Positions 1 to 44,583 of a stretch of 44,583 nucleotides of DNA are shown piece after piece; within the stretch, counting starts at the first letter, position 1; the number at the start of each line of letters is the position of its first letter. The translations under genes were made by a program, and so were the position numbers. The notes beneath the pieces were generated by a model. That model did not search any database. It saw only the letters and a program-made list of their open reading frames with translations, and had not been told where the DNA came from. Source of the DNA: an uncultured Erysipelotrichaceae bacterium (GTDB taxonomy: Bacteria; Bacillota_I; Bacilli_A; RF39; UBA660). The stretch lies in NCBI GenBank assembly GCA_902783435.1, contig CACZQV010000043.1:1-44583 (forward strand), in the 5' to 3' direction.

Positions 1-1266
1 ACTTTTAGTGGATTTATTGATGCTATTAGAGATAAAAAATGGGTAATGTTTGTAATACTTAGAGATGCTACTGGTAAAGTACAAATGACTATTGAAAAGA
101 GTGAAGAAGCTAATGCTCCATTACTAGAAATTATGTCTAATGCTAAAGTTGAATCTACTATTAAAGTTACTGGTAAATTAGTTTCTAATGAAGCAGTAAA
201 ATTAGGTGGAGTAGAAATTATTCCAAGTAATATTGAAATTACTAGTGTTGCAGAAGATTTACCATTTGATTTTAATAATTTAGATGGTGTTAATATTGAT
301 ACTAGAATGGATTATAAATGGATAGATATGAGAAATCCAAGAAATACTTTAATTAGACAAGTAGAATCTTGTATGACTAAAGCTATGAGAGATTATTTAT
401 ATAGTAATAACTTTACTGAAATTCATACACCTAAATTAATTGGAGCAGCAAGTGAATCTGGAAGTGAAGTATTTAAAGTAGAATATTTTGGTAGTGATGC
501 ATATCTTGCTCAATCAGATCAATTCTATAAACAAATGGCTTTAGCTGGTGGACTTGATAGAGTATTTGAAGTAGGACCAGTATTTAGAGCAGAAAATTCT
601 AATACAAATAGACATGCTACTGAATTTACTGGATTCGATTTAGAATTTGCTTATATTGATTCTTATGAAGATGTTATGAGTTTAGAAGAAGATTTACTTA
701 TAGCTGGTTTAACTGCAGTTAAAGAGCAATATGGAGATAAAATAGAAGAGGTATTTGGTCGTGAAGTAATTATTCCTACTAAGCCATTCCCTAGAATGAA
801 ATTAAAAGATTTATATGAAGAATTACATGAAAGATATGGATTTGATATTCCTAAAGAAGATGTAGGAGATATGAATGCAGAAGCTGAAAAACTTACATAT
901 AAATTAGCTCAAGAAAAATTTAATTCAGAATTTATGTTTATTGTAGATTATGCCGCTACTAAGAGACCTTTCTATCATATGAGAGATGAAAACGGTAAAC
1001 TACAAGGATATGATTTAATTTGGAGAGGTACTGAAATTACTAGTGGAGCACAACGTGAACATAGATATGAAGAATTAGTTAAGAATGCAGCTGAAAAAGG
1101 ATTAGGAAAAGATGTTGAATTCTACCTACAATTCTTTAAATATGGATGTCCTCCACATGGTGGATTTGGTATTGGATTAGATAGAATTACTATGTTACTT
1201 CTAGGACTTTCTAGTATTAAAGAAACTCAATTCTTATTTAGAGGTCCTAATAGATTAAATCCTTAA
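1..1266 (+). CDS. aspS: Aspartyl-tRNA synthetase, archaeal/eukaryal type (5' end outside window)
   Basis: Class II aminoacyl-tRNA synthetase that charges tRNA with aspartate. The frame is open to base 1, so the true start and the first part of the OB-fold anticodon-binding domain lie upstream. Visible in order: the remaining OB fold (FVILRDATGKVQ), motif 2 (VFRAENSNTNRHATEF), the flipping-loop region (GTEITSGAQREH) and motif 3 (GGFGIGLDRITMLLLGL). The motif 2 and motif 3 wording and the short length (about 420 aa in all, no GAD insertion domain) match the archaeal/eukaryal AspRS class rather than the roughly 590-aa bacterial one. Enzymes of this class in bacteria are often non-discriminating and also make Asp-tRNA(Asn) for GatCAB; whether this one does cannot be read here. 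The C-terminus ends FRGPNRLNP, where relatives usually have FPRDxxRLxP. Confidence 0.93.
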   Translation, partial: TFSGFIDAIRDKKWVMFVILRDATGKVQMTIEKSEEANAPLLEIMSNAKVESTIKVTGKLVSNEAVKLGGVEIIPSNIEITSVAEDLPFDFNNLDGVNIDTRMDYKWIDMRNPRNTLIRQVESCMTKAMRDYLYSNNFTEIHTPKLIGAASESGSEVFKVEYFGSDAYLAQSDQFYKQMALAGGLDRVFEVGPVFRAENSNTNRHATEFTGFDLEFAYIDSYEDVMSLEEDLLIAGLTAVKEQYGDKIEEVFGREVIIPTKPFPRMKLKDLYEELHERYGFDIPKEDVGDMNAEAEKLTYKLAQEKFNSEFMFIVDYAATKRPFYHMRDENGKLQGYDLIWRGTEITSGAQREHRYEELVKNAAEKGLGKDVEFYLQFFKYGCPPHGGFGIGLDRITMLLLGLSSIKETQFLFRGPNRLNP

Positions 1267-1285
1267 TGTAAAAATATGTAAATAG

Positions 1286-1320
1286 AAAAAAGACATTATT
1301 ATAAATATTGTCTTTTTTTT
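1286..1320 (+). terminator. Rho-independent terminator of aspS
   Basis: An AAAAAGACA arm (ending at 1295) pairs with TGTCTTTTT (from 1309), followed by a run of T. Its 3' arm carries the -35 box of the next gene. Confidence 0.8.
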
Positions 1321-1336
1321 TATGATTTTTTATAAT
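1308..1336 (+). promoter_or_regulatory. Promoter of surface protein gene 1
   Basis: TTGTCT (1308-1313), a 17-bp spacer, then TATAAT (1331-1336). The -35 box lies in the 3' arm of the aspS terminator. The same arrangement precedes surface protein gene 3 (39764-39792). Confidence 0.7.
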
Positions 1337-1355
1337 TAAAATAGAGGTGTCGTAT

Positions 1356-4300
1356 ATGAGAAAAAGAAGAAAAAAGAAAAGTAATTTATTCTTACTTCTA
1401 TTATTAGTAATATGTGTAAGTATAGGTTATGCGTTAGTATCCACAACACTTAATATTACCGGTATAGCAGGTATTAATAAAAATACTTGGGATATACATT
1501 GGGATAGTGAAAGTGTAGTAGTATCTAATGGTAGTGTTAGTGCTACTAAACCAATTGTTTCTGGTACTAATGATGATACTGTTACATTTAGTGCTGATTT
1601 GGAATTACCAGGAGATTTTTTTGAATTTACAGTAGATGCGGTAAATGAAGGTACTGTAGATGGTGAAATAACAATAAAATCTAAGGGTATATATAATGTA
1701 AATGATGAAGAGTTGACTGGTGATAATCTACCAAGTTATATTAATTATACAGTTACTTATGCAGATAATGGTCTTGAACCATCTATTGGAGATATATTAG
1801 AAAAAAGAATAGATGAAAATACTCCTACTGCTAGAACTTATAAAGTAAGAGTAGAAATTGATCCGGATACTGAAGTATTACCTAGTAGTGATACTACGTA
1901 TAAATTTAAATATACAGTTACTTATGAACAACATAAGGAATCTACTCCTACTGGACCTTATACAGTTAATTTTAATCCAAATGGAGGTACAGTAGATACT
2001 ACATCAAAAGAGGTAGAAGCAAATGAAAAAATTGGTGAATTACCTGTTGCTGAAAAAGAAAATCAAGGATTTAGAGGTTGGTATACTGAAATTGATGGTG
2101 GAGAGAGACTTGGTAATAAATATATTGTTAATAAGAATCAAACAGTATATGCACATTGGAATGATATTCAAGCAAAATTTGATATAGGTAAAAATGTTAA
2201 TGCTAAGTTTAAAGGATTAGCTGGAGATGACGTTAGTGGTGATTACCCATGGGGTGTTTATGATACCAATATAACAGCAGTTAAACGTGCTTCTAGTGCA
2301 CCAGAGACAGGTACAATAACAGAAATAGTATCTGCTCCTGATAGTCCATCTGAAATCTATGCATGGTTTGATAATGGAACAATCTATTGGTGGAGTGAAG
2401 CAGGATCAGAATTCTTAAATGAAGATGCTTCAAATATGTTTAATAACATGAGTGCTCTAGTTGAATTTGAACCAACATTTGATACTTCTTTAACTACTAA
2501 CATGAGTTATATGCTATCATATTGTGGTTTTGAAACTGTAAATGTAAGTACATTTAATACAAGTAATGTTACTAATATGAGTTATATGTTCTATGGTAAT
2601 AGTAATTTAGTATCATTAGATTTAAGTCATTTTGATACTAGAAAAGTATCTAATATGAATTCTTTAGTTGGCTATAATAATAAGTTAGAAACACTAAATT
2701 TAGGTGGATTTAATTTTAGTAGTTATAATCCAGATCAATTAATGACTCAATTATGTGGTTATGGTGATATTAAAATAAAAACATTAATAATGGATGAAGC
2801 TGTATTTAATACTAATATGTATGGTACATTCTATGATCTTAAGAATTTAGAAAATATTTCATTAAAGAATGTTGATACAAGTCGTGCTACTACAATGTAT
2901 AAATTATTCTATAACTGTAGTAAATTAAAATCAGTAGACTTATCAGATTTTGATACAGAAAATGTTACTAATATGAGTCAAATGTTCTATTATTGTCAAG
3001 CTTTAGAGGATATTGATTTTGGTCATATTAATACGGGGACTGTTCATGAAATGAATCAAATGTTTTACTATTGTAGTAGTTTAACTTCATTAGATTTAAG
3101 TATGTTTGATACTAGTGAAACTTATCAAATGAATTATATGTTCACAAGTTGTAGTAATCTTGAATACTTAAATTTAAGTAATTGGGATTTTAGAAATAAT
3201 CATGCTTCTAATTTAATGGATACATTATTAGGATCTAATCAAGGAATTAAAACATTAATATTAGATAATACTAAGTATGGTGTATCAATGGATTCAGCAT
3301 TCTATAGTATGGATAATGTAGAAGAAATTAGTCTTAAGAATGTAGATACTTCTCATGTAGTAAATATGCGTCAATTATTTGGATATAATAGTAAATTAAA
3401 AGAATTGGATTTAGGTAGTTTTGATACTAGTAATGTTACTAATATGAGTTATATGTTTGCGGGATGTAGTTCTTTAACTACTATTTCTGTAAGTGATAAT
3501 TTTGTAGTAGATCAAGTTACTACTGATGAAAATATGTTTGATGATAATTATGTACTTGAAGGTGGTCAAGGTACTCCATATACTTCAGCACATAAGTTAA
3601 AGGATTATGCACATTATGATCATGGTGATAGTGATCCTGGTTATTTCGATAGAAGAGAAGGAACTACTTATACAGTTACATTAGATGCTAATGGTGGTGC
3701 TGTATCTCCTGCAAGTATATCTGTTAGAAAAGGTAGAAAAGTTGGTGAACTTCCAACTCCTACTTGGAAAAATCATATATTCTTAGGATGGCAATTAGTA
3801 ACTCCTGAAGTAACTCCAGTAGATTCTAATTATAGAGTTAATAGTAATGTTACTTTTGTAGCTACTTGGAGAGAAGCTGAGATATATACAATTACATTTG
3901 ATGCAAATGGAGGAGTAATTGATCCTAGTGATGTTACTAGACAAGTAGTTGAAGGTGAAGAAATAGGAACTCTACCAGTAGTAACAAGAGAAAATTGGTA
4001 TTTGGATTATTGGTATGTAGGTATAACAGATAGGACAGTAGTAAATGCTACATATAAACCAACAGGTAATATAACAGTTTATGCGTATTGGAGAGTTGAT
4101 GTTGATAAGATGCCTTATGAAGATCAACAAGAAGTATTAGAAAATGATACAGCATGTATAGACTTTAAACTTGGTGATACAAGGGGAACTGGTGCTAATA
4201 AAGTTAGAGTAGCTAATTGTTCTAAACCATTAGGTTGTAGTTTAGAAAAATATTCACAAACAGCTTGTGGTTTAGTTTATGAATATGTAGATGTTGTTAG

Positions 4301-4829
4301 CTTTACTTCAATTAATTCGTCTGATACTATCGTAGGTGGATATAAAGATAGTAATATAAGAAGTGTAATACAATCATTAGCTCCTGCTGAAGCAATACCA
4401 GTAAAAGTTGTATCTGGATATGATAGATATAATACTCAAAATATTATTACTTACGATAAAGCATATTTATTATCAGGAGTTGAAGTGTTTGGTGGTAATG
4501 CTGGTTATAATACAGGTGAACAATATCCACATGATACTACTGAAATGTATACTAGACAATTAGATATATATGCAACTCCAGCTTATAGAGATGGTGGAAA
4601 GATTGCTGCTAAACGTTATTATGGAACATTCCCACCTGATTTAAATCCTGGTCATTTCCCAGATCATATAGTACCATGGGCACTTCGTAATGTTGACTAT
4701 TACAACTCTAATGTCAATGGAATAGGAAAAGGTACATTTGGAAGTGTAACTGCAGGAAGCATACCAGAATATAGAGATTGGAGTGCTACTACATCAATTG
4801 GTGTATCCCCAGCATTTAGAATTGGTTAA
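1356..4829 (+). CDS. Giant BspA-like leucine-rich-repeat surface protein 1
   Basis: Large surface protein of 1157 aa, start chosen at ATG 1356 after GAGGTG; the in-frame GTG at 1347 overlaps that ribosome site. Order of parts: a Lys/Arg-rich N-terminus and one membrane segment (about residues 9-30) ending SIGYALVSTTLNITG; a beta-rich domain to about 195 containing ELPGDFFEFTVDAVNEGT, which resembles TasA/camelysin domains; one InlB/Flg_new-type repeat (about 202-267, FNPNGG...YAHW); BspA/DUF285 repeats (about 336-708, units like FDTSNVTNMSYMF); two more InlB-type repeats (about 772-913); and a DUF6273-like end (about 935-1157, ending SPAFRIG). Within the repeat block a longer, about 75-residue unit (LNLSNWDF...TLILDN...ISLKNVDTS) occurs twice. 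No LPxTG signal is present, so anchoring is probably through the N-terminal segment. A role in adhesion is inferred from the family. It has its own promoter and terminator and two paralogs in this window. Confidence 0.85.
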   Translation: MRKRRKKKSNLFLLLLLVICVSIGYALVSTTLNITGIAGINKNTWDIHWDSESVVVSNGSVSATKPIVSGTNDDTVTFSADLELPGDFFEFTVDAVNEGTVDGEITIKSKGIYNVNDEELTGDNLPSYINYTVTYADNGLEPSIGDILEKRIDENTPTARTYKVRVEIDPDTEVLPSSDTTYKFKYTVTYEQHKESTPTGPYTVNFNPNGGTVDTTSKEVEANEKIGELPVAEKENQGFRGWYTEIDGGERLGNKYIVNKNQTVYAHWNDIQAKFDIGKNVNAKFKGLAGDDVSGDYPWGVYDTNITAVKRASSAPETGTITEIVSAPDSPSEIYAWFDNGTIYWWSEAGSEFLNEDASNMFNNMSALVEFEPTFDTSLTTNMSYMLSYCGFETVNVSTFNTSNVTNMSYMFYGNSNLVSLDLSHFDTRKVSNMNSLVGYNNKLETLNLGGFNFSSYNPDQLMTQLCGYGDIKIKTLIMDEAVFNTNMYGTFYDLKNLENISLKNVDTSRATTMYKLFYNCSKLKSVDLSDFDTENVTNMSQMFYYCQALEDIDFGHINTGTVHEMNQMFYYCSSLTSLDLSMFDTSETYQMNYMFTSCSNLEYLNLSNWDFRNNHASNLMDTLLGSNQGIKTLILDNTKYGVSMDSAFYSMDNVEEISLKNVDTSHVVNMRQLFGYNSKLKELDLGSFDTSNVTNMSYMFAGCSSLTTISVSDNFVVDQVTTDENMFDDNYVLEGGQGTPYTSAHKLKDYAHYDHGDSDPGYFDRREGTTYTVTLDANGGAVSPASISVRKGRKVGELPTPTWKNHIFLGWQLVTPEVTPVDSNYRVNSNVTFVATWREAEIYTITFDANGGVIDPSDVTRQVVEGEEIGTLPVVTRENWYLDYWYVGITDRTVVNATYKPTGNITVYAYWRVDVDKMPYEDQQEVLENDTACIDFKLGDTRGTGANKVRVANCSKPLGCSLEKYSQTACGLVYEYVDVVSFTSINSSDTIVGGYKDSNIRSVIQSLAPAEAIPVKVVSGYDRYNTQNIITYDKAYLLSGVEVFGGNAGYNTGEQYPHDTTEMYTRQLDIYATPAYRDGGKIAAKRYYGTFPPDLNPGHFPDHIVPWALRNVDYYNSNVNGIGKGTFGSVTAGSIPEYRDWSATTSIGVSPAFRIG

Positions 4830-4856
4830 AAAAGAAGTAGAAATACTTCTTTTTCT
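4830..4856 (+). terminator. Terminator of surface protein gene 1
   Basis: AAAAGAAGTA (4830-4839) pairs with TACTTCTTTT (4844-4853), followed by T-rich sequence. Nearly the same hairpin follows surface protein gene 3 at 43811. Confidence 0.85.
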
Positions 4857-4857
4857 T

Positions 4858-4866
4858 TGATATAAT
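4858..4866 (+). promoter_or_regulatory. Extended -10 promoter for the 193-aa membrane protein
   Basis: TGATATAAT (TGn plus TATAAT) directly after the terminator, 24 bp before the start codon. No clear -35 box is present, as is usual for extended -10 promoters. Confidence 0.6.
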
Positions 4867-4889
4867 ACTAATAGAATAGGGTGATATGT

Positions 4890-5471
4890 ATGGCTGGTAA
4901 AAAGAAACTTAAGCAAGCAAATATTAATCGTAATACATCTATCGAAGTTTCTCATACAATTAAAAAAATTAAAGAGAATGAACGTAAATATACTATTATT
5001 TTAGTTATATTCTTTATGATTATTATTGGAATAGTAGGTTATAATGTATTAACTATTGATAATGATGAATTATATAGTAATATAAAGACAGCTTCTGCTA
5101 ATAGTCCTTATTTATCTTTATCATCTACTAATATTACTTTAACTAATAAGAATATTATGAGTGAAAAAAATGGTTTAAAATCTAAGAAATATGCTATTAG
5201 TATTATTAATAATACTGATAAAGTAAAACAATATAAAATATATTTCGTATCAGATGACAAAGATATTTGTACATGTGGTAATAAAATATTTAATAAAAAA
5301 AGTATTCGTTATTCTATTGATGGAGATGTATTAAGTTTAGATGATGATTTATTTATAGAGGGAATATTAAGAAAAAATGAAAAAAAAGATATAGTATTTA
5401 GTATGTGGATAAGTGATGAATTTAAATCTAATGAAGAATTACATTTTCATGGACATTTTATAATAAAATAA
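4890..5471 (+). CDS. Membrane-anchored protein with extracellular beta domain, unknown function
   Basis: 193 aa from ATG 4890 (GGGTGAT upstream); a GTG at 4881 in frame lies inside the ribosome site. A basic, Lys-rich N-terminus of about 33 residues, one membrane helix (about 34-54, IILVIFFMIIIGIVGYNVL), then an outside domain rich in predicted beta strands. The stretch IINNTDKVKQYKIYFVSDD, then SIDGDVL, then a positive-charged turn and KKDIVFSMWISDEF resembles the strand pattern of TasA/camelysin-like domains. Two Cys (CTC) could form a disulphide or bind metal. It lies 60 bp after surface protein gene 1 with its own promoter. The link to the surface proteins is inferred from position and domain likeness only. 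Confidence 0.75.
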   Translation: MAGKKKLKQANINRNTSIEVSHTIKKIKENERKYTIILVIFFMIIIGIVGYNVLTIDNDELYSNIKTASANSPYLSLSSTNITLTNKNIMSEKNGLKSKKYAISIINNTDKVKQYKIYFVSDDKDICTCGNKIFNKKSIRYSIDGDVLSLDDDLFIEGILRKNEKKDIVFSMWISDEFKSNEELHFHGHFIIK

Positions 5472-5495
5472 AAAGTCATTATTATGACTTTTTTA
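5470..5495. terminator. Bidirectional terminator between convergent genes
   Basis: AAAAAGTCAT (5470-5479) pairs with ATGACTTTTT (from 5484), with A-run and T-run on either side, so it can serve both strands. It overlaps the stop of the hydrolase gene. Confidence 0.8.
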
Positions 5496-6231
5496 TTTGT
5501 TTTATTATTTCTTTTTCATTATTTAAATAAGAAAAATGATTAGAATTTTTAAATATAATTAAATTAGAATTTTTGATTATTTTATTTAGATAGTAGGCAT
5601 CTTTTATAGGGGTATCTTTATCTTTATCTCCCCATATTATAATTGTTTTTATATTTATATTTTTATAGTATTTAGATAAATTTTCATTAATTATATTTTT
5701 AAATGTATTTTTCATAATTATTGGTACATTTAAATAATCATTTGATGAGAATTTATTTATTATTTTTTTATAATATTTATATTGTTTGTTTTTAGGTAGT
5801 ATTTTTATTAGTAGTTTTAATAGTTTGTATATTTTTTGTTTTAATAATACTTTTATATTTAATCTTTTTATACCTGCGACATCTATTAATATTAGTTTTT
5901 TAATTTTAATTTTATATTTACCTAATAGTATAGAAGATATTCTTCCTCCAAAGGAATGAGCTATAATAATTGGGTTTATTATACTATTATCTTTAATGAA
6001 ATTATTAATTAGATTTGTATAATCATATATGGTTAATTCTTTATTAGGAATGGGACTATTTCCAAATGATGGATAATCTATTATATATATTGTGTATTCT
6101 TTTTTTAATTCATTTATTAAGTTATTAAATGTATTTCTAGTATTACCCCATCCTGGAAGTATTAATATAGTTTTAGGATTATTTCCATACTTTTTATAAA
6201 ATATTGTGATTGAGTTATTTTTATAATACAT
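5482..6231 (-). CDS. Alpha/beta hydrolase
   Basis: 249-aa alpha/beta-hydrolase-fold protein, probably cytosolic, substrate unknown. Oxyanion region LPGWGNT (about 25-31), nucleophile elbow AHSFGG (Ser about 94), acid in WGDKDKDTP (about 200-208) and catalytic His in NSNHFSYL (about 231) give a complete Ser-Asp-His triad. The region between about 115 and 180 is very Lys-rich and forms the cap. It is a single-gene unit between a shared terminator and its own promoter; the start is supported by TTAGGTGAT 4 nt upstream. Family members include esterases, lipases and carboxylesterase-like enzymes; nothing here narrows it further. Confidence 0.85.
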   Translation of the reverse strand: MYYKNNSITIFYKKYGNNPKTILILPGWGNTRNTFNNLINELKKEYTIYIIDYPSFGNSPIPNKELTIYDYTNLINNFIKDNSIINPIIIAHSFGGRISSILLGKYKIKIKKLILIDVAGIKRLNIKVLLKQKIYKLLKLLIKILPKNKQYKYYKKIINKFSSNDYLNVPIIMKNTFKNIINENLSKYYKNINIKTIIIWGDKDKDTPIKDAYYLNKIIKNSNLIIFKNSNHFSYLNNEKEIIKQIKKS

Positions 6232-6246
6232 AAAATCACCTAAAAT

Positions 6247-6275
6247 AGTATATGAAATATGGGAAATATTGTGAA
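6247..6275 (-). promoter_or_regulatory. Promoter of the alpha/beta hydrolase gene
   Basis: On the minus strand: TTCACA (6270-6275), 17 bp, TATACT (6247-6252), then TTAGGTGAT before the ATG. Divergent from the structured-RNA promoter. Confidence 0.6.
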
Positions 6276-6280
6276 AAATC

Positions 6281-6309
6281 TTGCTTTTTTTGGTTATTTT
6301 TAGTATAAT
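6281..6309 (+). promoter_or_regulatory. Strong promoter of the structured RNA
   Basis: TTGCTT (6281-6286), a 17-bp spacer and perfect TATAAT (6304-6309). The predicted RNA start is about 6316, exactly where the closing stem of the RNA begins. Confidence 0.75.
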
Positions 6310-6315
6310 TTAATT

Positions 6316-6498
6316 AGTCAGAGAGATGTATGCGGAGGACATATAAAACCGACAAATTAACGATACGGGAGTTCGGATCAGCTACTGGTGTTGAATGCCC
6401 GCTTGTTTGTGGGAATCCTAAAGGTAGCGTATGAACACCCACCTGATCATGGGATTAGGTTTTATCGTTCGCTTCCGGTGCACTCGTCTGACTTTTTT
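6316..6498 (+). ncRNA. ssrS: Probable 6S RNA
   Basis: A stretch with GC content well above its surroundings, without a convincing gene, about 180 nt long. It folds into one long hairpin. The closing helix is AGTCAGA (6316-6322) with TCTGACT (6487-6493), then GTATGC and GGAGG (6328-6338) with CTTCC...GTGCAC (6472-6483), then ATAAAACC (6343-6350) with GGTTTTAT (6458-6465). A large asymmetric central bubble follows, then GATCAG/CTGATC (6376-6381, 6443-6448), GGTGTT/AACACC (6387-6392, 6434-6439) and a CCCGC/GTGGG end hairpin. A closed stem, a central bubble and a terminal stem of this length match 6S RNA, which mimics an open promoter and binds sigma-A RNA polymerase. In Bacillus subtilis bsrA lies beside aspS and yrvM (tcdA); both genes are in this neighbourhood. 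The U-run after the closing stem would end transcription. Identification is from fold and synteny, not a covariance search. Confidence 0.7.
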
Positions 6499-6499
6499 G

Positions 6500-6528
6500 T
6501 TGCATTTTTTTTTTGTTTATGTTAGAAT
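6500..6528 (+). promoter_or_regulatory. Promoter of the 270-aa unknown gene
   Basis: TTGCAT (6500-6505), a 17-bp spacer, TAGAAT (6523-6528) with a TGn extension just before it. It starts in the U-run that follows the structured RNA. Confidence 0.65.
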
Positions 6529-6580
6529 AACGAATACGAAAAGGAAGACAAATAAATATTCATTGGGGGAGATGAGATAC

Positions 6581-7393
6581 ATGTTAATATTACCAATTGT
6601 TAACAAGAATCGTGTCATGAATGTTGAAATTAGATTAAAAAATGCATCTAAAGTGAGAAGTAGAATATATTCTGAAGATGTATCTGAAAGTGATATTATA
6701 GTAAATAGAGAAAAATTTTCTGATTCATTATTTAAAGAATCAAAAGATGAAGCGGCACCTACAGAATTTATTAGAAGTAGATCAATTCTTCATCCTAGAA
6801 ATTTTTTAGTAACAACAAAACAAGAAAACGATTCTAATTTATTCGATGTATATGAAGTAGCTCAACCTCCTAGAAAAGTGAATGATAGTTTAGATAAATT
6901 ATATGGAAAAGCAATCACTGATTTAAGAAAAGAAATACCAGGAGTAAAAAGTAGAGGAAGATATATATCATTTGAAAAATTAGGTTTAGATAAACATTTA
7001 ACAGAAGATAAAATAGCTTCTTTACAAAGAATAGTTAAAGATGAGAGAGATTCTTCTAGATGGCCTAAACTATTTCAAGAAGCTGGTATTGCTGATTTAG
7101 GAGATACAGTAGATTTTATAAATACATTTGAATGTACTTTATTATCTGATACATCTATAGCTGAAGATAGTTTAAAAGATACTATAAAACAATTAGAAGT
7201 TATTAATACTAAAGATTATAGAAATTTAAAAAACTATTATAAAATGGCAAAGACAAATACAGATATATATACAAAGATATCTTATATAAATAATATTATT
7301 AATGAAAAACCATTAACTTTAATTCATGCAAAACAAGAAGGACGTCAATATATTAAAAAGGACGGAAGAGTTGACTACAACAAAGCAGCATAA
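6581..7393 (+). CDS. Hypothetical protein between 6S RNA and tcdA
   Basis: 270 aa, not recognised. I chose ATG 6581 because GGGGGAG (6565-6571) sits about 9 nt before it; ATG 6572 would be directly on the ribosome site, and the frame further upstream runs through the structured RNA and is not coding. The protein is soluble, charged and mixed alpha/beta, with no membrane segment or signal peptide: LPIVNKNRVMNVEIRLKN at the N-terminus, a helical middle (about 95-185) and a helical C-terminus ending in a basic tail. Its last 23 bases overlap the chosen tcdA start, so the two are probably translationally coupled. Confidence 0.75.
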   Translation: MLILPIVNKNRVMNVEIRLKNASKVRSRIYSEDVSESDIIVNREKFSDSLFKESKDEAAPTEFIRSRSILHPRNFLVTTKQENDSNLFDVYEVAQPPRKVNDSLDKLYGKAITDLRKEIPGVKSRGRYISFEKLGLDKHLTEDKIASLQRIVKDERDSSRWPKLFQEAGIADLGDTVDFINTFECTLLSDTSIAEDSLKDTIKQLEVINTKDYRNLKNYYKMAKTNTDIYTKISYINNIINEKPLTLIHAKQEGRQYIKKDGRVDYNKAA

Positions 7394-8072
7394 GTTTTCT
7401 AGATTTGAAAAAATAGTAGGATCTGATAACTTAGATTTACTACAAAATAAAAGTGTACTTATATTAGGAATAGGTGGTGTAGGAGGTTATGTAGCTGAAG
7501 CACTTGCGAGAAGTAATGTAGGTACACTTATTTTAGTGGATTTTGATATAGTAGATGAAACTAATATAAATAGACAAATAATTGCATTAAAGTCTACTAT
7601 TGGTATGAAGAAAGTTGACGTTTTAGAAAGTAGAATTAAAGATATTAATGAAGATTGTAATGTTATTAAAATAGATAAATTTATTGATGATAAAAATTTA
7701 GTAGATTTATTTGAATATGATATAGATTATTTTGTAGATGCTTGTGATACTATGACTACTAAAAAGAAAGTTATAGATGAGTGTTTAAAGAGAAAAATAA
7801 AGTTTATAACTAGTATGGGAACTGGTAATAAATTAGATCCATCAAAACTAGTTATTACTGATATTAGAAAGACTGTTAATGATCCGTTAGCTAGAATACT
7901 TAGAAAGTATATTAAGGATAATAAAATTAATTCTAAGATAGATGTTTTATCATCTACAGAATTACCAGTAAAGACAGGCGATAGAACACCTGGTTCTACT
8001 TCTTTTGTGCCTTCTAGCGCAGGACTTTTAATAGCTAGTTATATAATAAGAAAATTTATAAATAGGGGATAA
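7371..8072 (+). CDS. tcdA: tRNA threonylcarbamoyladenosine dehydratase
   Basis: E1-like (ThiF/MoeB-fold) enzyme that uses ATP to cyclise t6A to ct6A at position 37 of tRNAs reading ANN codons. Nucleotide-binding loop GIGGVGGYVAEALARS, the adenylation-site region DETNINRQ, the DACDTMTTK stretch and the C-terminal GSTSFVPSSAGLLIAS are characteristic of TcdA/YrvM (about 230-270 aa; here 233). The family normally begins with a short FSR segment just before the first strand, which puts the start at TTG 7371 (AAAAAGGACGG upstream) rather than ATG 7326, which has no ribosome site. It overlaps the preceding gene by 23 bp and is followed 5 bp later by another gene. The aspS/6S RNA/tcdA neighbourhood recalls Bacillus. 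Confidence 0.9.
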   Translation: MTTTKQHKFSRFEKIVGSDNLDLLQNKSVLILGIGGVGGYVAEALARSNVGTLILVDFDIVDETNINRQIIALKSTIGMKKVDVLESRIKDINEDCNVIKIDKFIDDKNLVDLFEYDIDYFVDACDTMTTKKKVIDECLKRKIKFITSMGTGNKLDPSKLVITDIRKTVNDPLARILRKYIKDNKINSKIDVLSSTELPVKTGDRTPGSTSFVPSSAGLLIASYIIRKFINRG

Positions 8073-8077
8073 GGAAA

Positions 8078-9232
8078 ATGGAAAAACTTGATGTTATTAA
8101 AACATTTTTATATGAAACAATACCAGATATGGTTGATTGTGAATGTAATTTGGATTTTATTAAATTTTTATTTAAGAAAGAAGATATAGAAAAGCTAGAA
8201 AATATAGTTATTAACTATAATAATAGTAATAATATAAATGAAGCTAGTAAAATAATGGGGTTTAATTCTATTAATTTATTATATGAAACTAATGAAAATC
8301 CTAGTGATACAGTTATTAGAATTAATAATTTTGATGAGTTCTTTGATACTATGACACTTATATTTGATGCATGTGGTGAGAAAAAACAATTAGCTAATGA
8401 GTTTATTAGAAGTGTATGGTTAAGAATGGGTGTAGAAGATTTAAATAATGTTGAGATGTTTTTAAAAAGACAATTAGAATTTCTAAAAAATGATACTTGT
8501 ATTTATTATGATTATTATAGAGATGATAATATATCTATAGCTTGTATTGGTTCTAAAAATCCTGAGTTTTTTGAAACTAATAGTTATGCAAGATTTATAG
8601 TAACTGATGATGATTTAAATAAATATAGATTTCCTGTAGTCCATTATGGAATTAGTAAAGAAAATAATAATCCAGTATGTTATGTATATGGAGTACAAAA
8701 TGCACATACTAAGAATGAAGATATTGAAGAAATAGATAAATTTTTAAAACCAGTAAAAAAAGGTTTAAGAAATAAATATGTATCTAAAGACTTTGTTTTA
8801 ACTTTAGGTATGTTTTTAGATATGATGTATGAAAGAGGAATAGAGGAAATAAGAATTCCTTTACTTCAAGTTTTTAATTATGAATATCATGAAAAATTAT
8901 CTACAGTATTAGATCTTTTATATAATGTGTATGATGATGAAGAAAAAGAAAAATTAGAAGATGATTATATTAAAGGTATAAGAAATAAAAAAATAAATGA
9001 TTACATTGATAAAAAACTTATATATCATAGATTCTTCGGAAAAGAAGATATTATTAGTTATAATAAGACTGAGAGATTTATAAATACATTTATGGTATTA
9101 AATGATGTATTTGATAATATAGAAATATGTAATGAACCTTTTATTCAAGGTGATGAATTAATTGTTAAAATAAAAAAGTCTACTAATATAAGAGAAAAAT
9201 TAAATGAAAAAAATAAAGAGTATTCTAAATAA
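8078..9232 (+). CDS. Hypothetical protein downstream of tcdA
   Basis: 384 aa, not recognised. Acidic, soluble, no signal peptide or membrane helix. The N-terminal 100 residues are helical with Asn-rich linkers; the centre (about 150-215) has strand-like stretches (CIYYDYYRDDNISIACIGS, FPVVHYGISKENNNPVCYVYGVQ), followed by a helical region and a C-terminal Lys-rich tail. The start has AAGGA 5-9 nt upstream and begins 5 bp after tcdA, so it is the last gene of that operon, which ends in a shared terminator. No catalytic signature is visible. Confidence 0.75.
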   Translation: MEKLDVIKTFLYETIPDMVDCECNLDFIKFLFKKEDIEKLENIVINYNNSNNINEASKIMGFNSINLLYETNENPSDTVIRINNFDEFFDTMTLIFDACGEKKQLANEFIRSVWLRMGVEDLNNVEMFLKRQLEFLKNDTCIYYDYYRDDNISIACIGSKNPEFFETNSYARFIVTDDDLNKYRFPVVHYGISKENNNPVCYVYGVQNAHTKNEDIEEIDKFLKPVKKGLRNKYVSKDFVLTLGMFLDMMYERGIEEIRIPLLQVFNYEYHEKLSTVLDLLYNVYDDEEKEKLEDDYIKGIRNKKINDYIDKKLIYHRFFGKEDIISYNKTERFINTFMVLNDVFDNIEICNEPFIQGDELIVKIKKSTNIREKLNEKNKEYSK

Positions 9233-9246
9233 AGAATACTCTTTTT
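9215..9246. terminator. Bidirectional terminator between convergent genes
   Basis: AAAGAGTATTC (9215-9225) pairs with GAATACTCTTT (9234-9244), flanked by A-run and T-run. It serves the gene ending at 9232 and lexA. Confidence 0.85.
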
Positions 9247-9247
9247 A

Positions 9248-9865
9248 TTATAATTTTCTATATAATCCTATTGCTTTACCTAATATTGTACATTCTTTTA
9301 ATATAATAGGTTCCATTGTATCATTTTCAGGTTGTAGTCTAAAATATCCATCTTCTTTATAAAATGTTTTAACTGTTACTTCATTATCAGAATTCATAGC
9401 AACTACTGTTTCACCATTTCTAGCGGTATTTCTTCTTTCTACTATTAATATATCTCCATCATATATTCCTACATTGATCATTGATTCTCCACTTACTTTA
9501 AGTGTAAATACTTCTTCTTTATTAGGAATAAGATTTGCGGGTAGTGAGAAGTATTCATCTGGAGTTTCAATTGCTTCTATTGGAGTACCTGCAGTTACTT
9601 TACCAAGTAATGGTACATCTACAACATTATCATCTTGTTGTAGATATTCATTTGGTACTAATATTTCTAGTGTTCTATTTTTATTATCATCTTTTTTGAT
9701 GTATCCTTTTTCTTCAAGTTTCTTTAAATGAAAGTGAATTGTGGCAGGAGAAGATAAATTTGCTTCTTCACCAATTTCTCTTACAGTAGGTGGATAACCG
9801 TTTTTAGCAACTAATTTTTTTAATGCTTCTAGTATCTTACTTTGTCCTCTGGTTAGTTTTTCCAT
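9248..9865 (-). CDS. lexA: SOS repressor LexA
   Basis: 205-aa repressor of the DNA-damage response. N-terminal winged helix (about 1-65; recognition region SSPATIHFHLKKLEEKGY), linker, and a self-cleaving C-terminal peptidase domain. The cleavage site is Ala92-Gly93 (VTAG), the catalytic Ser is Ser128 (SGESM) and the Lys is Lys166 (VTVKTF), all present, so RecA-stimulated autoproteolysis is expected. Ribosome site AAGGAGTGAT 4 nt before ATG. Its promoter (9890-9918) overlaps a LexA box (9916-9929), which predicts autorepression. It is transcribed away from a small membrane-protein gene, as lexA/yneA are in Bacillus. Confidence 0.97.
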   Translation of the reverse strand: MEKLTRGQSKILEALKKLVAKNGYPPTVREIGEEANLSSPATIHFHLKKLEEKGYIKKDDNKNRTLEILVPNEYLQQDDNVVDVPLLGKVTAGTPIEAIETPDEYFSLPANLIPNKEEVFTLKVSGESMINVGIYDGDILIVERRNTARNGETVVAMNSDNEVTVKTFYKEDGYFRLQPENDTMEPIILKECTILGKAIGLYRKL

Positions 9866-9889
9866 ATAATCACTCCTTCTTATAAATTT

Positions 9890-9918
9890 ATATTAACACT
9901 AAAAATGTAAAATGTCAA
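9890..9918 (-). promoter_or_regulatory. lexA promoter
   Basis: On the minus strand: consensus TTGACA (9913-9918), a 17-bp spacer, TAATAT (9890-9895). The -35 box overlaps LexA box 1. Confidence 0.8.
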
Positions 9919-9929
9919 ACAAATGTTTT
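9916..9929. promoter_or_regulatory. LexA box 1 (lexA operator)
   Basis: CAAACAAATGTTTT matches 12 of 14 positions of the Gram-positive SOS box CGAACRNRYGTTYG and is nearly palindromic. It covers the start of the lexA -35 box. Confidence 0.75.
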
Positions 9930-9938
9930 AATTAGTTA

Positions 9939-9967
9939 TTGACACGAACAGATATTCGATATATACT
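9939..9967 (+). promoter_or_regulatory. SOS promoter of the small membrane protein
   Basis: Consensus TTGACA (9939-9944), 17 bp, TATACT (9962-9967). The spacer is occupied by LexA box 2. Confidence 0.85.
9945..9958. promoter_or_regulatory. LexA box 2
   Basis: CGAACAGATATTCG matches 13 of 14 positions of CGAACRNRYGTTYG and sits exactly between the -35 and -10 boxes, where bound LexA would block polymerase. Confidence 0.85.
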
Positions 9968-9997
9968 AGACTTATCAAGAGAAAGGAGAGGATATTT

Positions 9998-10147
9998 ATG
10001 ATGAATATTGTTAAGAAAGGATTAGTTATATTAGGTATATATGGAATATTTACCGCTTATTTATTATTCGCAAGTAACAGAATTGAAAGACTTGATAATA
10101 ATGATGATACAGAAATAGTAAATGTCTCATTAAAGTTTAGTGAATAG
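9998..10147 (+). CDS. Small single-pass membrane protein under LexA control, candidate division inhibitor
   Basis: 49 aa, read from ATG 9998 with a strong AAAGGAGAGG site upstream. A short basic start (NIVKK), one hydrophobic helix (about residues 8-25, GLVILGIYGIFTAYLLFA), and a 24-residue acidic tail (RIERLDNNDDTEIVNVSLKF) predicted to lie outside. There is no LysM domain, unlike Bacillus YneA; size and plan are closer to Staphylococcus SosA and Caulobacter SidA, which are small SOS-induced membrane proteins that stop septation. Divergent from lexA and preceded by a LexA box in its promoter spacer, so damage induction is well supported; the division-inhibitor role is inferred from context. 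No hairpin terminator before the polA promoter. Confidence 0.8.
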   Translation: MMNIVKKGLVILGIYGIFTAYLLFASNRIERLDNNDDTEIVNVSLKFSE

Positions 10148-10157
10148 TATTAATTTA

Positions 10158-10166
10158 TGGTATACT
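10158..10166 (+). promoter_or_regulatory. Extended -10 promoter of polA
   Basis: TGGTATACT (TGn plus TATACT), 17 bp before the polA ATG, leaving a leader of roughly 10 nt that consists mainly of the AGGTGAT site. Confidence 0.5.
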
Positions 10167-10183
10167 AGTTGTAGGTGATTTAA

Positions 10184-12793
10184 ATGAAAAAGATTATTCT
10201 TGTAGATGGTAATAATTTATTATTTAGAAGTTTCTATGCAACTGCATACCAAGGTGTTATCATGAAAAATTCTAAAGGTTTTCCAACTAATGCTTTATAT
10301 GGCTTTATTAATATGATGAATAAAATAATATCTGAAGAAAAACCTAATTATATATTAGTAGCATTTGATAAAGGAAAAACCTTTAGACATGATAAATATA
10401 AAGATTATAAAGCAGGACGTGCTGCAATGCCTGATGAATTAAAACTACAATTTCCTAAAGCTAAAGAAGTACTAGAAACTATGGGTATTAAATACTTTGA
10501 AATTGATAATTATGAAGCAGATGACATAATCGGAACTTTAGCTAAAGTAGTAGATGAAGAAGATGAATTTATTGGGACAATAATTAGTAGTGATAAGGAC
10601 TTACTTCAATTAATAAGTGATGAAATAGACGTTAAGCTATTAAAACAATCTGGTCATATAATGATGGATAAGAATGAGTTTAGAAAGACTTATGGTGTAG
10701 ATCCTATTAGAATGATAGATTTAAAAGCACTTATGGGAGATTCTTCTGATAATATTCCAGGTGTTAAAGGAATAGGTGAAAAGACTGCGATTAATTTACT
10801 TACTAAGTATGGTAGTTTAGATGGAGTATATGAAAATATAGATTCTATTACAGGTAAGACTAAAGAAAAACTAGAATTAGATAAAGAAAATGCTTATAAG
10901 AGTTTTGATTTAGCGACAATTTACCGAGAAGTACCTTTAGATTTTACTTTAGATGATTGTGTATATACTGGATATAGACCTGAAGAGTTTAAGAAGGAAT
11001 TAGAAGAATTAGAGTTTTTCTCACTATTAAAAAAGCTTGATTTTAGTGGAGTAGAAGAAGTAAAAGAAGAGAAGAAGAAAGAAGAAAAGCTTACTATAAA
11101 AGATATTAAAGATTTTAAAGAAAAAGAGTTTTCATTTTATTTAGAAACAAGAGGAGAAGTTTATAGTAAGAGTGAAATATTAGGAATGGGTATTTATGAT
11201 GGAGAGTGTGGATACTTTATTTCAAAAGATGATATTTCAAAATACAAAGATATATTTTCTAGTGATATAGAAAAATATACTTATGATTTAAAAAAGAATA
11301 TTGTAGTACTTAATAATTTAAATATTAAAATTAATAAATGTAGTTTTGATACTATGATAGGTACATATTTACTTGATTATGTAGTTAAAGACGATATTAG
11401 TTTTGTAGCGAGAAGTTTTGATGCGGATTTTCCTAGTTATGAAGATTTATATGGAACTGTTAAACGTCCTAAAGAAGTAGAAGAAGATGTATTAAAAGAT
11501 ATATTAGTTAGAAAAGCTAAGTTTATTTACGAAACAAGAGAAGAAATTCTTAAAAAATTAGAAGAAGATGGAGAGTTAGATTTATTTAATAAAATAGAAA
11601 TGCCTTTAACTTCTGTACTTGCCGATATGGAGTTAGAAGGTATTAAAGTAGATGTAGATTATTTGTCCTTAGTAGAACAAGAATTAAAGAAAAAAATGGA
11701 AGAAGTAGAGAAATCTATTTATAAGAGTGCAGGATGTGAGTTTAATATTATGAGTCCAGCACAACTTGCGAAAGTATTATTTGAAGATTTAGGTATTAAA
11801 TATCCTAAAAGAGTAAAAGATAATAAGTATTCTACTAGTAAAGATATTTTAGATAAAATTGTATTAGATCATGAAGTAGTACCATTAGTTTTAGAATATC
11901 GTACACTAGCTAAATTATATACAAACTATGCAGTAGGTTTAAAAGATGAAGTTAGAGAAGATGGTAGAATACATACTATATTTACTCAAACTTTAACTCG
12001 TACTGGAAGACTTTCTAGTATTAGTCCTAATCTTCAAAATATACCAGCACGTTCAGAATACTCTGAACTTATTAGAAAAGCATTTATTCCAGATAGTGAT
12101 AGTGTATTACTATCAAGTGATTATTCACAAGTAGAGTTAAGAATATTTGCACATATGTCAGGTGAGAAAAATTTAATTCAAGCATTTATTGATAATAAAG
12201 ATATACATGCGAAGACTGCATCTGATATATTCCATGTTAGTGAAGAAGAAGTTACTAAAAATATGAGACGTAATGCTAAAGCAGTTAATTTTGGTATTTT
12301 ATATGGAATTAGTAGTTTTGGTTTATCAGAAGATTTAGGAATAAATGTAAAAGATGCAAAGAAGTTTATTGATGATTATTTAGAAACTTATCCTGGAATT
12401 CAAGAATATATGGAAAAAGAAAAAGCAGAAGCTTATAAGAATGGTTATGTTAGAACTTTAATGAATCGTAAGAGAGTTATTGAAGAATTAAATAATAAAA
12501 ATTATATGATTAGAAGTAGTGGAGAGAGAATGGCTCTTAATACTCCTATTCAAGGTACTGCGGCTGATATTTTAAAGAAAGCTATGGTAGAAATATACAA
12601 CGAATTTAATAAACGTAATTTGAAAAGTAAAATGTTAATCCAAGTACACGATGAATTAGTATTTAATGTATTAAATTCAGAGTTAGAAGAAGTTAAAACT
12701 ATAGTTAGAGATATAATGGAAAATACATTTAAGTTAGATGTACCATTAAAAGTAGACATAGAATATGGTAATAATTGGTATGAAGCAAAGTAG
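10184..12793 (+). CDS. polA: DNA polymerase I
   Basis: 869-aa repair and Okazaki-fragment-processing polymerase. N-terminal 5' nuclease (about 1-290) with DGNNLLFRSFYAT, EADDIIG and SSDKDLLQL acidic motifs and the helix-hairpin-helix GDSSDNIPGVKGIGEKTA; a middle exonuclease-fold domain (about 295-460); and the polymerase with motif A SDYSQVELR, motif B RRNAKAVNFGILYG and motif C QVHDELV. In the middle domain the DxE metal-binding pair is absent (FYLETRGE instead), so proofreading is probably lost, as in Bacillus PolI. It starts after GTAGGTGAT and is followed 8 bp later by mutM, a repair operon immediately downstream of the LexA-controlled gene. Confidence 0.97.
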   Translation: MKKIILVDGNNLLFRSFYATAYQGVIMKNSKGFPTNALYGFINMMNKIISEEKPNYILVAFDKGKTFRHDKYKDYKAGRAAMPDELKLQFPKAKEVLETMGIKYFEIDNYEADDIIGTLAKVVDEEDEFIGTIISSDKDLLQLISDEIDVKLLKQSGHIMMDKNEFRKTYGVDPIRMIDLKALMGDSSDNIPGVKGIGEKTAINLLTKYGSLDGVYENIDSITGKTKEKLELDKENAYKSFDLATIYREVPLDFTLDDCVYTGYRPEEFKKELEELEFFSLLKKLDFSGVEEVKEEKKKEEKLTIKDIKDFKEKEFSFYLETRGEVYSKSEILGMGIYDGECGYFISKDDISKYKDIFSSDIEKYTYDLKKNIVVLNNLNIKINKCSFDTMIGTYLLDYVVKDDISFVARSFDADFPSYEDLYGTVKRPKEVEEDVLKDILVRKAKFIYETREEILKKLEEDGELDLFNKIEMPLTSVLADMELEGIKVDVDYLSLVEQELKKKMEEVEKSIYKSAGCEFNIMSPAQLAKVLFEDLGIKYPKRVKDNKYSTSKDILDKIVLDHEVVPLVLEYRTLAKLYTNYAVGLKDEVREDGRIHTIFTQTLTRTGRLSSISPNLQNIPARSEYSELIRKAFIPDSDSVLLSSDYSQVELRIFAHMSGEKNLIQAFIDNKDIHAKTASDIFHVSEEEVTKNMRRNAKAVNFGILYGISSFGLSEDLGINVKDAKKFIDDYLETYPGIQEYMEKEKAEAYKNGYVRTLMNRKRVIEELNNKNYMIRSSGERMALNTPIQGTAADILKKAMVEIYNEFNKRNLKSKMLIQVHDELVFNVLNSELEEVKTIVRDIMENTFKLDVPLKVDIEYGNNWYEAK

Positions 12794-12801
12794 GTGATGG
12801 T

Positions 12802-13623
12802 ATGCCTGAAAAACCAGAAGTAATTACTGTAGTTAATAGTTTAAAGAATCAAATTATTGGTAAAAAAATAGTAGGATGCAATATATATTGGGACAATATT
12901 ATTGCTTATCCTACTGTTAATGAGTTTAAAAAAGAAATTATTAATGAAGTAATAAGAGATATTACTACTCGTGGTAAATTTATTGTAATGGAACTTAATA
13001 AATATTCATTACTTGTACATCTTAGAATGGAAGGTAAGTTTTTCTTTAGAAAAAAAGGAGAACCAATTACTAAGCATGAGCATGTAGAATTAATATTTGA
13101 TGATAATACTAGTTTTAGATATCATGATACTAGGAAATTTGGTAAGATGTATTTAATTCCTATAGAAGAAACTTATAAAGTTAAACCTTTATCTGAATTA
13201 GGATTAGAATATGATGATTCTAATCTTACTAAAGATTATTTATATAATAAAATACATAATAAAAGTTTACCAATAAAAACAGTTTTACTTGATCAAAGTA
13301 TAATTACTGGAATTGGTAATATTTATGATGATGAAATATTATTTATGAGTGGTATTAATCCTAATAGAAAATCTTGTGATATTACTAAGAATGAATGTGA
13401 TAAGATAATTAATAATACTCGTGAAGTACTTAATAAAGCTATTAAGTTAGGTGGTACTACAATTAAGTCATTTACATCAAGTGAAGGAGTACATGGGCTT
13501 TTTCAAAATGAATTATTAGTTCATGGTAAAAGTGGTAGTTCTTGTCCAGTATGTGGATGTATAATAGAAAAAACAAGAATTGGTGGACGTGGTACTAGTT
13601 TTTGTAGTAAATGTCAGAAATAA
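12802..13623 (+). CDS. mutM: Formamidopyrimidine-DNA glycosylase
   Basis: 273-aa base-excision enzyme that removes oxidised purines such as 8-oxoguanine and cuts the abasic site. The catalytic Pro2 and Glu3 are present (MPEKPEV; relatives usually read MPELPEV, so Lys4 is unusual). HLRMEGKF carries the conserved Lys, the H2TH region has GIGNIYDDEILF, and the C-terminal zinc finger is CPVCG...FCSKCQ. The start has TAGGTGATGGT directly upstream, in the 8-bp gap after polA, so the two are co-transcribed. A terminator follows at 13672. Confidence 0.95.
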   Translation: MPEKPEVITVVNSLKNQIIGKKIVGCNIYWDNIIAYPTVNEFKKEIINEVIRDITTRGKFIVMELNKYSLLVHLRMEGKFFFRKKGEPITKHEHVELIFDDNTSFRYHDTRKFGKMYLIPIEETYKVKPLSELGLEYDDSNLTKDYLYNKIHNKSLPIKTVLLDQSIITGIGNIYDDEILFMSGINPNRKSCDITKNECDKIINNTREVLNKAIKLGGTTIKSFTSSEGVHGLFQNELLVHGKSGSSCPVCGCIIEKTRIGGRGTSFCSKCQK

Positions 13624-13671
13624 TACTTGAAAAAAATATAGTGTTTATGAGAATGATGTGTTCTTGTTGTG

Positions 13672-13703
13672 AATCTAGCTCTTATGAGCTGGATTTTTTT
13701 TTT
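13672..13703 (+). terminator. Terminator of polA-mutM
   Basis: AATCTAGCTC pairs fully (with one G-U) with GAGCTGGATT around a TTAT loop, followed by ten T. Confidence 0.9.
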
Positions 13704-13752
13704 ATAAAAAAGTAAAAAAAATAGATAAAATTCGAATTTATGTTTATTTTTC

Positions 13753-13781
13753 TTGATTATGTTATATAATTATGTTAAAAT
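13753..13781 (+). promoter_or_regulatory. pyk promoter
   Basis: TTGATT (13753-13758), 17 bp, TAAAAT (13776-13781) with a TGT extension just before it. Confidence 0.6.
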
Positions 13782-13808
13782 TATGGGGTGCGTTTTAGGA
13801 GGAGTGTT

Positions 13809-15212
13809 ATGAAAAAAACAAAAATAATTTGTAGTATTGGTCCAGCTAGTAATAGTGTGGAAGTAATGGAACAATTAGTTTTAAATGGTATGAACTGTGC
13901 AAGAATTAATATGTCTCATGCTACAGAAGAAGAAGTATTAAAAGTAATAGATACTGTTAGAGAGGTTAGAAAGAGAACTGGTATGCCTGTTGCTATTATG
14001 TATGATACAAAAGGACCAGAATTTAGAACTGCTAATTTTGAAAATGAAGGTATTGAAATTAAAACTGGTGAAACTATAAAAATGGTTAAGGAAGATGTTT
14101 TAGGAAATAAAGAAAGATTTACTGTTAATCATCCTGAAGCAATTGACCAAATGAAAGTTGGTAGACAAGTATTAGTTGATAATGCTTTACTTGCATTAGA
14201 AATAATTGAAAAAGGTGAAGATTACGTAGTATTAAAAGCATTAAGTGATGGAGAAATTAAAAATCATAAAACTTTAAATGTACCTGGTGTTGATTTAAAA
14301 TTACCATTTATTAGTGAACAAGATTATAAAGATATTACTTATGCAGCACAACATTCATGTGATTATTTAGCTTTATCATTTGTTAACTGTGCAAATGATG
14401 TTTTAGAAGCTCGTAAGATTATTGAAGATGCAGGTGGAGATGCTAGAATTATTTCTAAGATTGAAAGTCAAACTGGTATGGATAATCTTCAAGAAATTAT
14501 CGAAGCTAGTGATGGTATTATGGTTGCTAGAGGTGACTTAGGTGTTGAAATTCCTATGGAACAATTACCAATAGCTCAAAAGACTATTATTACAAAATGT
14601 AGAGAACATGGTAAGTTTGCAATTGTTGCTACTGAAATGTTAGCTTCAATGTATAAGAATCCAAGACCAACACGTGCAGAAGTATCTGATATAGCAAACG
14701 CAGTACTTGATGGAACTGATTGTGTTATGTTATCAGGTGAAACTACTGTTGGTAAATATCCAATAGATGCAGTTAGTTATATGTCACAAATTTGTGAATA
14801 TGTAGAATCAACAATAGATTATACAAAGCATACTGCATATAAGAGACAAATAAGTGTTAGTGATACAATAGCAAAACTTGCGGTAGATGCAGTAGAATAT
14901 GATAATATTAAACTTATTGTTACACCTACAATGACAGGATATACTGCAAGAAAGATTAGTAATTTAAGACCAAATTGTACAATACTTGCTTGTTGTCCAT
15001 CTAATCATATAGCTGAAAAAGTTGCATTAAATTTTGGAGTTAAACCAGTAGTTACTGATATATTCCATTCAACAGAAGAAGTTATTCAAGGAGCTAGAAA
15101 AATTGCTCAAGAAGAATTTAACTTAAAGACTGGAGATTTAATTGTTGTTACTGGTGGATTCCCACTTGGACAAACAAGAACTACAAATTTAATAAGAATT
15201 ATTGAAATATAA
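13809..15212 (+). CDS. pyk: Pyruvate kinase
   Basis: Last ATP-forming step of glycolysis, phosphoenolpyruvate plus ADP to pyruvate plus ATP. 467 aa from ATG 13809, chosen because AGGAGGAGTG lies 4-10 nt before it (a GTG 21 bp upstream precedes the site). N-terminal TKIICSIGPAS, the active-site lysine in ISKIESQTG, and the signature DGIMVARGDLGVEIP are intact; the barrel and the C-terminal regulatory domain (from about 345) are complete. It lacks the extra PEP-utiliser domain found at the C-terminus in Bacillus. Single-gene unit. Confidence 0.97.
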   Translation: MKKTKIICSIGPASNSVEVMEQLVLNGMNCARINMSHATEEEVLKVIDTVREVRKRTGMPVAIMYDTKGPEFRTANFENEGIEIKTGETIKMVKEDVLGNKERFTVNHPEAIDQMKVGRQVLVDNALLALEIIEKGEDYVVLKALSDGEIKNHKTLNVPGVDLKLPFISEQDYKDITYAAQHSCDYLALSFVNCANDVLEARKIIEDAGGDARIISKIESQTGMDNLQEIIEASDGIMVARGDLGVEIPMEQLPIAQKTIITKCREHGKFAIVATEMLASMYKNPRPTRAEVSDIANAVLDGTDCVMLSGETTVGKYPIDAVSYMSQICEYVESTIDYTKHTAYKRQISVSDTIAKLAVDAVEYDNIKLIVTPTMTGYTARKISNLRPNCTILACCPSNHIAEKVALNFGVKPVVTDIFHSTEEVIQGARKIAQEEFNLKTGDLIVVTGGFPLGQTRTTNLIRIIEI

Positions 15213-15215
15213 AAT

Positions 15216-15246
15216 AAAAGAACTACATTTAGTAGTTCTTTTTTTA
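15216..15246. terminator. Bidirectional terminator between pyk and gmk
   Basis: AAAAGAACTAC (15216-15226) pairs with GTAGTTCTTTT (15232-15242), with T and A runs on both sides. Confidence 0.85.
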
Positions 15247-15927
15247 TTGTATTTTTTCTCCTAAACCTGAATTATCAAAATTCTCATCCATTAATAATTC
15301 ATGTATTTCTTCTTCTTTTGTATCTAGGAATACTTCTTCAATACGATCAACTCTACATTTTTCAGCATTGATAATAGCATTTACTTTTTCAACAGCATCT
15401 TTTATTTTATCATTTACTACTACATAGTTGTATTTAGTAACTTCATTTATTTCTTTATATGTAGAGTGGAATCTTTTTAATATTTTTTCATTAGTTTCAG
15501 TACCTCTAGTTTTAAGTCTTCTTACTAATTCTTTAATTGAAGGTGGCATTATAAATATAAATAATGCTTCAGGAACTAATTTTTTAACATTCATTGCTCC
15601 TTCTATTTCAATTATTAATATTACATCAATACCTTGATCTAATTTTTCTTTAATATATTTTTTAGGAGTACCATAATAGTTACCAGCATAGTTAGTATAT
15701 TCTAAGAAAAATCCTTCTTCAATATTCTTTTCAAATTCTTCTTTAGTTAAGTAGAAGTAATCTACTCCTTCTTTTTCTCCAGGTCTAGCATCTCTTGATG
15801 TTGCAGATACTGATACCCATTTGTTTTCTCCATATTCTTTCATTAATTCTTTTACGACAGTATCTTTACCAGCTCCACTTGGTGCAGATATTACTATTAA
15901 TTGTCCAGTCTTCTTACTCTTTATCAT
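15244..15927 (-). CDS. gmk: Guanylate kinase
   Basis: 227-aa kinase that converts GMP to GDP using ATP. P-loop SAPSGAGKDT (about 14-23), the GMP-binding stretch SATSRDARPGEKEGVDY, NYAGNYYGTP and IIEIEGAMNVKK are all present. The P-loop has Asp where most members have Gly or Ser before the final Thr. The C-terminus is about 20 residues longer than usual (acidic tail from about 205). Start ATG overlaps the end of tmcAL by 14 bp, with AAAGGAG inside tmcAL, so the two are coupled. Confidence 0.96.
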   Translation of the reverse strand: MIKSKKTGQLIVISAPSGAGKDTVVKELMKEYGENKWVSVSATSRDARPGEKEGVDYFYLTKEEFEKNIEEGFFLEYTNYAGNYYGTPKKYIKEKLDQGIDVILIIEIEGAMNVKKLVPEALFIFIMPPSIKELVRRLKTRGTETNEKILKRFHSTYKEINEVTKYNYVVVNDKIKDAVEKVNAIINAEKCRVDRIEEVFLDTKEEEIHELLMDENFDNSGLGEKIQ

Positions 15928-17059
15928 TTTTTTCTCCTTTATAAATTATTTTATTTTCTTCTATACATTTATTTCCTTTTAAATTATAAATACTAGTTGT
16001 TTCTAATTCATATTCTAACATCTTATCTTTATTTCTTGTAATTTTACTTATTATAGGTACATCTATATCTTTTTTTACTTTATTTAAATAAGACTTGCCT
16101 TGATCATTGAAACCTAGTATTCTTATATAACTTATATATTTGAAAAGGTCTTTTTTGTCTTTAGTAAAATTACATAGAATATGTAAAATCATTCTAGTTA
16201 TTTTATTATAAGTATATCTTTTAGATTTTATATTTTTAATTAATTCTTCATATGTATTAGATTTATTTATTACTTTTTTTAATAAACAATCTATTCCTTC
16301 ATCTACAGTACAATATTTAGATAGATTATCTTCTGTTAATATTTTATATTTTATGATATCAAAGTAATCTTCTATAAAATGTAGATTATCAAAATATTTT
16401 AGAGAATTTTGTGGCACATGATTTTCTATAGATTCATTCCTTTTCAAAGCTTCTCTTATAGATGAGGCACTTGAGAAGGTGTTACTTAGATTTTTATCAT
16501 GATAATTATTTATTCTTTTTATAGATATTGGTTCTATTTTATAATTATTTTCTATTATTGTTTTTATATAACTTACTCCTAGTAAATCATTTGGAGTAAT
16601 TACTTTTTTATTAGTTAAATCATATACTGCATTAGAGATTGCGGTAGGGTAATTATTACCAAATTTAGAATATATTTTTACTAGTTTTTCAAAATCAGGA
16701 TTATTTATTTGTACTTCAGCTATTGTTTTTAAGTCTTCTATGTTATCTGATTCAGATCCAAATACTACTTTTTCTACATTTATTTTTTCTAATATTGTGA
16801 TAGCTCCATAAGCAAAAGTATCTGCACTTTGAGTAGAGAATGGATATGGTAATTCAACTACTAAATCTACATTGTTATTTAAAGCTATTTCAGTACGTTT
16901 AAATTTATCTAATATAGCTACATCTCCACGTTCTGTAAAGTTTCCTGTCATTACTACAACAATAGTATAATCAGGATATTTCTTTTTTATTTCTTGTATC
17001 TGATATAAATGTCCGTTATGAAATGGATTGTATTCTGCGACTATACCAATTGATTTCAT
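15914..17059 (-). CDS. tmcAL: tRNA(Met) cytidine acetate ligase
   Basis: 381 aa; makes N4-acetylcytidine at the wobble base of elongator tRNA-Met from acetate and ATP, so that AUG is read accurately. The nucleotidyltransferase signature GIVAEYNPFHNGHLYQI with HNGH is at the N-terminus, followed by VVMTGNFTERGD and ELPYPFSTQSADTFAYG, which are typical of YlbM/TmcAL. Start chosen at 17059 (GAGGGT upstream); an in-frame ATG 33 bp further up lacks a ribosome site and would overlap the promoter. First gene of a two-gene operon with gmk. Confidence 0.93.
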   Translation of the reverse strand: MKSIGIVAEYNPFHNGHLYQIQEIKKKYPDYTIVVVMTGNFTERGDVAILDKFKRTEIALNNNVDLVVELPYPFSTQSADTFAYGAITILEKINVEKVVFGSESDNIEDLKTIAEVQINNPDFEKLVKIYSKFGNNYPTAISNAVYDLTNKKVITPNDLLGVSYIKTIIENNYKIEPISIKRINNYHDKNLSNTFSSASSIREALKRNESIENHVPQNSLKYFDNLHFIEDYFDIIKYKILTEDNLSKYCTVDEGIDCLLKKVINKSNTYEELIKNIKSKRYTYNKITRMILHILCNFTKDKKDLFKYISYIRILGFNDQGKSYLNKVKKDIDVPIISKITRNKDKMLEYELETTSIYNLKGNKCIEENKIIYKGEKNDKE

Positions 17060-17082
17060 AATAACCCTCTTTTCTTGTTTGT

Positions 17083-17111
17083 ATATTATCATAAAATAGG
17101 TATTTTTACAA
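17083..17111 (-). promoter_or_regulatory. tmcAL-gmk promoter
   Basis: On the minus strand: TTGTAA (17106-17111), 17 bp, TAATAT (17083-17088) with a TGA extension. Confidence 0.6.
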
Positions 17112-17175
17112 TATAATATAGTAGTGTAAAGTGGTGTTTAATTAGTCTAATTCTATATTATATTCTTTTACTATA

Positions 17176-17184
17176 TGATATAAT
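17176..17184 (+). promoter_or_regulatory. Extended -10 promoter of murG
   Basis: TGATATAAT, 21 bp before the murG ATG; no good -35 box. Confidence 0.55.
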
Positions 17185-17205
17185 TTTGTTAAGTGGAGTG
17201 ATTAG

Positions 17206-18282
17206 ATGAAAGCTTTAATTGTTGCGGGTGGAACTGGAGGACATATATATCCAGCCTTAGCTATTATTAATAAAATAAAAGAGAAGGAACCTAATAGTAA
17301 ATTTTTATATATTGGGACAACAGATAGAATGGAAAAGGATATTATTCCTAAATTAAATATTCCATATGTAGGTATTCCAATGAAAGGGTTAAATAGAAAA
17401 AATGTTTTTTCTAATTTTTCTGTTATAAAGAAGTTTAGTGAAGCTGTGAAGAAAGCAGGAAATGAGATTGATAAGTTTAAACCTGATGTAGTTATTGGAG
17501 CTGGTGGTTATATTACTGCACCTGTTTTATATGCTGCGCATAAAAGACATATTCCAATACTTATTCATGAACAAAATTCTATACCTGGAGTATCTAATAA
17601 GTTTATTAGTAATTTTGCAGATAAGATATGTGTATCACTTCCAAATAGTTTAAATTTATTTCCTAAAAATAAAACAGTTTATACTGGTAATCCTCGTAGT
17701 GAAGAGATTATTTCAGTTAGAAAGAAAAATAAAAAGAGTTTAGGATTTGATGAAAATAAAAAATTAGTTGTTTTTGTCATGGGTAGTTTAGGTAGTACTA
17801 CTATGACAGAAAAATTAAAGGAATTAATTCCAAGTTTTTCTAATAAAAATTATCAAGTATTAGTTATCACTGGTAATAAGTATTATGATGATTATAAGGA
17901 TATAGAAGTTAGTGATAATGTTAAGATTGTTCCTTTTATGGATGATTTAATTAATTATTTAAAAGATACTGATTTAATAGTATCTCGTGCTGGTGCTTCT
18001 ACTATAGCAGAGATTACAGCTATAGGACTTCCTGCAATATTAGTACCAAGTCCATATGTTACTAATAATCATCAATATAAGAATGCTAAAGAATTAGAAG
18101 ATAATGGTGCTTGTGTAATAGTGGAAGAAAAGGATTTTGATAAGGATACTATTATACGTGAAATAGATAAGATATTTGATGATAAAGAATCTTATTTAAA
18201 CATGGTAGAAAATAGTAAAAAATTAGGAATTGTTGACTCTGCTTCTAGAATATATGATGAGGCTAGAAAGATAATTGGGTGA
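17206..18282 (+). CDS. murG: UDP-GlcNAc:lipid I GlcNAc transferase
   Basis: 358-aa GT-B enzyme at the inner face of the membrane that turns lipid I into lipid II. The N-terminal glycine loop VAGGTGGHIYPALAI, the second loop GAGGYITAPVLYAA and HEQNSIPGVSNK in the acceptor half, and the UDP-GlcNAc-binding stretch SRAGASTIAEITAIGLPAILVPSPYVTNNHQ in the C-terminal half are all intact. Start has AGTGGAGTGAT upstream. First gene of the murG-murB-ftsQ unit; the next start is 4 bp after its TGA stop. Confidence 0.97.
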   Translation: MKALIVAGGTGGHIYPALAIINKIKEKEPNSKFLYIGTTDRMEKDIIPKLNIPYVGIPMKGLNRKNVFSNFSVIKKFSEAVKKAGNEIDKFKPDVVIGAGGYITAPVLYAAHKRHIPILIHEQNSIPGVSNKFISNFADKICVSLPNSLNLFPKNKTVYTGNPRSEEIISVRKKNKKSLGFDENKKLVVFVMGSLGSTTMTEKLKELIPSFSNKNYQVLVITGNKYYDDYKDIEVSDNVKIVPFMDDLINYLKDTDLIVSRAGASTIAEITAIGLPAILVPSPYVTNNHQYKNAKELEDNGACVIVEEKDFDKDTIIREIDKIFDDKESYLNMVENSKKLGIVDSASRIYDEARKIIG

Positions 18283-18286
18283 TATT

Positions 18287-19198
18287 ATGAATGATGAGTT
18301 GGTTCGTAAAATTAGAAATTTAAATATAGGTAAAGTAGAAGATAATGTTTTATTAAGTAAATATACAACATATCGTGTTGGAGGACCTGCGATATGTGTG
18401 ATTTATCCTAAAAATGTTACATGTTTAGTTAAATTGTTAAGGTTTTTAAAAAATGATAATGTTATGTATAAATTACTTGGTAATGGATCTAATTTACTAT
18501 TTAGTGATAAACCATATAATGGTGTTTTAATTAAGTTAGATGAGTTTAATAATATTGAATTCTTAGGTAAGAATAAAATTAGAGTAGGTGCAGGAGTATC
18601 TTTAATTAAACTTAGTTTATTAACAGCTAAGAAAGGACTTACTGGTCTTGAGTTTGCATCAGGTATACCTGGTAGTGTAGGTGGAGCTGTATTTATGAAT
18701 GCAGGAGCTTATAAATCAGATATGGGTTACATTGTAGAAAAGGTTAAAGTTTTAACACCTGATTTAAAAATAATTTATTTAGAAAATAAAGAGATGGATT
18801 TTCACTATAGAACATCTTATCTTCAAAAACATAGAAATTTTATTTGTTTAGAAGTAGTATTAAAGCTTCAAAAAGGAAGTCGTGAAGCAATAGAGGGAGT
18901 TATCCGTGAAAGACGCAAAAGAAGATTAGAATCTCAACCATTAGAATATCCTAGTGCAGGATCAGTTTTCCGTAATCCTGAAGGGGACTTTGCGGGAAGA
19001 CTTGTAGAAGAAGCAGGACTTAAAGGTATGGTTCATGGTGGAGCTATGATTAGTGATAAACATGCTAATTTTGTGGTTAATTATAAAAAAGCAAGTGCAG
19101 AAGATGTAAAATATTTAATAGATTTATGTCATGATACTGTTAAAGAAAAATATAATGTTAATTTAAAATGTGAACAAGAATTTGTTAATTGGGAGTAA
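18287..19198 (+). CDS. murB: UDP-N-acetylenolpyruvoylglucosamine reductase
   Basis: 303-aa FAD enzyme that reduces UDP-GlcNAc-enolpyruvate to UDP-MurNAc with NADPH. FAD-binding NTerm TTYRVGGPA and LGNGSNLLFSD, GIPGSVGGAVFMNAGAY, the YRTS loop, and the C-terminal SAGSVFRNP with the proton-donor Ser, plus a late Glu (KCEQEFVNWE). Start chosen at ATG 18287 with GGGTGATATT before it; a TTG-type upstream extension would overlap murG. Tightly packed between murG and ftsQ. Confidence 0.97.
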   Translation: MNDELVRKIRNLNIGKVEDNVLLSKYTTYRVGGPAICVIYPKNVTCLVKLLRFLKNDNVMYKLLGNGSNLLFSDKPYNGVLIKLDEFNNIEFLGKNKIRVGAGVSLIKLSLLTAKKGLTGLEFASGIPGSVGGAVFMNAGAYKSDMGYIVEKVKVLTPDLKIIYLENKEMDFHYRTSYLQKHRNFICLEVVLKLQKGSREAIEGVIRERRKRRLESQPLEYPSAGSVFRNPEGDFAGRLVEEAGLKGMVHGGAMISDKHANFVVNYKKASAEDVKYLIDLCHDTVKEKYNVNLKCEQEFVNWE

Positions 19199-19202
19199 TA
19201 AT

Positions 19203-19892
19203 ATGCCTAAAAAAATAGTCAAAAAAAGAAAATTAAAACTATTTAATTTTTTCATAGTTCTTTTAGTTTTAACTGGACTATTTTTTGGTGTGTATTTTGT
19301 ATTACAAATAAGAGTTAAAAATTTAATTGTTAAAAATACTAATTATTTAAATGACGATTATGTACTAGAACTTTCTGGGTTAAAGAATTATCCTAAGTTT
19401 TTTGTTGTTAATAATTATAAAGTTGAAAAGAAACTTAGAAGTTCTAAATATATTAATAATGCTAAATTACATAGAAATTTACCATTTACTTTTGTATTAG
19501 AAATAGATGAAAATAAACCATTATTTTATGATATGAATAAAAGTAAATATGTTTTAAGTAATAAGGAAGAAGTAAAAGATGAAGAAATTAGTCATAATTT
19601 TAGAGTACCTAGACTTCTTAATTATGTACCTGATAAAAAATATTCTAAGTTTATTAAAGGTATGAATAGAGTAGATAAAGGTGTCTTAGTTAAAATAAGT
19701 GATATAGAGTATCAACCTAATGATTATGATAAAGATAGATTTTTACTTTATATGGATGATGGTAATATGGTATATCTTACTTTAACTAAGTTTAAGATGA
19801 TTAATCATTATAATGAAGTTTTAAAACAACTTGAAAATCATAAAGGTATATTATATTTAGATAATGGTAATCATTTCCAAATAAAAGAGTAG
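19203..19892 (+). CDS. ftsQ: Cell-division protein FtsQ/DivIB
   Basis: 229-aa bitopic divisome protein. A very basic cytoplasmic start (KKIVKKRKLK), one membrane helix (about 12-33, FNFFIVLLVLTGLFFGVYFVL), then a POTRA domain (RVKNLIVKNTNYLNDDYVLELSGL) and a beta domain with a short tail. FtsQ/DivIB links early and late division proteins, with FtsL and FtsB, which are not in this window. ATG 19203 has GGGAG upstream and starts 4 bp after murB. The stop lies in a terminator that closes the operon, so in this genome ftsQ is not co-transcribed with ftsA. Confidence 0.9.
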   Translation: MPKKIVKKRKLKLFNFFIVLLVLTGLFFGVYFVLQIRVKNLIVKNTNYLNDDYVLELSGLKNYPKFFVVNNYKVEKKLRSSKYINNAKLHRNLPFTFVLEIDENKPLFYDMNKSKYVLSNKEEVKDEEISHNFRVPRLLNYVPDKKYSKFIKGMNRVDKGVLVKISDIEYQPNDYDKDRFLLYMDDGNMVYLTLTKFKMINHYNEVLKQLENHKGILYLDNGNHFQIKE

Positions 19893-19905
19893 TAATACTC
19901 TTTTT
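19883..19905 (+). terminator. Terminator of murG-murB-ftsQ
   Basis: AAAAGAGTA pairs with TACTCTTTT around a GTAA loop, followed by T-rich sequence; it overlaps the ftsQ stop. Confidence 0.8.
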
Positions 19906-19910
19906 CTTTA

Positions 19911-19919
19911 TGTTATAAT
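19911..19919 (+). promoter_or_regulatory. Extended -10 promoter of the GT-C-like pair
   Basis: TGTTATAAT, 17 bp before the ATG at 19936, right after a terminator. Confidence 0.6.
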
Positions 19920-19935
19920 TCTTATAGGTGATAAG

Positions 19936-21249
19936 ATGAAAAAAATATTTAAATATATAGTTTTATTTGTTTTAATATTACTTTTTAGTCTCATTATAAA
20001 TCCTTTAAATTTAGATGAAATATGGAGTTATGGTTTTACTAATAATATTTATAATGGTCTTATTCCATATAAAGATTTTAATATGGTTATTACTCCATTT
20101 TATCCATTTATTATGTCTTTAATATTTTATATATTTGGAAATAATATGTTAGTTTTTTATATAGAAAATACTTTGATTATAATTTTATTTATTTATATAT
20201 GTAGTAAATTATTAAATGATAAAACTTATTTAATATTACCATTATTAATATTTCCTATTAGTATAGTTTTCCCTAATTATAATTTCTTTTTATTATTTTT
20301 ATTTATTTTATTAATATATTTAGAAAAGAATAATAAAAATGATTATTTAATAGGATTTATATTATCTTTTATATTTTTAACTAAACAAACTGTAGGTATT
20401 AGTTTATTATTAGTATCTTTATATTATTTAAAAGATAAGAAGCTATTTAAAAGATTTATAGGTTTTATTATTCCTAATATAATATTTATAATATATTTAT
20501 TTATTACTAATAGTTATCGTGAATTTATAGATTTATGTTTTTTAGGTTTATTTGATTTTGGTAAGAGTAATACTAATGTATTTAATATGTTTTTCTTTAT
20601 GATAATTGTTTTATTAATTATATTAGTTAAAATGATAAAAAAAGATTCTAAGAAAATAGAATATTATTATTTATTAATGTTTATTAGTATATGTATTCCT
20701 TTATTTGATTTATATCATTTTAGTATATATTTAGTTAGTTTTATTATTATTTGTTTAAGTAATGGTAAGCGTATATTTAATTATAAAATAATTGGTTTAA
20801 GTTTATTTGTTGGTTTTTCTTTAATTTATATTTATCATAGTGATTTTGATTATAGATTTTATCCTAATGATATAAATTTATTTGAGTATAGATATATTTC
20901 ATCTAAAAATATTAAATATACTAAAAAGATTTTAAAATATTGTGATAAATATAATAATAAAGTTATGTTTATTGGACCTAATGCTTATTATTATAAATTG
21001 ATTCAAGGTAAAAGAATTGGATATTTAGATTTAATTAATAAAGGTAATTGGGGTTATGATGGATCTAGTAAATTAATTAAAAAGGTTAAGTCTTTAGATA
21101 AAAATTATGTTTTTTTTGTAGCTAACGATGAATTGGGTTTTGGAAAACAAACAGATCAAAACTTAATAAAATATATAATTAAGAATGGAAATAAAATAGA
21201 TAGAGTAGGAAAATATGATATATATAGGTTAGGTGATATAGATGGTTAA
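19936..21249 (+). CDS. Polytopic GT-C-like glycosyltransferase 1
   Basis: 437 aa with about 9-10 membrane helices in the first 300 residues and a soluble C-terminal domain (about 310-437). The first outer loop has LDEIWSYGFTNNI followed by GLIPYKDFNMVITP, the layout of GT-C (GT39/ArnT/PMT-like) enzymes in which a loop-1 acidic DE is catalytic. These enzymes move sugars from lipid-linked donors onto proteins, lipids or polymers; donor and acceptor cannot be read here. RBS TAGGTGATAAG. Its last 8 bases overlap the start of a paralog. Position between ftsQ and ftsA suggests a wall-related role (inference). It could instead be another polytopic enzyme of that fold. Confidence 0.75.
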   Translation: MKKIFKYIVLFVLILLFSLIINPLNLDEIWSYGFTNNIYNGLIPYKDFNMVITPFYPFIMSLIFYIFGNNMLVFYIENTLIIILFIYICSKLLNDKTYLILPLLIFPISIVFPNYNFFLLFLFILLIYLEKNNKNDYLIGFILSFIFLTKQTVGISLLLVSLYYLKDKKLFKRFIGFIIPNIIFIIYLFITNSYREFIDLCFLGLFDFGKSNTNVFNMFFFMIIVLLIILVKMIKKDSKKIEYYYLLMFISICIPLFDLYHFSIYLVSFIIICLSNGKRIFNYKIIGLSLFVGFSLIYIYHSDFDYRFYPNDINLFEYRYISSKNIKYTKKILKYCDKYNNKVMFIGPNAYYYKLIQGKRIGYLDLINKGNWGYDGSSKLIKKVKSLDKNYVFFVANDELGFGKQTDQNLIKYIIKNGNKIDRVGKYDIYRLGDIDG

Positions 21250-22579
21250 ATTTATTAAGAATAATTATCATTATTTTATATTATTTATATTTATATTTTT
21301 TGTGTATTCTATTCTTTTGTTTCCAAATAATTATGGTGATCCTTTAAATAATTATGGATTTAGTTATGCGATTACAAGGGGTGAATTTCCTTATTTAGAT
21401 TTTAATACTATTTCTACACCTTTATATAGTTTTGTGATGAGTATAGGTTTGTTTATATGGAATAATTATTCTATGTTTTTATTAGAACAAACTATTTTAG
21501 TTACTATAATGTTTTATTTGTTAAATAAGTTATATGGAAAAAAAGCATATATACTTTTACTTGGAATATTTTTATTAGGTGGTTATGGGATAAATGCTAC
21601 TTATAATTTTTTTGCTTTTTTCTTAATGATAGTATTATTGTTTTTAGAGAAAAAGTATTCTGATAAAGATTATTTAATAGGGGTAGTTATAGGTCTTTCT
21701 ATTTTAGCTAAACATACAGTAGGAGTATTATTTATAATACCTAGTTTAATTTATTATTTTAAAAATAAAAATAAATTATTAAAAAGATTTATTGGTTTAT
21801 TAGAAGTAGGAATATTATTTATTATTTATTTATTATTAACTAATAGTTTTATGAAATTTATAGATTTGTGTTTTTTAGGTTTATTTGATTTTTCATCTAA
21901 GAATGGACGTTTGTTTAATATGTGGTTTTTTCTAACTATTGTGGTATTTATTATTAGTTTAATTATTACAATAAGAAATAGAAAAGATATTTCTAATTAT
22001 TATTTATTAATGGGAATAAGTTTTGTTTTACCTTTATTTGATTTATGTCATTTTTCTATATGTTTTTTATGTATTTTAATACAATTATTACCATATATTA
22101 AAAAGTATGAGAATTATTTTGGTAATCTTTCATTTATATTATCAATTATAATTTGTGTTGGATTATATATTAATTATTATGATACATATAAACCTATATT
22201 TAATAAGAAAATAAAACATTTTGAATATATACAAAATGGTAATTATAATTATTTGATGACTACTAAGTATTTTGATTTTTTTGATAAGTATGATAACAAA
22301 TTATTAATATCTTACGCTAAGATGCATTATGATATTTCTAGGAATAATAATATAGATTATTTTGATGTTTTAATGTATGGTAATTATGGATATAATGGAA
22401 GTAGTAAGATGATTAAAAGAATAGAAAAGATGAAAGATACTTATATTATTTTAGATAAGAGGGGTTATTTAGATAAGAGTTATGTTTCTCAGTTTGATAA
22501 GGGTGTTGCGGAGTATATAATTAATAATTATAAAAAAGTTGATGAGAAGTATGATTTTCTTATATATTATAAAGATTAA
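21242..22579 (+). CDS. Polytopic GT-C-like glycosyltransferase 2 (paralog)
   Basis: 445 aa, paralog of the preceding gene throughout: shared FIDLCFLGLFDF, the same helix pattern, FPYLDFNTISTPLYSF matching IPYKDFNMVITPFYPF, and a similar C-terminal domain with GYNGSSKMIKRI (partner GYDGSSKLIKKV). In the first outer loop the partner's LDEIWSYGF is replaced by YGDPLNNYGF, so the Glu of the DE pair is missing and the acidic residue is displaced. It may have a different activity or act as an accessory subunit. Start has AGGTGATATAG and overlaps the first gene by 8 bp, so they are translationally coupled. A terminator-like hairpin follows. Confidence 0.75.
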   Translation: MVKFIKNNYHYFILFIFIFFVYSILLFPNNYGDPLNNYGFSYAITRGEFPYLDFNTISTPLYSFVMSIGLFIWNNYSMFLLEQTILVTIMFYLLNKLYGKKAYILLLGIFLLGGYGINATYNFFAFFLMIVLLFLEKKYSDKDYLIGVVIGLSILAKHTVGVLFIIPSLIYYFKNKNKLLKRFIGLLEVGILFIIYLLLTNSFMKFIDLCFLGLFDFSSKNGRLFNMWFFLTIVVFIISLIITIRNRKDISNYYLLMGISFVLPLFDLCHFSICFLCILIQLLPYIKKYENYFGNLSFILSIIICVGLYINYYDTYKPIFNKKIKHFEYIQNGNYNYLMTTKYFDFFDKYDNKLLISYAKMHYDISRNNNIDYFDVLMYGNYGYNGSSKMIKRIEKMKDTYIILDKRGYLDKSYVSQFDKGVAEYIINNYKKVDEKYDFLIYYKD

Positions 22580-22614
22580 AATAAAGATTGATTAGTTTTT
22601 TCTTTATTTTTTTT
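22578..22614 (+). terminator. Weak terminator before ftsA
   Basis: AAAATAAAGA pairs with TCTTTATTTT around a 13-nt loop, followed by T; AT-rich and weaker than the others. Confidence 0.5.
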
Positions 22615-22625
22615 TAATTCAATAG

Positions 22626-22631
22626 TATAAT
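22626..22631 (+). promoter_or_regulatory. Candidate -10 box of ftsA-ftsZ
   Basis: TATAAT 25 bp before the ftsA ATG, with no convincing -35. Confidence 0.4.
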
Positions 22632-22655
22632 TAAATTTGAAGATAGGAGGATATT

Positions 22656-23891
22656 ATGGGAGATATTTATACTGGAATTGATTTAGGTACTGATAGTATA
22701 AAAATAGTTGTAACTGAAAAAGTTAATGATAAGTTTCAAGTATTGGCTTCTGTTAGTAGTCCTTCTAATGGAATAAAAAATGGGTTTATTGTTGATACTA
22801 AGATGGCTGTTAGTAGTGTTAAAAATGCTTTAAAGCAAATTAATGATTCATTGGGAATAAAAATAGAAAAAGTAGTAGCTTGTATTCCTCCTAGTAATGC
22901 TAAGATGGATATAGTTATGGGTACTACAAATGTTATTGATTATAATGAAATTACTGGTGCTGATGTTAGTAATGCATTACTTGATGCAATTAAGAATCAA
23001 GATTTTACTAATGATGAATTAGTTACTGCTATGCCTATTAGTTTTACTGTAGATGAAAATACTAATATTAAAGATCCTAAAGGTATGAAAGGATCAGTAC
23101 TTGAGACTAGAATAGTTATTAGTATGGTTCCTAAAGAACCATTATATAGAATACTTGAAGTATTAAAATTAAGTGGATTAGATACTGTAGATATATCATT
23201 TACTTCTGTAGGAGATTATTATTCTATAAAGAATAGAAAGTATGATGAATTAGTAGGAGCTATTATTAATATAGGGGAAGAATCTACTAATATTTCTGTT
23301 TTTAATAAAGGTATTCAAATTAAAAATAGTGTAATACCTATAGGTAGTGTTAATGTAGATAGAGATCTTACTTATGTATTTAGATCTAAACTTAGTGAAT
23401 CTAGAAAAATAAAAGAAACTTTTGCGATGGCATCTATTAAATATGCAGATAGTAATGATACTTGGAATATAGAAATAGATAAAGATAATACAAAAGAAGT
23501 TAATCAATTAGGAGTTTCTAAAGTAGTAGAAGCTAGAATAAGAGAAATATTAAAACTTGCGAAAAATGAAATAAAAAACTTAACAAATAGAGAAATACGT
23601 TATATAATTATAACAGGTGGCTTAAGCGAAATTGCTTCTTTTCCTATTTTAGTGGAACAAGAATTTGGTTTTGTGGCTAAGGTTTGTAATATTAATACTA
23701 TGGGTGTTAGAGATAATAAGTATAGTAGTTGTTATGGTATTACGAAATATTTTGATGATAAATTATCTCTAAGAGGTAAGGAATATAAAATGATAGAGAA
23801 GGAAGATATTGATACTATGTTATCAATTGATTCTAATATGACTAATGAAAGTATGTTAGGTAAAGTGTTTGGACACTTTTTCGATAGCTAA
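22656..23891 (+). CDS. ftsA: Cell-division protein FtsA
   Basis: 411-aa actin-fold ATPase that tethers FtsZ to the membrane. Phosphate-1 loop TGIDLGTDSIKIVV, 1C-domain region with VVACIPPSN, phosphate-2 INIGEESTNISVF and adenosine loop IITGGLSEI are present. The last residues (GKVFGHFFDS) form a short amphipathic stretch like the FtsA membrane-targeting helix. Start ATG follows AGGAGGATATT. ftsZ follows after 16 bp and has a strong ribosome site, so the pair is one operon. Confidence 0.95.
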   Translation: MGDIYTGIDLGTDSIKIVVTEKVNDKFQVLASVSSPSNGIKNGFIVDTKMAVSSVKNALKQINDSLGIKIEKVVACIPPSNAKMDIVMGTTNVIDYNEITGADVSNALLDAIKNQDFTNDELVTAMPISFTVDENTNIKDPKGMKGSVLETRIVISMVPKEPLYRILEVLKLSGLDTVDISFTSVGDYYSIKNRKYDELVGAIINIGEESTNISVFNKGIQIKNSVIPIGSVNVDRDLTYVFRSKLSESRKIKETFAMASIKYADSNDTWNIEIDKDNTKEVNQLGVSKVVEARIREILKLAKNEIKNLTNREIRYIIITGGLSEIASFPILVEQEFGFVAKVCNINTMGVRDNKYSSCYGITKYFDDKLSLRGKEYKMIEKEDIDTMLSIDSNMTNESMLGKVFGHFFDS

Positions 23892-23907
23892 TTAAGGAGG
23901 AATAGGT

Positions 23908-25050
23908 ATGATAGGCGGATTAGAAATGGATCAATTAGCGAAAATTAAAGTCATCGGTTTAGGTGGTGGCGGAGGTAACGCTATAAACAGAATGGTTGAG
24001 TCTGGAGTTAAAGGTGTTGAATTTATTGCTGCTAATACTGATTTACAAGTATTAAATAGTTCTAAAGCAGATGTTAAAATTCAAATTGGTGCTAATTTAA
24101 CTGATGGACTTGGAGCTGGTGGAAGACCAGAAATTGGTAAAGAATCAGCTGTTGAAAGTAAAAAAGAAATAGAAGATGCTTTAAGTGGTGCAGATATGGT
24201 ATTTATCACTTGTGGAATGGGTGGAGGTACTGGTACTGGAGCTGCTGCAATTGTTGCTGAAATAGCTCAAGGACTTGGTGCTTTAACAGTAGCTATAGTT
24301 ACTAAACCATTTTCATTTGAAGGTAAAAGAAGAATGGAAAATGCACTACAAGGTATTGAAGAATTAAAGAAACATGTAGATACATTAATTGTTATTCCAA
24401 ATGATAGATTAAGAGAAATTATAGATAAGTCTACACCAATGTTAGAAGCATTCAAAGAAGTTGATAATGTACTTCGTCGTGGTGTTCAATCTATTTCAGA
24501 CTTAATTGCTGTTGTTGGACTTGTTAACTTAGACTTTGCAGATGTTAAAACTGTAATGGAAAAGAGTGGACGTGCTATTATTGGTATTGGTATTGGTATG
24601 GGTGAAGATAGAGCTCTTGAAGCTGCTAAACAAGCTGTTTCATCTCCATTACTTGAAACTTCTATTGAAGGAGCAACTGATGCAATTATCAATATTACAG
24701 GTGGAGTTAACTTAACTTTATTTGAAGCAGAACAAGCTGCAGAAGTAGTTAGAAGTGCTGCTAATACTGATATTAATACAATATTTGGTTCAGTTATTAA
24801 TGAAAACTTAAGTGATGAAGTAATTGTTACTGTAATTGCTACAGGATTTGATAAAAATAAAAAACAACATGTAGAACAAGAAACTTATAAAGAATCAATT
24901 CCACAACCAACAAGAAGAACTCCAGCTAGAGAAGAATATTCTTACCAACCTGAATTATTAGATACACCAGATGATGATGATGAAGGAAATATTCCTGTAA
25001 ATAATTCAGATATGAATATTCCATCATTCTTAAGAGATAGAAACTTTTAG
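23908..25050 (+). CDS. ftsZ: Cell-division protein FtsZ
   Basis: 380-aa tubulin-like GTPase that forms the division ring. [13 protein letters not shown], the tubulin signature GGGTGTGAA and the T7 synergy loop [11 protein letters not shown] are intact, so GTP hydrolysis in polymers is expected. A short acidic linker (DDDDEGN) leads to the conserved C-terminal peptide [10 protein letters not shown] that binds FtsA and other partners. ATG 23908 has AAGGAGG at the best spacing; MIGGLEM leaves one alternative ATG 15 bp on. Followed by a terminator. Confidence 0.98.
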
Positions 25051-25071
25051 TTGTAAATAAATAGTAAAACG

Positions 25072-25106
25072 AAAAAAGTAATGAAGATAATTCATTGCTT
25101 TTTTTA
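25072..25106 (+). terminator. Terminator of ftsA-ftsZ
   Basis: AAAAAGTAATGAA pairs with TTCATTGCTTTTT (one G-U). The 3' arm holds the TTGCTT -35 box of the next gene. Confidence 0.8.
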
Positions 25107-25123
25107 TTAATTATTTTTAAAAT
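25095..25123 (+). promoter_or_regulatory. Promoter of surface protein gene 2
   Basis: TTGCTT (25095-25100), 17 bp, TAAAAT (25118-25123), overlapping the ftsZ terminator as in the other two surface-protein genes. Confidence 0.55.
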
Positions 25124-25139
25124 TATATTAGGTGATAAT

Positions 25140-28100
25140 ATGAGAAAGAATAAGAAAAAAGGTAAATTATTTATATTAATTTTATTAATACTAGGGATAA
25201 GTTTAGGATATGCGTTATTAAGTTCTACATTAAGTATTATGGGTACTGCTGGTATTAATAAAAATACTTGGGATATTCATTGGAATGAAAATAGTATTGT
25301 GGAGACTCCAGGAAGTGTTACTGCTAAGACTCCGGCTTATGTTTCTAATGATGAAAAAACTATAGTAACATTTAATGCTGAATTGGAGTTACCAGGAGAT
25401 TTTTATGAATTTACTGTAGATGCTAAAAATTATGGTACTATAGATGGACAAGTAAAAAAAGTAAATTTAAAATTTCTTGATCCTAAAACTGATGAAGAAA
25501 TAAATCCTGAAGATTTACCTGAATATTTAACTTATACTTTTACTCATGATGATGATACAGAAATAGTTGAAAATGAAACTATTAATGTTGGAGAATCTAT
25601 TAAATATAAATTAAGAGTTGAATTTAACGAAGATGCAACAGCTATTCCAACTCCAGAAGAAGGAGAAGAAGAAATTCCTACTCCTAAACCTGTTATTGAA
25701 TTAGACACAATTCAAAAAGTGGAAGACCCTGATGCTCCATATACTATTACATTTAATCCAAATGGTGGTAGTGTAGATACTACTACTAAATCAGTAGAAA
25801 GAGGTGAAAAGATAGGTGAGTTACCTACACCTTCATGGTCAGGATATGCATTTACTGGTTGGTATACTGAATTAAATGGTGGGGTTAAAATAGATGAAAA
25901 TTATACCCCTACTAAGAGTCAAACTTTATATGCTCATTGGAATGAAGTAGAAGCTTTATTTGATACAGGACGAAATGTACTTGGTAAATTTAAATCATTA
26001 GCAGGTACAGATATATCTGAATATGGTCCTACTACTGCTGATACTAATATAATTTCTATTAGAAGATCTACTACTGAACCAAGTAGTGAAAATAAAACAG
26101 AAGAACATATTGTATCTGTTTCTACTAGTAAAGTACCAATTTATGCATGGTTTGATAATGGTACTATATATTGGTGGAGTTCAGCTATTAGAGAATATGC
26201 TAATCCTGATAGTTCACATATGTTTGCTTTTTTAAGAAATGTTATGTATATAGATACAGGATTCGATACTAGTTTAGTTACAGATATGAGTTATATGTTT
26301 GATGGCGATTATGCTATACAAAATATTAGTTTTAATTGGAATACAGAAAATGTTACTACTATGTTAGATATGTTCAATGCTTGTAGTGAATTAAGGGCAT
26401 TAGATTTAAGTAGTTTTAGAACTAGTAAAGTTACTGATATGTATGGATTATTCTATGGTGATTATAAGATGACATATCTAAACTTAAGTAATTGGGATTT
26501 CACTGGATATAATCCATCTGATTATTTATTGTATAAAATGACTGGTGGAATGGAAAACAAAATAGAAACTTTAATATTAGATAATGCGATATTCCCTACA
26601 AGCATGCAACGAGGTTTAGATGGACTTGAAAAAGCTACAACTATATCACTTAATAATGTAGATACTTCTAGAGTAACAGATATGAGTTATATGTTCTATG
26701 ATGCTTGGGCAGTAGAAGAATTAGATTTAACTGATTTTGATACAAGCCATGTTACAACTATGTTTAGTATGTTCTATTGGAATAATAGTTTAACTGATTT
26801 AGATATAACAGGATGGAATACCTCAGCTTTAGAAAATGTAAAATTTATGTTCTATCATTGTGAAAGTATGAAGAATTTGGATTTAAGTGAATTAGATACT
26901 TCTAATGTTACAGATTTTACTAGAATATTTGATGATTGTTGGATAATAGAAAGTATAAATATGAGTAATTGGGATTTTTCTAAAGCAACAGGACTTGGTA
27001 GTGGATTATCATCTAATTTAGGAATTAATGGTAGAAGTTCACTTAAGTATTTAACAATGGATAATGTAAAATTTCCAATAAGTATGTATAATGGTTTAGC
27101 TGGATTAAATTCATTAGTAGGAATATCACTTAAAAATGTAGATACAAGTAATGTTAATACTATGAGTTATATGTTTAATAGTGATTATAGTTTAGAGGAA
27201 TTAGATATAAGTGATTTTGATACTCATAATGTTCAAGATATGAGTTATATGTTTAGTAGTATGAATGCATTAACTACTATTACTGTTGGAGATAACTTTG
27301 TTACAGATCAAGTTCTTAGTTCAGGTAGTATGTTCTCTAACTCATCTAATATAGTAGGTGGTAAAGGTACTACATGGAATTCTAGCTATCTAGATAAGAA
27401 ATATGCACATTACGATTATGGTGTGGAAGATCCTGGATATTTTAATGCTAAAGATTTAGTTAAAGTTACTGTTACTTTTGATCCAAATGGTGGTAGTGTA
27501 GCACCTAGTACTAAACAAGCTAATGTAGGTAGAAAAATTGGTGATTTACCAATAGCTACTTTAGAAGGTAGTGGATTTGAAGGATGGTATACTGGTATTA
27601 ATGATGGTACTAAGATAGATGAAAATTATATAGTAAATGGTGAAACTACTTATTATGCTCATTGGAAAGATAATAAGACAATTAATTATAATTCTAATGA
27701 TGGATTGTTTGATAATAATGAAAATACTAATTCAGTAGGTTATAAATATAATTATATTTCTGTTCCTAAGTATTCACATACAAGTAATATAGATGATAGA
27801 GGAGTAGCAAGTAATGTATATGCAGATAATCTTTCAACAACTGATGTAGTAACAATACCTGGTGCTTCTCAAATAAGAATAGAAGTATGGTTTACTACTG
27901 AAAGTTCATGTGATTGGTTAGCAATATACCCTGCAGGAGTAACACCAAGTGATTCTAATTATGCTGATGCAACTATATCTAATGGTAAATTAGATGGATA
28001 TGGTAGTTATTATGGTTATACAAAACCTAATAGTAGTGATCCTACATATCATAGAGTATTTGTAGTTAATGGAGATACTGCTCAATTCTACTTTAAATCA

Positions 28101-29384
28101 GATACTTCTACTGGATATTATGGATATTATGCAATAGTAAGTTCTAATGATAGTGAATATTCTAGAACTGGTACTTATAAGTTACCTACAAAGAATTTAT
28201 ATAAGTTTATTGGATGGAATACTTCTATTGATGGTAATGGTACTAATTACGAATCAGAACAAGATGTACTTGATAATATAGATAGCATAAGTAATAATAC
28301 TACTTTATATGCTAAATTTAGACCATTGGAAAATTACCAAGTACAATTTAATGCTAATGGAGGTAGTGTTGATACTACATCTATTGATGTATTAGAAGAT
28401 AGCGCAATAGGAGAGCTACCTACACCTACATGGGCAGGACATCATTTTGAAGGATGGTATACTGATATTACTGCTGGTACTCAAATAAATGAATACACTA
28501 TACCAAATGGTAATCTTACATATTATGCTCATTGGAAAGATATATATAATATTACACTTAATGCAAATGGAGGTACTGTTGATACTCCTAGTGTAGATGT
28601 AATACAAGGAAATACAATTGGTAATTTACCAACTCCAACGAAAACAGACAGTGTATTTATGGGATGGTATACAGGACTTACTGATGGTACAAAAATAACA
28701 AGTTCTTATCAACCAAATGCAAGTATTGAAATATATGCACATTGGAATGATAATAAAACAATAACTTATAATGCAAATGGTGGTACATTTACTAATAGTG
28801 CAAATACCAATGTTAATACATATGCATATCAAGAAAAGAATATGACTAAGTATTCACATACACCTAATGTATATGATGATGGATCATCATATGGTTCATA
28901 TTATTCTAATATGGAAAGAAATGATATAGTAACAATACCAGGTGCTTCGCAAATTAATGTTCAAGTATGGTTCTCAACAGAAAAAGTTGGATGTGACTGG
29001 TTAGCTATATATAATGGAAGTGTTACTCCAAGTAAGAGTAATTATTCAGATTCAATATCTGGAAAACTAGGTGGAGGTAAATATGATAATAAGCCTTCAA
29101 GTTCTAGTTATCGTAAGAGTTATACAATTACTGGTGATACAGCACAATTCTTCTTTGTTTCAGATAATGGGGATAACTATTATGGATATTATGCAATTAT
29201 TACTGGTACTGGTTATGGATACTTTAATAATGATACATATCAAAATCCTACTAATGGAGGAAATACATTTAGAGGATGGAATACAGAAATAGATGGTAGT
29301 GGTACTAATTATGCATCAGAAGATGCAGTAATTGCTGATATTGATAATCTAGGTGTAAATACAACATTATATGCACAATGGTAA
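25140..29384 (+). CDS. Giant BspA-like surface protein 2, with two CUB-like modules
   Basis: 1414 aa from ATG 25140 (TTAGGTGATAAT); an in-frame ATG at 25095 lies inside the terminator and promoter and is rejected. N-terminal membrane segment (about 10-28) ending GYALLSSTLSIMGTAG, TasA-like beta domain to about 195, an InlB-type repeat (about 201-267), BspA/DUF285 repeats (about 335-717) including two long, about 75-residue units, and InlB-type repeats at about 776-843, 1066-1133 and 1136-1203. Two more InlB-type repeats (about 846-1060 and 1206-1414) are split by an inserted module of about 120-150 residues with VTIPGASQI, TE..CDWLAIY and FxSDxxxxYYGYYAI, a CUB-like pattern. Unlike its paralogs it ends at the last InlB-type repeat (TLYAQW), with no DUF6273-like end and no LPxTG. 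Convergent with an arginase-family gene. Confidence 0.85.
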   Translation: MRKNKKKGKLFILILLILGISLGYALLSSTLSIMGTAGINKNTWDIHWNENSIVETPGSVTAKTPAYVSNDEKTIVTFNAELELPGDFYEFTVDAKNYGTIDGQVKKVNLKFLDPKTDEEINPEDLPEYLTYTFTHDDDTEIVENETINVGESIKYKLRVEFNEDATAIPTPEEGEEEIPTPKPVIELDTIQKVEDPDAPYTITFNPNGGSVDTTTKSVERGEKIGELPTPSWSGYAFTGWYTELNGGVKIDENYTPTKSQTLYAHWNEVEALFDTGRNVLGKFKSLAGTDISEYGPTTADTNIISIRRSTTEPSSENKTEEHIVSVSTSKVPIYAWFDNGTIYWWSSAIREYANPDSSHMFAFLRNVMYIDTGFDTSLVTDMSYMFDGDYAIQNISFNWNTENVTTMLDMFNACSELRALDLSSFRTSKVTDMYGLFYGDYKMTYLNLSNWDFTGYNPSDYLLYKMTGGMENKIETLILDNAIFPTSMQRGLDGLEKATTISLNNVDTSRVTDMSYMFYDAWAVEELDLTDFDTSHVTTMFSMFYWNNSLTDLDITGWNTSALENVKFMFYHCESMKNLDLSELDTSNVTDFTRIFDDCWIIESINMSNWDFSKATGLGSGLSSNLGINGRSSLKYLTMDNVKFPISMYNGLAGLNSLVGISLKNVDTSNVNTMSYMFNSDYSLEELDISDFDTHNVQDMSYMFSSMNALTTITVGDNFVTDQVLSSGSMFSNSSNIVGGKGTTWNSSYLDKKYAHYDYGVEDPGYFNAKDLVKVTVTFDPNGGSVAPSTKQANVGRKIGDLPIATLEGSGFEGWYTGINDGTKIDENYIVNGETTYYAHWKDNKTINYNSNDGLFDNNENTNSVGYKYNYISVPKYSHTSNIDDRGVASNVYADNLSTTDVVTIPGASQIRIEVWFTTESSCDWLAIYPAGVTPSDSNYADATISNGKLDGYGSYYGYTKPNSSDPTYHRVFVVNGDTAQFYFKSDTSTGYYGYYAIVSSNDSEYSRTGTYKLPTKNLYKFIGWNTSIDGNGTNYESEQDVLDNIDSISNNTTLYAKFRPLENYQVQFNANGGSVDTTSIDVLEDSAIGELPTPTWAGHHFEGWYTDITAGTQINEYTIPNGNLTYYAHWKDIYNITLNANGGTVDTPSVDVIQGNTIGNLPTPTKTDSVFMGWYTGLTDGTKITSSYQPNASIEIYAHWNDNKTITYNANGGTFTNSANTNVNTYAYQEKNMTKYSHTPNVYDDGSSYGSYYSNMERNDIVTIPGASQINVQVWFSTEKVGCDWLAIYNGSVTPSKSNYSDSISGKLGGGKYDNKPSSSSYRKSYTITGDTAQFFFVSDNGDNYYGYYAIITGTGYGYFNNDTYQNPTNGGNTFRGWNTEIDGSGTNYASEDAVIADIDNLGVNTTLYAQW

Positions 29385-29417
29385 TAAAAAAAGAATGATT
29401 TAAATCATTCTTTTTTA
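29385..29417. terminator. Bidirectional terminator between convergent genes
   Basis: AAAAAAGAATGATTT pairs with AAATCATTCTTTTTT, perfect palindrome with tails on both strands. Confidence 0.9.
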
Positions 29418-29419
29418 TT

Positions 29420-30328
29420 TTAATAATAACTTATTTGTTCAAACTTTTTCTTTTTATTTTCAACAGCTTTAATCATTTGAGCTAGGATATTTAAAGCAAT
29501 TTGTTCAGTCTTTCTATCTACATCTCTTAATGGATTAAATTCTACTAAATCAAATGATACTATATCATCTACATGTTTTATTAAATATTCATTTATCTTC
29601 ATAGCTTCTTCTTCACTTATTCCATCAAATTCAGGAATACTAACTCCAGGAGCTACATCAGGATCAATTACATCTAAATCATAACTTACATGAATACCTT
29701 TAGTTTTATAACCAGCTATTTTAAAGGCTTCATCCATTACAGCATCTATTCCTTTTTCCTTTATATCTTCTGTAGAAAATACTGTTACACCTGAATATCT
29801 AACATTATCTTTTTCAGCATCATCTATACTTCTAGCTCCTACAATAACAGTTCTTGATGGTTGAATTATTTTTCCATCATGATAATATCTTAATTCATTA
29901 CATTTATAACCTGTGATAGCTGCTAAAGGTAGTCCGTGAATATTACCAGTTACTGTTGTCTCAAATGTATTATAATCTGTATGAGCATCTATCCAAATAA
30001 TTCCTACATCTACATTTACTTTAGCACTAGCTAATGCACTAGCAATAGCGGCTGAATGATCTCCTCCAATCATAATAGGAAAACATTCTTCTTTTATTTT
30101 ATCTACCATTTGTTTATATAAAGTTTGATTAAATTTATCTATTTCATATTCGTTTTTTCTTCTATCAGATAAATTTCTACTTTTAATTATATTTTTATCT
30201 TGTTCTAAAAGGATACTTTCACCTTTATAGAATGATTTTATATCATTCATTAATTGTCTAGGACCAAGACTTGCTCCATCAATATGAACTCCTAAGTCAG
30301 TACCTGCTCCAAATATTACTGTTCTCAT
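29420..30328 (-). CDS. Arginase-family ureohydrolase
   Basis: 302-aa manganese enzyme of the ureohydrolase superfamily, most likely arginase (arginine to ornithine plus urea). Metal ligands are all present: His in GGDHS (about 91-95), DAHTD (about 116-120) and two Asp in SYDLDVIDP (about 220-228). GNIHGLPLA next to the metal site and EFNP near the end match arginase wording (GNIHGMPLA) better than agmatinase. Where arginases usually read PGTGTPVPGG this one has PGVSIPEFDG, so the substrate is not certain; agmatinase or formiminoglutamase are alternatives. Single gene, divergent from murE, with its own promoter and GGTGATAAT before the start. Confidence 0.85.
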   Translation of the reverse strand: MRTVIFGAGTDLGVHIDGASLGPRQLMNDIKSFYKGESILLEQDKNIIKSRNLSDRRKNEYEIDKFNQTLYKQMVDKIKEECFPIMIGGDHSAAIASALASAKVNVDVGIIWIDAHTDYNTFETTVTGNIHGLPLAAITGYKCNELRYYHDGKIIQPSRTVIVGARSIDDAEKDNVRYSGVTVFSTEDIKEKGIDAVMDEAFKIAGYKTKGIHVSYDLDVIDPDVAPGVSIPEFDGISEEEAMKINEYLIKHVDDIVSFDLVEFNPLRDVDRKTEQIALNILAQMIKAVENKKKKFEQISYY

Positions 30329-30343
30329 ATTATCACCATTATC

Positions 30344-30372
30344 ATTTTAACGTAAAATAAATACTTTATCAA
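30344..30372 (-). promoter_or_regulatory. Promoter of the arginase-family gene
   Basis: On the minus strand: TTGATA (30367-30372), 17 bp, TAAAAT (30344-30349). Confidence 0.65.
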
Positions 30373-30403
30373 GTTAATACTTTAATAATTAGTGTTTTTC
30401 TTG

Positions 30404-30409
30404 TATAAT
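30404..30409 (+). promoter_or_regulatory. -10 box of murE
   Basis: TATAAT 16 bp before the ATG; -35 weak. The leader would be about 10 nt. Confidence 0.5.
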
Positions 30410-30425
30410 AATTTTAGGTGATAGA

Positions 30426-31871
30426 ATGAAAAAATTAAGTGAATTATATCCTAGTGTTAATAGTGATGTAGAAATTAAAAGAGTGTGTATTAATTCAAAA
30501 GAAATAAAGTCTGGTGATTTATTTGTATGTACTATGGGTGTTACTGCAGATAGACATGATTTTATTCCTGATGCGGTTAAAAACGGGGCGAGTGCAGTAG
30601 TTGTAAGTAAAGATGTAGGAGATGTTGGTGTACCTGTTGTAAAAGTTTCTGATACAAATAAAGAACTTCCATATTTATGTCAAAAATTTTATGATTATCC
30701 TGATAAAAATCTTACTATGATAGGTGTTACTGGTACTGATGGAAAAACTAGTACTACAACTATTATTCAAACTTTAATTGGTAGTGATTTATGTGGATAT
30801 ATTGGTACTAATGGAAGAAGTTGTGCTGGTTTTAATAGAGATAATCCTAATACTACACCTGATGCCCAAAATTTATATATGTATTTATCAGAATTTGTTG
30901 AATATGGTTGTAAATATGCAGCTATTGAAACTTCAAGTGAAGCATTCTTCAGAGGTAGACTTCAAGCAATGGAATTTGATGTTTCAGCTTATACTAATGT
31001 AACTTCAGAACATTTAAATATACATGGTAGTTTTGAAAATTATTTAGAATGTAAAAAGATGGTTTTTAAACAGACTAAGAGTGATGGATATTGTATTTTA
31101 AATCATGATGATCCTTATTATGAAGATATGAAGAGTGTTTGTAATGGTAAAATACTTTCTTATGGAAAAGATGAATCTAATGATTTACAAATAGTTGATT
31201 ATAAAGTATATCCTGATCATACAGACATTAATTTTAAATATAATGGAGAACTTATTAGTATTAATAGTCCATTAATGGGAGATTTTAATGTATATAATTT
31301 AGCTTGTGCATTACTTTGTTGTGTGGGTAGTGGATTTGAAATTAAAGATATAATTAAAAATATAGACAAATTAAAAGTATCTGGAAGACTTGAATTATTA
31401 AAAACTGATACTCCTTACTATGTAATGGTTGATTATGCACATACTCCTAATGGTATAACTAAATTATTAAATTTTGTACATACACTAAATATTAATCGTA
31501 GTATTGTGGTTATTGGACAAGCAGGGGAAAGAGATCCTTATAAGAGACCTAAAGTTGGTAATGTAGTAGTAGAAAATGCAAGTTATGCAATATTCTGTTA
31601 TGAGGATCCTAGAAGTGAAGATCCAGTTAATATTTGTAATGATATTATTAGTGAATTAAAAGATACTCATTCTAATTATGAAATAGTAATAGATAGACGT
31701 GAAGCTATAGAAAAAGCTATTAATATGGCTAATGATGGAGATATGGTATTAATACTTGGTAAAGGTAATGAAACATATCAAAAATTAAAGAATGAAACAA
31801 TATATTTTAATGATATAGAAGAAGCTTATAAAGCAGTTGAAAATAGAAAAGTAAAAGAAGGAATTAATTAG
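30426..31871 (+). CDS. murE: UDP-MurNAc-tripeptide synthetase
   Basis: 481-aa Mur ligase that adds the third amino acid (meso-DAP or L-Lys) to UDP-MurNAc-L-Ala-D-Glu. N-terminal domain with INSKEIKSGDLFV, ATP loop GVTGTDGKTSTTT, NTTPDAQNLY, the carbamylated-Lys region ECKKMVF, and C-terminal VDYAHTPNG. The amino-acid-selecting motif reads EDPRSEDP: the Arg of the meso-DAP type (DNPR) is kept, which favours meso-DAP, while the Asn is changed to Asp. The usual EVSSH motif reads ETSSE. These changes make the substrate less certain. RBS TAGGTGATAG. The next gene starts directly after its stop. Confidence 0.92.
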   Translation: MKKLSELYPSVNSDVEIKRVCINSKEIKSGDLFVCTMGVTADRHDFIPDAVKNGASAVVVSKDVGDVGVPVVKVSDTNKELPYLCQKFYDYPDKNLTMIGVTGTDGKTSTTTIIQTLIGSDLCGYIGTNGRSCAGFNRDNPNTTPDAQNLYMYLSEFVEYGCKYAAIETSSEAFFRGRLQAMEFDVSAYTNVTSEHLNIHGSFENYLECKKMVFKQTKSDGYCILNHDDPYYEDMKSVCNGKILSYGKDESNDLQIVDYKVYPDHTDINFKYNGELISINSPLMGDFNVYNLACALLCCVGSGFEIKDIIKNIDKLKVSGRLELLKTDTPYYVMVDYAHTPNGITKLLNFVHTLNINRSIVVIGQAGERDPYKRPKVGNVVVENASYAIFCYEDPRSEDPVNICNDIISELKDTHSNYEIVIDRREAIEKAINMANDGDMVLILGKGNETYQKLKNETIYFNDIEEAYKAVENRKVKEGIN

Positions 31872-32825
31872 ATGTATAAACCAATATATAAAGTATGGAA
31901 TGAAATAACTTTTCCTGGTTTTAGAGACTCTTTAGATAGAATATATAATGATAGTTATAATAATTATATTGAAACACATACTTCTTTAGAAGATAAGGAA
32001 TTAAAAGTATTAAATGACTTTATGATTTCTTTAGAAAAGTATTATATATCTATTATTGGTGAGACTATTACTACTGAAAAGAATTATTTAAATATACTTA
32101 ATCAATTAAATTCTATATCTTTAGTAGTTGTGCCTAAAAAGAATGTTGATTTATATGGAGCTACTTTAGGTAAACAAATAAGTATTAATCCTAATATAAG
32201 TGATGATTTAAAACAAATATGTATTTCTCATGAACTTGGTCATATTATTAATAGTAAATGGAAAAATGATGCGAAAGAGTTATCTGAAAAGTTATATAAT
32301 GATCCTAATAATAAGAAAATATTTGAAGAATTAGATATAGATGATTATAGATACTTATTATTTGGTTTTGATTTAATAGATGAGGTTATTGCTCAAGAAG
32401 TAGCTGAAAGAGTTAATTATCGTTTATTAAAGAAAAAGAGACCTGAAAAGGTAGAAAGATATAATGAAAAGATGTTTAATCATAATCCATATTTAAGTAA
32501 TTATACTTTATATGGTGAATTATATGAATTTGCATATCTTTTTTCTAAGAAATTTAATTATATTAATTCTAATAGAAATTGTAGTGAAAATGAATATATG
32601 TTAAGATTCATTAGAAGAAGTTTTGATGAAGATTTTATAAATAATATATCTGAAGAATTAGAAATAAGTGATGAAAATAAAAAAACAAGTATTATTACTT
32701 TATTAGCTTGTATGGGTAAAATAAAAACATTTTATTATGGAGTAGTTGGACTTAATAAATCTGGTAGTAATATAGATATAGATAAATATGTAAATGCATT
32801 TAATGATACTATAAGAAGAAAATAA
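31872..32825 (+). CDS. HELGH-type metalloprotein, unknown
   Basis: 317 aa, no signal peptide or membrane helix, so probably cytosolic. SHELGHIINSKW carries the zinc-binding HExxH at residues 120-124, and DEVIAQEVAERVNY about 50 residues later could give the third (Glu) ligand, a gluzincin-like plan. This resembles small predicted metallopeptidases with an IrrE/ImmA-like HExxH, but I cannot assign a family. The start ATG follows the murE stop without a gap; AGAAGGA lies about 10 nt upstream inside murE, so it is co-translated with murE. Terminator downstream. Confidence 0.75.
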   Translation: MYKPIYKVWNEITFPGFRDSLDRIYNDSYNNYIETHTSLEDKELKVLNDFMISLEKYYISIIGETITTEKNYLNILNQLNSISLVVVPKKNVDLYGATLGKQISINPNISDDLKQICISHELGHIINSKWKNDAKELSEKLYNDPNNKKIFEELDIDDYRYLLFGFDLIDEVIAQEVAERVNYRLLKKKRPEKVERYNEKMFNHNPYLSNYTLYGELYEFAYLFSKKFNYINSNRNCSENEYMLRFIRRSFDEDFINNISEELEISDENKKTSIITLLACMGKIKTFYYGVVGLNKSGSNIDIDKYVNAFNDTIRRK

Positions 32826-32841
32826 TATATTTTCTTTTTTT
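32816..32841 (+). terminator. Terminator of murE operon
   Basis: AAGAAAAT pairs with ATTTTCTT, followed by seven T. Confidence 0.65.
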
Positions 32842-32842
32842 G

Positions 32843-32851
32843 TGTTATAAT
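32843..32851 (+). promoter_or_regulatory. Extended -10 promoter of the VanZ-flippase unit
   Basis: TGTTATAAT directly after a terminator, 16 bp before the VanZ ATG. Confidence 0.6.
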
Positions 32852-32866
32852 TATTATGGTGATTAT

Positions 32867-33316
32867 ATGAAGAAAATCATTAAAATTATATTATTAGTAT
32901 TATGTATGAGTACTATATTTTTCTTTTCTAATGATAAAAGAGAAGCGTCTACTAAGAAGAGTGATGGTTTAATTATTTCTGTTACTGAGAAAATTATAGG
33001 TAGAAAACTTAACAATAATGAGAAAGAATACTATACTTCTAAGTTTGTTAAACCGGTGAGAAAGAGTGCTCATTTTACTATATATTTAATACTTGGATTA
33101 TTATTTATTAGTTTATTAAAAGAATATAATATACTAGATAAAAGAAGTATTATATATACCATTATATTTGTATTATTATATGCTTGTAGTGATGAAATAC
33201 ATCAAATGTTTGTTAGAGGTAGAAGTGGAGAAGTACTTGATGTTTTAATAGATACTACAGGAGGATTTATTGGGACAATGATTTATAAATTGTATAGGAG
33301 GATAAGACATGAATAA
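32867..33316 (+). CDS. VanZ-family membrane protein
   Basis: 149 aa from ATG 32867 (TGGTGATTAT upstream; an earlier in-frame start lies over the promoter). Four predicted membrane helices. Family signatures FFFSNDKREAS at the end of helix 1, RKSAHFTIYLILG, and DEIHQMFVRGRSGEVLDVLIDTTGG are present. VanZ relatives confer low-level teicoplanin resistance in enterococci; the biochemical role is unsettled. Its end overlaps the flippase start by 8 bp. Confidence 0.88.
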   Translation: MKKIIKIILLVLCMSTIFFFSNDKREASTKKSDGLIISVTEKIIGRKLNNNEKEYYTSKFVKPVRKSAHFTIYLILGLLFISLLKEYNILDKRSIIYTIIFVLLYACSDEIHQMFVRGRSGEVLDVLIDTTGGFIGTMIYKLYRRIRHE

Positions 33317-34715
33317 GAAAAAACAATTAGCTAAAAATACTATTATTATTTTCTTTGGAAGAGTATGTACACAATTAATTAGTTTCTTTTTACTTCCTTT
33401 ATATACAGAATATTTAACTACTAAACAATATGGGTTAGTTGATTTAATTCAAACTTATGTAACACTATTAGTACCAATAATTACTTTAGAGTTAGAAATG
33501 AGTATATTTAGATATTTAATTGATTCTAGAAGTGATGATAAAAGTACTAAAAAGCTTATTAGTAATAATTTCTTTGTATTAGGTATTAGTTTAAGTATAT
33601 TTACTATTTTATATATATTAGTTACTTGCTTTGTTACTATACCATTTAGATGGTTAATACTTGTAGATATATTAGTATGTGTATTATCTGGTAATTTCCT
33701 ACAAGTAGCACGTGGCTTTGGTAAAACTGTTGATTATGCAATTAGTTGTATATTAACTGGTTTAACTACAGTTATATCTAATATTGTATTAATATGTCAT
33801 TTTAGAATGGGTGCTGAAGGTATGATTATATCTATGGCACTTGCTAATTTTATTTGTAGTTTATATTTATTTATTAGATTAAAATTATGGAGTAAAATTG
33901 ATTTTAAATTAGTAGATAAAAAGTTATTAAAAGATATGTTTAAGTATTCTATTCCATTAATACCTAATGGTGTTAGTTGGTGGATAGTTAATGTATCAGA
34001 TAGAACTATTATTAAGTTTTTATTAAATACTGGTGCTAATGGTATATATGCAGTTAGTAATAAGTTTCCAACTATTATATCTAGTTTAACTGGTGTATTT
34101 AATTTAAGTTGGAGTGAATCTGCTGCATTACATATTAATAGTCCTGATAGGGATGAATTCTTTAGTGATGTATTTAATACTATTATGAAGTTATTTACAG
34201 CTATGGGAGTTGGAATGATTGCTTGTATGCCTTTTGTATTCCCATTACTTATTAATACTAAGTTTAATGATGCTTATAATTATATTCCATATTTAGTACT
34301 TGGTAGTGTATTTAATGTAGCTATATGTTTATATAGTCAAGTATATCTTGCTAAGAAGTTATCAAAACAGGTTGCATCTACCGCAATACTTGGTGCTATC
34401 ATAAACGTAGTTATTAATGTGGTATTTATTAAACAAATCGGTTTATATGCCGCAGCTATTTCTACTGCTATTTCATATTTTGTAATGATGGTATATAGAC
34501 ATATAGATTTAAAAAAATATGTATCTATAAAAGTAAATAAGTTTTTAGTAATAAATAGTATAATTATATTTACTTTTTCAATAATACTTTATTATCAACA
34601 TAATTTAATACTTAATATTATTAATTTAGTAGTGGTATGTTTATATGCATTTTTAATTAATAAAGATTTCTTATTTAAATCATTAAAAACAGTAACTAAT
34701 AAATTTAAAAGATAA
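33309..34715 (+). CDS. Lipid-linked oligosaccharide flippase (Wzx/MATE type)
   Basis: 468 aa, about 12-14 membrane helices, MVF/polysaccharide-exporter fold. The N-terminal stretch IIIFFGRVCTQLISFFLLPL with YGLVDLIQT matches Wzx-like exporters that move lipid-linked sugar units to the outer face. SpoVB-like and MurJ-like relatives have the same fold, so cargo is not determined. Starts inside the VanZ gene (AGGAGGATAAGAC upstream), therefore coupled. No hairpin terminator is seen before the sigma-factor gene. Confidence 0.85.
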   Translation: MNKKKQLAKNTIIIFFGRVCTQLISFFLLPLYTEYLTTKQYGLVDLIQTYVTLLVPIITLELEMSIFRYLIDSRSDDKSTKKLISNNFFVLGISLSIFTILYILVTCFVTIPFRWLILVDILVCVLSGNFLQVARGFGKTVDYAISCILTGLTTVISNIVLICHFRMGAEGMIISMALANFICSLYLFIRLKLWSKIDFKLVDKKLLKDMFKYSIPLIPNGVSWWIVNVSDRTIIKFLLNTGANGIYAVSNKFPTIISSLTGVFNLSWSESAALHINSPDRDEFFSDVFNTIMKLFTAMGVGMIACMPFVFPLLINTKFNDAYNYIPYLVLGSVFNVAICLYSQVYLAKKLSKQVASTAILGAIINVVINVVFIKQIGLYAAAISTAISYFVMMVYRHIDLKKYVSIKVNKFLVINSIIIFTFSIILYYQHNLILNIINLVVVCLYAFLINKDFLFKSLKTVTNKFKR

Positions 34716-34732
34716 TTAGACAAAATAAAACA

Positions 34733-34738
34733 TATAAT
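34733..34738 (+). promoter_or_regulatory. -10 box of the sigma-K-like gene
   Basis: TATAAT 14 bp before the ATG; no clear -35 at the right spacing. Confidence 0.4.
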
Positions 34739-34752
34739 TTACTGGTGATTAT

Positions 34753-35439
34753 ATGTTTTTATTTGAAATAATTAAGAATTTATTTATGTTTACTGGTAGT
34801 TATTCTGCAGATGCATTTTTAGAACCATTAAGTGGAGAAGAAGAAAGAAATTGTATAGAAAGGAAAATTAATGGAGATATTATATCTCGTAATAAACTTA
34901 TAGAACATAATTTAAGATTAGTTGCGCATATAGCTAAAAAATATGAAAGTAAGTATATATCAATGGATGATTTAATTAGTATCGGGACTATTGGATTAAT
35001 AAAAGGTGTGGATACTTTTATACCTTCAAAGAATGTGAAAATTACTACTTATTGTGCAAGATGTATTGAAAATGAAATATTAATGTATTTTAGAAAGAAT
35101 AATAAATATAGTAAAGATATAAGTATTGATGAGGCTGTGGGGTATGATAAAGATGGTAATCCTATATGTATACAGGATTTAATTAAGTGTGATAATGTAG
35201 ATTTTGTAGATGATATAGAATTAAAGGATAATATTAATAAATTATCTAAATATATAAATGTATTGGATAAACGTGAAAAGGAAATAATAATAAATAGATA
35301 TGGGTTAGATGGAAGAGGTGAATTAACTCAAAAAAATATATCTAAAAAATTAGGTATTTCTAGGAGTTATGTTTCTAGAATTGAAAAACGTGCTTTAACA
35401 AAATTATTAAGAGAGTTTTTAAAAGAAAATAATAAATAA
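34753..35439 (+). CDS. sigK: Sporulation-type sigma factor, sigma-K-like, with pro-sequence
   Basis: 228-aa sigma-70 group 3 factor. Region 2 has NKLIEHNLRLVAHIAKKYE, DDLISIGTIGLIKG and TTYCARCIENEILM; region 4 has DKREKEIIINRYGL and the helix-turn-helix KKLGISRSYVSRIEKRAL, wording that fits sigma-K best. The N-terminus is a hydrophobic 16-residue piece (MFLFEIIKNLFMFTGS) followed by YSADAFLEPLSGEEE. Bacillus pro-sigma-K has a membrane-binding pro-peptide that ends ...SY before NAFPQPLS and is removed by SpoIVFB; the same Ser-Tyr junction is visible here at residues 16-17. Sigma-E or sigma-G is less likely from the region-4 wording. No other sporulation-specific gene is certain in the window. 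Confidence 0.85.
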   Translation: MFLFEIIKNLFMFTGSYSADAFLEPLSGEEERNCIERKINGDIISRNKLIEHNLRLVAHIAKKYESKYISMDDLISIGTIGLIKGVDTFIPSKNVKITTYCARCIENEILMYFRKNNKYSKDISIDEAVGYDKDGNPICIQDLIKCDNVDFVDDIELKDNINKLSKYINVLDKREKEIIINRYGLDGRGELTQKNISKKLGISRSYVSRIEKRALTKLLREFLKENNK

Positions 35440-35465
35440 TAATTTACAAAACACTTAAATTTATA

Positions 35466-35471
35466 TATAAT
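35466..35471 (+). promoter_or_regulatory. -10 box of the deacetylase gene
   Basis: TATAAT 21 bp before the ATG; -35 not clear. Confidence 0.4.
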
Positions 35472-35492
35472 TTGATTAAGAGAGTGGTAGTT

Positions 35493-36950
35493 ATGAAAAA
35501 AGATAAAAAGGTAGAAGATACTGAAGAAATATTAGAAATAGAGGATGAAGAAATAAAAGAAGAAAAACCTAAAAAAAGTAAAAAGAAATGGTTTATTATT
35601 GGGGGTATTATTCTTTTTATTTTTATTGTGGCTTTTTGTGTTTATAATTTTTTATTACTTCCTGAAATTAGTTTAAAAGGGAAAAAAGTAGTAGTTTTAA
35701 ACTATAAAGAAAAATACACTGAAAAGGGATATAGTGCTTCTCATTTAGGTAAAGATTTAGATAAAGATGTTAAGGTAAGTGGAAGTGTTAATTCTAAGAA
35801 ACTTGGTACTTATGAAATTACTTATGAAGTAGGTAATGGATTATTAAAAAGAAAAGTAGTTAGAAGAGTAGAAGTAAAAGATAGGAAAAAACCTAAAATG
35901 GATATAAATAAAGATGATATATATTTATGTCCAGGTGCAGATTTTGTTCCTGAAAAGGTTAAAGCTAGTGATAATTATGATGGAGATTTATCTAAAAAAA
36001 TTAAGCATATTATTAATAAAAATAAAACTTTAGTTACTTATATAGTTAGAGATTCTAGTGGCAATGAAAAAAGAATTAGTAAAAAGATTATTTATAAAGA
36101 TAAAGAAGGACCTGTTATTACATTAGAAGGTAATGAGGAAATGTATGTTACTGTTGGAGGTAGTTTTGCTGATCCAGGTGCTAAAGCAAAAGATAATTGT
36201 GATGGTGATGTAGAAGTAAAAACATCAGGTAATGTAGATACTAGTAAGAATGGTAATTATACTATTACTTATGTAGCTAAAGATAAAGAGGGTAATGAAA
36301 GTAAGAAAACTCGTAATGTAGTAGTTACTAGTGGAGTAATATATTTAACATTTGATGATGGTCCACAAGATGGAACTACTAATGTTATTTTAGATATATT
36401 AAAAGAAGAGGGAGTAAAAGCAACTTTCTTTGTAACTAATAAAGGACCTGATAGTTTAATAAAACGTGAATATGATGAAGGTCATACAGTAGCACTACAT
36501 ACTGCGAGTCATGATTATGCTTTAATATATTCATCAGATGAAGCTTATTTTAATGATTTATATTCAGTACAAGATAGAGTTAAAAGAATTACTGGTTATG
36601 AAAGTAAGATTATGAGATTCCCAGGAGGAGCTAGTAATACTATAAGTAGAAGATATTCTAGTGGTATAATGTCACGTCTTACTCAAGAAGTAGTTAATCG
36701 TGGATTTAAGTATTATGATTGGAATATATCTTCAGGTGATGCGGGAAGTACTACTGATCCTAATGGTGTATATAGTAATGTAGTTAATAGTTTAAGTAGA
36801 GAAAGACCTAATATGGTACTTATGCATGATATTAAGACATATACTAGAGATGCAGTTAGAAATATAATTCATTATGGAAAAGAACATGGTTATACATTTG
36901 AAAGAATTACTATGGATACTGAAATGATTACTCAAAAAGTAAATAATTAG
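35493..36950 (+). CDS. Membrane-anchored polysaccharide (peptidoglycan-type) deacetylase
   Basis: 485 aa from ATG 35493, preceded by GAGAGTGGTAG. Acidic cytoplasmic start with Lys-rich KKSKKK, one membrane helix (about 33-55), three Ig-like DUF5011-type domains (about 56-279; units with VTVGGSFADPG and the strand ending YTITYVAKDKEGNES), then a NodB/CE4 catalytic domain from about 281. Catalytic features: TFDDGP, zinc His pair in HTASH, RFPGGASN and LMHD, all intact. It probably removes acetyl groups from GlcNAc in wall glycan, giving lysozyme resistance (PgdA-like); PdaA-type spore deacetylases share the fold. It follows the sigma-K-like gene by 53 bp. Confidence 0.9.
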   Translation: MKKDKKVEDTEEILEIEDEEIKEEKPKKSKKKWFIIGGIILFIFIVAFCVYNFLLLPEISLKGKKVVVLNYKEKYTEKGYSASHLGKDLDKDVKVSGSVNSKKLGTYEITYEVGNGLLKRKVVRRVEVKDRKKPKMDINKDDIYLCPGADFVPEKVKASDNYDGDLSKKIKHIINKNKTLVTYIVRDSSGNEKRISKKIIYKDKEGPVITLEGNEEMYVTVGGSFADPGAKAKDNCDGDVEVKTSGNVDTSKNGNYTITYVAKDKEGNESKKTRNVVVTSGVIYLTFDDGPQDGTTNVILDILKEEGVKATFFVTNKGPDSLIKREYDEGHTVALHTASHDYALIYSSDEAYFNDLYSVQDRVKRITGYESKIMRFPGGASNTISRRYSSGIMSRLTQEVVNRGFKYYDWNISSGDAGSTTDPNGVYSNVVNSLSRERPNMVLMHDIKTYTRDAVRNIIHYGKEHGYTFERITMDTEMITQKVNN

Positions 36951-36970
36951 ACAAAATAATTAAATTAATA

Positions 36971-36976
36971 TATAAT
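36971..36976 (+). promoter_or_regulatory. -10 box of yqeG-yqeH
   Basis: TATAAT 17 bp before the yqeG ATG. Confidence 0.4.
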
Positions 36977-36993
36977 ATTCAGGGAGTGATTTT

Positions 36994-37512
36994 ATGGGCA
37001 TATTTAAACCAAGTATTTATAAAAAGAATATCTTTGAAATTAATTATAAACAATTAAAAGATGAAGGTATTAAATGTTTAATATATGATCTTGATAATAC
37101 TTTGGGTTTAATATCTCATAAGAATTGTCCAGATGAAACTAAAGAATTAATAAAAAAACTACAAAAAGATTTTATTGTAGTTATTAGTTCTAATAATACT
37201 AAAAAAAGATTAAAACCTTATTTAAAAGAACTAGGAATAGATGGAGTTTCTTGGAGTATGAAACCATCTATTAGAGGTTTAATGATTATTAAGAGTAAAT
37301 ATAAATTAAAGAAAAAAGAAATGTGTATTATTGGAGATCAAATAGTTACAGATGTTTTAGCTGGTAAAAGATTTCATATTAAGACTATTTTAGTTGATCC
37401 ACTAGGAGAAAAAGATTTAAAGATTACTGGATTAAATAGAAAGATAGAAGCTAAGATTGTTAAAAGATATGAAAAAAGAGGTTTGTTTGAGAGAGGTAAA
37501 TATTATGGATAG
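36994..37512 (+). CDS. yqeG: YqeG-family HAD phosphatase
   Basis: 172-aa HAD IIIA hydrolase. Motif I DLDNTL (nucleophile Asp in YDLDNTL), motif II SSNN, motif III Lys in MKPS, motif IV GDQIVTDV. The family pairs with yqeH in Bacillus. Substrate is uncertain; relatives act as phosphatidylglycerophosphate phosphatases in some organisms. Start supported by GGGAGTGAT. Overlaps yqeH by 8 bp. Confidence 0.9.
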   Translation: MGIFKPSIYKKNIFEINYKQLKDEGIKCLIYDLDNTLGLISHKNCPDETKELIKKLQKDFIVVISSNNTKKRLKPYLKELGIDGVSWSMKPSIRGLMIIKSKYKLKKKEMCIIGDQIVTDVLAGKRFHIKTILVDPLGEKDLKITGLNRKIEAKIVKRYEKRGLFERGKYYG

Positions 37513-38515
37513 TGAGAAACGTTGTAGTGGATGTGGAGTTTTACTACAAGACTCTAATATTCTACAAGAAGGCTATACAACTAGTTTAGATAATGATATT
37601 TGTCAGAGATGTTTTAGAATGAAAAATTATGGTGAATATCAAGTTGTTACTAAAAGTAATGAAGAGTATTTAGAAATACTTAAAAGTGTAGGAGAAACTA
37701 AAGATTTAGTTTTATATGTTACTGATTTATTAAACTTAGAGAAGAATATTGAAGAGATTAGAGAATTAATTCCTAATAAGATGATATTAGTACTTAATAA
37801 AATAGATGTACTTCCTAAATCAGTTAAAGAAGATAAATTAATAAATTATTTAGCTTCTAAAGATATTCATTTTGAAGAAGTAATAGTAATCTCTGCTAAT
37901 AAGAATTATAATATTGATTATTTATTAAAGAGAATTAAATTTCATCAAACAAGTAAAAATGTATATGTAGTTGGACATACTAATGCTGGTAAGAGTAGTT
38001 TAATTAATAAGCTTATTAAGAATTATTCTGATAATAATCAAGAATTAACTATGAGTCCACTTCCTTCTACTACATTAAATACTGTTAATATTGAAATTAA
38101 TGAACATTTAACTCTAATAGATACTCCAGGTCTTGTTGATGTAGGATCTATTTTAAATCATGTAGATGGAGATATGGTTAAGAAAATATCTGCTAAGAAA
38201 GAAATTAAACCACGTACATATCAACTTCGTAAGAATCAATCTATTGTTATAGAAGATTTAATTAGAATAGATTATGTAGAAGGAGAAAAGAATAGTTTTA
38301 CTTTATTTGTATCTAATGATTTAAAAGTAAAAAGATTATTAAACTTATTTAATAATGAAGATTTAAAAGATAAGAATAAGATTACTTATAATGTTAAATA
38401 TGATGAAGATTTAGTTATAAGTGGGCTTGGATTCGTAAAAATAGTTAATAAAGGTGTAATAGATGTTTATATTGATAAAGATGTAGATACATTCTTAAGA
38501 AAGAGTTTAATTTAA
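37505..38515 (+). CDS. yqeH: Ribosome-assembly GTPase YqeH
   Basis: 336-aa circularly permuted GTPase needed for 30S subunit assembly. N-terminal zinc finger (CSGCG ... CQRC), then the G4 motif NKID before the P-loop GHTNAGKSS and G3 DTPG, the order that defines the permutation. The C-terminal domain (about 220-336) is complete and basic. Start chosen at ATG 37505, with GAGAGG in the end of yqeG; translationally coupled. Terminator overlaps its stop. Confidence 0.93.
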   Translation: MDSEKRCSGCGVLLQDSNILQEGYTTSLDNDICQRCFRMKNYGEYQVVTKSNEEYLEILKSVGETKDLVLYVTDLLNLEKNIEEIRELIPNKMILVLNKIDVLPKSVKEDKLINYLASKDIHFEEVIVISANKNYNIDYLLKRIKFHQTSKNVYVVGHTNAGKSSLINKLIKNYSDNNQELTMSPLPSTTLNTVNIEINEHLTLIDTPGLVDVGSILNHVDGDMVKKISAKKEIKPRTYQLRKNQSIVIEDLIRIDYVEGEKNSFTLFVSNDLKVKRLLNLFNNEDLKDKNKITYNVKYDEDLVISGLGFVKIVNKGVIDVYIDKDVDTFLRKSLI

Positions 38516-38526
38516 CTCTTTTTTTA
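38500..38526 (+). terminator. Terminator of yqeG-yqeH
   Basis: AAAGAGTT pairs with AACTCTTT, followed by T; overlaps the yqeH stop. Confidence 0.75.
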
Positions 38527-38535
38527 TGTTAAAAT
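38527..38535 (+). promoter_or_regulatory. Extended -10 promoter of the carboxypeptidase gene
   Basis: TGTTAAAAT, 15 bp before the ATG; an overlapping TATAAT lies at 38535-38540. Confidence 0.45.
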
Positions 38536-38550
38536 ATAATTGGTGATAAT

Positions 38551-39750
38551 ATGAAGAAGTTTATTATAGTTTTATTATTATTAATACCTATTAATGTATT
38601 TAGTTTGGATTTAGATATTACTAGTAGTAATGCTATTATGTATAACTTAAATGATAATGAAGTTATTTATGAAAAGGGTAGTGAAGAAGAAGTTAGTATT
38701 GCTTCTCTTACTAAGATAATGACTTGTATTGTTGCTTTAGAAAATATAGATGATATAGATAAAAAAATAACTTTAACTAATAAAGATTTTGAAGGTTTAG
38801 TAGAACAAAATGCGGCAGTAGCGGGGTTTCGTGTAGGAGAAGAAGTGACTTATAGAGATTTACTTTATGGACTTATGCTACCTAGTGGAGCTGATGCTGC
38901 ACAAGCACTTGCTAGAAATATAGCTGGTAGTAATGAAGAGTATGTAGAACTTATGAATAAAAAAGTAAAAGAGTTAGGTTTATCTCATACTCATTTTGTT
39001 AATACTACGGGGTTAGATATAGATGGACATTTTTCTAGTGCTTATGATTTATCTAAGATATTTATGTATGCTTTAAAGAATGATACTTTTAAGGAAATAA
39101 TAACTACTAGTACTTATACTACTAGTAATGGTAGATTAACTTTTAAAAGTACTATTAGTAAGGCTCTAAGTAGTTATAATTTAGATATGAGTTATTTATT
39201 AGGAGGAAAAACTGGTACTACTGGTAATGCTGGACTTTGTTTAGCTACTATTGCAGAAAAAGATAATGTTAAATATTTACTAGTAACAGTAAAAGCTCCT
39301 ATGGATGGTGGTATTCCTAGTAATTATACTGATCAAAAAAAGATTTATGAGTATTTTATGAATAATTATAGTTATAAAAGTATAGTTGATAAAGATGAAA
39401 AATTACTTAGAATAAAAACAAAATATGCTAAAAAAGATTATGTAGTTATTAATGCTCCTAAAACTATTAAGAAGTATTTAGATAATGATTTTAGTCAAAG
39501 TAAAGTTAAATATAAATATACTGGTAAAAATGTTATTACTTTGGATATGGATAAGGGTACTAAGTTAGGTAAAGTTGATATTATATATGATGGTAAGATA
39601 CTTGATACTATAGATATTTATTTGAATAAAAAACAGGAATTAGATGTATTTAAATATATAAGTGGACATAAAATTATAATTATTATTCCTAGTATTATAT
39701 TAATTTTATTATTATTTGTATTTGTAAAGAAATGTAAAAGAAAAAGATAA
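38551..39750 (+). CDS. dacA: D-alanyl-D-alanine carboxypeptidase
   Basis: 399-aa low-molecular-weight penicillin-binding protein that trims the terminal D-Ala from wall stem peptides. Signal peptide MKKFIIVLLLLIPINVFS, SxxK motif SLTK (about 53), KTG in LGGKTGTTG (about 223-225), a beta-rich C-terminal domain (about 265-370), and an additional C-terminal membrane helix with a basic end (about 374-399) that would anchor it. The middle SxN motif reads SGA (PSGADAAQALA), a substitution that also occurs in other Firmicutes. Start after TTGGTGATAAT. DacA and DacF cannot be told apart by sequence alone. Confidence 0.9.
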   Translation: MKKFIIVLLLLIPINVFSLDLDITSSNAIMYNLNDNEVIYEKGSEEEVSIASLTKIMTCIVALENIDDIDKKITLTNKDFEGLVEQNAAVAGFRVGEEVTYRDLLYGLMLPSGADAAQALARNIAGSNEEYVELMNKKVKELGLSHTHFVNTTGLDIDGHFSSAYDLSKIFMYALKNDTFKEIITTSTYTTSNGRLTFKSTISKALSSYNLDMSYLLGGKTGTTGNAGLCLATIAEKDNVKYLLVTVKAPMDGGIPSNYTDQKKIYEYFMNNYSYKSIVDKDEKLLRIKTKYAKKDYVVINAPKTIKKYLDNDFSQSKVKYKYTGKNVITLDMDKGTKLGKVDIIYDGKILDTIDIYLNKKQELDVFKYISGHKIIIIIPSIILILLLFVFVKKCKRKR

Positions 39751-39778
39751 TTATATAAAGTAATTGTCTTTTTTTTTA
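39741..39778 (+). terminator. Terminator of the carboxypeptidase gene
   Basis: AAAAAGATAATTA pairs with TAATTGTCTTTTT (one G-U), then T-run. The 3' arm carries the TTGTCT -35 box of the next gene. Confidence 0.8.
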
Positions 39779-39792
39779 GTCTTTTCTATAAT
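39764..39792 (+). promoter_or_regulatory. Promoter of surface protein gene 3
   Basis: TTGTCT (39764-39769), 17 bp, TATAAT (39787-39792), followed by a second TATAAT and AGAGGTGG. Closely similar to the promoter of surface protein gene 1. Confidence 0.7.
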
Positions 39793-39813
39793 TATAATAG
39801 AGGTGGTCTATGT

Positions 39814-42800
39814 ATGCGTAAGTATAAAAAGAAAAATAAGGTATTTTTATTAGCAATACTAGTTTTGGTAGTATCTATAGGATATGCACTTTTAAGTACG
39901 ACATTAAATATTAATGGTATTGCGGGTATTAATAAAAATGCATTTGATATACACTGGGATAGAAATAGTGTAGAAGTAACAGATGGGAGTGTAGAGGGAG
40001 ATATACCTACTGTTACTGGTGATAATGATAGTATAGTGGAGTTTACTACTGAATTAGAATTACCAGGTGATTTCTATGAATTTACAGTAGATGCGATAAA
40101 TGAAGGTACTATTGATGGTATAGTTACATTATCTGATAAAACTACATATAAATTAATAAATGAAGAATATGTAGAACAAGCTTTGCCAAGTTATATTAAA
40201 TATAGTGTTACATATGAAGATGGTACTACATTACCAAAAATTGGGGATGTATTAGTAGCTGATGGTGGAACACAAAAATATAAAGTTAGAGTAGAATATG
40301 ATAGTGAAGCTACTACTTTACCAGAAGAACCTGAAACATATAAATTTGAATACGAAGTAAAATATGAGCAGCCAAAAGATCAATATAAAGTTACTTTTGA
40401 TCCAGATGGTGGTTTAGTTTCTGAAACTGTTAGATATGTTAATAAAAATGAAGCTATTGGAGAATTACCTATAGCTACAAAAGAAGGAGAAGTATTTGGT
40501 GGATGGTTATTAGGAGAAACAGTAATTACTGCTTCTTATGTACCAACTGCAAATATTACTTTAAAAGCTAATTGGGATGAAGTATTACCGATGTTTGATA
40601 CAGGTGCTAATGTAAATGCTAAAATAAAAGCTTTAGCTGGGAATACATTACCTGATACTAATCCATATCTTAAACAAGATAATAATATTGCAAAGTTTGT
40701 AAGGTCATATGCAGAACCAACAGATGCAAATAAAACAGAAGAACATATAATATCAGCACCAGATAGTGACGGAGAAATTTATGCTTGGTATGATGATTAT
40801 AATATTTATTGGTGGAGTGCAGCTAATAAAGAAAAATTAAATCCAGATAGTTCATTTATGTTCTTTGGTTTAGCATATGTAAATGAAATAGATACTCAAT
40901 TTGATACAAGTCTATCAACTAATATGGCTTCTATGTTTGCAGGTACTACTCATCTTGAAAATTTAAATTTAGAAAATTTTGATACAAGTAATGTTACAGA
41001 TATGACAGCAATGTTTTCTAATACATATGTGAAAAATTTAGATTTATCAAGTTTTGATACACATAATGTTACAGATATGACAGCAATGTTTAATGCACAA
41101 TCAAATACAAGTAGTCCAACAGTTAATTTGAGTAGTTTTGATACAAGTAATGTTACTAGTATGACAGCAATGTTTTCTAATGCTCATTATAGTGAATTAA
41201 ATTTAAGTAATTTTGATACACATAATGTAACAAATTTTAGTGGGATTTTTTCTGGTAATTCTTATTTGAAAAAAATAGATGTAAGTAATTGGGACTTCTC
41301 AGGTGTTACTTCATTAGACGGAGTATTTTCAGGGTTAAGTAATGTAGAACAAATTAAGTTAACAAATGTTAATACTGGTTCATTAACAAGAATGAGTTAT
41401 ATGTTTTCTGGAGATCAAAGACTTAAAAATCTTAATTTAAGTTCATTTGATGTAAGTAATTCAACAACCTTTAGTGGAATGTTTTCTGGATGTTCTAGTT
41501 TAAAAAGTCTTAATATAAGTAATTGGAATTTTGAATCTGCTACAGATTTAACTGCATTATTTAATGGACTTGGTAGTTTGGAAGAAATTATTTTAAATAA
41601 TGTTGATACAAGTAATATAGTATATATGTCGGCAATGTTTAATAATGATAATTCTTTAAGAGAATTAAATTTGGATTCCTTTGATACAAGTAAAGTTACT
41701 GATATGAATAGTATGTTTTATGGTTGTAATAGTCTTACTACAATAAGTGTAGATGAAAATAAATTTGTAGTAGATCAAGTAAGTAATTCGGGAAGTATGT
41801 TCCAAGGATGTTCTAGTTTAGTAGGTGGTGCAGGTACTGTATATAATTCAAGTAAGATTGATAAAGAGTATGCTCATTATGATCATTTAACAAGTAATCC
41901 AGGATATTTCAATGATGGTGGTGTTCCTAGTCTTAATGTTACATTTAACCCAAATGGTGGTAGTATGGATGAAGTTACAAGAACTGTAAGATATGGTAAA
42001 ACAGTAGGTAATTTACCAACAGCAGCTAAAGATGATGCTTCATTGGTTGGATGGTATACTGGAATTACTGATGGTGTTCAAATAGATAGAAATGAAGTTA
42101 TAACTAGTGATGTAACTTATTATGCTAAGTGGTCTGATGATAAAGAAATTATATATAATGGAAATGGTGGAACATTTGAAAATAATGAAGCTACAAATGA
42201 TATTAATTATAATTACACATCAGGACATATAACAAGATACTCACATACACCTAATATTAATGATAATGGTGTTATTACTGGTACATATGATGCTAATATG
42301 TCTAGAAATGATGTGATAACAATTGAAGGTGCAGAAAGACTTAATATTGAAGTATGGTATTCAACAGAAAAAGAAGAATCTGATTGGTTAGCAATTTATC
42401 CTGAAGGATATAAACCAAATAGAAATAATTATTATAGTGCTGAAATATCTGATGGTAGATTAGGTGGAGGACAAAGTCTCGTTAAACCTACAGATGCAAC
42501 ATATCATAAAACATTCACTGTAGATGGTGACACAGCACAATTCTATTTTAGATCTGATTCTTCTAATAATTATTATGGGTATTATGCAATCATAACAGCA
42601 GATGGTAATTCATTTGTAGGTGATCCAGGATATCAAACTCCAATTAATCGAGGATATAGATTAGAAGGATGGAGCGAGAGTGTTGATGGACCTGTTAAAT
42701 ATGAAACAGAATCATCAATAATAAAAGATATGGTATATTTACCATCATCTAAAACATTATATGCTAAATGGTATCAAGTACCAGAATATACAATTACATT

Positions 42801-43812
42801 TAATCCAAATGGTGGTGTAGTTGATCCAACATCTAAGATAGTGTATGATGGTGAAACTATAGGTAATATGCCAACACCAACACGAGAAAATTATAAATTT
42901 ACTGGATGGGTATCTGATTTAACTACTGGTTCTAAAGTTGAATCTAACATGTTACCTACTGGAAGTATGACAGTATATGCAACATGGAAAGTTGATTTTG
43001 AAAATGCTCCATGGGATTTTATAGAGGATATAATCGAAGATAATCCACATAATTATTGTGAATATTTCAAAGTAGGAGATACTAGAGAAATAGAATTAGA
43101 AGGATATGGTACTCATATTCTAAGAGTATCTAATTGTTCGTATAATTCTATATATGATACAGATACAAGTAGATCTCAAACTGCTAATGGTTTAGTAATA
43201 GAATTTGCAGATTTAATTACTACTCATAGAATGAATCCATATGATCAAGATAAATATTTAGTAAATGGATATGGTAATAAAGGTGGATGGGAATATTCAG
43301 AAATGAGAACATTTGTAAATAATGATATCTACAATGCATTACCTAGTGAAATAAAAAATTCTATTATTGATACAAGAGTTATATCTGGATATAATAGTGA
43401 AGTAGGAGATACTGCTAGATTTAGTACTACTGATAAATTATATTTATTAGCTCCAATGGAAGTATATAGAACAAATTATGAGCCAAGATCTTCTATGACT
43501 GTTGATAATTTGTTATATGAAAATACAAGAAAACTTGATTATTATGTGAATACATGTATGGGTACTGATGGTGTTTGTAAATACGCTAGAAAATGTGTAT
43601 CATCTATAAATTGTTATAACAACCAATATCAAGTATGGTGGTTACGTGGAGTTTTATCGGGAACATATTATAAAAATAATACTAATGAGAAATTTACCGC
43701 TTTTTCTGTATCTAACTTATATTCGGGCGGAGGCGATTCATATTTATGGAGTGTAGATGCACATAATGAAAGTTCTGTTTATGTTTCCCCAGCATTTAGA
43801 ATAGGTGGATAA
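39814..43812 (+). CDS. Giant BspA-like surface protein 3, with one CUB-like module
   Basis: 1332 aa, start ATG 39814 (AGAGGTGG upstream). N-terminal membrane segment (about 8-25) ending SIGYALLSTTLNINGIAG, TasA-like domain to about 185 (ELPGDFYEFTVDAINEGT), an InlB-type repeat (about 191-254), BspA/DUF285 repeats (about 324-656), a second InlB-type repeat (about 708-773), a third one split by a CUB-like module (about 780-986; IEGAERLNIEVW, SDWLAIYPEG, FRSDSSNNYYGYYAI), a fourth (about 991-1058) and a DUF6273-like end (about 1083-1332, WWLRGV and VSPAFRIGG). The repeats contain regular FDTSNVTDMTAMF units, with near-identical DNA copies. No LPxTG. Its 3' end and terminator resemble those of surface protein gene 1. 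Confidence 0.85.
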   Translation: MRKYKKKNKVFLLAILVLVVSIGYALLSTTLNINGIAGINKNAFDIHWDRNSVEVTDGSVEGDIPTVTGDNDSIVEFTTELELPGDFYEFTVDAINEGTIDGIVTLSDKTTYKLINEEYVEQALPSYIKYSVTYEDGTTLPKIGDVLVADGGTQKYKVRVEYDSEATTLPEEPETYKFEYEVKYEQPKDQYKVTFDPDGGLVSETVRYVNKNEAIGELPIATKEGEVFGGWLLGETVITASYVPTANITLKANWDEVLPMFDTGANVNAKIKALAGNTLPDTNPYLKQDNNIAKFVRSYAEPTDANKTEEHIISAPDSDGEIYAWYDDYNIYWWSAANKEKLNPDSSFMFFGLAYVNEIDTQFDTSLSTNMASMFAGTTHLENLNLENFDTSNVTDMTAMFSNTYVKNLDLSSFDTHNVTDMTAMFNAQSNTSSPTVNLSSFDTSNVTSMTAMFSNAHYSELNLSNFDTHNVTNFSGIFSGNSYLKKIDVSNWDFSGVTSLDGVFSGLSNVEQIKLTNVNTGSLTRMSYMFSGDQRLKNLNLSSFDVSNSTTFSGMFSGCSSLKSLNISNWNFESATDLTALFNGLGSLEEIILNNVDTSNIVYMSAMFNNDNSLRELNLDSFDTSKVTDMNSMFYGCNSLTTISVDENKFVVDQVSNSGSMFQGCSSLVGGAGTVYNSSKIDKEYAHYDHLTSNPGYFNDGGVPSLNVTFNPNGGSMDEVTRTVRYGKTVGNLPTAAKDDASLVGWYTGITDGVQIDRNEVITSDVTYYAKWSDDKEIIYNGNGGTFENNEATNDINYNYTSGHITRYSHTPNINDNGVITGTYDANMSRNDVITIEGAERLNIEVWYSTEKEESDWLAIYPEGYKPNRNNYYSAEISDGRLGGGQSLVKPTDATYHKTFTVDGDTAQFYFRSDSSNNYYGYYAIITADGNSFVGDPGYQTPINRGYRLEGWSESVDGPVKYETESSIIKDMVYLPSSKTLYAKWYQVPEYTITFNPNGGVVDPTSKIVYDGETIGNMPTPTRENYKFTGWVSDLTTGSKVESNMLPTGSMTVYATWKVDFENAPWDFIEDIIEDNPHNYCEYFKVGDTREIELEGYGTHILRVSNCSYNSIYDTDTSRSQTANGLVIEFADLITTHRMNPYDQDKYLVNGYGNKGGWEYSEMRTFVNNDIYNALPSEIKNSIIDTRVISGYNSEVGDTARFSTTDKLYLLAPMEVYRTNYEPRSSMTVDNLLYENTRKLDYYVNTCMGTDGVCKYARKCVSSINCYNNQYQVWWLRGVLSGTYYKNNTNEKFTAFSVSNLYSGGGDSYLWSVDAHNESSVYVSPAFRIGG

Positions 43813-43838
43813 AAAGAAGTAGAAGTACTTCTTTTTAT
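43811..43838 (+). terminator. Terminator of surface protein gene 3
   Basis: AAAAAGAAGTA pairs with TACTTCTTTTT; nearly identical to the hairpin at 4830. Confidence 0.85.
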
Positions 43839-43856
43839 TTGGATGTAAAGTTATGT

Positions 43857-43896
43857 AAAAAGAATTATTTTTATATAAAAATAGTTCTTTTTTTAT
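43857..43896 (+). terminator. Second, longer hairpin upstream of mraZ
   Basis: AAAAAGAATTATTTTTAT pairs with ATAAAAATAGTTCTTTTT (one G-U), followed by T. It insulates mraZ from the gene before. Confidence 0.75.
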
Positions 43897-43934
43897 TTAC
43901 TTTTTTATGGGTATTATGTATTATTATAGTAGGT

Positions 43935-43959
43935 AGTGGTTGATAGTGGTGAAAAGTGG
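43935..43959 (+). promoter_or_regulatory. MraZ operator: three AGTGG repeats, 10-bp period
   Basis: AGTGG occurs at 43935, 43945 and 43955, spaced exactly one helical turn, just before the mraZ start. MraZ is known to bind tandem GTGG-containing repeats of this period in its own promoter. Confidence 0.8.
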
Positions 43960-43969
43960 GGGATGAGAA

Positions 43970-44407
43970 ATGTTTATAGGAGAGTATCATCATACGATTG
44001 ATGAAAAGGGAAGAATTATAATTCCTGCAAAGTTTCGTGAAGCTCTAGGTAAAGAATTTATTATTACTAGAGGAATTGAAAATTGTCTTTTTGTCTATTC
44101 ATTACAAAACTGGGCAAAGATTACTGATAAACTTTCTTCATTACCATTCACTAAGAAAGATGCGAGAACTTTTAATCGTTTCTTTATGTCAGGCGCTACA
44201 AGCGTAGAATTGGATAAACAAGGACGAGTTAATATATCTCAACCATTAACTCAATATGCCAATTTAGTAAAAGACTGTATAGTTATTGGTACAGGAGATA
44301 GACTTGAGATTTGGTCACAAGAGTCTTGGAATAGTTTCTTTGATTCTACAAAGGACAGTATGTCAGACATAGCCGAAAATTTATTTAACGAAAGCGTGGA
44401 ACTATGA
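43970..44407 (+). CDS. mraZ: Transcriptional regulator MraZ
   Basis: 145-aa AbrB/SpoVT-fold regulator of the division and cell-wall (dcw) operon, formed by two tandem swapped-hairpin domains. Each has a D-K-G-R motif: DEKGRIIIPAKFRE (about 11-24) and DKQGRVNIS (about 84-92). Start ATG follows GGGGGATGAG. The operator just upstream suggests autoregulation. Overlaps rsmH by 4 bp, the standard pair at the head of dcw clusters, but here murG, murB, ftsQ, ftsA and ftsZ lie some 20 kb away on the same strand. Confidence 0.96.
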   Translation: MFIGEYHHTIDEKGRIIIPAKFREALGKEFIITRGIENCLFVYSLQNWAKITDKLSSLPFTKKDARTFNRFFMSGATSVELDKQGRVNISQPLTQYANLVKDCIVIGTGDRLEIWSQESWNSFFDSTKDSMSDIAENLFNESVEL

Positions 44408-44583
44408 TGGAAAAACATATAAGTGTATTACTTAATGAATCTATTTCCTCCCTAAATTTAAAAGAAAATAGTATCATAGTAGATGCGACCTTAGGTTATG
44501 GAGGACACAGTAGTAGCATCTTAGATAGAATAAAAAAGGGTTATTTATTCGCCTTTGACCAAGATAGTGAAGCAATTCGGCAT
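44404..44583 (+). CDS. rsmH: 16S rRNA (cytosine-1402 N4) methyltransferase, N-terminal part
   Basis: The first 60 residues only; the gene runs off the window. HISVLLNESI, then VDATLGYGGHSSSIL (SAM-binding loop) and FDQDSEAI (acidic ribose contact) are the N-terminal signatures of RsmH/MraW, which methylates C1402 in the 16S rRNA decoding site. Starts at ATG 44404, overlapping the mraZ stop; a second ATG follows at 44407. Same operon as mraZ. Confidence 0.95.
   Translation, partial: MMEKHISVLLNESISSLNLKENSIIVDATLGYGGHSSSILDRIKKGYLFAFDQDSEAIRH

Follow-up and report, generated by a model that had tools for sequence, protein, structure and literature searches.

The SOS-induced membrane proteins described so far as inhibitors of cell division come from a few cultured genera. 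SidA, a very small inhibitor of this kind from the proteobacterium Caulobacter, sets a precedent for function without a LysM domain, and, to our knowledge, its gene does not lie beside lexA. That of ChiZ, from Mycobacterium and hence from another phylum than the window described here, is found near lexA. The available accounts describe ChiZ as an SOS-induced membrane division inhibitor with a LysM domain (PMC6851548, PMC13396833), and SidA is also discussed in the latter. SosA of Staphylococcus, YneA of Bacillus and others adjoin lexA (PMC6851548). The helix of YneA, which is SOS-induced and has a single transmembrane (TM) helix, is reported to bind TM7 of FtsW, and the LysM domain is needed, the protein being inactive without it; AF3 models, stated in the same account not to be of high confidence, put SosA, ChiZ and SidA on FtsW too (PMC13396833). 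YneA is, moreover, digested by CtpA (PMC6051672). SosA, as it is described, is transcribed divergently from lexA under LexA control, and has one N-terminal TM segment, an extracellular C-terminus and a conserved patch directly following the membrane segment; the description includes no LysM domain. Residues just outside the membrane are needed for its activity; loss of the last 10 residues makes it more abundant and more active, whereas a cut of 30 residues (from 77 to 47 aa) leaves it inactive; turnover is controlled by the very end of the C-terminus and is thought by the authors to involve CtpA (PMC6851548).

The window (the whole stretch of DNA analysed here, 44,583 nt) contains a locus of comparable plan, the features of which are as follows:

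9248..9865, minus strand: lexA, encoding 205 aa (Pfam LexA_DNA_bind and Peptidase_S24)
9890..9918, minus strand: lexA promoter, assigned by eye, with −35 TTGACA (9918–9913), a 17-bp spacer and a weak −10 TAATAT (9895–9890)
9916..9929: predicted LexA box 1, proximal to lexA, CAAACAAATGTTTT
9939..9967, plus strand: promoter of the small gene, with TTGACA (9939–9944), a 17-bp spacer and TATACT (9962–9967)
9945..9958: predicted LexA box 2, in the promoter spacer, CGAACAGATATTCG
9998..10147, plus strand: gene for a 49-aa, predicted single-pass membrane protein, ATG start with AAGGAG upstream
10158..10166, plus strand: extended −10 of polA, TGGTATACT
10184..12793, plus strand: polA, confirmed by Pfam

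The small ORF, divergent from lexA, translates as MMNIVKKGLVILGIYGIFTAYLLFASNRIERLDNNDDTEIVNVSLKFSE, and the next ORF after polA (12802–13623) is presumably mutM. Box 2 agrees at 13 of 14 positions with the Bacillus LexA box consensus, CGAACRNRYGTTYG, and at 9 of 10 with CGAACN4GTTCG; box 1, which starts 29 bp away, agrees with the former at 12 of 14 positions and has 3 bp in common with the −35 of lexA. The sequence-only reading had proposed exactly this arrangement, with one box filling the spacer of a TTGACA-17-TATACT promoter and a second overlapping the lexA −35, and it is borne out. Taken by itself, however, the window would leave the boxes unproven, since the 10-base pattern, with up to two mismatches allowed, matches it twice and does so at least as often in 52 of 100 shuffles. 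We accept the boxes as real because they are conserved across the loci of relatives.

A LexA scan of genome contigs yielded at least 582 relatives, and the analysis used the 80 best loci among them; these come from uncultured or metagenome-assembled genomes, titled Bacilli, Bacillales, Bacillota, Erysipelotrichaceae, Firmicutes, Tenericutes, Clostridia, Clostridiales or just bacterium. Beside lexA, 75 of these best 80 loci carry a divergent ORF that encodes a single hydrophobic segment, and in all 75 the best promoter carries the best box in its −35/−10 spacer. The box starts directly after the −35 in 67 loci and one base to either side in the other 8; the spacer is 17 bp in 67, and the Shine–Dalgarno sequence is kept along with the promoter layout. 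Within this set, the boxes match 7–9 of the 10 pattern positions but never all 10, whereas 10/10 boxes do occur farther out in the order. The starts of the distal and proximal boxes are separated by 27–30 bp in 66 loci and by 38–39 bp in 9, with nothing between, a jump of about one turn of DNA, and 69 of the 75 have TGTCAAA at their proximal box. When the 44.6 kb were scanned with a matrix of 42 unique boxes (the distal boxes of the relatives together with the window's own), the two boxes of the lexA locus ranked first and second, at 17.1 and 13.9 bits, the next site scoring 9.8. Sites of at least 13.5 bits occur at ∼0.001 per kb in 742 kb from the 75 loci, lexA and its upstream 700 bp being excluded.

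The same matrix, in the training of which recA had no part, finds a box of 13.9–16.5 bits located 77–90 nt upstream of recA in all 10 genomes scanned, both with and without the small-gene cassette. Boxes are also seen at the genes for Y-family polymerases in G001, G002 and G005 (in G004, the box falls within the called ORF, close to the 5′ end), and one precedes ruvA in both G005 and G007; the sites examined are a subset of the matches to a stricter pattern (40 regions) rather than the full regulon. Palindromes matching at 9 of 10 positions are few in each genome, with 3–6 matches against 10–20 per strand for the reversed-pattern control, and had first suggested a minimal SOS regulon. That idea was dropped when the matrix gave the recA, ruvA and polymerase boxes, and ‘minimal’, if the sequence-only reading meant the regulon by it, does not hold in the relatives. 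For the small gene itself, there is strong computational evidence of control by LexA. Elsewhere, good boxes (18.1 bits each) lie 42 and 23 nt, respectively, before genes in L195 (985–998) and L204 (1239–1252), the products of which look by eye like phage or antirepressor-type proteins.

The encoded protein is 46–62 aa long in the relatives, with starts chosen by Shine–Dalgarno score (L021 excepted), and can be divided into a basic N-terminus (residues 1–7), a TM segment (approximately residues 8–26) that includes Tyr15, a juxtamembrane motif R28-x3-L32-D33, an acidic linker and a C-terminal tail. In the 75 sequences compared (the window and 74 loci, L021 being left out), Tyr15 is invariant, Arg28 and Leu32 are each present in 74 (the exception being L076), and position 33 is always Glu, Asp or Asn. 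In all 28 disjoint pairs (50–98% identity) drawn from this set, pN is lower than pS, with a pooled ratio of 0.33; the sequence-only reading, which a frame not conserved in relatives would have refuted, withstands this check of its own in 75 of 80 loci. The AF2 model is a single helix spanning residues 2–48, confident to about residue 30, with mean pLDDT values for successive ten-residue blocks of 91, 97, 92, 66 and 54. The N-terminal side is more positive than the C-terminal side in 37 of 43 near and 18 of 20 distant non-redundant proteins and, by the positive-inside rule, this bias leads to a predicted single TM helix oriented N-in/C-out, in keeping with the single-pass protein of the sequence-only reading; ∼22 residues would lie outside the membrane and ∼7 would face the cytoplasm. 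A conserved face of the TM helix is suggested by the alignment, albeit with weak periodicity (p = 0.019 for residues 7–27, 0.08 for residues 7–33 and 0.19 for residues 4–33).

Database searches place the protein in no named family. The window protein has no match in NCBIfam at E ≤ 1 and none in PHROG, and its two Pfam matches (E-values of 0.13 and 0.18) fall far under the cut-offs and do not include LysM; other members give scattered single matches, the best with an E-value of 0.0025. LysM is likewise absent among the families matched by the 56 members scanned, as the sequence-only reading had it for the window protein. Model NF010723 (PRK14125), which we take to be that for YneA, is not among the 22 NCBIfam families matched by any of these members and does not match the small ORF of G010, nor did the NCBIfam search match any family named for SosA. 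When 5.8 billion proteins were searched with a profile, 75 predicted homologues emerged from 449 candidates; none of the 75 has a precomputed Pfam domain and only one carries a name, ‘hypothetical protein’, in a database that shows names for only about a quarter of its proteins. The expectation that so short a gene would be missed by annotation is therefore half right: gene callers do predict it, but it almost always goes unnamed. The family is probably new; with SosA and SidA, it was compared by plan.

With the SOS division inhibitors that adjoin lexA, this family has in common the divergent lexA neighbour, the LexA-box promoter and the single predicted N-in/C-out TM segment. Compared with the 77 aa of SosA, the window protein is shorter (49 aa), especially in its outside part; R-x3-L-[D/E] forms the conserved patch, and polA is the gene downstream. 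It is about half as long as YneA and has no counterpart of the LysM domain that YneA is reported to need. The proposed likeness to lexA/yneA, with a closer approach to SosA, therefore stands for the plan of the locus, but no link to YneA in sequence was found. Among the top-ranked papers of the open-access literature, no lexA-linked division inhibitor is described for these bacteria.

The explanation that we favour, and judge to be fairly probable, is that LexA represses, and the SOS response induces, the 49-aa protein as a membrane-bound inhibitor of division that acts in the manner of SosA and YneA but belongs to a separate family; the inhibitory function is inferred by analogy. LexA bound at 9945–9958 would cover the −35/−10 spacer and repress the small gene, whereas the second box, 29 bp away, would serve autoregulation of lexA. 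On DNA damage, RecA would trigger the cleavage of LexA, and the conserved N-in/C-out single-helix protein would accumulate. One face of its helix (Gly/Ala8, Tyr15 and Ser/Thr/Cys26), together with R28-x3-L32-D/E33, may then bind a septal peptidoglycan synthase, most likely FtsW, such that septation stalls; the short C-terminal tail could be the handle by which an S41 (CtpA-type) protease removes the protein once repair is done. Some transcription continuing from the small gene into polA would, in addition, bring about a partial SOS induction of DNA polymerase I. The assignment of the helix and R-x3-L-[D/E] to inhibition, and of the tail to turnover, follows the analogy with SosA and YneA.

Several observations count for a division inhibitor. 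The window encodes proteins with MurG (as we interpret the glycosyltransferase-28 matches), MurB, FtsQ-type POTRA, FtsA and FtsZ domains. SEDS matches are found in 10 of 10 relatives (22 in total); 10 of these proteins, from six genomes, were scanned, and the top-scoring model was FtsW or SpoVE for seven and RodA for three, with one or more of the seven in every one of the six genomes. An S41 protease domain is present above the cut-off in 10 of 10 relatives, although it is weak and partial in G003, which lacks the cassette. Other observations count against it: only ∼22 residues lie outside the membrane, the link in sequence to YneA is missing, the periodicity of the TM face is weak, 5 of the 80 loci have no such gene, the S41 match of G003 is partial, and only three of the ten scanned SEDS proteins (SpoVE-like) exceed the FtsW cut-off. 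Given the inactivity described for YneA without LysM and for SosA cut to 47 aa, the protein is near or below the size that suffices in those two. The division and cell-wall cluster itself runs from 17206 to 25050, in the order MurG-like, MurB, FtsQ-type POTRA, two ORFs of 437 and 445 aa (19936–22579) with no Pfam match at E ≤ 1e-5, then FtsA and FtsZ.

The association with polA introduces a different possibility, namely that the protein is linked to the membrane and modulates either DNA repair or the SOS response, acting, for example, on LexA, RecA or PolA, and is for that reason kept near lexA and polA. It does adjoin lexA in 75 of 80 loci, and polA follows the stop codon of the small ORF after 36 nt in the window, with no terminator seen in the gap, and after at most 120 nt in 64 of 74 loci (a set without L039, which has no polA in its locus). 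A crude scan, limited to the first 200 nt of gaps of 400 nt or more, found a terminator-like hairpin in 5 of the 74 gaps. Given these short gaps and few hairpins, the SOS read-through into polA that the favoured explanation includes is plausible, although polA also has its own extended −10. Against a modulator, polA is in the fetched flank of only 3 of 30 lexA loci from the order at large, so that the linkage characterizes the window's clade and, outside it, the unit persists without polA. Moreover, conservation is strongest within the TM helix and immediately beyond it, outside the membrane, with ∼7 residues in the cytoplasm, and polA stays in the five loci from which the unit is gone. We, therefore, regard a modulator of this type as rather unlikely. 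In L004, L009, L016 and L017, the gap to polA is ∼160 nt and contains an inverted repeat recognized by eye, AAATCCAGAT...ATCTGGTGGAGGAGGA; the inserts of L004 and L016 match no riboswitch, or any other Rfam family, at the gathering threshold.

In the five loci just mentioned (L023, L024, L027, L031 and L032), the small ORF, the distal box and the promoter are jointly absent, while the proximal lexA box is kept at 13.1–13.9 bits and no second box of such strength is present; a TATACT-type −10 precedes polA, with an insert between the two in L031. On a FastTree phylogeny of PolA (80 rows, comprising the window and 79 loci, without L039), they occupy three separate positions, and the branches with good support require a minimum of three changes. 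As loci with the cassette surround them on this tree, its loss is the simplest reading. A search with A1, an alignment of the window protein with those from 55 of the 75 loci (the 20 left out being mostly near-duplicates, and also L021), detected a single copy, located at lexA, in every one of five genomes with the cassette and no copy in the five whole genomes lacking it, the completeness of which is not stated. A partial look for a replacement SOS membrane gene, in 40 regions around pattern sites in eight genomes, gave nothing convincing; 27 of these regions are from genomes without the cassette, G001 (6), G002 (7), G004 (7) and G005 (7), with none from G003, and 13 are from G006, G007, G009 and G010.

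Across the order to which G010 belongs, A1 gives 58 matches in 193 genomes (E ≤ 0.001), at least three of them apparently by chance in long or broken frames, and a LexA domain is found in 185 of the 193. At the 30 best LexA places of this order, two boxes of at least 11 bits are present in 29 and a small hydrophobic ORF in 28, one of which (L244) is doubtful. The A1 search had reported nothing at 21 of these 28 places, and most of the 21 ORFs lack R-x3-L; L224 and L227 retain it and L218 has R-x3-V, which suggests that some of these distant ORFs are probably diverged relatives. Tails and charges were compared for 24 of the 28 loci, leaving out three clade members (L238, L243 and L245) and L244. 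Of the non-redundant proteins, 19 of the 20 distant ones and 17 of the 43 near ones have the pattern hydrophobic-x-hydrophobic-Asn within the last nine residues, against averages of 2.8 and 3.6, respectively, in shuffled tails; counts this high did not arise in any of 2000 shuffles, the test being post hoc as the pattern was picked after the sequences had been viewed. The tail of the window protein itself does not fit this pattern.

Such strong sequence turnover would also suit a membrane-active peptide of the SOS-induced TisB type, which would slow growth through membrane depolarization and not through contact with a component of the divisome, and the protein is indeed small, hydrophobic and apparently SOS-controlled. 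Nevertheless, the near-invariant residues of the clade (the TM tyrosine followed by R-x3-L) and the acidic outside tail suggest a protein partner, and the gene adjoins lexA, as do those of SosA, YneA and others; we consider this reading unlikely. Less credible again is that the ORF is a leader, or an upstream cis-element, that tunes the expression of polA and gives no working protein. The stop codon 36 nt before polA and the absence of a visible terminator are compatible with such a role, but the amino acid sequence is under purifying selection, a small hydrophobic ORF is kept in the order where polA is not adjacent, and the −10 of polA outlives the cassette; mainly on the last two grounds, we consider it very improbable. 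Finally, a chance ORF in an AT-rich intergenic region, to which its mere 49 codons and the lack of NCBIfam, PHROG and above-cut-off Pfam matches might have pointed, is ruled out by the pN/pS ratio of 0.33 and the synteny in 75 of 80 loci, with promoter layout and Shine–Dalgarno sequence kept, and the small gene is confirmed as real.

If the protein is a division inhibitor, as we favour, this kind of SOS brake would extend to a large group known here only as uncultured genomes; a protein smaller than YneA and without the domain that YneA needs could be used to probe the minimum required to halt a divisome, and the apparent natural losses and order-wide sequence turnover make up a comparative data set. 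A broader reading, which we put forward tentatively and think doubtful as a whole, is that lexA, the two boxes and the small gene form a fixed cassette throughout this order of Bacilli, encoding a division brake of 42–62 aa that needs no domain for binding peptidoglycan and shifts in sequence yet acts on FtsW through its helix and patch and offers its tail to a protease, with polA co-raised in the window's clade. The plan, almost all that would survive the sequence turnover in distant members, would be a basic end, one helix, a charged linker and, mostly, the hydrophobic-x-hydrophobic-Asn tail; in the polA-linked clade, a single transcript would then join ‘stop dividing’ to ‘fill gaps’.

Elsewhere in the window, a 6S RNA (RF00013, 52.2 bits) on the plus strand at 6317–6493 overlaps the called start of the ORF at 6431–7393, the true start of which is, therefore, probably further downstream. 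An ORF of 384 aa (8078–9232), downstream of a ThiF-family gene, has no Pfam match over the cut-off; among the 80 loci searched with tblastn, relatives are found only in L013 and L017, at 35–39% identity. Three large proteins with DUF285 and Listeria–Bacteroides repeats, encoded at 1347–4829, 25095–29384 and 39814–43812, are probably surface proteins.
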